DNA from: Gammaproteobacteria bacterium
GTDB taxonomy: Bacteria > Pseudomonadota > Gammaproteobacteria > Eutrophobiales > Eutrophobiaceae
Length of the DNA: 64,000 nucleotides
Reading direction: 5' to 3'
Assembly: GCA_026710545.1 (NCBI GenBank)
Contig: JAPOQU010000124.1
Span: forward strand, 124,001-188,000
Shown: piece by piece, positions 1-64,000 of the stretch
Numbering within the stretch: position 1 is the first letter of the stretch
Layout: each line of letters starts with the position of its first letter
Translations under genes and position numbers: made by a program
The notes under the pieces: generated by a model
Told to the model about the DNA's origin: nothing
What the model saw: the letters and a program-made list of their open reading frames with translations, nothing else
Databases searched by the model: none

Positions 1-1095
1 CCTCAGGCGGTTTTCGACCTCGCGCTGGTTCCTGTTGCTCGCCATATCGATAAAGTCGATGACAAACAGGCCACCCAGGTCGCGCAGACGCAACTGGCGT
101 GCTACTTCATCGGCTGCTTCAAGGTTGGTATTGAATGCCGTTTCCTCAATATCCTCACCCTTGGTGGCGCGTGCCGAATTGATATCTACGGATGTCAGGG
201 CTTCGGTATGGTCGATGATCAGCACACCCCCTGAAGGAAGTTGAACCTCGCGGGCAAACGCAGTCTCTATCTGGCCTTCAATCTGGTAGCGGCTGAACAA
301 GGGGTCGCTGCCGGAGTAAAGCTTCAGCTTGGGCAGGTTATGGGGCATAACCTGTTGCATGAAGTCCCGCGCCCGGTGGAAGATATCATTATCATCAATC
401 CAGATCTCGGCGATATCGTTTCTCAGGTAATCCCGGATGGCCCTGATAATGACTTCGCTCTCCTGGTAAATGAGAAACGGCCCCGGCTTTTCCTTTGCGG
501 TTGTTTTGATTGAGTCCCAGAGTACTTTCAGGTAATCCAGGTCCCATTGCAGTTCTTCTGCGCTTTTGCCGACACCGGCAGTGCGCAGTATCAAGCCCAT
601 GCCCTGAGGTATTTCCAGGGTGCTCATTGCCTCCCGGGCATCACTGCGGTCATTGCCCTCGATCTGTCTTGAGACGCCCCCTGCCCTGGGGTTATTAGGC
701 ATCAGCACCAGGTAGCGCCCGGCAAGGCTGATGAAGGTGGTGAGCGCCGCGCCTTTATTTCCGCGTTCTTCCTTTTCCACCTGGACAATATATTCCTGTC
801 CCACTTCCAATGCGTCCTTGACGTTTATGCGGCCGCGATTATCCTCACTGTTCTTGGATTTGAGAAGGGAGCGGGCTATTTCCTTGAACGGCAGGAAACC
901 ATGTCTTTCGGCTCCGAAATCGACAAATGCAGCCTCAAGACTGGGTTCAATCCTGACAATCCTGCATTTATAGATATTTGACTTCTTCTGTTCCCGCCCT
1001 GTTGCTTCGATATCAAGATCGTACAGGCGTTGGCCGTCCACTAGCGCCACTCGCAACTCTTCCGGCTGAGTTGCGTTAATCAACATTCTTTTCAT
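1..1095 (-). CDS. rne: Ribonuclease E, N-terminal part (runs off the left edge)
   Basis: Reverse-strand reading from ATG at 1095 gives [70 protein letters not shown]..., the RNase E/G S1 domain; divergent from rluC as in enterobacteria. Absent from the ORF track because it is open-ended. Confidence 0.95.
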
Positions 1096-1565
1096 TGTAA
1101 ATATCCTTTACGTACCGGCTCGACCATGTTCTGACATACAGTCAGGCACCAGCCATCCCGGCTGACAACTGGGAGCCGCGTAATTCTGTTTTCGTGCTGC
1201 TGTTGCGCAGCCGCTACTAATCCCGGGTACACCGATACGGGTGTACTTTGTAAAGCGTCTGTCCCGACGATTTGTTATTCCCGGGCTTTCATAAATCACT
1301 TTCCGCCTGATGACTGCCTCGAATCCGGGTTACCGGTGTTCATCAGGCAATGTGCTTTCCTGCAACAAACACTTGATCCTTCCCTATCGCTTCGCTGTCA
1401 GAGCTGGAGCGCCATTATGTTAATCCATACCGGATCGGGTTCCGGTTCTCAAATTCTACCGCTGTTAAAGACAGGCGCTTTGTAATGGCTTATCCTTGCA
1501 GGATATCTGATTTTCAGCGTCAGCAAGTGTAAATATAACAAACTTGCGGCCTTACGGCAATCTCA

Positions 1566-2555
1566 TTGTTTAAAATGTCACAATTGAGCGGTAACAGGAG
1601 CAGACCGGAAAATATCGCCGTCAGTCCTGAACAGGCGGGCCGGCGTATCGACAACTTTCTGCTTGCCTACCTGAAAACAATACCAAAAAGCCGGGTTTAC
1701 CAGATGCTGAGGCGCGGGGAAGTCAGGGCCAACGGTGGCAGGATCAAGCCGGACTATCGCCTGCAGCCAGGTGATGATATCCGTATACCTCCGGTGTTTG
1801 AGCAAGCGCGAGCAGACCCCGGTAAACCGCCGGCGCGCCTGGTTGATATGATCCGGGCCTGTGTGATGCACGAGGATGAACGGATCATCGTTGTCAACAA
1901 ACCCTCCGGCCTGGTCGTGCATGCAGGCAGCGGCAGCGCCTTCGGCGTTATTGAAGCGTTGCGCGAACTGTACCAGCCGGCGCAGACCCTGCACCTAGTC
2001 CATCGTCTGGACAAGGAGACTTCCGGGTGCCTGTTGATAGCGAAAGACATGGTTGTCCTGCGCCAGGTCAACCAGGCGCTGAAAAACGGGGAAGTGGAGA
2101 AAGAATACGACGCTTTGTTGCAAGGTCGCTTGCGCAAAAAAAATCTCAGGGTGAATACCCCGTTGCAGCGTCACAGGAACCGCCGGGGCGAAGGCCAGGT
2201 CAGGCCGGACGAGTCCGGCAAATCCGCCATCTCCGGGTTTTCAACGGTAAAAGTCTTCCGGGATGCAACCCTCGTCAAGGTCAGGACCGCCACCGGCCGG
2301 ACCCATCAGGTCCGGGTGCATGCCGCCTCCATCGGTCATCCCCTTGCCGGCGACGGCAAATACGGAGACAGGGAATTCAACAGGAAAATGCGCAAACTCG
2401 GCCTGAAACGCATGTTCCTGCACGCCGGTAAACTCTCCGTGCCCGTATTGAAAAAGACCGGGCAGTACCAGTTCAGCGCGCTGTCGCCGGATGACCTGGA
2501 ACAGGTGTTGACCCGCCTGAGTCAAGCACAGGCTCAGTACCACCTGCCCGGGTGA
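1566..2555 (+). CDS. rluC: 23S rRNA pseudouridine synthase RluC
   Basis: S4-like N-terminus and HRLDKETSGCLLIAKD catalytic motif; located next to rne. Start may be the ATG at 1575. Confidence 0.93.
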   Translation: MFKMSQLSGNRSRPENIAVSPEQAGRRIDNFLLAYLKTIPKSRVYQMLRRGEVRANGGRIKPDYRLQPGDDIRIPPVFEQARADPGKPPARLVDMIRACVMHEDERIIVVNKPSGLVVHAGSGSAFGVIEALRELYQPAQTLHLVHRLDKETSGCLLIAKDMVVLRQVNQALKNGEVEKEYDALLQGRLRKKNLRVNTPLQRHRNRRGEGQVRPDESGKSAISGFSTVKVFRDATLVKVRTATGRTHQVRVHAASIGHPLAGDGKYGDREFNRKMRKLGLKRMFLHAGKLSVPVLKKTGQYQFSALSPDDLEQVLTRLSQAQAQYHLPG

Positions 2556-2728
2556 ATGCGGGCGCTGTTCAGCCGGCAGGTGACGTGTTATAGAGTTTGT
2601 CCCTGGGCGGTTGTCTTACTTTGGCAGCGGCGATCGCCCGGCCCTAGGGTAATTTTCGACCGAGACCGACCCGCGGGTCATGTCAACACGGATAATTTTA
2701 TCGTTGTCCCAGGCGGCCACGGGAAGCC

Positions 2729-3478
2729 TCAACGCCTGGCCTCATCCATCAGGGTTTTCATGTCCCGCACAGCCTGGTAAAGCCCGGAAAATACAGCCCG
2801 GGCAATGATGGAATGGCCGATATTCAGTTCGGCGATCTCCCTGATTGCAGCAACGGGGTTGACATTGTGATAGTGCAATCCGTGCCCTGCATTGATTTGC
2901 AGCGTTGTTTTGGCCGCATGTGCGACAGCCTGTTCGATTTTATGAAATTCAGACCGGCGTGATTGAGCGTCTTCACAATCCGCGTAGTGGCCGGTATGAA
3001 TTTCTATCATGTCCGCGCCTGTGGCTACCGTTGCGTCAATCTGGCCGGCGTCGGCGTCGATGAACAACGATACCTTTGAGCCGGTTGCCTGCAGCCTGGT
3101 GCAGGCTTCCCGGATCCTGTCCTGCTGCCCGATCACTTCCAGGCCGCCTTCCGTAGTCAATTCCTCCCGGCGTTCGGGGACGAAGCAGCAATAGTCCGGT
3201 TTCAATCTCTCCGCAAATTTCACCATGTCATCGGTAACGGCCATTTCCAGGTTTATCGGTATCGTCAGCACGTCCTTCAGCATTTCCACGTCCCGCTCCT
3301 GGATATGCCGGCGGTCCTCGCGCAGGTGTATGGTAATTGAATCCGCCCCCGCCTGTTCTGCGGTCAGCGCGGCGTGGACCGGTTCGGGATACCGTGTCAG
3401 CCTGGCCTGGCGCAGTGTTGCCACGTGGTCGATGTTAACACCCAGTTTTATCGGCTTCATTAACTGCTCCGGCGTCAC
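2729..3478 (-). CDS. pdxJ: Pyridoxine 5'-phosphate synthase
   Basis: LGVNIDHVATLRQARLTRYPEPVHAA N-terminus; EIHTGHYAD; NAGHGLHYHNV. Confidence 0.96.
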   Translation of the reverse strand: MTPEQLMKPIKLGVNIDHVATLRQARLTRYPEPVHAALTAEQAGADSITIHLREDRRHIQERDVEMLKDVLTIPINLEMAVTDDMVKFAERLKPDYCCFVPERREELTTEGGLEVIGQQDRIREACTRLQATGSKVSLFIDADAGQIDATVATGADMIEIHTGHYADCEDAQSRRSEFHKIEQAVAHAAKTTLQINAGHGLHYHNVNPVAAIREIAELNIGHSIIARAVFSGLYQAVRDMKTLMDEARR

Positions 3479-4182
3479 GTACCCAGGCTGTGTTTGTACA
3501 GTTCCCTGCTTGCCAGTGGTTTGTCGCCCAGTAAATTTCGCAACACCATTCTCATCAGTTGTTTGGCCTCAGCCAGTATGGATTCATCGATAAACTCCTC
3601 TTCCGCCAGGGCCCGCAACGTCCGTCCGGAGATTGTCAGGCCGCCTCCGTTGGCCGCGGCACATGGAACCGGCCCCTGTTCCGGCAGGTAATTATAATGC
3701 CGGTCCGGGCGGATGGCATTGCCTCCCGTATCCGCGTCCAGCACCAGCCCATAACCCAGTGCTTCGAGCAGGCGCTTTTCAAATATCCTCAGCGTCTGTT
3801 GTTCCGTAGACATATCATATAATTTATCGACAGCTTCTTCATAGGCATCGAAGAGTTCCGGATGCGGTTCGTGCCGGTGCAGCAGCCTGACCAGCAGTTC
3901 ATTTATGTAAAAAACGGTCAGCACCCCCCCTGCTCCGCAAGGCCGGCTGTCCTGGCAGGGTTCCACCAGGGTCAGGGTGCCCAATTCCCGGCGCATCGAC
4001 CAGGCGATATTGATTTTCCGTCCCGGTTGCAATAGTGCCCGTTTGTTATTTTTCTGTTTTCTGGCTCCTTTAGCGACCAGGCTGACCCTGCCGTGCAGAC
4101 GCGAAAACACATCCAGCAAGAGGCTCGTTTCACGGTAGGAACGATTGTGCAGGATGAAGCAGGGATTAAGTTCAGCCCTCAC
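3475..4182 (-). CDS. recO: DNA repair protein RecO (GTG start)
   Basis: PCFILHNRSYRETSLLLDVFSRLHGRVSLVAKGARK; lies between era and pdxJ. Confidence 0.93.
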   Translation of the reverse strand: MRAELNPCFILHNRSYRETSLLLDVFSRLHGRVSLVAKGARKQKNNKRALLQPGRKINIAWSMRRELGTLTLVEPCQDSRPCGAGGVLTVFYINELLVRLLHRHEPHPELFDAYEEAVDKLYDMSTEQQTLRIFEKRLLEALGYGLVLDADTGGNAIRPDRHYNYLPEQGPVPCAAANGGGLTISGRTLRALAEEEFIDESILAEAKQLMRMVLRNLLGDKPLASRELYKHSLGT

Positions 4183-4188
4183 GGCTAT

Positions 4189-4287
4189 TCAATTTGGAAT
4201 TAGGAATTAAGAATTACGAATTGGCGGCATGTCGAAATCATGGGTTCTATCCTCGTAATTCCTAATTCGTAATTCCTAATTCCTAAT
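4189..4287. repeat. AATTC/AATTA palindromic repeat, copy 1
   Basis: Left arm GGAATTAGGAATTAAGAATTACGAATTGG, right arm CGTAATTCCTAATTCGTAATTCCTAATTCCTAAT, in the era-recO gap; overlaps the era stop codon. Confidence 0.85.
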
Positions 4288-5191
4288 CATACCCCAGTGT
4301 CCTAAGGGCATTGACGTCATCCGTCCAGCTTTGTTTGGTTTTCACCCAGGTTTGCAGGTACACTTTTTTTGCCAGGAATTTTTCCAGTTCTATGCGTGCT
4401 TCAGCCCCAATTGATTTTAACATCTTGCCGCGGTCGCCGATGATTATGGAGCGGTGCGACCGGCGTTCCACCCAGATAGTGGCAAATATGGAGAACAAGC
4501 TAGTCTCTTCATCGAACTCATCAATTGTAACGGATACCCTGTAGGGCAGTTCGTCTCCCAGTTTTGCCATCACCTTCTCCCTGATATATTCAGCCGCCAG
4601 GAAGCGTATGCTTTTATCGCTTACCTGGTCATCCGGGAACAGGGGTTCTCCTGCAGGCAGCATTGAAACGACTTTACGTTCCAGCGCAGAGATATCGCGC
4701 CGGCGTCTTGCGCTGAGCGGCATGATTTCCGCGAATGACAGCTTTTCCTGCATCGTATTTATATACGGCAGCAGCAAAGTGCGGTCCTTGAGCAGGTCCA
4801 GTTTATTGATAACCAGCACAACAGGCGCACTGACATCCTTTAACAGATCGGCAACGAAATCATCTTCCCGGTACCATTTTACGGCTTCGACCACGAACAA
4901 CACCACGTCGAGGTGGGCCAGTGAATTCACTACCTCCCTGTTCATGTAGCGGTTGATGGCGCTTTTATAGGTATTCTGGTAGCCCGGTGTATCCGAAAAG
5001 ACTATCTGGTAATCCGGCGCCGATTTGATCCCCCTGATCTGCCAGCGCGTGGTTTGCGGTTTTCTGGTGACAATACTGATTTTTTGTTCAATCAACCGGT
5101 TCAACAACGTCGATTTGCCGACGTTGGGCCGCCCCACTATGGAAACGTAACCGGCCCTGAAGCCGTTGCCGTGCTCAGCCTTGATCGGCAT
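4283..5191 (-). CDS. era: GTPase Era
   Basis: GYVSIVGRPNVGKSTLLNRLI, DTPGYQ, NKLD and C-terminal KH domain. Confidence 0.97.
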   Translation of the reverse strand: MPIKAEHGNGFRAGYVSIVGRPNVGKSTLLNRLIEQKISIVTRKPQTTRWQIRGIKSAPDYQIVFSDTPGYQNTYKSAINRYMNREVVNSLAHLDVVLFVVEAVKWYREDDFVADLLKDVSAPVVLVINKLDLLKDRTLLLPYINTMQEKLSFAEIMPLSARRRRDISALERKVVSMLPAGEPLFPDDQVSDKSIRFLAAEYIREKVMAKLGDELPYRVSVTIDEFDEETSLFSIFATIWVERRSHRSIIIGDRGKMLKSIGAEARIELEKFLAKKVYLQTWVKTKQSWTDDVNALRTLGYD

Positions 5192-5882
5192 CCAGGGCTA
5201 TCTTTTCCAGCGCCGTCCTGGCTGCCGTTTGTTCAGCGTTTCTTTTGCTCCTGCCTTTTGCGACAACGGGTTCGGCAAGGCCGTCGACGTAACACTCTAT
5301 GGTGAACAATTTATCGTGCGCTCCACCTTCTTCGGCAATCACGTTATAGGCAGGCAATGATTTTTTGTTGGCCTGCAGGTACTCCTGCAATTCGGATTTG
5401 GGATCTTTCGGTACGTTCCCGGCGCTCATGGTGTCAAGCAGGGGGGCATATATCCGCTGGATGCACAGACGGCAGTTGTCCAGGTCTGAATCCAGGTAAA
5501 TTGCCCCGATTAACGCCTCCAGGGCGTTTGCCAACAGTGATTCCTTGCGTCCTCCTCCACTTCTGGATTCGCCAATTCCGAACCTGATGTGATTTCCCAG
5601 GTCGAGATGTCTTGCGAGTAGCGCAAGCGTGTCCTTTTTCACCAGGGATGAACGCATACGCGTCAGGTCGCTTTCTGCTGCTTCCGGAAACCTGGTGAAC
5701 AGTTCGTCGGCAATGAACATGCCGAGCAACGCATCTCCCAGGAATTCGAATCTTTCGTTATGACCCCTGCTGAAACTGCGGTGGGTTAATGCCTGGGTCA
5801 ATAATCCGGCATCGCTGAAGGCATGCCCTGTGACATCTTTGATATGCAGTAGTAAATCTTTACCTGTGTCAAGCTGCGTCAT
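5175..5882 (-). CDS. rnc: Ribonuclease III
   Basis: NERFEFLGDALLGMFIADELF signature and C-terminal dsRBD; overlaps era. Confidence 0.97.
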   Translation of the reverse strand: MTQLDTGKDLLLHIKDVTGHAFSDAGLLTQALTHRSFSRGHNERFEFLGDALLGMFIADELFTRFPEAAESDLTRMRSSLVKKDTLALLARHLDLGNHIRFGIGESRSGGGRKESLLANALEALIGAIYLDSDLDNCRLCIQRIYAPLLDTMSAGNVPKDPKSELQEYLQANKKSLPAYNVIAEEGGAHDKLFTIECYVDGLAEPVVAKGRSKRNAEQTAARTALEKIALDADQG

Positions 5883-5941
5883 ACGGGGTGAAGTGTATCA
5901 TGACTGGATCACCGCGGGCACAGGATTGGTCCGGAGTCGAA

Positions 5942-6748
5942 CTAGTTGATATCAGACCCAATCCGATCCCAATCCACGTCCCAGCTGCCGGGATCAAGGA
6001 TACTGTCGTTGCTCCAGTTCATCCAGATATAAAATGCCCTCCCCACGAGGTTCTCATCGGGGACCAGGCCCCAGTAGCGGCTGTCCCTGCTGTTGTCGCG
6101 GTTATCTCCCAGGACAAAATAATGTCCTTCCGGGATTTTCCGGTCAACCACCACGGACGAGGGTTGTAACGGATTGATGAGGATATCGTGGTCACGTTCG
6201 CCCAGTTTTTCCGCTAACCGGTATGAGCCGTTCTCTCTTTTGCCTACACCGTTACTGCGATAAATCCCCTTGAGTTCGAGGTCGACTTCCACACCGTTTA
6301 TGGTCAGGCTCTTGTCTTTATACTGCAGGTGGTCCCCCGGCACCCCCACAACACGCTTGATAAAGGGAATGGTTGGATCTTCAGGGTAACGAAAGACGAC
6401 AACGTCGCCCCGGCGCGGTTTCCCGTTACCGAAGACCTTGGCATTCAGCACAGGCAGGCGCACGCCGTAGTCGTACTTGTTTACCAGGATGAAATCCCCT
6501 CTCAATAACGTAGGCATCATGGATGCGGACGGAATCCGGAACGGTTCAATGATGAATGAGCGCAGCACCAGCACGATCAGGAACACGGGAAACAGTGACC
6601 GGGCGTAATCGACGATTAACGGTTCGGGATGCGCCTCGCCGGCAGCAGAAGCTTTTCTGCCCCGGGCAAAAAACAGGCTGTCCAATCCCCAGATTATTCC
6701 GCTGGCAACGGTGAGCAGCACCAGCAAGGCGGCAAAATCAAAGGTCAT
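5942..6748 (-). CDS. lepB: Signal peptidase I
   Basis: [67 protein letters not shown]. Confidence 0.96.
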
Positions 6749-8541
6749 TGCTCGCCTCCCACATGCAGTATTGCCATAAATGCCGATTGCGGTATTTCAA
6801 CGGAACCCAGTTGTTTCATTCTTTTCTTCCCGGCTTTCTGTTTCTCAAGTAATTTTCTCTTGCGCGTGACATCGCCGCCGTAACACTTGGCCGTGACGTT
6901 TTTGCGCAGTGCCTTCACTGATTCCCTGGCAATAATTTTAGAGCCTATGGCCGCCTGTATCGCCACTTCATACATCTGGCGCGGCACGAGTTGTTTCATC
7001 TTCAGCGCAAGTTCACGCCCGCGCCGTTGCGCCAGGTCCCTGTGCACGATACATGACAACGCGTCCACCCGGGCGCCGTTAATGAGTACATCCAGCTTGA
7101 CCAGGGGCGCCTCATTATAGCTTTCAAAATGGTAATCAAAAGACGCGTACCCCTTGCTTACGGACTTCAGCCTGTCAAAAAAATCCAGCACAATTTCGCT
7201 CAGGGGCAGGTCAAACGCGATGGATACCTGCCGCCCGGCATAGTGCAATTTCTTTTGTTCTCCCCTTTTATCGATACACAGGGAGATGACATTACCCAGG
7301 TATTCCTGCGGCGTAAGTATATCAGCCCGCACGATGGGCTCCCGAATTGCAACCTGCTTATCCGTGCCCGGAAGGTCGGCGGGGTTATCGATGTACAAGC
7401 TTGAGCCGGAAGTGGTTTCAACTTCATAAACCACGGTCGGCGCGGTAATTATCAAGTCAATATTGTATTCCCGTTCAAGACGTTCCTGGACAATTTCCAT
7501 ATGCAGCATACCCAGGAACCCGCAACGGAAACCGAACCCCAGGGCCTGGGAAGTTTCCGGCTCATAATGCAGCGCAGCGTCATTTAGTTTGAGCTTAGCC
7601 AGCGCCTCGCGAAAATCCTCGAAATCGCTGGAATCGATGGGAAACATGCCGGCAAACACGCGCGGTTTGACCGGCTGGAAACCGGGGACCGGGCGCTCGG
7701 CCGGCTGCCTGCTCGAGGTGATGGTATCACCTACGGGCGCACCGAGGATTTCCTTGATACCGGCAACGACGTAGCCGACCTCCCCGGTGGCCAGGCATGT
7801 TCCCGGCGTTCTTTTCGGGGTAAAAGAACCAACCTCGTCGACCGTGTGATCCTGGCCGGTCGAGAATATGCGGATCTTGTCCCCGACACTCAACCTGCCT
7901 GCGTTTACGCGCACCAGGGAAACCACGCCGAGGTAATTGTCGAACCAGGAATCGATAATCAACGCCGTCAGCGGCGCGTCGGCATTACCGTCAGGCGGAG
8001 GCACGCGTTCGATAATGGCGCCAAGCAGTTCCGCCAACCCTGCTCCGGTTTTGGCGCTGACTTCGAGAGCTTGCTGTGCGTCAATGCCAATCAACTCCTC
8101 GATATCAAGCATCACCTTCTCAGGGTCCGCGGCAGGCAGGTCGATTTTGTTCAATACCGGGATGACTTCCAGCCCGTTATCTATGGCCGCAAAACAATTG
8201 GCAACTGTCTGTGCCTCTACACTCTGGGAACAATCCACAACGAGTAATGCTCCTTCGCACGCGGACAACGAACGGGAAACCTCGTAACTGAAATCAACGT
8301 GACCAGGGGTGTCGATTATGTTGAACTGGTATTCTTCACCGTCATGGTGGCTGTAGTTCAGGCGCACGCTTTGCGACTTAATCGTGATGCCGCGCTCCCT
8401 TTCCAGCTCCATCGAGTCCAGCACCTGGGCGGACATTTCCCGTTCGCTCAGCCCGCCGCAAATCTGGATAAACCGATCTGCCAGCGTAGACTTGCCGTGG
8501 TCTATGTGCGCGATAATTGAAAAGTTTCTGATCCGGTCCAT
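6745..8541 (-). CDS. lepA: Elongation factor 4 (LepA)
   Basis: [26 protein letters not shown]; LepA-specific C-terminus; next to lepB. Confidence 0.97.
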
Positions 8542-8585
8542 ATAGACAGCATTGTACAGCTAAGGTTTATCCGGATCAGCCGAAG

Positions 8586-10022
8586 TTATTCGCCTTCTTC
8601 TCCAGTCAGTTTGAAAGCCAGGAATGTGGGTGCGCCGCGCCTTTGAATCAGGATAGGAACGGAACGGTCGCGCGGCAACCCGGCCAGGAGTTGCTCGAAT
8701 TGCGAAACGCTTTCCACGCTTATGTTGTTCACTATCAGGATCACATCGCCTCTCCTGATTCCTGCTTCGCTGCCGGGTCCCTGCATGACCTTGTCGACCA
8801 GGATGCCGCCTTCAGGCAGTTCCAGTTCTTTCCTCTGTTCTTCGGTAAGATCCCTGACCACGAGATTCATTTCATTGGGGGGCTTGTCCTGGGTTGCGGC
8901 GTCTTCAGCACCGGCCAGTTTATCTTCTTCGGGCAACTCGGCGATCAACACCTTGAGCTGTTTCCGCTTGCCGCCACGGATGATTTCCAGCGGCACTTTC
9001 GTATCTATTTTACTGTTGCCGACCAGCGGCGGCAGGTCAGATGAAAAAGCGATATCGGCCTTTTCGTACCTGATAATGATATCTCCCACTTCAATCCCCG
9101 CCTGTTCTGCGGGGCTGCCGGCCAGCACTTTTGCAACCAGGGCTCCGTGGGGCTTTTCCATGTCGAAAGACTCGGCCAGTTCCCGGGTTACGTCCTGGAT
9201 CAGCACACCCAGCCAACCCCGGGTAACATGGCCGCTTTCCCGCAGTTGTGAATACACATTCATGACTACGTCAACGGGAACGGCAAAAGACAGGCCCATA
9301 AATCCACCGGTGCGGCTGTAAATCTGCGAGTTTACCCCAATCACTTCACCGTCGAGGTTAAACAAGGGTCCCCCGGAATTACCGGGGTTAATGGCAACGT
9401 CGGTCTGGATGAAGGGAACATAATTTTCATTCGGCAGGCTTCTTCCTATCGCGCTGATTATGCCCTGGGTGACCGAGTAGTCGAAACCAAAAGGCGAACC
9501 TATCGCCAGCACCCATTCCCCGACCTTCAAATCAGCAGAACTGCCAAGTTTGACCACGGGCAGTTTGTCCCCGTCAACCTTTAACAGCGCGATATCGCTG
9601 CGCCTGTCCGTACCGACAATCTCAGCAATAAATTCCCTGCGGTCGTTCAGTCTTACAATGATCTCGTCTGCGTCGGCAACGACGTGACTGTTGGTAATGA
9701 CATAACCATCCGCTGAAATGATAAATCCTGATCCGAGGGATGCCGCTTGTCTCGGCGTACCCTGGTTGTCCGGTATCTGCTCCTCAAAAAACTTGCGGAA
9801 AAAGTCATAAAACGGACTGTCTTCAGGCACCTCGGGAGGAAACGGCGTCCCGGGAGAACCGGGATTTTCTTTCGTGGCGGTAGTGCTGATATTCACCACG
9901 GCCGCTGAATTTTCCTGCACCAGATCGGTAAAATCAGGCAGGGACGCGGCAACGGCCGCCACCGTATAAAACAACAGCAGCAGCGGCAGGAAATATCTGG
10001 CGTGTGTTGTCATCATCGACAA
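8586..10022 (-). CDS. degP: DegP/MucD-type periplasmic serine endoprotease
   Basis: Signal peptide, TNSHVV, SDIALLKVD, INPGNSGGPLFNLDGEVIGVN, two PDZ domains; in the rpoE cluster. Confidence 0.93.
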   Translation of the reverse strand: MSMMTTHARYFLPLLLLFYTVAAVAASLPDFTDLVQENSAAVVNISTTATKENPGSPGTPFPPEVPEDSPFYDFFRKFFEEQIPDNQGTPRQAASLGSGFIISADGYVITNSHVVADADEIIVRLNDRREFIAEIVGTDRRSDIALLKVDGDKLPVVKLGSSADLKVGEWVLAIGSPFGFDYSVTQGIISAIGRSLPNENYVPFIQTDVAINPGNSGGPLFNLDGEVIGVNSQIYSRTGGFMGLSFAVPVDVVMNVYSQLRESGHVTRGWLGVLIQDVTRELAESFDMEKPHGALVAKVLAGSPAEQAGIEVGDIIIRYEKADIAFSSDLPPLVGNSKIDTKVPLEIIRGGKRKQLKVLIAELPEEDKLAGAEDAATQDKPPNEMNLVVRDLTEEQRKELELPEGGILVDKVMQGPGSEAGIRRGDVILIVNNISVESVSQFEQLLAGLPRDRSVPILIQRRGAPTFLAFKLTGEEGE

Positions 10023-10573
10023 TTCTCCCCGGTTTTATCTTCCCCGGCCCTGCTCCCGGCAGCCTGCTGCCCGTTTTCCGGGTCCGGCCCACCGTCCCCG
10101 GCCGGTTGACCGTTGCATTCGCTGATGATTTCGGTACTTGCCGAACTCACCTGGCGCACCGGCGCGTAGACGTTTCCGGTGCCGCCGCCGGGCGCTGATT
10201 GAACCAGCGTGCCAGGCGCCTCGTGGGGTCCGCCCGGTTGCTGTTGCTGTATGCCTAAAATCGCCAGGGCAGCTACGGAAGCGGCAATGGCAAAGCCGGC
10301 GACGGGCTTGAGGTATGTATGCGTGGAACGGCCGGGCGCGACAATGGCGGGCTCATTCCGGAGTGAGTCTGATACGCTCTTTGCCAGGTTTGTATCGACA
10401 ACCTCGGGCAAACCCTGTTTGAGACCGTCCGAGATCAGGTGGTACCGGGACCAGGTGTCCAGTAATTCCGGGTCCTTCAGCAGATCGTCGACCAGGTCTT
10501 CATGCCGGCCGTCAATTTCATCATCCATGAATGCCGACAACCGTTCTTTCTTTGTTTCGTTCATGTCAGTCAT
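10013..10573 (-). CDS. rseA: Anti-sigma-E factor RseA/MucA family
   Basis: KERLSAFMDDEIDGRHEDLVDDLLKDPELLDTWSRYHLISDGLK N-terminal domain and one TM segment; directly follows rpoE. Confidence 0.88.
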   Translation of the reverse strand: MTDMNETKKERLSAFMDDEIDGRHEDLVDDLLKDPELLDTWSRYHLISDGLKQGLPEVVDTNLAKSVSDSLRNEPAIVAPGRSTHTYLKPVAGFAIAASVAALAILGIQQQQPGGPHEAPGTLVQSAPGGGTGNVYAPVRQVSSASTEIISECNGQPAGDGGPDPENGQQAAGSRAGEDKTGENCR

Positions 10574-11162
10574 CTACAACTAATGGTTTTATTCGTTTAT
10601 CGACCGCCTCTCGTGCGCGAAATATACGTGAACGCACCGTTCCTACGGGACACTCCATGACTGTTGCTATATCTTCGTAGCTTAATCCGTCAAGTTCGCG
10701 CAGGGTAATTGCCGAGCGCAAATCCACCGGCAGAGCTTCGATAGCTGCTATTATAGTCTCCTGCAACTCGCGCGTGAGCAGCATGTGTTCCGGCGTGGCA
10801 TGTTCCTTTAGAGTGTCACTTTGTTCAATTTGTTCCATTTCATCAAAATCTGCGGCCGTATCGAGTGGCTGGCGCATCCCGGAAGCCAGAAAATTTTTTG
10901 CCGTATTAACCGCAATTCGATAAAGCCAGGTATAAAATGCACTGTCACCACGAAACCTGGGCAGGGCCCGGTAAGCCTTGATGAAAGCCTCCTGGGCCAC
11001 GTCGCTGGCGTCATGAGGGTTGCTGACAAAACGGGAGATCAGGTTCAGAATTCTGCCCTGGTACTTTATTACCAGTGCGTCGAACGCTTTCTTGTCTCCG
11101 CGTTTAACCCTTTCCACCAATACCTGGTCGGATGTGTCGGGTTCAATGGTGACGGTTGCCAT
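10566..11162 (-). CDS. rpoE: RNA polymerase sigma factor RpoE/AlgU
   Basis: DQVLVERVKRGDKKAFDALVIKYQGRI; region 4 LDGLSYEDIATVMECPVGTVRSRIFRARE. Confidence 0.96.
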   Translation of the reverse strand: MATVTIEPDTSDQVLVERVKRGDKKAFDALVIKYQGRILNLISRFVSNPHDASDVAQEAFIKAYRALPRFRGDSAFYTWLYRIAVNTAKNFLASGMRQPLDTAADFDEMEQIEQSDTLKEHATPEHMLLTRELQETIIAAIEALPVDLRSAITLRELDGLSYEDIATVMECPVGTVRSRIFRAREAVDKRIKPLVVDD

Positions 11163-11246
11163 GAGATATGAAATGATCCCGGAAACGGTATTATCTATAT
11201 AAGAAAATGGGCAATTATATTACCTTGTCTCTTACATTTCACCTAC

Positions 11247-12830
11247 ATGACAATTGATCAGCACCAATCAGACGTACTGATAATCGGCAGCGGCGCTTCC
11301 GGGCTGAGCCTGGCCCTGCAGTTGGCCGGGCACGCTCATGTCGCCGTTATCTCCAAGGCGGATGTGAAGGAGGGAGCGACGTTTTACGCCCAGGGAGGTG
11401 TGTCGGCTGTCCTGGACGCGGAAGATTCGGTCGAATCGCATATCAACGACACCATCGACACGGGATGCGGTTTATGCAAATCCGACGTGGTCGAATTCGT
11501 TGTGGAAAATGGCAGGAAAAGCATCGGCTGGTTAATCGATCTTGGAGTCAATTTTACCCGCCTGCCGGAATCGGACGGTCAGGAGTTCCACCTTCACCAG
11601 GAGGGAGGGCACAGTCACCGGCGGGTCCTGCATGCGGCCGATTCGACGGGCAAGGCGATTGAAAGCACCCTTGAGAATCGCACCCGCGCCCACAGCAACA
11701 TCGAACTGTTTGAATTTCACACCAGTCTTGACCTCATCAGCAGGGACGGCCGCTGCGTCGGCGCCTATGTTTATGACCAGGTTAACGACCGGGTCAGGGT
11801 ATTCCGTTCCAGGTGCACGGTACTGGCCACAGGTGGAGCGGGCAAGGTTTACCTGTATACAAGCAACCCGGATATATGCACCGGAGACGGCATAGCCATG
11901 GCATGGCGCGCCGGTTGCAGGGTGGCCAACATGGAGTTTGTGCAGTTTCACCCCACCTGCCTGTATCACCAGGAGGCGAAATCTTTTCTGATTTCAGAGG
12001 CCCTGCGCGGCGAAGGCGCGCAGTTGCTGCTGCCCGACGGCTCGCGGTTCATGGAAAAATTTGATGCGCGTGGAGAGTTGGCGCCCAGGGACGTGGTTGC
12101 ACGCGCCATTGACCACGAGATGAAGCGCCTGGGCAGCGATTATGTATACCTGGATATCAGCCACAGGGGCGAGGATTTTGTCATAGACCACTTCCCTGCC
12201 ATTTATGCCCGCTGCATCCAGTACGGTTTTGACCTGACCAGGGAGGCCATCCCCGTGGTGCCTGCAGCGCATTATACCTGCGGCGGCGTAGTCATCGACA
12301 AAAACGGTCGGACCGACGTTGAGGCGCTTTACGCGATCGGCGAAGTATCGTACTCGGGCCTGCACGGCGCAAACCGCATGGCGAGCAATTCCCTGCTTGA
12401 ATGTGTGGTATTTGCCCATGCCGCCTATAAGGACATCCGGCGCAATCTCGACCATGCCGCCCCTCTCCCCTCCCTGCCGGAATGGGATGAGAGTCAGGTT
12501 GCCGATTCGGACGAGGAAGTCGTGGTCTCCCATAACTGGGATGAAATCCGCCGCTTCATGTGGGACTACGTAGGTATTGTGCGCACCGATAAGCGCCTGC
12601 AACGGGCCAAGCACAGGATCAGGCTTCTGCAGGATGAGATCTATGAATATTACGGCAATTTCCGTATCAACAATGACCTGATAGAGTTGCGAAATTTATC
12701 ACTGGTTGCGGACCTGATCATCGAGTCGGCGTTACGGCGCAAGGAGAGCCGGGGTTTGCACTATACACTTGACTACCCGGCGCCGGATCCGGGCGTGCCG
12801 GCCAGAGATACGGTTCTGCAGCCGGAATAA
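11247..12830 (+). CDS. nadB: L-aspartate oxidase
   Basis: [74 protein letters not shown]; divergent from rpoE. Confidence 0.96.
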
Positions 12831-12836
12831 AAATAT

Positions 12837-14882
<2,046 letters not shown>

Positions 14883-17800
14883 TTATGCTGAAGCAGCCAT
14901 CTCCACGGCTTCATCAATGTCAACCGACACCAGTCTGGAAACGCCTGCCTCGTGCATGGTCACGCCGAGTAATTGCCGGGTGATTTCCATGGTGATTTTA
15001 TTGTGGGTAATGATAATGAATTGCACATCTTTCGACATTGCCTTAACCATATCGCTGAACCTCCTGACGTTATTGTCGTCAAGGGGCGCATCCACTTCGT
15101 CGAGGATACAGAATGGCGCCGGGTTCAGTTTGAATATGGAAAACACCAGGGCTACGGCAGTCAAGGCTTTTTCACCACCGGATAACAGGTGGATATTGCT
15201 GTTCTTCTTTCCGGGTGGGCGCGCCATGACAGTGACGCCGGTTTCCAGCAGGTCCTGGGCGGTCATTTCCAGGTAGGCGTGGCCGCCACCGAACAGCAAC
15301 GGGAAATTTTCCTTCAGGTTGGCGTTCAGCCGGTCGAAGGTTTCCTTGAAACGTGAACGGGTTTCCTTATCGATCCTGTGAATGGCTGCTTGCAAGGTCT
15401 CCAGTGCGGCAGTCAGGTCACTGTACTGGCTGTCCAGGTAATTTTTCCGTTCGCTGAGTTGCTCGAATTCGTCAATGGCAGCCAGGTTAATCGCTCCCAG
15501 ACGCTGGATCCTGCTCTCGGCGCTGTTGATCTTTTCCTGCCACAACTGCTTGCCGGCACTCTCATCCAGTCCCGACAGGAGGGCTTCAGGGGTGTGTTCC
15601 ATCGCCTCCAGCCGCTCTTCCACAGTCTGCACTCTTACCTTGATCTCCTGTTGTTCTATCCTGGCCTGCTCCAACTCGCCGCGCAGGTCCTGAAGTTCCT
15701 GTTCGCGTTCACTGCGAACCTGTTCCTTTTCCCTGGACAGTTTCTCCTGTTGCTGCACGGCCTCCCTGGCAGCCGTCAGGCTGGTCTCAAGGTTCACTTT
15801 CCCGGACAGTTTGATACTCAGGGAATCGCGTAACCCCTGCAACGGCCCGTACTGCGCCTGCAATTCGGTCTCAAGTTCAACGATGCGTGCTTCGGTAGTT
15901 GAAAGTTGTATCTCACAGCGCTGTATAGACTGCTCAACCGAATTTTTTCGTGATCTGGCAGCTTCCAGTTGTAACGCGATGGCGTGTCTTTCATCATTGG
16001 CAGTTTGCCAGCGGGACCGGGCATCACCCAGTACCCGGTTATGTTCCGCCCTTACTCCTGCCAGGTGATCGTGCTGTTCCTGTAACTGCCGCCTGGCTTC
16101 CGTGTCCTGGTTCAGCAGGTTTTCCAGGTTTGCCATCTCTGCCTGATCGGCTGTCTTCTGGCGCTGTATGTCCGACAATTCCTGCGCAATCCGGGCAGTC
16201 CTGCCGTGCGCCTGCTCGAAACGGGTCTTGAATTCCGTGTACCGGGCCCTGGTCGAGGCGGCAGTCTCCTGTTGTTCATTCATTTGCGCCAGCAACTGTT
16301 CCGATTGGCGTTCCACCTCATCCATCAGCTTGTTTTTCCCTGCAGCCGCCTGTTCCAGTGAGCTGATCTCCTGTTCCAGTTCCATGCGGACGCTTTTCAG
16401 TTGTGACAGTTGCTGTTCTCTTGTCAGCATGCCGGGGGTGTTGTCTGCGGGGCGATGGATCCTCACCCAGTAACTGTTTATCCAGACCCCGTCTTTCGTG
16501 ATGACCGACTCGGTTTCATCCAGTTCCCGGCAGATTTCCCTGGCCTGGTCCAGGTCTTCAGCCAGGTAAATCCTGTTCAGGATGGCATCCAGGGGCGTTC
16601 CTGCGCTTACCTTGTCGATGAGTCTGGGCTGGGATTTGGGCAGGTACCGGATATGCGCTGCGCTATTGAGCATCAATCCGGCCTTGCCGGTTTGCAAATC
16701 CGCTAATGCGCCCGTTACATCGTGCAGATCGGCGAGGCTGATATCCTGCAAACGCTGCCCGGCTACGGTTTCAAACGCGGTCTCCCAGCCTTTTTCCACC
16801 TTGATGGTGTCAATCAGCCGCGGGGCATCTGCCAGGCCCAGACCGGATAACCATTGTTCCAGGGCTTCCTTGTTGTCAAGGGTGTCTTCATGCTGCAATG
16901 CCTCCAGGGAGGCAATTCCGGATTCATTTTTCTGCAGGTGTGCGCGCAATTCCAGGATTCGAGTTGTGATATCCGCCAGTTCGCTACGATTACGCGCCAG
17001 GTTGGCCGAGGTCTCGCCCAGTTCATTTTTCTGCTGCTCCAGCAGACTTTCACTACCTGAACTGGCTGCTGATAATTTTTCCATATCCTGTTCTAGCCCT
17101 TCCGGAGCGAGCCTGCGGGCCTCGTTCTCAAGGTTACTGCGGCGCTGGTCCAGGCCGGGCAGTCCCGAGAGGAGCAACTCCTTATGCGTCGTATTCACTT
17201 CCATTTGCTTGTCGATTCTCGATATCTCCAGGTTAAGAGCATCCCATTGACCCTGCAGTTGCTGCCATGTCTCCTCGGCCTCGCGCAGTTCGTTGCGGGC
17301 TTCGTCACAGCCGGTTTCGGCCCTCTCAAGGTCCGGCGCCAGCAAGCGCATTTTTTCCGTGGCCACCCCCAGTTCCTTGCTGTCGTCATCCAGTTGCTGC
17401 TGCAGTTCCTGTTCGGCCTGTTGCGCTTTTTCAGTTTCGGCTTTCAGTGTTTCAATGCGTTCCCGGGTATGGCTAATCTGTTGTTCGGCATGTGATATGT
17501 CGCTGCCGATCTGGTAGAAATCGGCCTGAACGCTGTTGAACGCCTCGTTTGCCGCGCGGTAATTTTCCCGTTGTATCTCTATGTCCGCTTCCACCTCGCG
17601 CAGTCCGGCCAGTCCGCCGTCCACGCGTGTTTCGCGGGACCGGACAACCTTGATTTTTTCCTGAGCGTTATCCGACAGTTCTTTCCACTCCAGGGCCAGG
17701 AACTCCGCTTTTAAGCGGCGTTCTTCCTGCTTGAGTTCCTTGAAGCGTTCTGCCGCCTTAGCCTGCCGTTGCAGGTGTTCTGCCTGTTTTTCCAGTTCTT

Positions 17801-18395
17801 CAAGAATATCCGTCAGCCTGCTGATGTTCTCCTGTGTACGCCTGATCCGGTTTTCCGTTTCCCTGCGCCGTTCCCTGAACTTGGATATTCCCGCAGCTTC
17901 CTCGAGAAAAACGCGCAATTCCTCCGGCCGGGCCTCAATCAACCTGGAGATCACGCCCTGTTCGATGATGGAATAGCTGCGCGGACCGATTCCCGTCCCG
18001 AGAAAAATGTTCTGTATATCCTTACGGCGGCACCGGGTATTGTTCAGGTAATAGGTGGAAATCGTATCCCTGTTTAACACCCGCTTGATGGAAACCTCGG
18101 CAAATCCGGCATAAGCGCCGCCAAGCTTACCGTCCGAATTGTCAAATATCAGTTCTACCGAAGCCTGTCCGACCGGTTGCCTGGCACTGGAACCGTTAAA
18201 AATGACATCGGTCAGCGACTCTCCGCGCAGGTGTTTGGCGGAACTTTCGCCCATGACCCAGGTAACCGCATCGATGATATTGGATTTTCCGCAGCCATTG
18301 GGACCTACGATCCCGACCAGGTTGTCTGAGACCAGCAAGGTGGTAGGATCGACAAAGGATTTGAAACCGGAGAGTTTGATTTTGCGCAGGCGCAT
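14883..18395 (-). CDS. smc: Chromosome segregation protein SMC
   Basis: MRLRKIKLSGFKSFVDPT..GIVGPNGCGKSNIIDAV; coiled coils; LLSGGEKALTAVAL and DEVDAPLDDNN. Confidence 0.97.
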   Translation of the reverse strand: MRLRKIKLSGFKSFVDPTTLLVSDNLVGIVGPNGCGKSNIIDAVTWVMGESSAKHLRGESLTDVIFNGSSARQPVGQASVELIFDNSDGKLGGAYAGFAEVSIKRVLNRDTISTYYLNNTRCRRKDIQNIFLGTGIGPRSYSIIEQGVISRLIEARPEELRVFLEEAAGISKFRERRRETENRIRRTQENISRLTDILEELEKQAEHLQRQAKAAERFKELKQEERRLKAEFLALEWKELSDNAQEKIKVVRSRETRVDGGLAGLREVEADIEIQRENYRAANEAFNSVQADFYQIGSDISHAEQQISHTRERIETLKAETEKAQQAEQELQQQLDDDSKELGVATEKMRLLAPDLERAETGCDEARNELREAEETWQQLQGQWDALNLEISRIDKQMEVNTTHKELLLSGLPGLDQRRSNLENEARRLAPEGLEQDMEKLSAASSGSESLLEQQKNELGETSANLARNRSELADITTRILELRAHLQKNESGIASLEALQHEDTLDNKEALEQWLSGLGLADAPRLIDTIKVEKGWETAFETVAGQRLQDISLADLHDVTGALADLQTGKAGLMLNSAAHIRYLPKSQPRLIDKVSAGTPLDAILNRIYLAEDLDQAREICRELDETESVITKDGVWINSYWVRIHRPADNTPGMLTREQQLSQLKSVRMELEQEISSLEQAAAGKNKLMDEVERQSEQLLAQMNEQQETAASTRARYTEFKTRFEQAHGRTARIAQELSDIQRQKTADQAEMANLENLLNQDTEARRQLQEQHDHLAGVRAEHNRVLGDARSRWQTANDERHAIALQLEAARSRKNSVEQSIQRCEIQLSTTEARIVELETELQAQYGPLQGLRDSLSIKLSGKVNLETSLTAAREAVQQQEKLSREKEQVRSEREQELQDLRGELEQARIEQQEIKVRVQTVEERLEAMEHTPEALLSGLDESAGKQLWQEKINSAESRIQRLGAINLAAIDEFEQLSERKNYLDSQYSDLTAALETLQAAIHRIDKETRSRFKETFDRLNANLKENFPLLFGGGHAYLEMTAQDLLETGVTVMARPPGKKNSNIHLLSGGEKALTAVALVFSIFKLNPAPFCILDEVDAPLDDNNVRRFSDMVKAMSKDVQFIIITHNKITMEITRQLLGVTMHEAGVSRLVSVDIDEAVEMAASA

Positions 18396-18601
18396 GAGTT
18401 ATAACCATACCGTCTAGCGCTATAATATACAAGTGAAACACAGGAAAAAAATGGCGATCAATATCTTTATATATTAGTTTAATAAAGCTATTTTACTATT
18501 TGATTTATAATAATATATAAACGATATATAAAGTAATGTATTAGACACGGAGCGATTAAATGATATATTGCGATTTCCGAATCGCATGATAAAGGAGAAG
18601 T

Positions 18602-18991
18602 ATGACGACAAAACCATCCAGAGAACTGGATACTTTCGCAAATCCGGAACCTGACCGTGATTACACTATCAGCATGAAACTGCCGGAGTTCACCTGTTTG
18701 TGCCCGATGACAGGCCAGCCGGACTTTGCCACCTTGCACCTGCACTACGTTCCGGACCAGTTGTGCGTGGAATTGAAGTCGCTCAAACTCTATATCTGGT
18801 CATTTCGCGATGAAGGCGCCTTCCATGAGGCGGTAACCAACCGCATCCTGTCGGACCTGGTAGGGGCCATTTCTCCCAGGTATATGAAATTAACCGCGGA
18901 TTTCAGCGTGCGCGGCGGTATCTATACGTCAGTGACGGCTGAGCATAGAAAAGATGGTTGGCGCAGTCCGGATGCGGTAACACTGCCCTGA
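18602..18991 (+). CDS. queF: preQ0 reductase QueF (NADPH-dependent 7-cyano-7-deazaguanine reductase)
   Basis: [20 protein letters not shown] nucleophilic Cys motif and [20 protein letters not shown]. Confidence 0.94.
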
Positions 18992-19157
18992 CCCCGTTGA
19001 TTTACCGGAAATACGTGACAATTGGACTTAAAACAGTATTATGCTCGCTTGCCTGGCCATTGACACGAAGTGATAATATGGTTTCAAATAGGCAGATGGG
19101 CTCTTTGAATGATTGCCTGGGTGATGCGTAACAGAGTGCTGTTCGGTACAGAATGAT

Positions 19158-19592
19158 ATGAAAAAGGTCGTTACCGGGGAACAACCCCCTGAAAGTACCC
19201 CTATCAGCGTTGAAGCTGCGGCGGGGGAATACATGAATCCTGCGCAGGCTGAGCATTTCCGCAACCTGCTGATTGACTGGAAGCAGGCCTTGATGGAGGA
19301 GGTCGAGCGAACCGTACACCATATGCAGGATGAAGCGTCCAATTTCCCCGATCCCAATGACCGGGCAACCCAGGAAGAAGAATTTGCCCTGGAGTTGAGG
19401 ACGCGGGATCGCGAGCGGAAACTCATCAAGAAGATCAATGAATCGCTGTTGATGCTGGATTCAGGCGATTACGGCTACTGTGAGATCTGTGGCGGTGAGA
19501 TTGGACTAAAACGGCTTGAAGCAAGACCTACGGCGACCTTGTGCATTGATTGCAAGACCCTGGATGAAATCAAGGAACGCCAACACGGGTGA
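19158..19592 (+). CDS. dksA: RNA polymerase-binding transcription factor DksA
   Basis: Coiled coil and C4 zinc finger [33 protein letters not shown]. Confidence 0.93.
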
Positions 19593-19613
19593 ACCGCATC
19601 CGCTAAAACACGT

Positions 19614-21071
19614 TTAATCTGAACTGTCCCACTCAGGCGCAACCAGCCTGCGACGGCCGTCCCGGGACAATGCAACATCCTGTGTAGCCAACTGAAGCCG
19701 GTCCCATAACTGGCAGGTTACCTGTTTGTGCTTGGTATCCAACCCTTCGCAGTAGTTCGTATATTCGCACACTCTTACCTGGTCTCCCTTCCCCAGCCTG
19801 AGCTTCAGGAACCAGTCGGGGTCGGCAAGACTCTGGCGGGCGGCGCCTATAATGTCCGCCTTGCCCTCGCGTAACAGGGCTTCTGCCTGTTGAAACCCGT
19901 GTATGCCGCCGATAACCACCACCGGAGTGTTGTAGCCGGCGCCGTTAACAGCCGCTTTTATCTGCGCAACGGGTTCGATGTTCCGGCCGAACGGACCGAA
20001 ATCATCCGAGATATAACCGGGCATGCATTCATAACCGCTTCTTCCCGTATAGGGATAGGCAGCCCAACCGACCAATGGTTGCTTTGCATCATCGAATTTG
20101 CCGCCACGGGACAACGAGAGGAAATCCATACCGGCTCGCGCAAATTCAACTGCGAAATAGCGGGCGTCATCTACCGTATTGCCGCCTTCTATGCATTCAT
20201 CACTGAGAAAACGGCAACCGACGCAATAATCTTCCCCCACCACATTGCGGATATGCTGGAATATTTCCAGCGGCAGGCGCACCCTGTTCCGGCGCGGGCC
20301 GCCATAACCGTCCGTACGCCCGTTCGTGGCGGACAAGAACGAAGCCATCGTGTAGGCATGGGCATAATGTAGTTCAACGCCGTCTATCCCCGCCTCGCGG
20401 GCGCGCCGCGTGGCCTGGGCAAACAGGTCAGGCAGCACCCGGGGCAGGTTTTTCACGTGCGGCAGGTGCAGGTCCGTAACCCTTTCCCGGTAGCCCATAC
20501 GCAACGCCTCCAGTTCAGGTTCGGTCAAAATTGTATCGAGTTCCGCGTCAGGCAGACCGGCCAGGTGCTCCCTGATCTGCTGTTCCGTCCAGTCGTGGGC
20601 TTCAAGCCGTTCCCTGTGCTCGTCGGTAACGGCCAGAAACCGGGCAAAATATTTAGCCGGTTCGGGACGGCGGCGGATTGTGAGGAAATCAATTATCTGT
20701 ATCAGCAGACGCGTTTTCCCCCGGCTGGCGCTTCTTACCACATCAGCCAGTTCCTTCAACCCCGGGATAAACCTGTCATCACCGATACGCAGTAACGGCC
20801 CGCTGGGAATATCGCGGATGCCGGTAGCCTCGATGACGATGGCGCCAGGCTGCCCTTTGGCAAACCGCTCGTACCAGTCCAGCACGTCATCGGTAACGAA
20901 CCCGTCTTCATTGGAGCGCCAGGGCACCATGGCCGGCACCCAGGTACGCTGTTCCAGGGACAGGGGGCCGAGCTTGACCGGTGTAAACATCACTGCCGAA
21001 CGGGCCTCCTCCGCGCTCGGATTCAACCCGGGCTGCGGCTTGTACTTTATTCTCTCAGGAGGTTTCCACAT
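19614..21071 (-). CDS. NADH:flavin oxidoreductase / Old Yellow Enzyme family
   Basis: KLGPLSLEQRTWVPAM, GIDGVELHYAHAYTMASFLSATNGRTDGYGGPRRNRVRLPLEIF, VVVIGGIHGFQQAEALLREGKADIIGAARQSLADPDW. Confidence 0.88.
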   Translation of the reverse strand: MWKPPERIKYKPQPGLNPSAEEARSAVMFTPVKLGPLSLEQRTWVPAMVPWRSNEDGFVTDDVLDWYERFAKGQPGAIVIEATGIRDIPSGPLLRIGDDRFIPGLKELADVVRSASRGKTRLLIQIIDFLTIRRRPEPAKYFARFLAVTDEHRERLEAHDWTEQQIREHLAGLPDAELDTILTEPELEALRMGYRERVTDLHLPHVKNLPRVLPDLFAQATRRAREAGIDGVELHYAHAYTMASFLSATNGRTDGYGGPRRNRVRLPLEIFQHIRNVVGEDYCVGCRFLSDECIEGGNTVDDARYFAVEFARAGMDFLSLSRGGKFDDAKQPLVGWAAYPYTGRSGYECMPGYISDDFGPFGRNIEPVAQIKAAVNGAGYNTPVVVIGGIHGFQQAEALLREGKADIIGAARQSLADPDWFLKLRLGKGDQVRVCEYTNYCEGLDTKHKQVTCQLWDRLQLATQDVALSRDGRRRLVAPEWDSSD

Positions 21072-21078
21072 AAGATAG

Positions 21079-21223
21079 TTATCCGCAGATGACGCAGATT
21101 AACGCAGATAAAAATATATTTTGTTTTAATGGATGGTCAATAAGCACATGGAGCCTGAATTTTCATTATAGTGCTTCATGGATCAGAAAATAATCTGCGT
21201 TAATCTGCGTCATCTGCGGATAA
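21079..21223. repeat. Long perfect inverted repeat (31-bp arms, 83-nt loop)
   Basis: Left arm TTATCCGCAGATGACGCAGATTAACGCAGAT (21079-21109) and its exact reverse complement at 21193-21223. Confidence 0.97.
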
Positions 21224-22528
21224 ATCATCTGCTGATGAGACCATGTAGTTTTTCCAGGCTTGAAACTCGTGGCGGAATACGATGTCGCTGGTGCCGAGGG
21301 CCTGGGTCGTGCCATCGCCGTTATCCTGGTCGCGCCCGTAGTGGCGGTGCTGGCTCACCCACTCCAGGGCATCGGCCTGCAGACCGTGCTGGATACGGTG
21401 GTAGGCTTCGTAGTCGTCGTGCCCTGCTATGGAAAACGGAGAGAAGATCAGCTGGTTATACAGTACCGAGGTATGCAGCATGTCATCGGATACGCCGCCG
21501 AGTTTGAATGTCCAGGTTTCCTGGATAGACTTGTCGACAGCAATGGGCCGGTAAACCCGGATCGTCTGCAACGCGCTCTTGAAGGCAATACTGGGGTAAA
21601 TGATGGTGTTCTGCCGTTGCATGGCCAGGATCGAGTTGGTTTTCTCCTCGCCGTAAGCTGCCACCATATCCTGCACATATTTCGATTCGCGCGGGTAACC
21701 GATATGGATGGTGGCATTGCCGCCTGAATAAGTGTGGCCGTTGCCGCAGGTTGTCATGGCTATGGTATCGAAAAACTCGTAGCTGGAACCAAAGGGTTCG
21801 AGCATGGAGAGCGGCAGGGGTTTTTCGTCCTCGGGGAATTGCCGGGCCATTTGTTTTGCCGGTTGCCAGGCAGACTGGTGCGTAACGGCCGGATGCATGT
21901 TGTCGGACACGTTTTCCAGCAGGATTTTCCAGTTGGCGTCGTGCATATAGCGCAATACGCCGCCGGTTACCTCTATTTCACCCGTTGGTGAACGCTCAAC
22001 TGCGTTGTCGAACGAGGTAATGGCCGGTCCCAGCCAGCTTCTCAGATCCGGCCCTCGCGCTGCCTGGTTGGCAAAGATGAAGCCGCGGTAAATCTCGACG
22101 CGTGCGACCTTACGGATATTTGCCGCCGGTTTATCGCGCCCGAATACCGAATCCGCGTATCCCTCTTCCCTGGGGATATGCAACAGGTTGCCGGCAGTGT
22201 CGAACACGTAGCCGTGATAGGCGCAACGTAACTGCTGTGCATGACCGCAGGATTCACCGACCAGTTGCGCGCCCTTGTGTGCGCAGCGGTTATACATGAT
22301 ATGGACCTGGCCGTCGTTGTGCCGGGCGACGATGACAGGTTGCCTGCCGATAGTGGTGGTGAAGTAGTCTCCGGGTTTTTTTACCTGGCTTTCATGGCCG
22401 ATAAAGATCCAGGCATTGCCCCAGATACGTTCCATTTCCAGGTCGAATATGGCCGGGTCCGTATAAACACGCTTGTGTACCCGCGTGGGTTCGACCAGCG
22501 AAGCGATCTCTTGATCACTGACAGGCAT
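21200..22528 (-). CDS. Rieske non-heme iron aromatic ring-hydroxylating oxygenase, alpha subunit (ORF extends to 22624; start near 22528 preferred)
   Basis: Rieske CAHKGAQLVGESCGHAQQLRCAYH; mononuclear Fe motif ENVSDNMHPAVTH; paralogous to the 50538-51851 gene. Confidence 0.9.
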   Translation of the reverse strand: MPVSDQEIASLVEPTRVHKRVYTDPAIFDLEMERIWGNAWIFIGHESQVKKPGDYFTTTIGRQPVIVARHNDGQVHIMYNRCAHKGAQLVGESCGHAQQLRCAYHGYVFDTAGNLLHIPREEGYADSVFGRDKPAANIRKVARVEIYRGFIFANQAARGPDLRSWLGPAITSFDNAVERSPTGEIEVTGGVLRYMHDANWKILLENVSDNMHPAVTHQSAWQPAKQMARQFPEDEKPLPLSMLEPFGSSYEFFDTIAMTTCGNGHTYSGGNATIHIGYPRESKYVQDMVAAYGEEKTNSILAMQRQNTIIYPSIAFKSALQTIRVYRPIAVDKSIQETWTFKLGGVSDDMLHTSVLYNQLIFSPFSIAGHDDYEAYHRIQHGLQADALEWVSQHRHYGRDQDNGDGTTQALGTSDIVFRHEFQAWKNYMVSSADDLSADDAD

Positions 22529-22554
22529 GCTTATCGGGGAGGCATACGGCCGGG

Positions 22555-23073
22555 TTACTTGACCGCCAGTCCCAGCAGTATGGTGGTGGTGCAATGATAA
22601 ACGTTGTTGCTGGCGCCCATGCACCAGTTGATATCATTGCTCTTTGACGGAAAATAATTCGGCAGGTCGCCTTCGTTGCGGTTGCACATGCAGCGGTTGC
22701 AGGTGCTTTTACCGCAGCAGTCATTGTAGGCGATGATGTAATCGCGTCCGTCAGCGGGGTTGTTGCAGGTGCCTACCCAGGTCATTGGCGCCATTTCGGT
22801 GCCGGGCGGACAACTGGTGTGGCTGCCGCCGCAGCAGGTGCAGAGGAAGCCGTCCATGCCGCAGTTGCGCCAGTATTCACATTTGCCCGGATCGCCTTCG
22901 GGCCCGGAAATGGAACCGTCATCCGGCGCCGTGTTCGCCTTCGCTACCGGCAACAAGGGAATTGCACCTGCCCCGACCAGTACCGTCCCTGCTTTCTTCA
23001 AAAAGCTCCGGCGCGAAGTATGGCGCGCCAGGGAGCGGGTTTTGTCTTGAAACCAGCGATCAAAAAACCTCAT
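22555..23073 (-). CDS. TTQ-dependent amine dehydrogenase light (beta) chain, MauA-like
   Basis: Twin-Arg leader TSRRSFLKKAGT; CEYWRNCGMDGFLCTCCGGSHTSCPPGTEMAPMTWVGTCNNPADGRDYIIAYNDCCGK...NDINWCMGASNNVYHC; the two TTQ-forming Trp (W99, W150) are 51 residues apart. Confidence 0.92.
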   Translation of the reverse strand: MRFFDRWFQDKTRSLARHTSRRSFLKKAGTVLVGAGAIPLLPVAKANTAPDDGSISGPEGDPGKCEYWRNCGMDGFLCTCCGGSHTSCPPGTEMAPMTWVGTCNNPADGRDYIIAYNDCCGKSTCNRCMCNRNEGDLPNYFPSKSNDINWCMGASNNVYHCTTTILLGLAVK

Positions 23074-23121
23074 TATCGGCCCTCATTATCGTCGGTGGAA
23101 TAGTTGGATACCCTGCCCTGC

Positions 23122-24375
23122 CTACAGTAACGGCAGCGGTTGAACCAGGAATGGCGTGACGCCGAGTTCGCCGATTGAGCGCAGGTGTTCTCCGGAACCT
23201 GCATCATAGATATCCAGGGCGCTCAAATCCTCGGTGATGGCGTAGAGGAGCGGGTTGTCATCCTGGCTCACGGCTATTGAGAGACTTGGCTGCCTGGTAG
23301 TTATTTTTTCTACCCGCGCCCGGGTTTCCAGATCATAGACCCAGATCTCAGTTCCCGGTAATTCGTAGGTGAAGAAATCGCCCTGGTGCATCACCATGTA
23401 GAGGCGTTGCCTGGCGCTATGCAGGGTAACAGGCTGCATCCCGCCGATACGCCAGTTTTCCGCCTTGTCCTGCTCATCCAGGTAACTCCAGGTATCGGCA
23501 AAGACCGGTCCGTCTGCGGATATTTCAACAGGATGAACCTCTCCCAGCACCGACATGAAATACCAGGTATCGCCATGCCGTACGCCGGTTTCCAGGATCG
23601 GGTCCTCAAGCGCGTTGAAAAAAGGTTCGCTTCTTTGCACACTGGCTTGCGTGCCTTCATCGGTAAGGTGGATCAGCAACAGCGCACCGTCGCTGCACAG
23701 CGCAAAAAACCGCCTGTCGCCCGCGGCATAAGCCATCGCGCAACCCGGCGTTATAACTTCCCCGGCAAAACGGCGATGCTCGACATCCACGATACTCAGT
23801 GAGGCTGCCGGTGTCAGGTTGAAAACGGCCATGAACCGGTCATCGTCGGTCAATGCCGAATCAGCCAGTCTCGGCAGGGTGGATACGCGTTTGGCGGGAA
23901 TTTCTATCTCTGCGACCGGGGTTAACTTGAACGGGTCATAAATACTGACGACGTCGGTGCGTGCGCCGCGCGTATGCCTCGAATAGTAGGTTTCGGCCGA
24001 ATAGACTTCCCGGTAGTGGCCCGGTATGTTCAGCGCGTTGAAGGAGTAACCGGTACTCAGTAATCCCATCATCCGGCCCGTGTCTCCGTCATACAGGTAG
24101 GCGCGCCCGTCCGGCATTGAAGATGCCGCCATGTCGTAAATCCAGACCCAGTGCGGATGCGGCGTCTCCGGTAGCGCCGTTACCTTGCCGAAAATATCAT
24201 TGGATAAAGGCGCCTTGCTCACGTCTACATACGCGTCGCCGGCGTCGGCAGCCGTTGCAGATGAAGCGGGTTCATCTGCCGGTTGTTGCGCGTCACAACC
24301 TGCCAGTATAAGGAGAAAAAGACCGTACAGCCACAATTTTCTCCAGGAAGCAGAATATTTATCCATGGGATACAT
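23122..24375 (-). CDS. TTQ amine dehydrogenase heavy (alpha) chain, beta-propeller, predicted lipoprotein
   Basis: Immediately upstream of the light chain; FGKVTALPETPHPHWVWIYDMAASSMPDGRAYLYDGDTGRMMGLLSTGYSFNAL is MADH/AADH heavy-chain-like; lipobox LILAGC. Confidence 0.85.
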   Translation of the reverse strand: MYPMDKYSASWRKLWLYGLFLLILAGCDAQQPADEPASSATAADAGDAYVDVSKAPLSNDIFGKVTALPETPHPHWVWIYDMAASSMPDGRAYLYDGDTGRMMGLLSTGYSFNALNIPGHYREVYSAETYYSRHTRGARTDVVSIYDPFKLTPVAEIEIPAKRVSTLPRLADSALTDDDRFMAVFNLTPAASLSIVDVEHRRFAGEVITPGCAMAYAAGDRRFFALCSDGALLLIHLTDEGTQASVQRSEPFFNALEDPILETGVRHGDTWYFMSVLGEVHPVEISADGPVFADTWSYLDEQDKAENWRIGGMQPVTLHSARQRLYMVMHQGDFFTYELPGTEIWVYDLETRARVEKITTRQPSLSIAVSQDDNPLLYAITEDLSALDIYDAGSGEHLRSIGELGVTPFLVQPLPLL

Positions 24376-24474
24376 AAGCGTTATTTAACCGTACTGTTAT
24401 CATGTATAAAACCTTTATGGGTTTCAAGGACTTTAACTCAGTCTCTTGCGGGAGAATGTGAATAACGGAAAATA

Positions 24475-25299
24475 TTATTTGTCGACGAGTAAGAAATCTG
24501 CAATAGCCTGGGCCGTCTCTGCGGGGCGCTCGATTGAAATGAAATGCCCGCAGTTTTCCAGCACGTCCAGCGTTGAATCGGGGATTAACCTGTGCAGGTC
24601 CGTCATACCGAGGCCGCTCGGAGACGTTTGCATCGGTGTCATGATATCTTCATCGGTACCGAGCAGCAGGGTCGGCGCTTGAATGCTTGCTGCCTCCGCA
24701 CTGATGTCCAGGTTTTCTATTAATGTGAGATCACGGAGAAACTCCATGGGCGTCATGCCCTGCAGCGCGTAGACAAACGCATCCACCGTGTTTTCGCTCC
24801 CGGGCCTGTCCCAGAAACCCCGTGAGAAGCCCTGGTGGCTGGTGACCAGGGCCAGGGCCTCGACCCCGGCTACGGCGGCCATCCTCCAGGTTTTGAAGAT
24901 AACATGGCTTGCCCGGTCAAATTTGGCGAAGGAGCAGGTGATGGCCAGCCTGTCGATAAGTTCCGGCCGCGTTCCGGCAAGCACCATTGCAACGCATCCG
25001 CCCATCGACGTCCCATGCACGTGTACCGGCGCAAGTTCAAGGGTCTCAATGAATTGCGCCACGCTGTCGGCAAAATAACCAATACCGCGCTCACCGGGTG
25101 CGCATTCGGACTCGCCGTATCCGGGCAGGTCGATATCGTAAGTGTGCAGGCGTTTCGACAAATGGGGAGTCAGCAGGTCGAAATTGTTGTGTCCGGTACC
25201 CAACCCGTGGATCTGGACAACGGTGACGGGATTGTCTTGACCTGCCTCCCTGTAGGAAGTGGAAACGCCTGAGGCCATGTTGATTTGGGCAATGCGCAT
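24475..25299 (-). CDS. Alpha/beta hydrolase
   Basis: VQIHGLGTGHNNFDLLTPHL, HGTSMGG nucleophile elbow, C-terminal NCGHFISIERP. Confidence 0.88.
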   Translation of the reverse strand: MRIAQINMASGVSTSYREAGQDNPVTVVQIHGLGTGHNNFDLLTPHLSKRLHTYDIDLPGYGESECAPGERGIGYFADSVAQFIETLELAPVHVHGTSMGGCVAMVLAGTRPELIDRLAITCSFAKFDRASHVIFKTWRMAAVAGVEALALVTSHQGFSRGFWDRPGSENTVDAFVYALQGMTPMEFLRDLTLIENLDISAEAASIQAPTLLLGTDEDIMTPMQTSPSGLGMTDLHRLIPDSTLDVLENCGHFISIERPAETAQAIADFLLVDK

Positions 25300-25328
25300 C
25301 GTGAAATCGTCTCAGGGGTTATCTTTAT

Positions 25329-26399
25329 TCACTTGGAGGAGCAGAGTCTCGCCACCCGCGGCATGACTTCTTCGGCGAAACGCCGCATCTCACGCTCAAA
25401 CGGCTGAAACTCGAGCAGCATTATTTCAATACCCGCATCATGAAACGCGGCGATGCGCCTGGCAACTTCATCGTATGAACCGGTGAAACCGCAACCGGTG
25501 CCGTTGCCGACGCCGATACCCGGTACCTTGGCTATCACTTTGGAGGTGACGACTTCCGGGTCCGCATTCCTGTGCAGCGCCTCATAGACTTCCCTGTCCT
25601 TTTCACGCAGTTCAAAGGCATAAGCGAGCGCCTCTTCTGCCTCGGACTGTGTCGGACGCGCGAAGGGAAATGCCGAAACCCCGTAACTGAGTGGTGTGCC
25701 GCTGCGCGGGCGCTTGCGCATGGCGGCTATCTTTCCGGCGACATCTTCCAACGGTTGCCCGAACATGAACCAGGTATCGCACAACTCGACGGTGAGATTG
25801 AGCGCCGCTTCCGACTCGCCGCCCGAGTAAAGCAATGGCCGTGGCCGCCATTTTGACGCTGGTTTAAACTGGTAACCGTCCAGCTTGAAATTATCGCCGT
25901 CTACGGTTACCTGTTCGCCTGATATCAGCCTCTTGACGACTCGCAGCCATTCCCCGCCGTAGACGTAGCGTTCGTCGTGCGGGGGGAAAGGGATTCCCGC
26001 TTTCTCGAACTCGGGGCGGAACCACGCATTGACGAAATTGAGCGAAAAACGTCCCTCGCTGATCTCTTCCAGTTGCAACGCCATCTTTGCGAACACGGCC
26101 GGGTGGAACAGGTAAGGCTTGATTGCAGCGATAATCTCGATGTTGTCCGTAAGTGCTGCGAGTGCGCCACAGGAAGTCAAGGTTTCCAGTTGGTCGAACT
26201 CGTCTCCGAAGGGGTTGACGATGTGCTGGGCAACGAGTACGGAGTCGATGCCGAGAGCCTCCGCCTCAAGCACCAGGTCCCGGTTGCGCGCCCAGGATGC
26301 GTCAGGCGGGTCTTCCGGATGATGGAGAGATGCCGAAGTGCCGTAGACGACCGCCCAGATCCCGAACCGGGGGCCGGGGCGTTTCGTTGCCGATGTCAT
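25329..26399 (-). CDS. LLM class flavin-dependent monooxygenase
   Basis: FGIWAVVYG..EALGIDSVLVAQH..ALAALTDNIEIIAAIKPYLFHPAVFAKMALQLEEISEGRFSLNFVNAW. Confidence 0.88.
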   Translation of the reverse strand: MTSATKRPGPRFGIWAVVYGTSASLHHPEDPPDASWARNRDLVLEAEALGIDSVLVAQHIVNPFGDEFDQLETLTSCGALAALTDNIEIIAAIKPYLFHPAVFAKMALQLEEISEGRFSLNFVNAWFRPEFEKAGIPFPPHDERYVYGGEWLRVVKRLISGEQVTVDGDNFKLDGYQFKPASKWRPRPLLYSGGESEAALNLTVELCDTWFMFGQPLEDVAGKIAAMRKRPRSGTPLSYGVSAFPFARPTQSEAEEALAYAFELREKDREVYEALHRNADPEVVTSKVIAKVPGIGVGNGTGCGFTGSYDEVARRIAAFHDAGIEIMLLEFQPFEREMRRFAEEVMPRVARLCSSK

Positions 26400-26538
26400 A
26401 GTTCAGTTCTGCCCTGTATTGAACAACTGTGCAATCAGGAAATGGGTAATTCCGTTTTTTACCGCTATCATTATAAAAGATTTAAATACAGGCGTATCAA
26501 AATAAATAATATCGTGTTTTCCATGATGTTGCTTTAAT

Positions 26539-28854
26539 ATGGAACACGAAAAACAGAATTTGCCTTTATCAGATGGGGGGCGAGCGATGATGCGAGCAAG
26601 AACAAAATACCTGTTGAATTTCGGGATAACGGTATTACTGGCAGCCGGCACTAATGCATGGACACAGATACTCGAGGAAGTCGTAGTTACTGCCCAGAAA
26701 CGTGAACAAAATCTGCAGGACGTCGGTATTTCAATTTCCGCCCTGTCCGGTTCTGACCTGCAGGGCTACGGCCTGACCAGGGCCACCGAGCTTACCACAA
26801 AAGTCCCGAATTTAGGGCTGTACATGCCTTATGGTCCCGGAAGCAGCGGCAACGTGATCCTGCGGGGGATCGGCCTGAACGACTTCGGTGAAGGTCATGA
26901 AGCCCCGGTGACCTTGTACGTGGATGAGTTTTATCTGGTGTCCGTGCCCGCCGTTGATTTCTCCATGTTCGATATCGAACGGGCGGAAGTGTTGCGCGGA
27001 CCGCAGGGCACGCTGTTCGGCAGAAACGCCACTGCCGGGCTGGTGCATTATGTCACCGCCAAACCGACATTCGAACGCCAGGGGTTTATTTCACTGGGCG
27101 GTGGCCGCTTTGATGAAATTAAGGCGGAAGGCGGTATCGGCGGTGCACTGACCGACAAGGTGGCCGGACGTCTTTCTTTCCTGTCCCACCACAACAAAGG
27201 CTATATTTCAAACCTGGACCCGGATTTGGGTAACGGCGGACAGGCCGGTACCGATGCTGTTCGAGCCCAGCTCCTGTTTGAACCGGGCAACGATTGGCGT
27301 ATCAATATAAAGGGAGAATACACCGACGCTTCGAACCGGCACATGTACTACGGATCTGTGCCGATTATCCGTGATCCCGTCTCCGGTGTCGGCATCGTGG
27401 ATCCCGACGGTACCGACTTTGCCGGTTATAACGCACAAAATTTCGGCATTGCTTCAAGCAACGAATCGTTCACCAGTGAACCGCAAACCCTGGATCAGGA
27501 TGGCTGGAGCCTGCTTGCGCGAATTGAAAAGGACTTTGGAGACATCACGCTGACTTCATTGACCGGTTACCTCAAACTTGACCGCGAACTTGTAGAGGAT
27601 TGTGACGCCAGCCCCAATCGTCTTTGCTTCGCGGATTTCCCGTATGAATCAGACTGGGTAACGACAGAACTGCGCGCGGCAAAAACCGCAGGGAATTTTA
27701 CCTGGACCGTTGGCGCTTATTACATGCACCAGGATGCGGATAACTTCCCGACTGCAACATTCAACATTCCTATTTTCGGGCCGACTGCTACAGACCCTGA
27801 GACCGGCTTGTACAACGGGCTTTTCTTTCCAATTTCCCTGGCCGGGGACTGGACACAATCGACCGAGTCATATTCGGCTTTCGGACAGTTTGAATATAAC
27901 GTGGAGCGCTGGACCTTGATCGGAGGACTGCGCGTCGGTCGTGACAAGAAGAATTTTCACGAGCGGGACAATGCAACACTGCGTTCCTGTCCCGGCTTCC
28001 CTATCCCGTCCAACTGCTTCCTGCCGCCTGACGGACCCGGTATTCCGAACCCTTATCGGGACACTTACAAGGAAACACTCCTGTCATGGCGGGTCGGGGC
28101 CAACTTCGAAGTAAACGATAACGTATTGTTATTTGCATCGATTTCCAGCAGCAGCAAGGCCGGAGGTTTCAACAATGGCTTCTACTCACCCCAGATAGCA
28201 TCGGATACCAGCCTGATACCTTATGACTCCGAAACCAACGTGGCTTATGAAATTGGTGAAAAAGCGTCATTCATGGATGGGCGGCTGCGCGTAAACGGAT
28301 CGTTGTTCTATTACGATTACAGCGATTTCCAGGTGTTCAACTTTTTGGGTCTGGGCGGCCTGGTTGAAAACACCGACGCAACAACCTATGGCGCGGAGAT
28401 GGAAGTTGATATGGCGGTCTCGGATTACGTTCGCCTGCGCGGTGGAATCGGACTGCTCGAAACCGACGTGGAAGACGTAAAAGGGCCCTTCCCGACCTAC
28501 ATAGCCGATCGGGATATGGCGATGGCGCCCACCGTCAGCGCCAACGGCGCCATCAATATTCGTGTGCCGCTACAGGGTGAATTCACACTTGATTTGCAAT
28601 GGGACTGGAGCTACCTGGATGAGCGCTATTCAACCAACTTCGGCGAACCGGCAACACTTCTACCGGATGAATTCAAGCATAACGTCCTTGTCACCCTGGG
28701 TATTAACGAAAACTGGGAATTGCGCGGCTATGTGAGGAATATTTCCGATAAAAGAACACTGTACCGGCAGGCAACTTTTCATGATCTCGGATACGCACAG
28801 AAGATCTTTGCACCGCCGAGAATCTACGGCGCAACACTGACCTACTCTTTTTGA
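26539..28854 (+). CDS. TonB-dependent outer membrane receptor (start likely near 26587)
   Basis: Signal peptide, TonB-box/plug LEEVVVTAQKREQNLQDVGISISALSG, NVILRGIGLND, RGPQGTLFGRNATAG, C-terminal aromatic YSF. Confidence 0.93.
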   Translation: MEHEKQNLPLSDGGRAMMRARTKYLLNFGITVLLAAGTNAWTQILEEVVVTAQKREQNLQDVGISISALSGSDLQGYGLTRATELTTKVPNLGLYMPYGPGSSGNVILRGIGLNDFGEGHEAPVTLYVDEFYLVSVPAVDFSMFDIERAEVLRGPQGTLFGRNATAGLVHYVTAKPTFERQGFISLGGGRFDEIKAEGGIGGALTDKVAGRLSFLSHHNKGYISNLDPDLGNGGQAGTDAVRAQLLFEPGNDWRINIKGEYTDASNRHMYYGSVPIIRDPVSGVGIVDPDGTDFAGYNAQNFGIASSNESFTSEPQTLDQDGWSLLARIEKDFGDITLTSLTGYLKLDRELVEDCDASPNRLCFADFPYESDWVTTELRAAKTAGNFTWTVGAYYMHQDADNFPTATFNIPIFGPTATDPETGLYNGLFFPISLAGDWTQSTESYSAFGQFEYNVERWTLIGGLRVGRDKKNFHERDNATLRSCPGFPIPSNCFLPPDGPGIPNPYRDTYKETLLSWRVGANFEVNDNVLLFASISSSSKAGGFNNGFYSPQIASDTSLIPYDSETNVAYEIGEKASFMDGRLRVNGSLFYYDYSDFQVFNFLGLGGLVENTDATTYGAEMEVDMAVSDYVRLRGGIGLLETDVEDVKGPFPTYIADRDMAMAPTVSANGAINIRVPLQGEFTLDLQWDWSYLDERYSTNFGEPATLLPDEFKHNVLVTLGINENWELRGYVRNISDKRTLYRQATFHDLGYAQKIFAPPRIYGATLTYSF

Positions 28855-28934
28855 AGATAAGGCACATTCCGGGGGGTGTGCACCTGGAAATCGCCTGCCT
28901 GCCCTTGTGAACCGGAATAGCAGGGGCGGAAACA

Positions 28935-31229
28935 TCAACCCTGTTTTTCTTTCTCCACGATGGCCTCGAGCACTTCTTCCGGGCTGACTGGTATCCTGTT
29001 AAACGGTTTGCCCAGTGCGTCGCTTACCGCGCAGGCGATTACGGCAGGAGCCAGGATTATTGCCGGCTCTCCTACACCTTTGGCGCCGAACGGACCAAGG
29101 GAATGGGGGTGTTCCATGGTAATGATTTCCACTTCAGGCATGTCCACCGCGAGGGGCAGCCGGTAGGCTTCCAGTGACCTTTCCAGGTAGCGCGCCCCGC
29201 GGATGCGCAGGCTTTCATACAGAGCATGCCCTATTCCCTGTACCACTGCGCCCTGTATCTGTCCTCTGACGCCTGCCGGGTTGATGACCCGCCCTACTTC
29301 CTGGACAACAATATAGCGTACTACACGAACATTCCCGGTTACCGGGTTCACCTCGACTTCAGCGAAATGAACGTGGTAGGTAGGTGTAGGGAAATACGGA
29401 AACAGCATGCCGCTGGCACAACCCGGATTGAATGGAACGGGTTCCGTCGTATAACTTCCACTCGCCGACAACGGGCCGCGGCTCCATGTAGCAGCCGTTG
29501 CGATATCACCCAGAGGCATGCGGGAAGTCGGGTCTCCGACAACACCGACCTGACCGTCAACCATTTCGAGGTCATCCTTGCCGGCTTCCAGCATGCCGGC
29601 GGCAACATCGAAAATCATGCCTTTCAACTCGTCTGCAGCGATTCCTGCAGCGCGCCCGACAATATGTGTAGTGCGACTGCCCTGTGAACCGCCATCGTAC
29701 CCGGCAACATCAGTATCCGGCATGGTTACTACGATATCGTCTGCGGTCAGGCCAAAATGTTCGGCAACGATTTGCGTGATGCCCATGGAAACGGCGCCTG
29801 ATCCGTTGTCTGTTGCGGCGGTGACGACTGTTATTGAACCGTCTTCATTCAGTTTCAACTGCACGGAACCCGGCATGGAATTGGTAATCCATGTGCCTGC
29901 AGCGATGCCGATGCCATGCCAGTTTTTTTTATTTTTGTCCTGCTGTTTCCAGGGCGCGGCTTCTTCCATTTTTTCGAATCCTTTCCTCAGTAAATCAGCG
30001 TCATCAAGCACCTGCCCGTTCAACAGGGAGTCACCACTCTTCACCAGGTTATTGAGGCGGTATTCACGGCGATCGACCCCAAGTTCATCGGCAATGTGAT
30101 CCATATGCCGTTCCTGGAAAGCACTGAAATAAACACCACAGACTCCGCGCATGGCACCTGTCGGCGCGGTGTTTGTATATACCAGGCGCGCAATTACGCG
30201 GATGTTGCCGACTTTGTAGACGGACCCTGCCAGGTGGAAGATAACACTTGGCATAAACGCCATTTCACCCGAATACGCGCCATTATCCATGTGGCAGATA
30301 AGTTCGCGACCAAGCAGGTTTCCCTGTTTGTCCAGCGCAGAGCGTATTTTCATGGTTGCATTTTCACGGCTGGGACAGGTCAACATGTCCTCGGTACGAT
30401 TATTGACCAGTTTTACCGGCCGCCCCCCTGCGAGCTTTGACATAATGGCTGCATAGGGTTCCAGCCCCGTATCGAGTTTTGCGCCGAACCCCCCGCCGAT
30501 GGAATGGCCGATAACACGCACCTGCGAAGGACGCACAGCAAGATATTGCGCGACACGATCCCTGATATTAAACGGATATTGATGGCCTGTATGAATGGTA
30601 TAGCGGCCGTCGCGGTAAATACCGACGGCGCTCTTGGGTTCAATATAGGCCTGGTACTGGCGATTACTGGTAAATTCATCTTCAACGATAAGATCGGCAT
30701 TTTGGAAGGCAACATCGACATCATCGTTATCCGCCACCAGTTCGGACGCTATGTTTCCGTAGCGCGGGTAATCTTCACCACTGGTTGGTTGATAGGATTT
30801 CCATTCCGGATGCACCAGGGGCGCATTTTCGGTGAGAGCAGCTTTCATGTCACCCACCGCTTCTGTCTCTGCAATGTCCAGCTTTATGGCGGCTATAGCG
30901 GCTTTTGCCTGTTCCGGCGTATCAGCGGCAACGCCGGCAAGGGGTTCGCCTTCAAAGCGTACCTGCTTCCCGGCAAACAGAGGCGTCTCACGCAGGACCC
31001 ATCCCGCCAGCGTATCGGGCACGTCTCTTGCCGTTACGACGCATCTTACCCCGGGTAACGACTCTGCCGCGGCCGTATCTATGGCTTTGATCCGGCCGGC
31101 CGGAACCGGCGACCGCAACAGTGCACCATGGAGCAGGTCCCTGGCGTCGTAATCAACCGTATACCTGGCTTCACCGGTAAGTTTGCCCGCGGCGTCGGTC
31201 CGAACCAGGCTTTCACCCAATACGCTCAT
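28935..31229 (-). CDS. Xanthine dehydrogenase/CoxL family molybdopterin-binding subunit
   Basis: GEARYTVDYDARDLLHGALLRSPVPAGRIKAIDTAAAESLPGVRCVVTARDVP; GHSIGGGFGAK; PFGAKGVGEPAIILAPAVIACAVSDALG. Confidence 0.92.
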   Translation of the reverse strand: MSVLGESLVRTDAAGKLTGEARYTVDYDARDLLHGALLRSPVPAGRIKAIDTAAAESLPGVRCVVTARDVPDTLAGWVLRETPLFAGKQVRFEGEPLAGVAADTPEQAKAAIAAIKLDIAETEAVGDMKAALTENAPLVHPEWKSYQPTSGEDYPRYGNIASELVADNDDVDVAFQNADLIVEDEFTSNRQYQAYIEPKSAVGIYRDGRYTIHTGHQYPFNIRDRVAQYLAVRPSQVRVIGHSIGGGFGAKLDTGLEPYAAIMSKLAGGRPVKLVNNRTEDMLTCPSRENATMKIRSALDKQGNLLGRELICHMDNGAYSGEMAFMPSVIFHLAGSVYKVGNIRVIARLVYTNTAPTGAMRGVCGVYFSAFQERHMDHIADELGVDRREYRLNNLVKSGDSLLNGQVLDDADLLRKGFEKMEEAAPWKQQDKNKKNWHGIGIAAGTWITNSMPGSVQLKLNEDGSITVVTAATDNGSGAVSMGITQIVAEHFGLTADDIVVTMPDTDVAGYDGGSQGSRTTHIVGRAAGIAADELKGMIFDVAAGMLEAGKDDLEMVDGQVGVVGDPTSRMPLGDIATAATWSRGPLSASGSYTTEPVPFNPGCASGMLFPYFPTPTYHVHFAEVEVNPVTGNVRVVRYIVVQEVGRVINPAGVRGQIQGAVVQGIGHALYESLRIRGARYLERSLEAYRLPLAVDMPEVEIITMEHPHSLGPFGAKGVGEPAIILAPAVIACAVSDALGKPFNRIPVSPEEVLEAIVEKEKQG

Positions 31230-31693
31230 TCGCCTGATCTCTGCTCTACGTGCCTTGCAACGGCTTCTTCAATCTGTGCATACCCTGTGCATCGGCAAAT
31301 ATTACCCGATAACGCATCACGAACCAGGTCACGGTCAGGGTGCGGGTATTTATCCAGCAATGCTGTCAGCATCATCAGGAAACCAGGCGTACAAAAGCCG
31401 CATTGCACCCCGCCGGACTCGGCGAAGGCATTTTGCAGTGAATTAAGACCGGCATTTTTTGCCAGTCCTTCAACGGTTTCTATGTCCGCGTCATACGCTG
31501 CCATTGCCGCATAAATGCAGGAGTCAACCGCCCGGCCATTGACCAGTACGGTACATGCGCCACATTCGCCTTCCCGGCAACCGTCTTTGGTCCCGGTCAG
31601 GCACAAATCGTTCCTCAGCACATCGAGCAGGGTTTCATGTCCTTGCAGTTCCAGGCGTTCGGAGCGCCCGTTGACCCTGAATATCAGTTCCAT
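31226..31693 (-). CDS. 2Fe-2S subunit of molybdenum hydroxylase (CoxS-like; ORF extends to 31726)
   Basis: GTKDGCREGECGACTVLVNG and CGFCTPGFLMMLTALL..GNICRCTGY. Confidence 0.93.
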   Translation of the reverse strand: MELIFRVNGRSERLELQGHETLLDVLRNDLCLTGTKDGCREGECGACTVLVNGRAVDSCIYAAMAAYDADIETVEGLAKNAGLNSLQNAFAESGGVQCGFCTPGFLMMLTALLDKYPHPDRDLVRDALSGNICRCTGYAQIEEAVARHVEQRSGE

Positions 31694-32574
31694 GGCCGTA
31701 AATCCCCCGAAACATTTTCTATGCAACAGGCTATAGCGTGTTTCAGGACGCGCGGGGCAACCATCGAGCGGTATCTTTTAGAAGCCCTGACATCATCGAT
31801 GGGATCGATATGCTTGAGCATTATCTCTCCTGCTTCCTCCAGCAAGGCCTCGCTTATCTCTTCTCCCTGCATGAGGTGTTCCACTTCATACAGGCGTTTC
31901 GGCATGGGACATACCGAGCATATTGCAAGACGCACATCTTCGAGGGTTCTTCCATCTCTGCCCGGTGTCACACAGGCTGCCAGGCCGACGATGGCAACTT
32001 CCGTAGCTGAGCGCCTGCCGACTTTGATATAGCAATCACGGCCCCGCTCCGGGCGCCGGGCAAGCGTTATTCCTGACACTAACTCATCATGTCGCCTGTC
32101 TGTCTGCCTGCGGCCTAGCAAAAACCGTCCCAGTTCAACTGCCCGCGAACCCCCGGATTGACTGACAAGCGTTACCCTGGCATTGTGTATCAGCAAAGGA
32201 GGCAGGGTATCGGCAGCCGGCGATGCATTGACGACATTACCGCCGATTGTGCCCACCATTTGCGTCTGCCATCCCCCTACCTGCGCCGCGGCCTGGCGCA
32301 AGGACCTGTAATTGTCCAGCGAGGTGGATTCTGCAATCTGCCGGTGAGTGCAGAGTGCCCCGATACCTGTTACGCCGTTGCAGGTAATGTTCCGCAGACC
32401 AGGAATATTTTCAATATGCAACAACCGCTGTGCCCTTTGTCCGGATTGTTGCAACTGGACCATCAAGTCCGTCCCTCCGGCAAGAATCTGCAATTCTTCA
32501 CCATGGGCATCCAGTTGTGCCAGGGCTTCCTCTTGCGAAGAAACAGAAATAAATTGCTTGGGCATCTGGCTCAT
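31684..32574 (-). CDS. FAD-binding subunit of molybdenum hydroxylase (CoxM-like)
   Basis: LQILAGGTDLMVQL, TIGGNVVNASPAADTLPPLL. Confidence 0.92.
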   Translation of the reverse strand: MSQMPKQFISVSSQEEALAQLDAHGEELQILAGGTDLMVQLQQSGQRAQRLLHIENIPGLRNITCNGVTGIGALCTHRQIAESTSLDNYRSLRQAAAQVGGWQTQMVGTIGGNVVNASPAADTLPPLLIHNARVTLVSQSGGSRAVELGRFLLGRRQTDRRHDELVSGITLARRPERGRDCYIKVGRRSATEVAIVGLAACVTPGRDGRTLEDVRLAICSVCPMPKRLYEVEHLMQGEEISEALLEEAGEIMLKHIDPIDDVRASKRYRSMVAPRVLKHAIACCIENVSGDLRPWN

Positions 32575-32679
32575 AACCGGGTTATTGATTGTTGCTGTTA
32601 ATTCTGTATTTGCTGATATATTCTAGCGGAGATCGACTAAAATTGGTTATACAAAATCTTTCCAACCGGTACTGTCAAG

Positions 32680-33183
32680 ATGATTAGATGCTACACATCG
32701 GCAATTCTGATAATAGTTTTGTCCTTTTCGATCAGCCCACCTGTATTATCAGGTGATGAAGATTTGACCGCAGCAAAAGACAGGACCAACCTCGAGATTG
32801 TAAAAAATGTATATGATGGTTTTGCAGCAGGCGACATGGAGGTGGTTCTGAAAAATATGAGCGAAAGGATCATCTGGGCTCATCCCGGCAATCCCGGACA
32901 GATACCATTTGCAGGGGAATTCGAAGGAAAGGCAGGGGTCAACCGGTTTTTTGAGATTGTTTTTGAGCAAATAGATGTAATGGAACAAAACATCAAATCA
33001 TTCATCGACGGCGGTGACAGTGTCATCGTAATCGGGTATGAGCATATGAGAGTCAAAAAAACGGGCCGGGAATATAAATCCAACTGGATACACATGTACA
33101 CGCTGGAGGATGGAAAAATAGTTGCCTTCGAAGAATTCATCGACACTGCCGAACTGGTATTTGCGTTCAATTTGCCGCAATAA
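32680..33183 (+). CDS. Exported NTF2/SnoaL-like protein
   Basis: Sec signal peptide MIRCYTSAILIIVLSFSISPPVLSG; VKNVYDGFAAGDMEVVLKNMSERIIWAHPG...FEGKAGVNRFF. Confidence 0.75.
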   Translation: MIRCYTSAILIIVLSFSISPPVLSGDEDLTAAKDRTNLEIVKNVYDGFAAGDMEVVLKNMSERIIWAHPGNPGQIPFAGEFEGKAGVNRFFEIVFEQIDVMEQNIKSFIDGGDSVIVIGYEHMRVKKTGREYKSNWIHMYTLEDGKIVAFEEFIDTAELVFAFNLPQ

Positions 33184-34682
33184 TGAAAGAAAAAAAGACA
33201 ACTGCCGGGCTCATATCAAGGAGGCATTTCCTTGACAGGTTAACCACTCTCGCACAGGCGTTGTTTGTCACCGGTTTCACCTTCTCAACCCGGCTGTTTG
33301 CAAAATCGGCTGATCAACTGCCCGTAGACAAGTTAAAAACACTTATTGGAGACAGGGTTATCACCCGATCCGATTTGAATTATGAAGTGGTCAGACAATC
33401 TTCTATCTGGCAGATGATTAAACCGGATGTCTATCCGGCACTTATCGTGCAGGCAAAATCGGTTAACGAGGTAAAAGCAACCATAAAATATGCACTGGAA
33501 GGCAACAAAAAAATATCGGTGCGCTGTGGCGGGCACAGTTATTACTCGTCTTTTTTACAGGAAGATATGGTTATGCTGGACCTCTCCTACCTCCAGGATG
33601 TTTCCGTAGATAAAGATACCAGGACAGCAAGAGTGCAGCCGGCAGTCCGATCTGTGGATTTTCTCAGGCAGATCGCTGAACATGGTTTCAGTTTTCCTGC
33701 CGCGCACTGCGGCAATGTCCCCCTGGGCGGGTTTCTTCTCGGTGGCGGACTGGGTTGGAACGGTGAAGCCTGGGGCGGCATGTCCTGTTTCAATATTCGT
33801 GAAGTCGAAGTCGTCACGGCAACGGGAGAGTTGGTAACCGCAGACAAGGACAGAAATGCAGATTTTTACTGGGCGGCCAGGGGTGCAGGTCCCAATTTTT
33901 TTGGTGTGGTTACCCGGTTTACCCTGGATTTATACGACGATCCGGCAGTTATACTCACCACCACGCTGGCATGGGATGTCGAAATGGCGGGAACAGTCGC
34001 AGAGTGGCTGAACAAAAAGGCCGGAGAAATGCCGGAGTATGTCGAAATCCTGCTTATACTCGCAGACAACCCGGAACAGCAGCATCGATCTGTCGGCGAC
34101 AAGGTCTGTATCGTACAGGCATCCGTGTTTGCTGAAACCGGGGAGATTGCGCGGCAAGCCTTAAGCCCGCTTTCCGGGGACGACATGCCTGGTGACTGGA
34201 TGAGCAGGAATGAATTCGTACCCACGCCGATAGCCGATCTTTATGAGTGGGACGATACAGCTTATCCCCGTTTGCGCTGGGATGTGGATTCTCTCTGGTC
34301 CGATGATGGGCCGGCTGAACTTGTTGAAAAACTGGTTGAGCACGTCAAGGAAATGCCGTCTGGCAAGTCGTCGATTTTATTACTCTGGAAACCGCATACA
34401 AAGGAATTACCCGAGGCGGCATTTTCAGTTATCGGTTCCATCTACCTCGCCTGTTATGCAATCTGGACAAGTCCCGATGAAGACGGGATAAACAATAACT
34501 GGGTCAGAAAGACAATGCAGTTGCTTGAGCCACATACAAAAGGACATTACATAAATGAAAGTAATTACGTGGACGTCGCTGCCAGGCGCATCAATGCTTT
34601 TTCTGAGACAAACCGTAACAAGCTGAAAACCCTGGCCATGAAGCATGATCCGGATAAAGTGTTTCACACTTATCTCGAATAA
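33183..34682 (+). CDS. Tat-exported FAD-binding (BBE-type) oxidoreductase
   Basis: SRRHFLDRLTTLAQALFVTG leader; ISVRCGGHSYYSSFL and HCGNVPLGGFLLGGGLGWNGEAWG; C-terminal ESNYVDV..KTLAMKHDPDKVFH. Confidence 0.88.
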   Translation: MKEKKTTAGLISRRHFLDRLTTLAQALFVTGFTFSTRLFAKSADQLPVDKLKTLIGDRVITRSDLNYEVVRQSSIWQMIKPDVYPALIVQAKSVNEVKATIKYALEGNKKISVRCGGHSYYSSFLQEDMVMLDLSYLQDVSVDKDTRTARVQPAVRSVDFLRQIAEHGFSFPAAHCGNVPLGGFLLGGGLGWNGEAWGGMSCFNIREVEVVTATGELVTADKDRNADFYWAARGAGPNFFGVVTRFTLDLYDDPAVILTTTLAWDVEMAGTVAEWLNKKAGEMPEYVEILLILADNPEQQHRSVGDKVCIVQASVFAETGEIARQALSPLSGDDMPGDWMSRNEFVPTPIADLYEWDDTAYPRLRWDVDSLWSDDGPAELVEKLVEHVKEMPSGKSSILLLWKPHTKELPEAAFSVIGSIYLACYAIWTSPDEDGINNNWVRKTMQLLEPHTKGHYINESNYVDVAARRINAFSETNRNKLKTLAMKHDPDKVFHTYLE

Positions 34683-34805
34683 GCAGGATTATGTAATGTC
34701 CCCGGGGTGTTGCCCGACCAGGTGCTGAATTATGCGGATATACTGCGAATTACCGGTTAACCGTAATGGCGGTTCACAGGTCCACTTCGGACATGGAGCA
34801 ACCCT

Positions 34806-35843
34806 GTGAAGGTCGGGTACGGCCTGATCTCTTGTCAGGCCCATGCAGATGACGGGCGCAGCGAAGCAGAACGCTACCGGGATGCGGTCGAACTTGCCGT
34901 CGAAGCGGAAACCCTCGGTTACGATTCTGTCTGGGTTTCCGAACACCATTTTATCGACGATGGTTATCTGCCGTCGGCGCTGCCCATGTGTGCGGCGATC
35001 GCTGCACGTACAAACCGGATAGAAATAGGAACAGCCGTTGCACTGGCGCCCTTGTACGAACCATTACGACTAGCTGAAGACAGTGCAACCGTTGACCTTG
35101 TCTCGAATGGTCGATTTATCCTCGGGCTTGGCCAGGGCTGGCGTCCGGAAGAATTTGAAGCGCTGCACGTACCTCTGAACAGGCGACATCGCTTGCTGGA
35201 GGACACGGTGACCGTATTGCGCCAGGCATGGTCAGGCGGAGTTGTAACCGGTGGTGATGTGTTGAGTTATCCGGGCGTCTCCGTTCGGCCCAAGCCGGCG
35301 CGGTCCGGAGGCATTCCGATCTGGATAGGCGCTACTGCGAAACCGGCGGTCCGGCGTGCGGGGAAGATAGCTGACGGGTTCATTTCCAGCGGGAGTTTTG
35401 ACGAAGCGTTTACTCCTGAATATTTTCGCAGGCAAATGAGCTGGATTCGGAACGGTCTGGAAGATGCCAGCCGTCCGTCCGGCAGTTTTACGGCGAGTAT
35501 GTTCTTGCCTACTTTTGTATCGAAGCAGAAGAACGCATGGGAACAACTGGTTGATCATTTGCACTACACATATTGGAAATATGCGGACATGGCGCATGCA
35601 CGCGGGCGCGCAGGCCCGCCGGACAAGGCGCCTCCCCTCTCTCCTGAGCGGGTCGCCTCACTGCGTGCGAACGCGCTGGCCGGCAGACCGGATGAAGTCG
35701 CGGCGCAACTCAGGCAATATCAGGAGGTTGCCGGAGTTGAGTTCCATTACATTGCTCGCTTATACTGGCCCGGCATGAACCCGGATTTACAGCGCCAAGC
35801 GATGCAAATCTTTGCCGCTGAAGTAATCCCGCAACTCCGCTGA
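34806..35843 (+). CDS. LLM class flavin-dependent oxidoreductase
   Basis: ETLGYDSVWVSEHHFIDDGYLPSALPMCAAIAARTNRIEIGTAVALAPLYEPLRLAEDSATVDLVSNGRFILGLGQGWRPEEFEA. Confidence 0.92.
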   Translation: MKVGYGLISCQAHADDGRSEAERYRDAVELAVEAETLGYDSVWVSEHHFIDDGYLPSALPMCAAIAARTNRIEIGTAVALAPLYEPLRLAEDSATVDLVSNGRFILGLGQGWRPEEFEALHVPLNRRHRLLEDTVTVLRQAWSGGVVTGGDVLSYPGVSVRPKPARSGGIPIWIGATAKPAVRRAGKIADGFISSGSFDEAFTPEYFRRQMSWIRNGLEDASRPSGSFTASMFLPTFVSKQKNAWEQLVDHLHYTYWKYADMAHARGRAGPPDKAPPLSPERVASLRANALAGRPDEVAAQLRQYQEVAGVEFHYIARLYWPGMNPDLQRQAMQIFAAEVIPQLR

Positions 35844-35894
35844 TAAGGAGGGCGCAGATGTCTTTACCCGAATTGTCGAAACGGGCATCACAAA

Positions 35895-37973
35895 ATGGCC
35901 ATAGAACTCGGCGTTGATATCGGCGGCACGTTCACCGATGTCGTCGCATCGGATGGCCATGACGGGATGTGGAGCGCCAAAGTTCCGACCACACCTGCAA
36001 ACCTTATAGACTGTTTCCTGGACGGCATCGATGCCGTTCTCAGCGAAGCCGCCAGTGCGGGACACGCTGATCTTGCAATCGATCGTATCGTTCACGGCAC
36101 GACGATTGCAACAAATCTCGTAGTGCAGCGTGCAGGAGCGCCGGTTGCTTTGCTCACTACCCGGGGATTCAGAGACACTATTCACATCATGCAGGGCCGG
36201 GGTTATATCGCCGGGTTGCCGGAGGATCAGATTACCAATATTCACCTGTTGAAGAAACCGGCGCCGCTGGTCTCCAAGCAGATGACCGGCGAGATCGATG
36301 AACGTATTGACTGCACAGGTGCCGTCATCGTCAAACTTAACGAGGGAAGAGCCAGGGAGGTTATACGCCGACTCAGTTCTGCTGGTGCTTCGTCGTTTGC
36401 CATATGCCTGCTCTGGTCATTCGTCAACGAGACCCATGAACGAAGGTTGCGTGAGATTGTTGAAGAGGAATGCCCCGGCGCCTACATTTCCATTTCCTGC
36501 GAGATAGCCCCGCGCAAAGGTGAATACGCCCGTACTGTCGCAACCGTGATCAATTCCTACGTTGGCCCTACGGTCCGGGATTACTTCACCAGACTTGAAC
36601 AGGAAGCAGCTTCAAAATACCGAAGCTCTGTGAGTGTGCTGCAAAGTACCGGTGGTTCAGTATCCACCGAAGAGGCCGGGCTCAACCCGGTGCGGCTGCT
36701 CGGCTCCGGGCCCGTGGCCGGTACAATGGCGAGCGCGGCACTGGCTGACAATGTCATCGCCATCGACATGGGCGGCACGACATTCGACGTGTCGCTGATT
36801 GTTGAGGGGAGCCCGCTGCGTACCAATACCAGTGTTATTCACCAATATGAATACTCCGTCCCCACCATAGAAATCCAATCCATAGGCAGTGGCGGAGGCA
36901 GTATTGTCTGGGTCGATGAACTCGGCACATCGCTGCGCGTCGGGCCCAGGAGTGCCGGGGCGGAACCAGGCCCCGCCTGTTACGGAAGGGGCGGCACTCA
37001 ACCGACGATCACAGACTGTAATGTAGTCACAGGATTTCTCGATCCCTTACACTTCCTTGGCGGCAGGATGAAACTGGAACCGGAACTTGCCCGCGTTGCG
37101 CTGGAAAGGAAAGTCGCCTCCAGATTGAACATGAGCGTAGTGGAAGCCGCGCGCGGCGCCATCAGGATAGTCGATTCACAGATGGCGGACCTGGTGCGCC
37201 AGGTCACCATTGGTCGCGGGTACGACCCGCGCGAATTCACGGTTTGCGCTTATGGCGGAGCCGGGCCCCTGCACGCCCCGGCATTTGCACGCGAACTGGG
37301 TGTATCGCGTGTGGTGGTCCCCCGCGGCAGTCTGGCAGCAGTGTGGTCTGCATATGGTGCTGCGACAGCTGACCTCTCCGTCGTGGTCGAACGGTCATTG
37401 ATAAGGGACTTGCCAATGCCGGCAGGTGAACTGGAGACTGAACTGCATGCGCTTGAGGAGCAGGCAACGGTGCGACTGGTAGCTTTTGGCGCGGCTGCAT
37501 CCAGTGTCACGTTACAGCGTTTTGCGGATCTGAAGTACGGGATGCAGGCGCACGTATTGGAAGTGCCCCTTGAGTCCGACCTGGATGCAGGGGCGATGGG
37601 AAGAGTTTTATTGAGTTTTGATAAAATCTATGAGCAAATTTTCGGCATCGGTACTGCTTACCGGGAGGCGGGAGTGCAACTCACCGCAGTGAGGGTGCAG
37701 GCTGTAGCGCCGGGAACAACAACCGGAAATATATCGCGCCCGCCTGCCAGGGGTGATACGGGGCCGGAGCCTTCACATAACCCGATGCGCGAGGTATGCT
37801 GGGACGCTGCGCGGGGGTTTGAAGAGACACCGGTGATTCCGGGTCGGGGGCTTGTGGCGGAACAGCAGGTCGGCGGACCGGCAATCGTCGAACTTGGCGT
37901 GACGACGATACCGGTCCACCCGGGACAGTCGCTGGAAGTAACTTCATCCGGTGATTTGCATATTCATGTTTGA
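35895..37973 (+). CDS. hyuA: Hydantoinase A / oxoprolinase family ATP-dependent subunit
   Basis: ELGVDIGGTFTDVVASD; VHGTTIATNLVVQRAGAPVALLTTRGFRDTI; IDMGGTTFDVSLI. Confidence 0.92.
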   Translation: MAIELGVDIGGTFTDVVASDGHDGMWSAKVPTTPANLIDCFLDGIDAVLSEAASAGHADLAIDRIVHGTTIATNLVVQRAGAPVALLTTRGFRDTIHIMQGRGYIAGLPEDQITNIHLLKKPAPLVSKQMTGEIDERIDCTGAVIVKLNEGRAREVIRRLSSAGASSFAICLLWSFVNETHERRLREIVEEECPGAYISISCEIAPRKGEYARTVATVINSYVGPTVRDYFTRLEQEAASKYRSSVSVLQSTGGSVSTEEAGLNPVRLLGSGPVAGTMASAALADNVIAIDMGGTTFDVSLIVEGSPLRTNTSVIHQYEYSVPTIEIQSIGSGGGSIVWVDELGTSLRVGPRSAGAEPGPACYGRGGTQPTITDCNVVTGFLDPLHFLGGRMKLEPELARVALERKVASRLNMSVVEAARGAIRIVDSQMADLVRQVTIGRGYDPREFTVCAYGGAGPLHAPAFARELGVSRVVVPRGSLAAVWSAYGAATADLSVVVERSLIRDLPMPAGELETELHALEEQATVRLVAFGAAASSVTLQRFADLKYGMQAHVLEVPLESDLDAGAMGRVLLSFDKIYEQIFGIGTAYREAGVQLTAVRVQAVAPGTTTGNISRPPARGDTGPEPSHNPMREVCWDAARGFEETPVIPGRGLVAEQQVGGPAIVELGVTTIPVHPGQSLEVTSSGDLHIHV

Positions 37974-38006
37974 ACCGTCCGTATCCACGAAACACAGGTA
38001 AGCGAA

Positions 38007-40280
38007 ATGACTGAAACTTCAGCAACAACAGTTCATGACAACAGGAATGGCAGGCCGCCAATCAATGAGCTGGAGCTTCATACTGAGACTGTGGAGACGA
38101 TTGATCCGGTCACGTTTGAGGTTATCAAAAACAATTTGTGGAACATTAACATCGAACATGGCACGACGCTGATTCGTACTTCAGGATCATTGATTGTTGC
38201 CCATGGCCGCGATCTCAACCCCTGCATCCTTACCGAAGATGTCGAATACGTCTTTGCCGGACCGTACGTCCAGATTATTACCTCTGCCGCGGATCTGGCC
38301 ACCAGGTGGGTGATGGAGAATCTGGCCGGGAATCCGGGAATTCGGGAAGGCGATATGTTTCTCACCAATGATCCCTGGATTGGCGCAACACACCAGATGG
38401 ATGTGACCCTGATTTGCCCTGTTTTCGTAGACGGAAAGGTCTTTTGCTGGACCGTGAATACAATGCATCAGAATGACGTCGGTGGCGTGACACCGGGCGG
38501 TATGAGCCCGGAAGCAAGGGACTCCTTCCATGAACCGGTGCGAATATCGCCTGTCCGGATTGTCGAACAGGGTCGTCTGCGCGAGGACCTCGAAGAGATG
38601 TATCTCCGGCAATCCCGCCTGCCTGGCATGCTCGGACTCGATTTGCGGGCTGCTGTCTCGGGCAACCTGGTGGCACAAAAGCGGATCCTGGAGTTGGTCG
38701 ACCGTTACGGTGCCGCTGTCGTCAAAGGTGTAATGCGGCGGGTTATCGACCACGCCGAGAAGACATTTGTCAACCGCCTGTTGAAACTACCTGACGGTAC
38801 CTGGCGCGCAAGGGGTTATCTGGAACAGGCGCTGCCAGGCGATCGCGGCATCTACCCGCTGGTACTGACGATGCGCAAGTCAGGGTCGAACCTGGTGTTT
38901 GAAACCGAAGGCACCCATGACCAGGTTGGCTGTCTGAATTCCAGCTTTGCCGGCTGGCGTGCGGGTGTGATCAACGCAGTAACAAATGCCTTGCTGCATG
39001 ATCTCCAGTGTGCGTTGGGAGGACCGTTGCGGCGTATTGATTTCAATGCGCCAACAGGATCCCTGTGCACGGCAGAGTTTCCCGGAGCGGTAGCCAACAG
39101 CACCAACTTCGTCATCATGCTGACAGTCTCGTTGGCGGCACAGGTTCTCGGCAAGATGATGATCAGCGATGAGAGCCAGCGAGCAAGTATATGCGCCTCG
39201 GGCGGATCCAGTAATGCGCCAATCAGCGGGATGTCGGGCATTAATCAGCGGGGAGAACCATGGGGCGGGTTACACATGGAGATCCCGGCTGGTGCCCTGG
39301 GCGGCTTCGCACTTAATGACGGCATTCCCACCGGCGGAACTCTCTGGTCTTACGGCACACGGATGCCCGATGCAGAAACAGAAGAACAGGATCGGCCTAT
39401 TCTGTTTCTCTACAGAAACGAGCTGGAGGATTCGGGTGGTGCGGGACGTTGGGCGCGGGGTGTCGGACCGGTTGCAGCGCAGGTCACCCACGGTGCTGAC
39501 GAGATCCGGCACGATGTGTCTGCCTGTGGATTTGCTGCGCCGACCTCGGGAGGCCTCTTTGGAGGTTATCCTGGCGCCGCGAACCTTATTGTCGAAAAAC
39601 GCAACAGTAATGTGCGCGACCTCTTTGCGAATGGCGTCATCCCCGATTCTTTAGAGAGTCTGGATGGTGACCTTACGACCGTACAACCGAAGATGAATAA
39701 CCTGCGTCAAGGGCCGACAGACGTGCATGAGTTCAGGCTCAGTGCCGGGGGCGGTTATGGTGATCCGCTGCTTCGGGAACCTCAACGGGTGCAGGAAGAT
39801 GTCGAGTTGGGCTATGTCAGCCGTGAGGCGGCAGCTGAAATGTATGGCGTTGTGCTCGATAACGACAACAAAGTGGAGAGAGCAAAGACGGATGCCCGCC
39901 GTTTACAAATGCGCACGGAGCGAATTGGCAGACCGCCGCCCAGGGCAATAGAGGAAAGCGACGGATACAGGGTTTCCGAATACCTCATTCTGAAACCGGA
40001 TGCAGAAGTACAGGGAACAGATAAAGATGATGCCAAGATGCACTGTCGAATGTGTGACAGCGTCATCTGCGGCATAACTGAAAACTATAAGGATGCCGCG
40101 GTGTATTGTCGTTTGCCGATATCCGCCGCTGGATCCCTGATGAATGATCCGGGCCTGTATATCGACGCCGGTATCGAACTTCGCCAGTTTGTCTGCCCCG
40201 GTTGTGGCACGTTGCTGGAGACGGAAATTGCCTGTGAGTTCGATACGGTTTTGCGGGACATAGAACTCTTGTCTTTATGA
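38007..40280 (+). CDS. hyuB: Hydantoinase B / oxoprolinase family subunit with C-terminal zinc-ribbon extension
   Basis: DPVTFEVIKNNLWNINIEHGTTLIRTSGS..EGDMFLTNDPWIGATHQMDV; RLSAGGGYGDPLLREPQRV; C-terminal HCRMCDSVIC..FVCPGCG. Confidence 0.9.
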   Translation: MTETSATTVHDNRNGRPPINELELHTETVETIDPVTFEVIKNNLWNINIEHGTTLIRTSGSLIVAHGRDLNPCILTEDVEYVFAGPYVQIITSAADLATRWVMENLAGNPGIREGDMFLTNDPWIGATHQMDVTLICPVFVDGKVFCWTVNTMHQNDVGGVTPGGMSPEARDSFHEPVRISPVRIVEQGRLREDLEEMYLRQSRLPGMLGLDLRAAVSGNLVAQKRILELVDRYGAAVVKGVMRRVIDHAEKTFVNRLLKLPDGTWRARGYLEQALPGDRGIYPLVLTMRKSGSNLVFETEGTHDQVGCLNSSFAGWRAGVINAVTNALLHDLQCALGGPLRRIDFNAPTGSLCTAEFPGAVANSTNFVIMLTVSLAAQVLGKMMISDESQRASICASGGSSNAPISGMSGINQRGEPWGGLHMEIPAGALGGFALNDGIPTGGTLWSYGTRMPDAETEEQDRPILFLYRNELEDSGGAGRWARGVGPVAAQVTHGADEIRHDVSACGFAAPTSGGLFGGYPGAANLIVEKRNSNVRDLFANGVIPDSLESLDGDLTTVQPKMNNLRQGPTDVHEFRLSAGGGYGDPLLREPQRVQEDVELGYVSREAAAEMYGVVLDNDNKVERAKTDARRLQMRTERIGRPPPRAIEESDGYRVSEYLILKPDAEVQGTDKDDAKMHCRMCDSVICGITENYKDAAVYCRLPISAAGSLMNDPGLYIDAGIELRQFVCPGCGTLLETEIACEFDTVLRDIELLSL

Positions 40281-41113
40281 ACGAAGCAGGAGCCAGCGCT
40301 TTCGGGGAACAACGGTTATGTGAAACTTCCCGCGGAACCATCGCGGTACGTGTTACGGGTAGCGGACCTGGACTCCTTCAAATTCACGGTGTCGGAACCG
40401 GACAGCGGAACTTCGATCTCCTGACGCCGCTGCTTACACCGTACTTCGAAGTTTTCGATCTCGACCTGCCGGGATATGGAGACAGTTCGCCGGCACAACA
40501 TGCCCGCGACCCGGGTAGTTACGCGGCAGACGCCGCAGCGGTAATAGAAGCAATTGATTGCGGCCCGATGCATGTGCATGGCACGTCCATGGGCGGACGA
40601 ATCGCACTGGCGCTTGCTGCAGAATATCCAAGCCTCGTCCAACGCCTGATTGTTTCACTGGCAATCGCGCGTCTCGATCGCGCAGCACTGGTGATGCGCC
40701 GGACGTGGATAACTGCAGCACGTAATGGCGCCGAGTCGTTTATGGAACTGGTCATGCTTCAGGGCTTTTCCAGAGCATTCTGGGATCGTGATGATACAGA
40801 ACAGGTGATGGCAGCATTCGAACGATCCTTTCAACCCGGTTCACTCGATAGCTTTGGGAAAGATGTCAAGGGCACCTCGCAAGGGGGGGATTTGAGCGAT
40901 GTCCTGCCTGGAATTAAAGCAGAAACATTATTGCTCGGCGCTGACGAAGATATTATGAACCCGGTGAGACCCAGCGCGAGCGGTGTTGGTTTCGAACAAA
41001 TGCTGGACATGATTCCCAGTGCGGAGTGCCGTGTGTTGGCTGGCGGGCATTTCCTGCTCTACGAACAACCTGCACTCGTTGCACATGAGATGATCGAATA
41101 TCTTCTGCGCTGA
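40277..41113 (+). CDS. Alpha/beta hydrolase (paralogue of 24475-25299)
   Basis: LQIHGVGTGQRNFDLLTPLL, VHGTSMGG; overlaps the hyuB stop. Confidence 0.88.
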   Translation: MNEAGASAFGEQRLCETSRGTIAVRVTGSGPGLLQIHGVGTGQRNFDLLTPLLTPYFEVFDLDLPGYGDSSPAQHARDPGSYAADAAAVIEAIDCGPMHVHGTSMGGRIALALAAEYPSLVQRLIVSLAIARLDRAALVMRRTWITAARNGAESFMELVMLQGFSRAFWDRDDTEQVMAAFERSFQPGSLDSFGKDVKGTSQGGDLSDVLPGIKAETLLLGADEDIMNPVRPSASGVGFEQMLDMIPSAECRVLAGGHFLLYEQPALVAHEMIEYLLR

Positions 41114-41198
41114 AGTGAAGGCTTATAACGGGTATTTGTCCCGTTATGCATTCTCAACGTCTGCAAAGTCCTCCCAGCATCCTGTCAGGATAAAAAGA

Positions 41199-42452
41199 AT
41201 GAAACTAAAAAGCAGGTTTTTTACCATTCTTGGTCCCGGGTTATTGATGGCTGCAGCGTCCATCGGGGTATCCCACCTGGTGCAGTCTACCCGCGCCGGC
41301 GCCCTGCACGGGATGGACCTGTTGCTGTTCATCCTGCTGGCCTTTGTCATGAAGTACCCGACTTTCCGTTTCGGGCATGAGTACGCCCATGCGACCGGGC
41401 AGCATCTGCTCACCGGTTTCCGCCGCCAGGGAACCTGGGCGGTACTGCTATGCGGTATGATCATATTCTGCATGATGTTTACCGGGTTTGCGGCAGTCCT
41501 GCTGGTTACATCCGGGCTGGCTGTCATCAGCTTCGGCCCGGACCTGCCAATCGGCCTGGTCGCTGCCTGTCTCTGTGTTTTTTCCGGTACCTGCCTGGTG
41601 GTAGGGCAATATCGCTGGATGGACGGTGTCATCAAGGTGTTATTAATCGCCCTGTTGCTTTCGACGCTTGTTGCAACGGCATTATCCGTTCCCCTGATCG
41701 AATGGCAGCAAGCCGACATCCTCACCCCTGATATAGCAAACAGGGCGTCACTGCTGTTCCTGGCCGCCTTGATCGGGTTTATGCCGGCGCCGTTTGAGAC
41801 CTGTCTCTGGCAGTCTTTGTGGGTGCTGGAAAAGGACAAGCAGGACAGTCTGTCAGGTGACGAGGTAAGGATGGACTTCCATGTCGGCTATTTCTCAACC
41901 CTGTTGACGGCAGTGTGTTTCCTCATGCTGGGGGCTGCCGTAATGCATGGCTCCGGCTTGCAGTTCTCGTCCAGTTCGGCAGGGTTTGCAGCCCAGCTTA
42001 TCAACATCTATACATCGCTGCTGGGCCAGTGGACCCAGCCTGTCATTGCCGTTGCCGCCTTTGCCGTCATGCTGTCAACCGTGCTGGTGATCCATGACGG
42101 CTACCCGCGTACCGTCTGTGCCCTGGTCGACTGTTTCCGAAAAGAGAAATTACCGGAAAAACAGTGGTTCAGGATCTACTTTGCCGCGATCCTGGCTATG
42201 GTCCTGGTTTCCCTTCCCGTCATCATGTATTTTACCCGGTCATTCAAGACCCTGATAGATATCGCTACTACCCTGGCATTTCTCACCGCCCCCGTGCTTG
42301 CCTGGCTGATCCACCGGGCCATGCATTCGGAGGACGTGCCTGCAGCAATGAAACCGGGGCCGGGCCTGACCCGTTACAGCGTAGCCTGCATCTGGGCGCT
42401 GGCATTGTTTGCGGTTTTTTACCTGGTGTTGATTATAGGGGGACGGATTTAA
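41199..42452 (+). CDS. Nramp family divalent metal transporter-like membrane protein
   Basis: MKLKSRFFTILGPGLLMAAASIGVSHLVQSTRAGALHGMDLLLFILLAFVMKYPTFRFGHEYAHATG; about 11 TM segments. Confidence 0.82.
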   Translation: MKLKSRFFTILGPGLLMAAASIGVSHLVQSTRAGALHGMDLLLFILLAFVMKYPTFRFGHEYAHATGQHLLTGFRRQGTWAVLLCGMIIFCMMFTGFAAVLLVTSGLAVISFGPDLPIGLVAACLCVFSGTCLVVGQYRWMDGVIKVLLIALLLSTLVATALSVPLIEWQQADILTPDIANRASLLFLAALIGFMPAPFETCLWQSLWVLEKDKQDSLSGDEVRMDFHVGYFSTLLTAVCFLMLGAAVMHGSGLQFSSSSAGFAAQLINIYTSLLGQWTQPVIAVAAFAVMLSTVLVIHDGYPRTVCALVDCFRKEKLPEKQWFRIYFAAILAMVLVSLPVIMYFTRSFKTLIDIATTLAFLTAPVLAWLIHRAMHSEDVPAAMKPGPGLTRYSVACIWALALFAVFYLVLIIGGRI

Positions 42453-42488
42453 CTACCAACACAGGGGGACAGATTTAAATCTGTCCCC
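42439..42488. repeat. GGGGACAGATTT REP-like palindrome plus adjacent half-copy
   Basis: GGGGACAGATTT/AAATCTGTCCCC perfect 24-bp palindrome at 42465-42488; one-mismatch half-site GGGGACGGATTT at 42439-42450. Confidence 0.93.
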
Positions 42489-42502
42489 TGTTCTACCGCG
42501 TA

Positions 42503-44053
42503 ATGACAAAAATCGTAGCAGATATCATTATTGCCAATGCGGAGCGCACACCGCACGACCTGGCTATAGTTGACCAGGGCAGGAAATATACCTTCCTGCA
42601 ACATGCGAACCGGGTCCGGCGACTGGCCGGCGCACTGATGCAATCTGGTTGCCGGCGCCGGGACAGGGTTTCCGTCCTGTCCCGGAACTGTGCTGAATAC
42701 CTGGAAATATACGGCGCCTGCGAACTGGGGGGATTTATTGCTGCGCCGGTAAACTATCGCCTTACTGCTCCTGAGATCAACTATATTGTCGGCAACACCA
42801 CACCGTCCGTATTGTTCTATAGCGTGGAATTTCTGTCCGTTGTCAGTGAGATACGGTCTGCCGGCACATTATACATACAGATTGAGCGGGGAGATTTGCC
42901 GGAATGGGCTGTTTCCTATGCGGATTTCATCGAAGCTGGCGGGGTCGAAACACTGAACACGTTACCGGCGCCCGCGGCTCCCGTATATATCGTTCACACC
43001 AGCGGCACTACGGGCAATCCCAAGGGCGCCGTGTTGAGCCAGTCCGCACAGTACGGGACCGCACGGGTCATCAGTGATGCGGCGGAGATTACCCGGCATG
43101 ACCGGTTCCTGCTGGTCCAGCCCCTGTTTCATGTCGGCGCCAAATTCCTGCAGCTTGCCCATCACCTGCAGGGTGCGGCAATTTACATTCAACGGGAGTT
43201 TAATCCGCAGGTAGTCTGGAATACCTTGCAAACAGAGCGGATCACCACCTTGCAACTGGTGCCGACCATGATAGAAATGCTGCTTGCCGATGAATACGCA
43301 GAGGTCCGCGAACCGGCCCGGGTGAAAACCATCTTCTACTCCACCGCGCCGATACGGGAGACATTGTTGAGAAAGGCATTGAGCGTATTCGGCCCGGTTT
43401 TTATCCAGCAATACGGTTCCACGGAAGGCAGTTCCATTTCGAACCTGACGAAATCACAGCACCAGCCGGACGGGACTGCCGCCCAGCAGCGCCGGTTATT
43501 GTCGGCCGGCCAGGCCTGTGACGGGGTTGAGATAAAAATCGTCAAGTCCGACGGGGCTGTTGCAGGCGCCGGCGAACCGGGAGAGATCGTCGTGCGCCAC
43601 CCGGATATCATGCAGGAATACTGGAATGATCCGGCCGCGACCGGCGAGGCCATAAGCGCCGGCTGGTTGAACATGGGGGATATCGGTTACCTTGATGAGG
43701 ATGGCTATTTGTTCATCGTTGACCGGAAAAAGGACATGATCATATCGGGCGGTGAAAATATCTATCCCCGGGAAGTTGAAATCGCGCTGGAGCAACACCC
43801 GGCAGTCGGACAATGCGCCGTGATCGGCATTCCCGATGAGCGCTGGGGCGAGGCCGTCTGCGCGTTCGTGGTCCTGTCCGCCGACTGTACGGTGACCGAA
43901 CTGACAGAGCATTGCCGGACATCAATCGCCAGCTACAAGAAACCGAAACAAATCCGCTTCGTGGAGGAACTGCCCCGCCTTGCAACAGGCAAGGTCGACA
44001 AGGTCAGCCTGCGCGCACCGTACTGGCAGGGCCGGCAATCAAGAATAATCTGA
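42503..44053 (+). CDS. AMP-dependent acyl-CoA synthetase/ligase
   Basis: YIVHTSGTTGNPKGAVLSQ, QQYGSTEGSS, GWLNMGDIGYLDEDGYLFIVDRKKDMIISGGENIYPREVE, ATGKVDK. Confidence 0.93.
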   Translation: MTKIVADIIIANAERTPHDLAIVDQGRKYTFLQHANRVRRLAGALMQSGCRRRDRVSVLSRNCAEYLEIYGACELGGFIAAPVNYRLTAPEINYIVGNTTPSVLFYSVEFLSVVSEIRSAGTLYIQIERGDLPEWAVSYADFIEAGGVETLNTLPAPAAPVYIVHTSGTTGNPKGAVLSQSAQYGTARVISDAAEITRHDRFLLVQPLFHVGAKFLQLAHHLQGAAIYIQREFNPQVVWNTLQTERITTLQLVPTMIEMLLADEYAEVREPARVKTIFYSTAPIRETLLRKALSVFGPVFIQQYGSTEGSSISNLTKSQHQPDGTAAQQRRLLSAGQACDGVEIKIVKSDGAVAGAGEPGEIVVRHPDIMQEYWNDPAATGEAISAGWLNMGDIGYLDEDGYLFIVDRKKDMIISGGENIYPREVEIALEQHPAVGQCAVIGIPDERWGEAVCAFVVLSADCTVTELTEHCRTSIASYKKPKQIRFVEELPRLATGKVDKVSLRAPYWQGRQSRII

Positions 44054-44072
44054 TCCGGGAGAGGCAGGCGTA

Positions 44073-44804
44073 TCAAAGAGCCAGCGACCCCAGGCTGGCG
44101 CCGCCGCAGATGTACCAGGTCTGGCCGGTGATAAATCCGCTGTCTTCCTCGCATAAAAATTTGACTACGCGGCCGATGTCTTCCGCTGTTCCCAGGCGCT
44201 TGACCGGGACGCTTTGCGCTATTCTGGATTTCTGTTCGCTTTCTTCCGGGACCAGTTCGTGAAACATGTCCGTCACGATGGGACCTGGAGCGACACAGTT
44301 TACTGTGATCCCGTCTTTTGCCAGTTCCAGCGCCCAGGTGCGGGTAATACCGATCTGACCAGCCTTGGTTGCTGCGTAATTCGTCCTGGTGACGAGGCCC
44401 AGTACGCCACGGGATGATATGAGGATGATCCGGCCGTACTGCGCGCTGCGCATGGCAGGAATAAATTGTTGCGCGAGCGTGATAGCGCTGCCCAGGTGCA
44501 GTTGGGTCAGGTAGTCCAGGTCTTCCAGTTTCACGTCTTCCAGTAAATCCGGACGGATCACGCCGGCGTTGTGAACAAAGTCCGATACCGCATGTTTTTC
44601 CGCTATCTCCATCCCGACTTGCAATGTTGCCTGCGGGTCCGCGAGATCGGCAGTGTAGTTGACCAGGCGTTCGTGAGAGAATTCAGGGGTCTGCCGGGAG
44701 ATATTGACCACCAGGTAACCGCTGTCAAGAAATCGCCGGGTAATATCGGCGCCTATACCCCTGTTGCCGCCCGTGATGACTACCACTTTATTGTTATCTG
44801 TCAT
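44073..44804 (-). CDS. SDR family oxidoreductase (FabG-like)
   Basis: VVVITGGNRGIGADITRRF, NAG, SSRGVLGLVTRTNYAATKAGQIG, CVAPGPIVTDM. Confidence 0.92.
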   Translation of the reverse strand: MTDNNKVVVITGGNRGIGADITRRFLDSGYLVVNISRQTPEFSHERLVNYTADLADPQATLQVGMEIAEKHAVSDFVHNAGVIRPDLLEDVKLEDLDYLTQLHLGSAITLAQQFIPAMRSAQYGRIILISSRGVLGLVTRTNYAATKAGQIGITRTWALELAKDGITVNCVAPGPIVTDMFHELVPEESEQKSRIAQSVPVKRLGTAEDIGRVVKFLCEEDSGFITGQTWYICGGASLGSLAL

Positions 44805-44807
44805 AAT

Positions 44808-45248
44808 CTACTCCTCCAGGAGTTTACTGTATTCAGCAGCCGGATCCGTACCCGGCGGTCCTGCAAGGAAAACGGTCTGGCCGGACTTGTCCGGCATGCC
44901 CGTAACCTGCACCCTGCTCCCCGTATGTAATGATGCTGCAACCAGGTATCCGATCAAAACCGGTCCGCAATCCAGTTTAATCATGCCAACGTGAAAAGGT
45001 AATATACCCTTGAAAAACCGGTTGGTGCTGGCATGGGTTGTGGTCCAGGAAAGCACTTCGCCCATAGGGCTGACCTGCTCCCACGGCAATTCGTCAGCCA
45101 GGCAATGACTGCAGAATTCCTGTGGCGGATACTGGACTGTGCCACATCCTGAACAGACCTGCAGCCTGAACAGGCCTGCAGCAGCGGCCTCGTTAACCTG
45201 TTGCCAGAGGCGGGAACGCGACGCCGGCGGCATCAATTGCCCTGTCAT
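44808..45248 (-). CDS. Zn-ribbon/OB-fold (DUF35) acyl-CoA-associated protein
   Basis: LQVCSGCGTVQYPPQEFCSHCLADELPWEQVSPMGEVLSWTTTHAST; next to a thiolase-like gene. ORF extends to 45284. Confidence 0.88.
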   Translation of the reverse strand: MTGQLMPPASRSRLWQQVNEAAAAGLFRLQVCSGCGTVQYPPQEFCSHCLADELPWEQVSPMGEVLSWTTTHASTNRFFKGILPFHVGMIKLDCGPVLIGYLVAASLHTGSRVQVTGMPDKSGQTVFLAGPPGTDPAAEYSKLLEE

Positions 45249-46411
45249 TCGCCTCCCCTCCCCAGGATTACCGCACTGGTACATAAACAGCGGTCATAAT
45301 TGACCATGCCGTAACCGCTCGCCATACCCGCCCGCGCGTCGGCAACCTGGTTGGACAAGGCGGTTTCGGTCAATTGCCGGATCGCTTCGACCGTACCCAG
45401 GAAACCGCCGGCAGCGCCGGCCTGTCCGGCGGACAGTTGGCCGCCGCAAGTATTATGGGGCAGACCGCCGCCGTTCCAGGTCAACGGGCGGGTGCGGACA
45501 AATTCGGCTGCTCCGCCCTTTTCACAAAAGCCCAGGTCTTCCATCTGAACCATGGATATCACCGGGTAGTCATCGTAGGTCTGCAGAAAATCCATGTCGC
45601 CAGGCCCGAGTTCAGCCTGCTCATACATCTGGTCGCGATACAGGCTCCAACCGGCGCGAAAATGCACGTCGTCATCCGGCCAGGCATTATGCCGCTCTCC
45701 CGCAGCCAGGATCCTGGCGTAAGGCAGGCCGAGCGACTCGGCCCGGGCAACCGTCATGACCAGGAAACCTTCAGCCCCGGCGACCGGCATGACACAATCG
45801 AACAGGTGCAGGGGTTCGCTGATGGGACGGGCAGCCAGGTAGTCTTGCATCGACAGCGGTTTGTTGAAAACAGCGGTACCCGCGGCCAGGGCATTCTCCC
45901 TCTGGGCGATGCAGACGCGGCCGAAATCTTCCCGCTCCGCCCCGTATTTCTCCATGTAGTTGCGGGTAATCATGGCGAAGACGGTGTTCGGTCCGCCTGC
46001 CCCGTAAGGGAACACGGCATCGGTTGAAAACCTGCTGAAGTTCTCGACCAGGTCCGCGAAGGTATCGGCTGAAGCCGTATCGGCGCCGATACAGGCGACG
46101 ATTTCAGCATCGCCGGCCTGGACTGCACGGGCCGCACGCCGGACGGCTACCGGGCCGCTGGCGCCTCCCATCGGGATCTGTTCCAGCCAGCCGGGCGAGA
46201 TATCGAGGTATTCGGTCATGCTGACAACGCTGTCGGGCACCAGGGTGAAGCTGGCTATGGCAAGACCGTCAATGTCATGTTTTTGCAGTCCCGCCCGGTC
46301 CAGCATCCGGGCGAATGCAGTTCCGGTGAACCAGGCCGCGCTGCGCTCGCTGCGCCGTTCGTACGGCAGGCTGACCGGGGCGACGAGCGCAATATCATTG
46401 TAAGGCTGCAT
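45245..46411 (-). CDS. Thiolase-superfamily protein (SCP-x/Ltp-like) without the canonical Cys
   Basis: VPDSVVSMTEYLDISPGWLEQIPMGGASGPVAVRRAARAVQAGDAEIVACIGADT; LPHNTCGGQLSAGQAGAAGGFLGTVEAIRQL. ORF extends to 46492. Confidence 0.85.
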   Translation of the reverse strand: MQPYNDIALVAPVSLPYERRSERSAAWFTGTAFARMLDRAGLQKHDIDGLAIASFTLVPDSVVSMTEYLDISPGWLEQIPMGGASGPVAVRRAARAVQAGDAEIVACIGADTASADTFADLVENFSRFSTDAVFPYGAGGPNTVFAMITRNYMEKYGAEREDFGRVCIAQRENALAAGTAVFNKPLSMQDYLAARPISEPLHLFDCVMPVAGAEGFLVMTVARAESLGLPYARILAAGERHNAWPDDDVHFRAGWSLYRDQMYEQAELGPGDMDFLQTYDDYPVISMVQMEDLGFCEKGGAAEFVRTRPLTWNGGGLPHNTCGGQLSAGQAGAAGGFLGTVEAIRQLTETALSNQVADARAGMASGYGMVNYDRCLCTSAVILGRGGE

Positions 46412-48035
46412 CTTTTCTCTTTCTCTTGCGCTCTCTGAGGTCAATACAATGACCTTCTTCCACCAGCTTGCCGGCCAGGGTCTTGATTTCACCCCGTTGC
46501 AGTTTCTGTGATGCGGTCATGGGCAACTCGGTTACAAACAGGAAGTAAGCCGGCACTTTGTAATAAATCAGCCGTTCAGTACAGAAATCGTACAAAATAC
46601 CGGCCGTAGTCTCCATGGATGCCTGTTCCGGAACGGCAGTTTCATTCAGGATTATACAGACGCCGACCTCTTCACCGCGTGTTTCATCGTATATGGGCGT
46701 TACCGCACAGTTGGCAACCGCCGGGTGCTGGAACAGGACGTTCTCCACTTCCACGGCCGCAATGTTTTCGCCGCTGCGCCGGATGATGTTCTTGCGCCGG
46801 TCTACAAAATGAAATGAGCCGTCTTCGCTGATACGGACCACGTCTCCCGTATGGAAATACCCTCCTTCCCATACCTTCGCCGTCTCCTCCCGATTTTTGT
46901 AATAACCGGAAAAAAAACCTTTGTGCGGGTTGTCGCCCCTGGCGCGGATCAGCAGTTCACCCGGTTCCCCCTCCCCGACGTCGTTACCCTCCTCGTCCAC
47001 CAGGCGGTACTCGATGACATCCGGCGCTTTGCCGATGCAGCGCGTGCCGATATGGCGCGGTTCCTTGTTGGCCGTGATGCAGACGTAGGTGCCGGTTTCC
47101 GTCATGGCCCAGCCTTCCACCAGGGGGAAGCCGAAACGCTGCTCAAAGCGTTGCAAGTGCTTGGGGTCGACACCTGCGCCGAAACCGAATTTGACCTGCT
47201 GTCCCAGGTTGTCGCCGGCCGTCTCAGGCTGGTTCAGTAAAATTGCCGGTATCACGCCGAGGTAATGCAGGCATGTCGCACTGGCCTCGCGCACTGTCTC
47301 CCACCAGGTGGAGGCATGGAAGCGGTCAAGCTGGATGATACAGCCGCCGCTCATGATCATGGCCATCATGGAGCACAGGGCATTCATATGCACCAGGGGT
47401 AACGGCGTCAGCATCCTTTCCTCCCCGTAGGTCAACCGGCAGTAACCGTCAATATCGGCGTACCACTGCCCCATGCAGGTAAAATACTCGTTGTTCAGCA
47501 TGCAGCCCTTTGGCGTCCCGGTCGTGCCTGAGGTGTAGAGTACCGCCACCTCGGTCTCCCGGTCCGGTGTGCCTGTTGCCGGTGCAGAGGCGCAGGACGG
47601 CAACTGTGACATTGATTCGGTATCGGCTATTGGTATGGCCGTGTCCCGGCCGGCCAGGACTGTCTGCACTTTTTCCCGGTAACGGGGCAGGCACAGCACG
47701 AGACAGGCGTCGCTGTGATTGATGACATAGGCGATTTCCCGCGGCAGGAAACCGGAATTGACCGGCACGACGCTGGCGCCGAGCTTGTTCAAAGCCAGGA
47801 AGTGCAGAAAGAATTCGGCCCGGTTGTCCAGCATGACGGCAACCCGCTGACCGTAGCCGTATCCTGCCCCGGCGTATTGCTCACTCAGGGTGTTGACTGC
47901 CTGCAGCGCCCGGGTATAAGTATAATCAATGGCTCCCTGGCAGTATTCCTTGCTGGCCTGGCGCGGGATGTGCAGGAACGCCTGGGTTGAGACCTTCCCT
48001 ACGGTTTTCAGAAATTCGGCGTAAACGGTAGTCAT
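46395..48035 (-). CDS. AMP-dependent acyl-CoA ligase (CaiC-like)
   Basis: AVLYTSGTTGTPKGCMLN, EGWAMTETG, YFHTGDVVRISEDGSFHFVDRRKNIIRRSGENIAAVEVE. Confidence 0.92.
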   Translation of the reverse strand: MTTVYAEFLKTVGKVSTQAFLHIPRQASKEYCQGAIDYTYTRALQAVNTLSEQYAGAGYGYGQRVAVMLDNRAEFFLHFLALNKLGASVVPVNSGFLPREIAYVINHSDACLVLCLPRYREKVQTVLAGRDTAIPIADTESMSQLPSCASAPATGTPDRETEVAVLYTSGTTGTPKGCMLNNEYFTCMGQWYADIDGYCRLTYGEERMLTPLPLVHMNALCSMMAMIMSGGCIIQLDRFHASTWWETVREASATCLHYLGVIPAILLNQPETAGDNLGQQVKFGFGAGVDPKHLQRFEQRFGFPLVEGWAMTETGTYVCITANKEPRHIGTRCIGKAPDVIEYRLVDEEGNDVGEGEPGELLIRARGDNPHKGFFSGYYKNREETAKVWEGGYFHTGDVVRISEDGSFHFVDRRKNIIRRSGENIAAVEVENVLFQHPAVANCAVTPIYDETRGEEVGVCIILNETAVPEQASMETTAGILYDFCTERLIYYKVPAYFLFVTELPMTASQKLQRGEIKTLAGKLVEEGHCIDLRERKRKRKDAALQ

Positions 48036-48047
48036 TGTTTCAGTGAA

Positions 48048-49628
48048 TTATGCCTTGGCCCGTGCGGTTAAGCCAGGTGACAGTTCGCCGACCTGGGAGC
48101 GCCGTAACTGAGCGGCAAAAGCGTCTGCTTCCGCCGCCGCGCGCCGGCTCTTGTCGGTAATCGAGAATAGCCAGGCGAACAGGAAACACGCGCCCATGGA
48201 AAACAGTGTCGGGTACGCATAGGGGAACAGCGGTTCGGCATAACCCAGCACGTTTACCCACACGTTAGGACCCAGAATTATCAGGCTTACGGCGAGCAGG
48301 AGCCCGGTATATCCGCCGGCTACCGCGCCCCGCGTGGTAAACCCTTTCCAGTACATGAACAGTAGCAGGATGGGAAAGTTGGCGCTGGCCGCAATCACCA
48401 GCGGCAGCGTAGCCAGAACGGCAACATTCTGCCCCTTGAACTGGATGGCCAGCAGGATACCGGTAATGCTCAACAGTACCACCGTCAGCCTGGATACGCG
48501 TAATTCCTCCGCATCGGTACACACCCCCTTGCGGATAACACCGGCAAACAGATCATGTGATATGGTGGTTGCCGCCGATAACATCAACCCGGAGACGACG
48601 GCAAGTATGGTGGCGAATGCAACAGCACAGATAAAGCCCATGAAAATGCTGCCGCCGACAACCTGGGACAGGTGAATTGCCGCCATATTGCTGCCGCCGA
48701 TAATATCCAGGCCGCCCCTGGTAAATTCCGGATTATCCGTCACTAAAGCGATGGCCCCTAAACCGATAACCAGGACGATGAACTGGAAGTAACTGATGAT
48801 GCCCATGGCCCAGGCCGCGGAGCGCCGTGCCTGAATGCCGTCCGGCACGGTAAAGAAGCGCATCAGGACATGAGGCAAACCGGCAGTGCCGCCGATGAAA
48901 GCCAGGCTCAGGGAGATGACGGAGACGATATCCGGGTAAAGCAGGCCGGGTTGCATGATGGCAAGTCCCTGCGGGTGCGCGCCAACGGCTTGTCCGCCCA
49001 GCCGGTTGATATCGAAATCGAATGTAACCAGCACGCCGATGCAGAGTATGGTGCCGCCTCCTACCAGTAGTATGGCCTTGATGATCTGTACCCAGGTAGT
49101 CGCTATCATGCCGCCGAACGTCACATATATCGTCATCAGCACACCCACGATCAGCACACCCTGGGTATAACTCAGGCCAAACAGGGATTCCACCAGGGTG
49201 CCCGCGGCGACCATCTGTGCCAGCAGGTAGGGCACGGCTATGGCCAGGGTCGCGGTTGCGGCGAGAATCCGTATCGGCCGGGCCGCCAGGCGCACGGAGA
49301 CCGCATCGGCAAAGGTGTAGGAGCCCAGGTTGCGCAGTTTCTCTGCGATCAGGAACAGCACTACTGCCCAGCTCAGTATCAGGTTGACGATGAAATAGAT
49401 GGTGTCGAACCCGCCGATGAACATCAGGCCCACCAGGCCGAGAAAAGACGCGGCCGACATGTAGTCCCCGGAAATGGCAATACCGTTCTGTAACCCGCCG
49501 ATGGAACTTCCCGCGACATAGAAATCCTTCCTGGAGCGCGTGCGCCGCGCCGCATAGACGGTGATAAACAAGGTGGCGACAATAAACAGCGCAAAGGACC
49601 CGATGGCCGGGTAATTCAGGTCAGTCAT
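48048..49628 (-). CDS. Sodium:solute symporter family, ActP-like monocarboxylate/acetate permease
   Basis: RRTRSRKDFYVAGSSIGGLQNGIAISGDYMSAASFLGLVGLMFIGGFDTIYF; paired with a DUF485 gene. ORF extends to 49805. Confidence 0.92.
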   Translation of the reverse strand: MTDLNYPAIGSFALFIVATLFITVYAARRTRSRKDFYVAGSSIGGLQNGIAISGDYMSAASFLGLVGLMFIGGFDTIYFIVNLILSWAVVLFLIAEKLRNLGSYTFADAVSVRLAARPIRILAATATLAIAVPYLLAQMVAAGTLVESLFGLSYTQGVLIVGVLMTIYVTFGGMIATTWVQIIKAILLVGGGTILCIGVLVTFDFDINRLGGQAVGAHPQGLAIMQPGLLYPDIVSVISLSLAFIGGTAGLPHVLMRFFTVPDGIQARRSAAWAMGIISYFQFIVLVIGLGAIALVTDNPEFTRGGLDIIGGSNMAAIHLSQVVGGSIFMGFICAVAFATILAVVSGLMLSAATTISHDLFAGVIRKGVCTDAEELRVSRLTVVLLSITGILLAIQFKGQNVAVLATLPLVIAASANFPILLLFMYWKGFTTRGAVAGGYTGLLLAVSLIILGPNVWVNVLGYAEPLFPYAYPTLFSMGACFLFAWLFSITDKSRRAAAEADAFAAQLRRSQVGELSPGLTARAKA

Positions 49629-49920
49629 CACCCAGGGATTTGCGCATTTCAAGGTACGCTGAATTGATGCGCCTGACATAGTGCAGGGCAGCGGCCAGGA
49701 TAACCAGGATAATGAGCAGCGCGGCAGCCATGCCGTTTGAGAATACGCTGTAAGCGACCAGCGGCGCGCCCATGAATTGTTTTGCGTAGACGCAGAGCAG
49801 GTCAAACACCAGCACCAGGGTGATCAACGCGATGATCAACGTCCTGGACAGCCTGCCGTGAGTACGGCTGAACTTCAGGTAGGCTGCGGAGGTAACGGAG
49901 TTCCGTTGTTCTGACGGCAT
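49621..49920 (-). CDS. DUF485 (YjcH-like) inner membrane protein
   Basis: 99 aa with two TM helices, overlapping the start of the ActP-like symporter; LSRTLIIALITLVLVFDLLCVYAKQFMGAPL. Confidence 0.85.
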   Translation of the reverse strand: MPSEQRNSVTSAAYLKFSRTHGRLSRTLIIALITLVLVFDLLCVYAKQFMGAPLVAYSVFSNGMAAALLIILVILAAALHYVRRINSAYLEMRKSLGDD

Positions 49921-49923
49921 TTA

Positions 49924-50541
49924 CTACAGATAGATGAGGATATTTTCCAGCGGCGCATCGCAGTTGAGCAGGTCGACGCGCTTGGCGGCAATCCTGATTT
50001 CATCTCCGCTGACGACCAGCCTGTGTGTGTAGGAACCGGCAAATACGTCCTGTTTTTCACGCCGGTACTGCAGCATGATAAAGCGCGAGGTTACCAGGCA
50101 TTCTCCCGTGGTCTCATCAAAGTTGTCCAGTATGACGTTGCTTACCAGGTGTACGCTGCGCGGTCCGGGTTGCAGGGAAAAGGCGTTTGGGTGTTTGTAG
50201 CGTTTCACGCGCACGGCCCTGAGCAATCCCGTCTCGTAAATTAACGAGATGTGATTTTTCGGGTCCGGTTGCCCCGGCGTTGCCGGTATCCAGTACTCGG
50301 CATCTTCCAGGTACAGGTCGTTCCACTCTTCCCAGCGCTGTTCATCCAGCAGGCGCGCCTCGTGGAACAGGAACTGTTCCAGGGTCCCGGGATCAGGTGG
50401 ATTGAGCGGTTGTCCGGTCTGCACAGGGGTACTGTCCTGTTCGGAATTTATTCCAGTCTGCATAAGGGCGCTGTCCTGTCCGGGAAAGAAGCCGGTCTCT
50501 GTAGTTTTGATGAAATGTCGGTGCGTGAACCGTGGTGTCAC
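49924..50541 (-). CDS. Aromatic ring-hydroxylating dioxygenase beta subunit
   Basis: QFLFHEARLLDEQRWEEWNDLYLEDAEYWIPATPGQ; VTSRFIMLQYRREKQDVFAGSYTHRLV; adjacent to an alpha subunit. Confidence 0.92.
   Translation of the reverse strand: MTPRFTHRHFIKTTETGFFPGQDSALMQTGINSEQDSTPVQTGQPLNPPDPGTLEQFLFHEARLLDEQRWEEWNDLYLEDAEYWIPATPGQPDPKNHISLIYETGLLRAVRVKRYKHPNAFSLQPGPRSVHLVSNVILDNFDETTGECLVTSRFIMLQYRREKQDVFAGSYTHRLVVSGDEIRIAAKRVDLLNCDAPLENILIYL
50414..50486. repeat. Imperfect direct repeat (about 33 bp x2) inside the N-terminus of the beta-subunit ORF
   Basis: CCGGTCTGCACAGGGGTACTGTCCTGTTCGGAA vs CCAGTCTGCATAAGGGCGCTGTCCTGTCCGGGAA; encodes QDSALMQTG / QDSTPVQTG. Confidence 0.75.
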
Positions 50542-51851
50542 CCGGCACTGGCCATGTAATCTTTCCAGGTCTGGAACTGGTGGCGAAAGACCATGTCGGA
50601 TGTGCCCGCCGAGTGTTTTGTCCCGTCCTCTTCAACTTCTTCCTTGCCCAGGAAACGGTGCTGGCTCACCCACTCATTGCCGTCCTGAATCTGCAAACCG
50701 GATTGCAGCCGGTGGTAGGCCTCGTAATCATCGGGGCCGACCAGGTTGGCATGGGAATTAATCAGGTTGCAGTAAGTGATGGAACGCTGGAACAATTCCT
50801 CCGGCGCCCCTACCTGCCGGAACACCCATGATTCGATAACGGTCCTGTCTACGGCCACGGGTTTCACAACGCGTATCGAGGTGATTGCGCCCTTCAGGGT
50901 AAAACTGGGATAAACCACGGTGTTATGGCGGTTTACTGCGAGGATCTCCCGTGCTTTCTGCTCTCCGTACTTGTCTGTCAGGGCATCCATGTAACCGGGA
51001 ATGGGTGAATAAGCCGAATGGATGCTGAATTTGCCGCCGGTGACGCTGTGCCCGTAATTCCAGGCGGTCAACCCCATCTTTTCAAAAAAATCGTAGTTGT
51101 TGGTAAACGGCGCCAGCATCTCCAGTTCAAAGGGTACCGGGTCCCCTTCCTTCAGGCGCTCATCGAATACCCGTTTGGCAGTGCCGCTGGAAGACTGGTG
51201 CACCACCATGGGATGCATGGCGTCGTTCAGGTTTTCCACGAACATCTTCCAGTTTGAGTCATGCAGGTAGCGGAAACAGCCGCCGGCTATCTCAATACGG
51301 CCTTCTGGCGACCGTTCCACCAGGTTGTCTATGGAGACCGCTGCGCCGCTCAACCAGGTTTTCAAATCAGGGCCTTCCGGGGCCAGGCTGGCGAATACCA
51401 GGCCGTGGTAGCTGTCTACCCGCGGGACCTGCTGCATATTTGATTCCGGGTTGCCCTTGCCGAACCCGGCGCCGTTGTAACCTTCTTCCCTGGGTATGTG
51501 GAGCAGCGTGCCGTCGGTATCGAAGACATAGCCGTGATAGCTGCAGCGCAATTGCTGTGCGTTACCGCGACTGTCGCCGATCACCTGCGCCCCCTTGTGG
51601 CTGCAACGGTTGAACAGCACGTGAACCCTGCTGTCCTTGTGGCGGGTCATCACCACCGGTTGCCGTCCTACGCTCGTGGCGAAATAATCACCGGGCTGTT
51701 GTACCTGGCTGTCGTGGCCCACGTAGATCCAGGACCTGTTCCAGATGCGTTCCATCTCCAGGTCAAAAATGTCGGGATCGGTATAGACTTTTTTATGCAC
51801 GGAATCTTCCCTTATCAATCCGGCCAGCTGCTCATTGGAATAATGTGACAT
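50538..51851 (-). CDS. Rieske aromatic ring-hydroxylating dioxygenase alpha subunit
   Basis: CSHKGAQVIGDSRGNAQQLRCSYH Rieske motif, ENLNDAMHPMVVH iron motif. Confidence 0.95.
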   Translation of the reverse strand: MSHYSNEQLAGLIREDSVHKKVYTDPDIFDLEMERIWNRSWIYVGHDSQVQQPGDYFATSVGRQPVVMTRHKDSRVHVLFNRCSHKGAQVIGDSRGNAQQLRCSYHGYVFDTDGTLLHIPREEGYNGAGFGKGNPESNMQQVPRVDSYHGLVFASLAPEGPDLKTWLSGAAVSIDNLVERSPEGRIEIAGGCFRYLHDSNWKMFVENLNDAMHPMVVHQSSSGTAKRVFDERLKEGDPVPFELEMLAPFTNNYDFFEKMGLTAWNYGHSVTGGKFSIHSAYSPIPGYMDALTDKYGEQKAREILAVNRHNTVVYPSFTLKGAITSIRVVKPVAVDRTVIESWVFRQVGAPEELFQRSITYCNLINSHANLVGPDDYEAYHRLQSGLQIQDGNEWVSQHRFLGKEEVEEDGTKHSAGTSDMVFRHQFQTWKDYMASAG

Positions 51852-51940
51852 TTTCGATTTCTCTGCAGTACCAGTCGCCTGCTTCAGACACCAGGTGGAT
51901 TATAACGCATGATCAGTCCGATAGCACCTCGCCGCGGGCC

Positions 51941-52102
51941 AGCCCGGATGTCACGGTAGGTGATGCGATGATTGCGCCGGATTTTATGCGCCTGCGGGTG
52001 CCTGCGACCGAAAGCATAGCCGTAGCTCTGGTTGAGGAAGCACGTGCCCGCAGGCGCATAAAAGACAAGCAAGGGCGGATTACCTACCGTGACATCCGGG
52101 CT
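51941..52102. repeat. 162-bp inverted-repeat element (21-bp perfect outer arms, 17-bp perfect inner arms)
   Basis: AGCCCGGATGTCACGGTAGGT (51941-51961) / ACCTACCGTGACATCCGGGCT (52082-52102); TTTTATGCGCCTGCGGG (51982-51998) / CCCGCAGGCGCATAAAA (52047-52063). Confidence 0.95.
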
Positions 52103-54468
52103 ATGGCTACGGCCAGCATTTCCTGCGGGTCGGGTGGTTTTGCATTGGTTCTCAGTTCAATTTCTTCCCGGTTAATTCTTTCGGCATTCATCTCTGCCGC
52201 GAATTTTCCCGCAGCGTATTGATCAGGCCAGTACTGTTCCCGGTAACCGTAACGGGCGGCGGCATTCAGGACGAACTGCGGTTCGTTCATGATCGGGCGC
52301 GCCAGGGCCACCAGGTCGGTTCTTCCCGCGGCAACCAGGGTGTTGACCTGGTCTGCGCTGGTGATATTGCCTGCGACGATGGTCGGCATACCCATTTCAT
52401 TGCGGATCCGGTCGGCAAACGGCGCCTGGTACATGCGGCCGTAAACCGGTTCCTCGTGGCTGACGACCTGGCCCGTGGAAACGTTGATGATATCGGCGCC
52501 GTTCTCCTTTAACAGATGCACCAGAGCCGTCAAATCCTGTCCGGACAAGCCGTCGCTGATCCAGTCCGTCGCTGAAATTCTTACCGAAATGGGCCGTTCC
52601 GGCGGCCAGGCCTGGCGGACTGTCTGCACTATGCGCAGCGGATAGCGGGCCCGGTTTTTGATGCCGCCGCCATATTCGTCGGTGCGCCGGTTGGTATAAG
52701 GACTGATGAACGAAGATAACAAATAGCCGTGTGCCAGGTGTATTTCGAGCATGTCAAAGCCGGCGGCCAGCGCATTCCTGGTGGCATTGAGAAAGTCCGC
52801 TTCAATCCTGTCCATGTCGTCTCCGGACATTTGCCGGGGTATCCTGCTGTGTTTCAGGTAAGGTAACGGAGATGGGGCGACGATCTCCCAGGCATGTTCC
52901 GGCATGGGTTCGTCGATTCCCCCCTGCCATGGGATGCAGGTCGCCCCCTTGCGGCCGGCATGGCCGATTTGCCCGCACACCTTCGCCCTGCTGTTGGCAT
53001 GGATGAACGCGGTGATTCGGCGCCATTGTTCCGTCTGTTCGTCATTCCACAGGCCTGCGCAGCCTGTTGTAATCCGTCCATCTGCCGATGTGCACAGCAT
53101 TTCCGTGCTGACGATCCCCGCGCCGCCTATGCCGCGGGAGCCGTAATGAACGAAATGCCAGTCACCAGGAACGCCGTCGGTTGCGCAGTATTGGCACATT
53201 GCGGATAGCTGGACCCGGTTTTCAACGCGCATGCTGCCGATCCTGAACGGCTGGAACATCGGCGCCGCGGGGTTTTCCATATCTATGTCATCGTACCCCG
53301 TCAGCCTGCGGGTATGCCCGGCAAACCACTTGTCCATGGCGCGGATAAAGCCGGGATCGCGTAAACCCAGGTTGTCGTAGGTCACGCGTTTTGAGCGCAC
53401 CATCATGTTGAAGGTAAACTGCTCTGCATCCTGTTGCGCGTAGCGGTCGATATTTTCGAACCAGTGCAGGCTGGTGACGGCAGTCCGCTGCAACCGGTCC
53501 GCCTCGGGTTTGCGCGCCTGCTGGTAGGTTTCCAGCGCGGCGCCGACCCGGTTGCCCTGCTCCCGGAAGATGTCTGCCAGGGTAATGGCGTCTTCCATGG
53601 CCAGCTTGGTGCCGGAACCGATGGAGAAATGCGCCGAGCGCCCCGCATCACCCAGCAACACGATGTTGTTGTAATAAAGACTGGCATTCCTCACCACCGG
53701 GAATCCCCGCCAGAGTGACCGGTTGGTGATGATGGGATGACCCTGCAGGTCCTTGCTGAAGACCTCTTCGATATAACGTTTTGTATCCTCTTCGGAGAAC
53801 GCATCCATGCCGGCGTTCATCCAGGTCTCGTGGCTGCATTCCACGATCCAGGTCGACATGCCCTCTTCATAGCGGTACCCGTGTACCCACCACCAGCCGT
53901 GTTCGTTCCTGCGGAAAATAAAGATAAAACTGTCCAGGGACAAGGTGGTAGCCAGCCAGCAGAAGCGATTGGGGCGCCAGTCCAGCCTGGTGCCGAACTC
54001 CTCGGCGTAGGCGCTACGCAGGATGGAGGTAATGCCGTCACCGGCGACCACCAGGTCGTGCTTGTCGATCTCCAGTTGCGCCAGGTCGGTGATATCGGTA
54101 TTGAATTCCAGGTTTACGCCCAGTTCATCACAACGGTCGTGGAGGGCGTTGAGCAACTTCAGGCGCGACATGCCGCAGAACCCGTGACCGCCGCTGATCA
54201 CTTTTGTATCGTGTATACGGGTCTCTATCTTGTCCCAGTAGGCGAACTGCTCGACGATGCGCTTGTAACTGGGCGCATCAGCTTCCATGAAGCCGCGCAG
54301 GGTTTCATCGGAAAATACCACGCCGAACCCCCAGGTAGCGTCACGAGGGCCACGCTCGATCACGGTAATATCGTGCGCGGGATCAGCTTTTTTCATCAGG
54401 AGGGAGAAATACAGCGAAGCAGGCCCTCCGCCGAGACAGACAATTTTCAGACCGTTCATGTAAGACAC
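52084..54468 (-). CDS. Bifunctional salicylyl-CoA 5-hydroxylase/oxidoreductase (2-aminobenzoyl-CoA monooxygenase/reductase type; FAD monooxygenase + OYE fusion)
   Basis: N-terminal KIVCLGGGPASLYFSLLMKKADPAHDITVIERGPRDATWGFGVVFSDETL; C-terminal OYE domain FQPFRIGSMRVENRVQLSAMCQYCATDGVPGDWHFVHYGSRGIGG..HLAHGYLLSSFISPYTNRRTDEYGG. Confidence 0.92.
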   Translation of the reverse strand: MSYMNGLKIVCLGGGPASLYFSLLMKKADPAHDITVIERGPRDATWGFGVVFSDETLRGFMEADAPSYKRIVEQFAYWDKIETRIHDTKVISGGHGFCGMSRLKLLNALHDRCDELGVNLEFNTDITDLAQLEIDKHDLVVAGDGITSILRSAYAEEFGTRLDWRPNRFCWLATTLSLDSFIFIFRRNEHGWWWVHGYRYEEGMSTWIVECSHETWMNAGMDAFSEEDTKRYIEEVFSKDLQGHPIITNRSLWRGFPVVRNASLYYNNIVLLGDAGRSAHFSIGSGTKLAMEDAITLADIFREQGNRVGAALETYQQARKPEADRLQRTAVTSLHWFENIDRYAQQDAEQFTFNMMVRSKRVTYDNLGLRDPGFIRAMDKWFAGHTRRLTGYDDIDMENPAAPMFQPFRIGSMRVENRVQLSAMCQYCATDGVPGDWHFVHYGSRGIGGAGIVSTEMLCTSADGRITTGCAGLWNDEQTEQWRRITAFIHANSRAKVCGQIGHAGRKGATCIPWQGGIDEPMPEHAWEIVAPSPLPYLKHSRIPRQMSGDDMDRIEADFLNATRNALAAGFDMLEIHLAHGYLLSSFISPYTNRRTDEYGGGIKNRARYPLRIVQTVRQAWPPERPISVRISATDWISDGLSGQDLTALVHLLKENGADIINVSTGQVVSHEEPVYGRMYQAPFADRIRNEMGMPTIVAGNITSADQVNTLVAAGRTDLVALARPIMNEPQFVLNAAARYGYREQYWPDQYAAGKFAAEMNAERINREEIELRTNAKPPDPQEMLAVAIARMSR

Positions 54469-54512
54469 TCCAGTTAACCGGAGTGTAAACGGATTTATCT
54501 TACATGTAAACG
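54466..54512. promoter_or_regulatory. Candidate operator cluster upstream of the bifunctional monooxygenase
   Basis: Near-perfect palindrome CACTCCAGTTAACCGGAGTG (54466-54485), perfect TTACATGTAA (54500-54509), direct repeats TGTAAACG at 54484-54491 and 54505-54512. Confidence 0.45.
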
Positions 54513-54591
54513 TTCTATTATTTTATATTTATGCTTGACTGTACTGACTATCATGGGCTAAGGTCACAAGCGACCTGAAATACAGGCGAAG

Positions 54592-54819
54592 TTGGAGAGA
54601 AGGAACCCTGATATGTTCTACGGAGTGACGAGTATGAATGGCACAAACCTTTATCGAGCGTTAATTTCAACCGGGGCGGATGAGCAAGTGGCAAAAGAAG
54701 CGGCTAACGACAATGCTGAGATGGTGGTTACGCTTGCAGAGTTGAGAATAACAAGCAGGCTGACGCTTGGGTTGGTCATAACCCTGCTATTGCTTGTTTT
54801 GCGTATGCTATTCAGCTGA
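54592..54819 (+). CDS. Small single-TM protein, unknown function
   Basis: 75 aa with NLYRALISTGADEQVAKEAANDN then a TM helix LTLGLVITLLLLVLRMLF; faint resemblance to the start of DUF1640/CCDC90-type proteins. Start may be at 54613 or 54634. Confidence 0.5.
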   Translation: MERRNPDMFYGVTSMNGTNLYRALISTGADEQVAKEAANDNAEMVVTLAELRITSRLTLGLVITLLLLVLRMLFS

Positions 54820-54846
54820 GTTCAACGCTACGCAGGGACAAATCCC

Positions 54847-55359
54847 TTACAGGACGTCTTCAAGGCGCGACCTGACTGTTTTCAATAACCGTACCAGTTC
54901 TTCCTGTTCGTTGGTATCCAGGACATTCAGTATTTCATGAGTCCAGCGCTCGTGGTCCGGCGCCATCCTGTTGAACAGTTCAGCGCCTTTTCCGGTCAGG
55001 CAAATATTGTGAATTCGCTTGTCCGCCGTGTGCTGGTGCCTGATGATAAGTTCGTCCTGTTCCATCCTGTCGAGCAGGCGGGTGATATTCCCTTTGGACG
55101 CCAGCAGCTTGCCGGCCAGCACCGAAATACTCAAGCCTTCCTTGCCGGCAAGGTCCAGGTGCGCAAGCACGTCAAACCTCGACAGGGAACTGTTATAGTG
55201 CTGGCGCAACCGGTCCGACATGATCTGGTCCAGCTTTTTCGAACACTTGAGCAGGTAAAGCCAGGCCCGTAACGAGCGTTTGGAACCGCTCTCGGTGTTA
55301 TCCGCAGAGGCTGTTGCCAGTCCTGCCTGTGGTGTGTCTGCCAAGGTGTGATTCCTCAA
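54847..55359 (-). CDS. MarR family transcriptional regulator
   Basis: HLDLAGKEGLSISVLAGKLLASKGNITRLLDRMEQDELIIRHQHTADKRIHNICLTGKG. Confidence 0.93.
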   Translation of the reverse strand: MRNHTLADTPQAGLATASADNTESGSKRSLRAWLYLLKCSKKLDQIMSDRLRQHYNSSLSRFDVLAHLDLAGKEGLSISVLAGKLLASKGNITRLLDRMEQDELIIRHQHTADKRIHNICLTGKGAELFNRMAPDHERWTHEILNVLDTNEQEELVRLLKTVRSRLEDVL

Positions 55360-55748
55360 TCCGGTATAACCGCCGTCGTTTCTATTTCCACCTTTGCCTG
55401 CTCCTCAATCAATGCAGAGACTTGCAGCATGGCCATGGCCGGGTAATTGTTGCCCATGATGTCCCGGTAGACGCGACCGATATCTTTCAGGGAAGACTGG
55501 TACTCCTGCTTGTCGAGAATATACCAGGTCATCCTGGTTACGTGTTCGGGCCTTGCGCCTGCCTCCGCCAGGACCGCTACCGTGTTCAGCAACGTCTGAC
55601 GGACCTGTTCGGCGAGATTGTCACTGAGGATATATTCATTTCTATCCCAGCCGATCTGACCCGCGACAAAGACCATTTTCCCCTGTGCTGCAATTCCGTT
55701 GGAATAGCCTTTGGGCCTGGGCCAGTCCGGTGGTTGTAAAATTTGCAT
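55356..55748 (-). CDS. RidA superfamily protein (non-canonical)
   Basis: GYSNGIAAQGKMVFVAGQIGWD...NYPAMAMLQVSALIEEQAKVEIETTAVI. ORF extends to 55778. Confidence 0.88.
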   Translation of the reverse strand: MQILQPPDWPRPKGYSNGIAAQGKMVFVAGQIGWDRNEYILSDNLAEQVRQTLLNTVAVLAEAGARPEHVTRMTWYILDKQEYQSSLKDIGRVYRDIMGNNYPAMAMLQVSALIEEQAKVEIETTAVIPD

Positions 55749-55793
55749 TGACGTTATCCTTGGTGATGATACTGACACAGCCGAATTATAACC

Positions 55794-55951
55794 GGAATTA
55801 CGAATTACGAATTAAGAATTACGAATGAACGTGCCGCCTGCGGCGGCTGTATATCAATGTGTCTCAGGCTTTCCCCAGGCTGGATCAAAGTACACTGTGA
55901 TATAGCACCCCCAATTGGTAATTCGTAATTCTTAATTCTTAATTTATAATT
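55794..55951. repeat. AATTC/AATTA palindromic repeat, copy 2
   Basis: Left arm GGAATTACGAATTACGAATTAAGAATTACGAAT, right arm ATTGGTAATTCGTAATTCTTAATTCTTAATTTATAATTG. Confidence 0.88.
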
Positions 55952-56005
55952 GAACCTTAACACGGCACGCGAGTTCAATCGTTTCTTATTGAGAGATAAA
56001 ACCTT

Positions 56006-57739
56006 ATGAAACCCTATTTTGAGAGGATGCAACGGTTTGGCAAAGAGCTTAAGCAAGGCCGGATCAAGCGTGCGTCTGCAAGCATGGAACAGCTCAAACA
56101 GGTTGAAGCGGAAATCGGGCAACTGAAGAAAGGCGTCGAGGATGCGGGGTTTTCCACTGAGCAGATAAACAAGCGCGGCGCCATGACCGTATGGCAGCGC
56201 CTGGAATACCTGGTAGACCCGGGCACCTGGCGGCCGTTGCACAGCCTTTACAATCCCATGGACAACGCCAACGGGGCAACCAACGTGGTCGACGGCCTCG
56301 CCAGGGTGGCCGGACGCTGGGCGGTCGTGATTGGTTTTGACAACAAGGTGCTGGCGGGGGCCTGGTTGCCGGGACAGTCTGAAAACATACTGCGCGTCAC
56401 CGATCTTGCCGCCCGCCTCCATATCCCCCTGATCTGGCTGGTCAACTGCAGCGGGGTCAAGCTGGATGAACAGGAAAAGTTCTACGCCAACCGGCGCGGG
56501 TCGGGCACGCCCTTTTACCGCCATGCTGAATTGAACCAATTGGGGATCCCCGTCCTTGCAGGTATCTACGGGACCAACCCTGCCGGCGGTGGATATCAAG
56601 GCATCAGTCCCACCATACTCCTGGCCCATAAAGACGCCAACATTGCCGTTGGTGGTGTCGGTATCGTCTCGGGCATGTCGCCGAGAGGGGGATTCAGCGC
56701 GGAGATGCTGGAAGACCTGGTCGAAAAAACCCGCACGTTCAGCGCCAAGCCGCCGGGCCGCGTTGAGACTCATTACCATGAGACCGGGTTTTTCTCGGAA
56801 GTCTTCGAGGAAGAAACCGAAGTGCTCGGCGGCATCCGCGATTACATGGATGCCATACCTGCATACAAGCCCCGTTTTTTCCGTGTTTCCGAACCTGCGG
56901 AACCTGCTTTTCCATCCGCAGACCTGTATTCCCTGCTGCCCTTTAACCCGAAGGAGGTCTATTCATTCGACGAGATTCTGGCCCGGTTGGTGGATGCCAG
57001 CGAACACATGGAATTCCGCCCGGATTACGGCCCCGAGGTCTATACGGGGTTGTGCAGGATTGACGGGTTCCTGGTCGGTTGCATAGGCAACCGTTCCGGC
57101 TACCTGGGCAAAGGCTACCCGGAATACGCCGATTACCCGGGCATGGGCGGTAAACTCTATCGCCAGGGACTGATAAAGATGAACGAGTTCGTCACCCATT
57201 GCGGCCGTGACCGCATACCTGTCATCTGGCTCCAGGACACCTCGGGCATCGACGTGGGCGACCTGGCGGAAAAAGCCGAACTGCTCGGACTGGGCCAGTC
57301 CCTGATATATTCCATACAGCAGACGGACCTGCCCATGATGCTCGTCGTCCTGCGCAAGGGTACGGCGGCGGCCCATTACCTGATGGGAGGACCGACCGCC
57401 AACCGGCATAATGCGTTTACCCTGGGCACGCCGGCAACGGAGATCGCGGTCATGCACGGAGAGACCGCGGCGGTTGCCATGTACTCGAGGCGCGCCGTCA
57501 AGGAGAAAGACGCCGGCAGGCCGCTGGATGAGGTTGCCGATAAGATGAACACGCTGGCAGAGCAATACCGGCAGCATTCCAGACCTGAGTATTGTGCCCG
57601 TTACGGACTGGTGGATGAGGTGGTGGAACTGGCGGACTTAAGGAATTATCTTACGGCTTTTGCCGGCGCGGCATACCAGAACCCTCGCTCCATCTGTCCG
57701 AAACACCAGATGATACTGCCCAGGCTCATAAAGAATTAA
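56006..57739 (+). CDS. gcdA: Glutaconyl-CoA decarboxylase alpha subunit-like carboxyltransferase
   Basis: 577 aa carboxyltransferase; WRPLHSLYNPMDNANGATNVVDGLARV, RRGSGTPFYRHAELNQLGIPVLAGIYGTNPAGGGYQGISPT, RQGLIKMNEFVTHCGRDRIPVIWLQDTSGIDVGDLAEKAELLGLGQSLIYSIQ closely match Acidaminococcus GcdA as recalled. Confidence 0.85.
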   Translation: MKPYFERMQRFGKELKQGRIKRASASMEQLKQVEAEIGQLKKGVEDAGFSTEQINKRGAMTVWQRLEYLVDPGTWRPLHSLYNPMDNANGATNVVDGLARVAGRWAVVIGFDNKVLAGAWLPGQSENILRVTDLAARLHIPLIWLVNCSGVKLDEQEKFYANRRGSGTPFYRHAELNQLGIPVLAGIYGTNPAGGGYQGISPTILLAHKDANIAVGGVGIVSGMSPRGGFSAEMLEDLVEKTRTFSAKPPGRVETHYHETGFFSEVFEEETEVLGGIRDYMDAIPAYKPRFFRVSEPAEPAFPSADLYSLLPFNPKEVYSFDEILARLVDASEHMEFRPDYGPEVYTGLCRIDGFLVGCIGNRSGYLGKGYPEYADYPGMGGKLYRQGLIKMNEFVTHCGRDRIPVIWLQDTSGIDVGDLAEKAELLGLGQSLIYSIQQTDLPMMLVVLRKGTAAAHYLMGGPTANRHNAFTLGTPATEIAVMHGETAAVAMYSRRAVKEKDAGRPLDEVADKMNTLAEQYRQHSRPEYCARYGLVDEVVELADLRNYLTAFAGAAYQNPRSICPKHQMILPRLIKN

Positions 57740-57762
57740 TCGCAGCAGGTAATACCGAACAC

Positions 57763-57891
57763 ATGGAACAGGCCCTGGAAGTTTTCTTTAACGGTATCGG
57801 CGGCGTATTTGCCGGCATTGCGATGTTGTATCTCAGCATCAGGTTGATTTCCCTGATGGCTGACAGGCAGGCAGAGGACAAGGAAGAGTAA
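57763..57891 (+). CDS. 42-aa OadG/GcdD-like small membrane subunit (not in the ORF track)
   Basis: MEQALEVFFNGIGGVFAGIAMLYLSIRLISLMADRQAEDKEE; single TM with charged tail; TAATG overlap with the following beta subunit gene. Confidence 0.75.
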   Translation: MEQALEVFFNGIGGVFAGIAMLYLSIRLISLMADRQAEDKEE

Positions 57892-58994
57892 TGGCGTTCA
57901 TCGAAAACATGGGATTACTGGCCGTCACGCCCGGCCTGGTGTTGATGTGGGTCATCGGCCTGACCCTGATCTACCTGGCCGTTACCAGGCAGTATGAACC
58001 GCTGCTGTTATTGCCGATAGGGTTTGGCATCCTGCTTGCCAACCTGCCGTTGACCCAGTTGCTGGACCCCGGGGAGGGTCTGCTCTGGCGCTTTTACCAT
58101 CACGGGATAGAATGGCGCATCCTGCCGCCGTTGATCTTCCTCGGCCTCGGCGCGTTGACCGATTTCGGTCCATTGCTCTCGCAACCGCGCCTTATCTTCC
58201 TGGGCGCCGGCGCCCAGGTGGGTGTATACCTCACTTTTTTCCTGGCTTTCGGCCTGGGTTTCAGCCTGGAAGACGCGGCCGCCATCAGCATAATCGGCGG
58301 CGCGGACGGGCCGACGACCATCTTTCTGGCCGCGCAACTGGCGCCGCACCTGCTCGGCGCCTGTGCGGTGGCGGCCTATTCCTACATGGCGCTGGTGCCC
58401 ATCATCCAGCCGCCTGTCATGCGCCTGTTGACGACTGAAAGTGAACGAAAGATCCGCATGGGTAAAGGCCGCAAGGTCGGTTCCAGGGAGAAGTTGCTGT
58501 TCCCCATCACGGCCGCCCTGGTCATTATACTCATGGTGCCGGCCTCGGCGCCCCTGGTGTCCATGTTCATGCTGGGCAACCTGTTCCGTGAATCCGGCGT
58601 GGTCGAACGCTTGAGCGATGTTGCGCAGAATTCCCTGATGAATATCGCGACTATCTTCCTCGGCATCAGTGTCGGCGCCACCATGACGGCAGACACTTTT
58701 TTGCGCGCCGATGTTATTCTTATTTTCATACTGGGCCTGCTGGCATTTATGATCAGCACGGCCAGCGGCATCCTCCTGGCCAAGCTGATGAACCTGTTTA
58801 CCACGAACAAGATTAATCCCCTGGTCGGCGCCGCAGGCGTATCTGCAGTACCGATGGCGGCACGGGTCGTCCAGAAAATCGGCGCACAGGCAGATAAAAA
58901 GAATTACCTGCTCATGTTTGCCATGGGGCCCAATATTGCCGGCGTTATCGGCACGGTCATAGCAGCCGGTATATTTTTAACAATGTTGCAATAA
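57891..58994 (+). CDS. gcdB: Sodium ion-translocating decarboxylase beta subunit (OadB/GcdB)
   Basis: FYHHGIEWRILPPLIFLGLGALTDFGPLLSQPRLIFLGAGAQVGVYLTFFLAFGLGFSLEDAAAISIIGGADGPTTIFLA; NPLVGAAGVSAVPMAARVVQKIG. Confidence 0.95.
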   Translation: MAFIENMGLLAVTPGLVLMWVIGLTLIYLAVTRQYEPLLLLPIGFGILLANLPLTQLLDPGEGLLWRFYHHGIEWRILPPLIFLGLGALTDFGPLLSQPRLIFLGAGAQVGVYLTFFLAFGLGFSLEDAAAISIIGGADGPTTIFLAAQLAPHLLGACAVAAYSYMALVPIIQPPVMRLLTTESERKIRMGKGRKVGSREKLLFPITAALVIILMVPASAPLVSMFMLGNLFRESGVVERLSDVAQNSLMNIATIFLGISVGATMTADTFLRADVILIFILGLLAFMISTASGILLAKLMNLFTTNKINPLVGAAGVSAVPMAARVVQKIGAQADKKNYLLMFAMGPNIAGVIGTVIAAGIFLTMLQ

Positions 58995-59010
58995 ACCACG
59001 GAGAAAAGTA

Positions 59011-59232
59011 ATGACGGAAGAAGTACTGGCCCCGTTGTCAGGAACCATCTGGAAAGTCACGGTCGCTATCGATGAAGCGATTGAAGAAGATGATGAAGTG
59101 TTAATCCTGGAAGCATTGAAAATGGAAACGCCGATCTATGCCCCCTGTGACGGCAAGGTGAAGGAGATTCATGTAAAGGAAGGTGATACCGTGGAGGAAG
59201 ATCAACTGCTGATATCCATCGAGACTGAATAA
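59011..59232 (+). CDS. gcdC: Biotin carrier protein subunit
   Basis: 73-aa biotinyl domain VLAPLSGTIWKVTVAIDEAIEEDDEVLILEALKMETPIYAPCDGKVKEIHVKEGDTV. Confidence 0.92.
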   Translation: MTEEVLAPLSGTIWKVTVAIDEAIEEDDEVLILEALKMETPIYAPCDGKVKEIHVKEGDTVEEDQLLISIETE

Positions 59233-59245
59233 CAGGGAGGCAACC

Positions 59246-60403
59246 ATGTTTTTTGATTTAACCGAAGAGCAGCGCCTGGTACAGGATACGGCCCGAAGAT
59301 TCGCCCTGGAGGATATCGCCCCCACACTCGAAGAAGAGGAAAAAAACCACGAATTCAAGCTCGAGCGCGTGGCAAAAATGGGCGAACTCGGCTTTTTTTC
59401 ATGTGTGCTGCCGGAGCAACTGGGCGGCAACGGGATGGGCTTCCTGGAATCCGTACTCATGGCTGAACAGGTTGGCCAGGTATCCGCTTCCTGGCGTTTG
59501 CCGTTCAACATGCAGAATCTCGGTGCGCCTTTATCGGTTGCCAGGTACGGTACGGACGAACAGAAAGAGAAGTATATTTCCGGCTGGATCGACGGCACGA
59601 AAATAGGTTTCTTCGCCATGACCGAGCCTGATACGGGCTCCGACGTTGCCAGCATGAAGACCCATGCCATCAACATGGGCGATCATTATGAACTGCACGG
59701 CAGTAAGATCTGGATTTCAAATGCCCACATAGGCGACGCCGGCTTGCTGTATGCCTATACGGACAGGGAAAAAGGCAACAAGGGGATCAGTTGCTTTATC
59801 ATCGAACCCAAGAACCTGGAAGGATGCAGCGCCCGGCCCATCGAGACCAAACTGGGATTGCACTGTTCCCCGACCGGTGAGTTTGTCTTTGAGGGCGCAC
59901 GCGTCCCCAAAGATGCGTTGCTCGGCGAGGTGAACAACGGCTTCAGGATGTGCATGTGGCAGTTGAACAATACCCGCATCGGTTGTGCCGCAGGCGCCCT
60001 GGGTGTGGCCGGCGGCGCCCTGCAGCTTGCCATCGACTACGCCAACGAGCGCCAACAGTTCGGCAAGCCCATATCCCGCCACCAGATGGTCCAGTCCCAG
60101 ATTGCAGACATGGTGCTGGAACACCAGGCTGCGCAGTTGCTGGTGTACAAGGCGGCCTGGCTGAAAGACCAGGGCAAACCCAACCAGTACGAGACTTCCG
60201 TGGCTAAACTTGCCGCATCCGAGGCGGCCGTGCATGCGGCAAACGAATGCATGAAGATATTCGGCTCATACGGTTACTCCACGGAATACCCGGCAGAGCG
60301 GTTCTACCGCGACGCCAAGTCGCTGCAGGTGGTGGAAGGGACATCCAATATACAGAAGGTAATCATCGCCGGAATGGCCTGCGGGCACACGCCCAATCGT
60401 TGA
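59246..60403 (+). CDS. Acyl-CoA dehydrogenase (candidate non-decarboxylating glutaryl-CoA dehydrogenase)
   Basis: FFAMTEPDTGSDVASMKTHAI, LGLHCSPTGEFVFEGARVPKDALLG, YANERQQFGKPISRHQMVQ, IFGSYGYSTEYPAERFYRDAKSLQVVEGTSNIQ. Confidence 0.93.
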   Translation: MFFDLTEEQRLVQDTARRFALEDIAPTLEEEEKNHEFKLERVAKMGELGFFSCVLPEQLGGNGMGFLESVLMAEQVGQVSASWRLPFNMQNLGAPLSVARYGTDEQKEKYISGWIDGTKIGFFAMTEPDTGSDVASMKTHAINMGDHYELHGSKIWISNAHIGDAGLLYAYTDREKGNKGISCFIIEPKNLEGCSARPIETKLGLHCSPTGEFVFEGARVPKDALLGEVNNGFRMCMWQLNNTRIGCAAGALGVAGGALQLAIDYANERQQFGKPISRHQMVQSQIADMVLEHQAAQLLVYKAAWLKDQGKPNQYETSVAKLAASEAAVHAANECMKIFGSYGYSTEYPAERFYRDAKSLQVVEGTSNIQKVIIAGMACGHTPNR

Positions 60404-60436
60404 TCAGGGTGCAGTTGGTTCGGTGTCGGATGCCTA

Positions 60437-60793
60437 TTATCCGGTACCGGACTCCTGCATGGCGCGAATATCCTCGGTATTCAGAAGCACTTCTCCGCCC
60501 TCTCCGACCTGGACCGATATGGTGCATACCGGCGTGCAGCCGTCATCACTCGCTGTACCATCAGTCAGATTGATCACAAGATTATGCAGCGGGCAGGTTA
60601 CCTTGTCGCCATGGACGATCCCCTGGCTGATTGGCCCCATACGATGCGGGCATCGATCTTCCAGTGCAAAAATTTTATTGTCTTCAGTACGGAAAACTGC
60701 AATTCTGCACCCGGGAGAGACGACGACACGCGAGCCTGCGGCCGGTATATCATCCACGTTTCCGATACTTGCCCAGCAATCATGGGAAATCAC
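60437..60793 (-). CDS. nirD: Nitrite reductase small subunit NirD, Rieske ligands retained
   Basis: IFALEDRCPHRMGPISQGIVHGDKVTCPLHNLVINLTDG; overlaps the nirB 3' end. Confidence 0.9.
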   Translation of the reverse strand: MISHDCWASIGNVDDIPAAGSRVVVSPGCRIAVFRTEDNKIFALEDRCPHRMGPISQGIVHGDKVTCPLHNLVINLTDGTASDDGCTPVCTISVQVGEGGEVLLNTEDIRAMQESGTG

Positions 60794-63234
60794 GCCAACT
60801 CCGGGGTTTCAAGTTCCTTGAGCGGAGCGAACTCATGTCGATCATGGCCTTTAACCCTCTCTTCCCAGGGGTCGATTTGATAGTATTCCTGTGAGTGGGC
60901 AAAGCGCGCATACAATGCCTTGCGGTTGGCCGCATCGTCCACAACCGCATCCTGGATCGAATCGACGCCGATGCGTTTCGCCCACTTGTAGATTCTTTCC
61001 AGGTAATGCCCCTGTTCCCGGTACAACTGGATTACGGCAGCCACCATTTCTATTGCATCATCGTCGTTATCCACATGGCCCAACAGTTGGGTCTCTCTCA
61101 CGTCCATACCGGCAGCGCCGGCAAAGTGGATGTCATACCCGGATTCCACGCACACAACACCTACGTCCTTACAAGTGGCCTCAGCACAGTTTCTGGGGCA
61201 TCCGGACACGGCCATTTTTACCTTTGCAGGCGTCCAGGACCCCCACAGGAATTTTTCCAGGCGGATACCCAGCTTCGTCGAATCCTGGGTGCCAAAACGG
61301 CACCATTCCTTGCCTACGCAGGTTTTTACCGTTCTAATGGCTTTGCCGTAGGCATGTCCTGAGACCAGGCCGACCTTGTTCAGGTCCGCCCAGACGGCAG
61401 GCAGGTCTTCTTTTTTCACGCCCAGCATATCGACGCGCTGGCCACCGGTTACCTTGACTGTTGGGATGTTGAATTTATCGACCACGTCCGCAATGGCCCG
61501 AAGTTCACCGGAAGACGTGACCCCTCCCCACATTCTCGGCACCACGGAATAGGTGCCGTCCTTCTGGATGTTGGCGTGGATCCGTTCATTAATGAATCGT
61601 GACTGGTTGTCGTCTACATATTCTCCCGGCCAGGAAGCCAACAGATAGTAGTTGAGAGCAGGCCTGCATTTGGCGCAACCACCGGAACTCTTCCATTCCA
61701 ATTTCTGCATAAGGTCCGGAATGGTCATTATATTGCGCGCGCTGATGAGCCGGCGTACGTCGGAATGGCCCAGGTCTGTGCACCCGCACAAGGGTTTAAC
61801 CTCTGCGGGCTGGTACGAATCACCGAGTCTCAGGAGCAGCAGTTGTTCCACCAGGCCGGTACATGTCCCGCATGAAGCGGATGCCTTGGTGCAAGCTCGC
61901 ACCCCCTCAAGTGTGGTCAGATTTTTCTCATCGATCGCCTGCTTTATCAGGCCTTTGGATACGCCGTTACATCCACAGATATCCGCATCATCCGGCAGGG
62001 ACGCAACGGCTGCCGTCGGATCCCGGGCCGCACCTTCCGCATAACCGGGGCCGAAGATCATGTAGTCGCGGATGCCGGAGATATCTGTCCTGTCCTTGAT
62101 CATCTGGAAGTACCAGCCCATGGAGGAGGTATCACCGTAGAGAACGGTGCCGACCAGATGATTGCCTTCGATGACGAGCCGTTTGTAGACACCCTGGTTC
62201 GGATCCCGCAGAACAATCTCCTCCCGGTTATCTCCGTCGGCAAAGTCACCGGCGGAATACAGATCAATCCCGGTCACCTTTAATTGCGCTGCAGTAATCC
62301 GCTTCTCAAAGTGTCGTTCCTCGTTTCCGAGTAACGTGGCAGCGGCAACGTTCGCCATCTCATAAAGCGGAGCAAGCAGCCCGTATACTTCTCCGTCGAA
62401 TTCAGCGCATTCTCCTATTGCGAGAATGTCCGGGTCGGACGTGCGCATGTGCTTATCGACTACGATCCCTCTATCCGTATGCAAACCGGCATTCTCGGCC
62501 AGCCAGACGCTGGGACGAATTCCCACGGCCATGATAACGATATCCGCCTGGATACTGCTGCCGTCCTTGAACAGCACACCCTTGACATGCTCATCACCGG
62601 TGATTGCTTTCGTATGCCTGCCCGTCAACACGCGGATGCCGAGCGACTCGATGGCGCGTTGTAACAGGTGGCCGGCTGTCTCATCCAGTTGGCGATCCAT
62701 AAGTGTAGGATTACGATGCACTACAGTCACTTCCATGCCCCGGTTGCGCAGCCCTGCAGCCGCCTCCAGACCGAGCAGTCCGCCGCCTATTACTACTGCC
62801 TGTCTCCTTGTTTCAGCCGCGGCCAGCATAGCCTTCACGTCATCCAGATCCCGGTAGGAAAGCACGCCTTCCTTGTCATGTCCCGGTACATCGAGGATGA
62901 CCGGCGATGACCCGGTTGCAATCAATAGCCTGTCATAAGGTTCCGCGATTCCATTGATGGCTTTAACGATTTTGGCTTCCCGATCAATTTCGGTAACCGG
63001 GCAACCGCGGTAGAGAATAAAGTCGTGTTTGAAATACCAGTCGTCCCCGTGAATGATGGTTTTCTCGAACTCTTCCTCGCCGGACAGGACCGGAGACAGC
63101 ATCACACGGTTATAACTTACGCGGGGTTCGGCATTGAAAATCGTGACGTTATAGGCATCAGGGTCCGTTTCATTCAGCTTTTCCAGGGCACGGCTGGGAG
63201 CCATTCCATTCCCTACAACGATTAGTTCTTTCAT
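60790..63234 (-). CDS. nirB: NAD(P)H nitrite reductase large subunit NirB
   Basis: VVGNGMAPSRALEKL; BFD-type CGCNGVSKGLIKQAIDEKNLTTLEGVRACTKASASCGTC; sirohaem/4Fe-4S AVSGCPRNCAEATCKDVGVV. Confidence 0.95.
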   Translation of the reverse strand: MKELIVVGNGMAPSRALEKLNETDPDAYNVTIFNAEPRVSYNRVMLSPVLSGEEEFEKTIIHGDDWYFKHDFILYRGCPVTEIDREAKIVKAINGIAEPYDRLLIATGSSPVILDVPGHDKEGVLSYRDLDDVKAMLAAAETRRQAVVIGGGLLGLEAAAGLRNRGMEVTVVHRNPTLMDRQLDETAGHLLQRAIESLGIRVLTGRHTKAITGDEHVKGVLFKDGSSIQADIVIMAVGIRPSVWLAENAGLHTDRGIVVDKHMRTSDPDILAIGECAEFDGEVYGLLAPLYEMANVAAATLLGNEERHFEKRITAAQLKVTGIDLYSAGDFADGDNREEIVLRDPNQGVYKRLVIEGNHLVGTVLYGDTSSMGWYFQMIKDRTDISGIRDYMIFGPGYAEGAARDPTAAVASLPDDADICGCNGVSKGLIKQAIDEKNLTTLEGVRACTKASASCGTCTGLVEQLLLLRLGDSYQPAEVKPLCGCTDLGHSDVRRLISARNIMTIPDLMQKLEWKSSGGCAKCRPALNYYLLASWPGEYVDDNQSRFINERIHANIQKDGTYSVVPRMWGGVTSSGELRAIADVVDKFNIPTVKVTGGQRVDMLGVKKEDLPAVWADLNKVGLVSGHAYGKAIRTVKTCVGKEWCRFGTQDSTKLGIRLEKFLWGSWTPAKVKMAVSGCPRNCAEATCKDVGVVCVESGYDIHFAGAAGMDVRETQLLGHVDNDDDAIEMVAAVIQLYREQGHYLERIYKWAKRIGVDSIQDAVVDDAANRKALYARFAHSQEYYQIDPWEERVKGHDRHEFAPLKELETPELA

Positions 63235-63400
63235 CGTGGATTCACTTAGTTACACCAAGCAGAAACACCATAAGTGTAACAAAAATGAATAGCTTTTTCC
63301 AGAAATACCGTAATTACAATCTGCTCAAGCATTCGGCTGCAGCACGCATGCGCCTGCGGCAGGTTGATCGGTGGCAGGCTGTGATAACATAAAGGTATAA

Positions 63401-64000
63401 ATGAGCACCCTGAAGGACAAACACGTGGTAATTACCGGCGGCGGCAGGGGTATAGGCGCGGCGATTGCAGATGAGATGAATCGGCTGGGCGCCAGGATTA
63501 CCCTGATGGGACGGGCGGAAGGAGCCTTGCATTCCAAGGCGAAACAACTGGATCGTTCATACTGTGTCCAGGTTGACGTAACTGATGACAAAGCCGTACA
63601 AGCAGGATTTGACGAAGCGGTAGCCGGGTTCGGTCCCGTTGATATCCTGGTGAACAATGCCGGAGCGGCTTTCAGCAGTCCGTTTGTTCGTGTCGACAGC
63701 AGGAACTGGGAGCAGGCAATAGCCGTCAATCTGAATGGTGTGTTTTACTGCAGCAGGCAGGCACTGGGCGGCATGCTGGAGGCCGATTGGGGCCGGATAG
63801 TCAATATCGCCAGCACTGCCGGGCTCACCGGCTATGCTTACGTTTCGGCGTATTGTGCAGCCAAGCACGGCGTCATCGGCCTGACCCGCTCGCTGGCGCT
63901 GGAACTGGCGGGGACCGGCATTACCGTCAATGCCATCTGTCCGGGTTATACCAATACCGACTTGATAACCGGGGCGATAACCACGATTATGGATAAAACC
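63401..64000 (+). CDS. SDR family oxidoreductase (partial, runs off the right edge)
   Basis: MSTLKDKHVVITGGGRGIGAAIADEMNRLGARITLMGR...NNAGAAFSSPF...STAGLTGYAYVSAYCAAKHGVIGLTRSLALELAGTGITVNAICPGYTNTDL; absent from the ORF track because it is open-ended. Confidence 0.92.
   Translation, partial: MSTLKDKHVVITGGGRGIGAAIADEMNRLGARITLMGRAEGALHSKAKQLDRSYCVQVDVTDDKAVQAGFDEAVAGFGPVDILVNNAGAAFSSPFVRVDSRNWEQAIAVNLNGVFYCSRQALGGMLEADWGRIVNIASTAGLTGYAYVSAYCAAKHGVIGLTRSLALELAGTGITVNAICPGYTNTDLITGAITTIMDKT

Follow-up and report, generated by a model that had tools for sequence, protein, structure and literature searches.

A putative Na+-pumping glutaconyl-CoA decarboxylase-type operon with a non-decarboxylating-type glutaryl-CoA dehydrogenase in a gammaproteobacterium predicted to respire oxygen

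The route in which glutaryl-CoA oxidation is split between a dehydrogenase and a Na+-pumping decarboxylase has been assigned to obligate anaerobes, and the decarboxylating glutaryl-CoA dehydrogenase (GCDH) to facultative ones (PMC5852087); according to the abstract of PMC2881705, enzymes of the Na+-decarboxylase family occur exclusively in anaerobic bacteria. The operon described here belongs to a gammaproteobacterium with four heme-copper oxidase matches in its genome. The window analysed is a stretch of 64,000 nucleotides. An earlier note on it had described five co-directional ORFs with short gaps or overlaps in an oxygenase-rich genome with nirBD; all five ORFs were found again and the context is correct. 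The genes of the operon are:

56006..57739, + strand: gcdA, glutaconyl-CoA decarboxylase carboxyltransferase subunit, 577 aa
57763..57891, + strand: gcdD, putative small subunit for membrane anchoring (delta/OAD gamma-like), 42 aa
57891..58994, + strand: gcdB, Na+-translocating carboxybiotin decarboxylase, 367 aa
59011..59232, + strand: gcdC, biotin carrier subunit without a long Ala/Pro linker, 73 aa
59246..60403, + strand: acd, non-decarboxylating-type glutaryl-CoA dehydrogenase, 385 aa

The operon (56006-60403) is free of frameshifts, and the intergenic spacings in the order given are 23, -1 (TAATG), 16 and 13 nt. Ka/Ks values against the relative locus L004 are low (gcdA: 0.047, gcdB: 0.10, gcdC: 0.043, acd: 0.034), therefore these genes are maintained, and the operon is under strong purifying selection. 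Other genomes share the arrangement: the same Acd/GcdA subfamily is found in beta- and other gammaproteobacterial MAGs. A search of open-access literature for the module in gamma- or betaproteobacteria or sponge symbionts returned nothing on point, which is weak evidence of absence.

GcdA contains the carboxyltransferase domain PF01039 (322 bits). In phmmer comparisons it scores 750 bits to 1pix and 708 bits to 3gf3, both solved GcdA structures, whereas the next class reaches 151 bits. Both characterised GcdA proteins fall inside the same clade of the tree as the window protein. By sequence, GcdA is thus a member of the glutaconyl-CoA decarboxylase family, far from the carboxylases.

Concerning the membrane and biotin subunits, GcdB matches OAD_beta (PF03977, 513 bits) and TIGR01109 (493 bits, cut-off 190.6), and is the only OAD_beta copy in the genome. 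Aligned to Salmonella OadB (6iva), it keeps the equivalents of the Na+-site residues Asp203, Ser382 and Asn412 and of the essential Glu40, Arg304 and Asn311; all nine residues reported as essential or as severely affecting function are retained (9/9). GcdC consists of a biotin domain (PF00364, 59 bits) with the biotinylation motif ALKMET. The match of GcdD to OAD_gamma (PF04277) is sub-threshold (E 9e-5, 23.5 vs cut-off 27), and the position of its gene is common to five relative loci (L003, L004, L006, L062 and L064). Na+ coupling of the decarboxylation is well supported at the sequence level and is taken here as probable. Na+-NQR had also been considered as a sign of Na+ economy and was dropped, as the genome has no match above the model cut-off.

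The best PDB match of the acyl-CoA dehydrogenase Acd is 3mpi (GDHDes of Desulfococcus, 344 bits). Acd was filed as a sister subfamily and not as an equivalog because its score against NCBIfam NF045552 (428 bits) is under the curated equivalog cut-off of 470. It falls into a clade of 34 rows with GDHDes (SH-aLRT 99), separate from GCDH and the other ACADs; the beta- and gammaproteobacterial Acd proteins form a subfamily of their own in the tree. Identity to most Desulfobacterota-type Acd is 45-49%, which, like the NF045552 score, counts against the reading proposed below. The pocket contains Arg84 (the carboxylate-binding Arg), Val363 and the catalytic Glu364; GDHDes has the same residues at the positions of Arg84, Val363 and a conserved Asn in the pocket loop. 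Val precedes Glu in all members of the Acd/GDHDes clade which have that region, and Tyr is found there in 16 of 16 decarboxylating GCDHs. A Tyr-to-Val rule separating decarboxylating from non-decarboxylating glutaryl-CoA dehydrogenases was reportedly set out by Wischgoll in 2010. Acd also lacks the canonical GCDH signatures YRSxMSVQSS and TYEGTxDIH.

Canonical decarboxylating GCDH with these two signatures is missing from the 100%-complete genome, and none of the 12 GcdA-bearing genomes sampled from the family encodes a canonical GCDH either. The split of glutaryl-CoA oxidation that the earlier note had suggested for an oxygenase-carrying organism is supported by the GcdA clade, the Acd phylogeny with its pocket Arg and Val, and the genome search for GCDH. 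Across 58 genomes, GcdA and canonical GCDH (12 each) never co-occur. This mutual exclusion is descriptive only (P ~0.04 before relatedness is considered, 0.19 within the family), and it fails in betaproteobacteria, which carry both. In betaproteobacterial MAGs acd-gcdA lies beside the canonical GCDH, and substrates other than glutaryl-CoA may therefore also be used there.

The neighbourhood points to an aerobic CoA-thioester pathway. Its relevant features are:

46395..48035, - strand: AMP-forming acyl-CoA ligase, kept in relative loci L001, L003, L004 and L040
49924-50541 (beta) and 50538-51851 (alpha), - strand: BenAB-like Rieske ring-hydroxylating oxygenase (PF00866, PF00355, PF00848)
52084..54468, - strand: ABMR-type bifunctional flavin monooxygenase/reductase, 2-aminobenzoyl-CoA or salicylyl-CoA type
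54847..55359, - strand: MarR-family regulator (PF01047), 36% to MarR of an ABMR cluster
55356..55778, - strand: RidA-family enamine/imine deaminase (Rid family match), divergent from gcdA, 53% to RidA of an ABMR cluster
63401..64000, + strand: SDR dehydrogenase continuing past the window end, 47% to SDR of the Paroceanicella ABMR cluster
64209-65015 (window-equivalent, outside the window, after the SDR): ECH, 70% to that of the Paroceanicella cluster
65018-66193 (window-equivalent, outside the window, after the ECH): ACAD, 64% to that of the Paroceanicella cluster

The ABMR-type protein scores 1039 bits against PRK08255 (cut-off 1078) and is 46% identical to ABMR of Paroceanicella. On both flanks of the operon the genes correspond to those of an ABMR cluster carried by an alphaproteobacterial plasmid, and judged by these matches the operon is embedded in an aerobic 2-aminobenzoyl-CoA (ABMR) cluster. 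The Rieske oxygenase genes are kept beside gcdA in relative loci L001, L003 and L004, and the ECH-ACAD pair also lies downstream of acd in L004. In a Ramlibacter MAG, ABMR-ECH-RidA is directly followed by gcdD-gcdB. ABMR is not a strict partner of gcd: the linkage is absent in several gcd-bearing relatives (G004, G023 and G033). A thiolase-like gene is also present among the catabolic neighbours, and the genome contains a kynureninase (412 bits). Anaerobic benzoyl-CoA supply of the module was considered and is not supported, since the best match in the genome to a BamA-type hydrolase has 54 bits vs a cut-off of 464.

In the pathway we propose, the FAD-containing Acd would convert glutaryl-CoA to glutaconyl-CoA with CO2 retained, because Val replaces the Tyr which aids decarboxylation in canonical GCDH. 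GcdB, anchored with GcdD, would decarboxylate carboxybiotin in the membrane and export Na+, leading to crotonyl-CoA; by analogy with OAD, up to 2 Na+ may be exported per turnover. The module would take the place of canonical GCDH in an oxygen-respiring gammaproteobacterium. The split into dehydrogenation and subsequent decarboxylation is well supported by the predicted proteins; from them and their context we infer the substrate, the Na+ coupling, the direction of the reaction and the feeding pathway. Glutaryl-CoA would most likely come from the surrounding aerobic CoA-thioester pathway (the ABMR cluster; e.g. tryptophan via anthranilate) and/or from amino acids, and the operon may form the final, Na+-motive module of an aerobic pathway that ends in glutaryl-CoA. 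Taken as a whole, split glutaryl-CoA oxidation with Na+-motive decarboxylation in an oxygen-respiring host is quite probable. It is a more tentative proposal, with somewhat less than even chances, that a Na+-motive biotin decarboxylase is the last module of O2-dependent ring cleavage (2-aminobenzoyl-CoA/ABMR) in oxygen-respiring beta- and gammaproteobacteria.

Other readings were weighed against the same evidence. Acd and GcdABCD might act on another dicarboxylyl-CoA, e.g. a substituted glutaryl-CoA from the neighbouring ABMR/Rieske pathway, with the same logic of dehydrogenation and Na+-motive decarboxylation. The separate beta/gamma subfamily of Acd and the canonical GCDH retained alongside in betaproteobacteria are in line with this, and ThnO, a 45%-identical relative of GDHDes acting on a different dicarboxylyl-CoA, illustrates that such identity leaves the substrate unfixed (PMC11659651). 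We nevertheless consider it unlikely, given the three pocket residues shared with GDHDes, the closeness of GcdA to characterised GcdA and a genome which has no second GCDH for glutaryl-CoA.

A decarboxylation that is real but not Na+-coupled is less probable still: its precedent is the proposal for Geobacter bemidjiensis, where acd and gcdA occur with none of the remaining subunits (PMC2996986), and the absence of a Na+-NQR match above the cut-off would fit it, but here the B, C and D subunits share one operon, every Na+-site residue of GcdB is kept and gcdB is under purifying selection. Slightly less probable again is reverse operation, in which a Na+ gradient would drive crotonyl-CoA to glutaconyl-CoA and Acd would reduce the latter to glutaryl-CoA for biosynthesis. 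The catabolic character of the neighbouring genes (ligase, oxygenases, ECH, ACAD, thiolase-like) and the presence of respiration genes speak against it, even though decarboxylases of this kind can in principle work in both directions and Syntrophus, a benzoate oxidizer and synthesizer, is described as using glutaconyl-CoA decarboxylase (PMC7145394). Practically no weight is left for a biotin-dependent acyl-CoA carboxylase or a methylmalonyl-CoA decarboxylase, which have the carboxyltransferase fold in common with GcdA. PCC and MCC reach at most 151 bits, the MmdA model gives 119 bits (cut-off 999) and the tree is contrary to both. The earlier note, which had argued for a glutaconyl-CoA decarboxylase subunit set over acetyl-/propionyl-CoA carboxylase, is also borne out in that no biotin carboxylase is linked to the operon or found among the examined window ORFs of at least 150 aa.

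Split glutaryl-CoA oxidation with Na+ pumping has until now been reported from strict anaerobes. The full set found here, maintained by selection in a genome that has oxidases and oxygenases but not the usual GCDH, breaks this rule. For the aerobic anthraniloyl-CoA pathway, of which no more than beta-oxidation is described past ABMR, the module also offers a concrete end point (glutaryl-CoA, glutaconyl-CoA, crotonyl-CoA). If the operon does terminate an ABMR pathway, glutaryl-CoA and glutaconyl-CoA would be placed in its incompletely described lower part, and a membrane energy-conserving decarboxylation would have been retained despite O2 respiration.

Compared with the Na+-translocating glutaconyl-CoA decarboxylases of the fermenters Acidaminococcus fermentans, Clostridium symbiosum and Fusobacterium, the window has the same set of GcdA, B and C with a candidate D subunit, full-length GcdA homology, the biotinylation motif and the Na+-site residues. 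Those organisms form glutaconyl-CoA from glutamate via 2-hydroxyglutaryl-CoA, whereas here acd is in the operon, the host is a predicted O2 respirer and a long Ala/Pro linker is missing from GcdC. As in Geobacter bemidjiensis, acd adjoins gcdA; gcdB, C and D, all present in the window, are missing there, and no Na+ pump is inferred by the authors of that study (PMC2996986). Transcripts of acd and gcdBC in a nitrate-reducing benzene culture likewise place the split route outside a sulfate-reducing or syntrophic setting, but they derive from a Peptococcaceae-dominated community with anaerobic benzoyl-CoA chemistry (PMC5852087), and here a single genome has oxygenases and no BamA over the cut-off. 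The described ABMR clusters examined are without a Na+-pumping decarboxylase, unlike the window, which otherwise resembles the aerobic ABMR pathway (Azoarcus evansii; clusters of Paroceanicella and Arthrobacter Rue61a) in the ABMR, RidA, MarR, SDR, ECH, ACAD and ligase genes around the operon. Compared with GDHDes of Desulfococcus multivorans (3mpi/3mpj), the window Acd belongs to a separate beta/gamma subfamily under the NCBIfam equivalog cut-off and to a host with oxidases and oxygenases, but shares with it the clade, the substrate-carboxylate Arg, the Val in place of Tyr and the gcdA partner.

The five genes which the earlier note had read as a Na+-pumping glutaconyl-CoA decarboxylase operon with an acyl-CoA dehydrogenase lie where it placed them, and their families are borne out by Pfam and NCBIfam, with gcdD matching below threshold:

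56006-57739, + strand: gcdA (Pfam and NCBIfam)
57763-57891, + strand: gcdD, 42 aa (OAD_gamma match, sub-threshold only)
57891-58994, + strand: gcdB (Pfam and NCBIfam)
59011-59232, + strand: gcdC (Pfam and NCBIfam)
59246-60403, + strand: acd (Pfam and NCBIfam)

The successive gaps are 23, -1, 16 and 13 nt, and a TAATG overlap joins gcdD and gcdB. Based on pairwise Ka/Ks of 0.03-0.10 against the related locus L004, gcdA, gcdB, gcdC and acd are maintained genes. Just upstream of gcdA, two 31-nt inverted repeats (55796-55826 and 55921-55951; 90% complementary, with 94 nt between them) contain many GAATTACGAATTA units and resemble a small miniature transposable element.

The alpha subunit is of the GcdA type, as had been proposed: the two solved GcdA proteins match it at 750 (1pix) and 708 bits (3gf3), and the next-best class, biotin carboxylase partners, reaches 151 bits. 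The methylmalonyl-CoA decarboxylase (MmdA) reading was rejected, its model giving 119 bits where the cut-off is 999. In the tree of 78 rows, the window GcdA is found in a clade of 34 rows, all beta- or gammaproteobacterial except for one from an acidobacterium, which is nested within the GcdA of Desulfobacterales, Spirochaetota, Fibrobacterota and Rokubacteria; the wider GcdA family includes both characterised GcdA, and PCC/MCC-like carboxyltransferases form a distant outgroup. Also, gcdA is found in a 2.1-Mb Fusobacterium vincentii record (NZ_CP084075.1), apparently a chromosome registered as a plasmid.

Phylogeny and pocket residues likewise agree with the proposed non-decarboxylating type of Acd. 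Its best solved relative is the non-decarboxylating glutaryl-CoA dehydrogenase of Desulfococcus multivorans (GDHDes; 3mpi, 344 bits), with which it shares a 34-row clade (SH-aLRT 99, 65-row tree). The pocket contains Arg84, Val363 and Glu364; Val is found in every member of the clade with that region present, and Tyr occupies this position in 16/16 canonical decarboxylating glutaryl-CoA dehydrogenases (GCDH). According to Wischgoll et al. in 2010, the Tyr of canonical GCDH is reportedly Val in the non-decarboxylating type. In canonical GCDH, this Tyr adjoins the catalytic Glu, forms a hydrogen bond to the Arg that binds the substrate, and touches the carboxylate released as CO2 (PMC3169403). 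Since the beta/gamma Acd group apart as a subfamily, the window Acd shares 45-49% identity with most Acd of the Desulfobacterota type, and the NCBIfam score (428 bits) is below the cut-off of 470, we confine the claim to a predicted enzyme which works like GDHDes and belongs to a sister subfamily. Caution concerning the substrate is real, as ThnO is 45% identical to GDHDes, yet uses a different dicarboxylyl-CoA (PMC11659651). An acidobacterial Acd beside gcdA (locus L048, ORF 1181-2383) keeps the Val but has Gly for the substrate-binding Arg, and possibly has a different substrate.

The only OAD_beta gene of the genome is gcdB. In its alignment to the Salmonella OadB structure, the equivalents of the residues on which Na+ binding or activity depends there (Asp203, Ser382, Asn412, Glu40, Arg304 and Asn311; PMC7274780) are all kept, as are those important in Klebsiella (Tyr229, Asn373 and Gly377); the substitutions are Asn392 to Gln and Ser419 to Thr. 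Compared with OadB, GcdB is shortened in the region of domain E, which is poorly conserved and missing in some organisms (PMC7274780).

The genome is 4.43 Mb and rated 100% complete. The earlier note would have counted a linked biotin carboxylase and a separate canonical GCDH against its reading. A whole-genome search with a canonical GCDH as query found matches no better than 33% identical; these are other acyl-CoA dehydrogenases, which lack the GCDH signatures. Based on four COX1-family matches above cut-off and a window full of oxygenases, the host is predicted to respire oxygen. Concerning other markers in the genome, kynureninase is above its cut-off; Na+-NQR is below its own, as is the BamA hydrolase, which acts in anaerobic degradation of benzoyl-CoA. 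A second kynureninase-like gene (G000:C124:109513-110490; 98 bits, below the curated cut-off) lies some 14 kb ahead of the window. The two chains of methylamine dehydrogenase, light (169 bits to PF02975) and heavy (165 bits to PF06433), are encoded at 22555-24375 (- strand) beside a second Rieske alpha subunit (21200-22624), which suggests a tryptophan-tryptophylquinone amine dehydrogenase.

Among 58 genomes (the window's own and relatives), true GcdA is found in 12, all within the window's family, and canonical GCDH in 12 others, with no overlap; in a class-wide sample only 2/370 contain GcdA, both of this family. Outside the family, the same Acd/GcdA subfamily is present in betaproteobacterial MAGs, and four of these (L008, L011, L021, L055) carry canonical GCDH alongside the acd-gcdA pair. 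Beta and gamma GcdB are only 50-53% identical (L008, L021, L024, L055, L034) vs 72-79% for GcdA and Acd, which suggests separate recruitment of the pump subunits.

Left of gcdA, on the opposite strand, are RidA, MarR, an ABMR-type (2-aminobenzoyl-CoA) monooxygenase/reductase, a BenAB-like Rieske oxygenase and an acyl-CoA ligase; right of the operon, beyond nirBD, are an SDR, an enoyl-CoA hydratase (ECH) and an acyl-CoA dehydrogenase (ACAD). A Paroceanicella plasmid cluster has the order ABMR-SDR-MarR-ECH-ACAD-ligase-thioesterase-RidA, and matches to it on both flanks (ECH 70%, ACAD 64%, RidA 53%, SDR 47%, ABMR 46%, MarR 36% identity) place the operon inside a split ABMR cluster. On one strand of the Ramlibacter MAG L021, the order is ABMR-ECH-RidA-gcdD-gcdB, with about 40 nt from RidA to gcdD, and this run is convergent with gcdC-acd-gcdA; L055 and L024 have a 3-oxoadipyl-CoA thiolase-type gene near gcdB. 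Such arrangements link the pump independently to dicarboxylyl-CoA or anthraniloyl-CoA catabolism. The ABMR linkage is not universal: in L004/G004 the operon is accompanied by Rieske and RidA genes without ABMR, and ABMR is missing from the genomes G023 and G033. The ABMR copy of a same-genus relative (L125; G005 C134) has one in-frame TAA and is perhaps decaying.

Acd would oxidise glutaryl-CoA to glutaconyl-CoA, which would be decarboxylated via biotin with export of Na+, a step with about -30 kJ/mol available (PMC7145394). The glutaryl-CoA could derive from ring opening and shortening of a C7 aromatic acyl-CoA, or from tryptophan and lysine catabolism; in Arthrobacter, a metabolite consistent with cyclohexanedione-carboxyl-CoA has been observed (PMC3534580). 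The MAG relatives are uncultured, and oxygen respiration of the host is a gene-based prediction. All enzyme types of the module are already known; the novelty lies in where they occur (a host that respires oxygen judging by its genes and has no canonical GCDH), in an Acd subfamily of its own and in the tie to an oxygen-dependent aromatic pathway. This contrasts with published statements, which reserve the split route for obligate anaerobes (PMC5852087) and, in the abstract of PMC2881705, confine the pump family to anaerobes.
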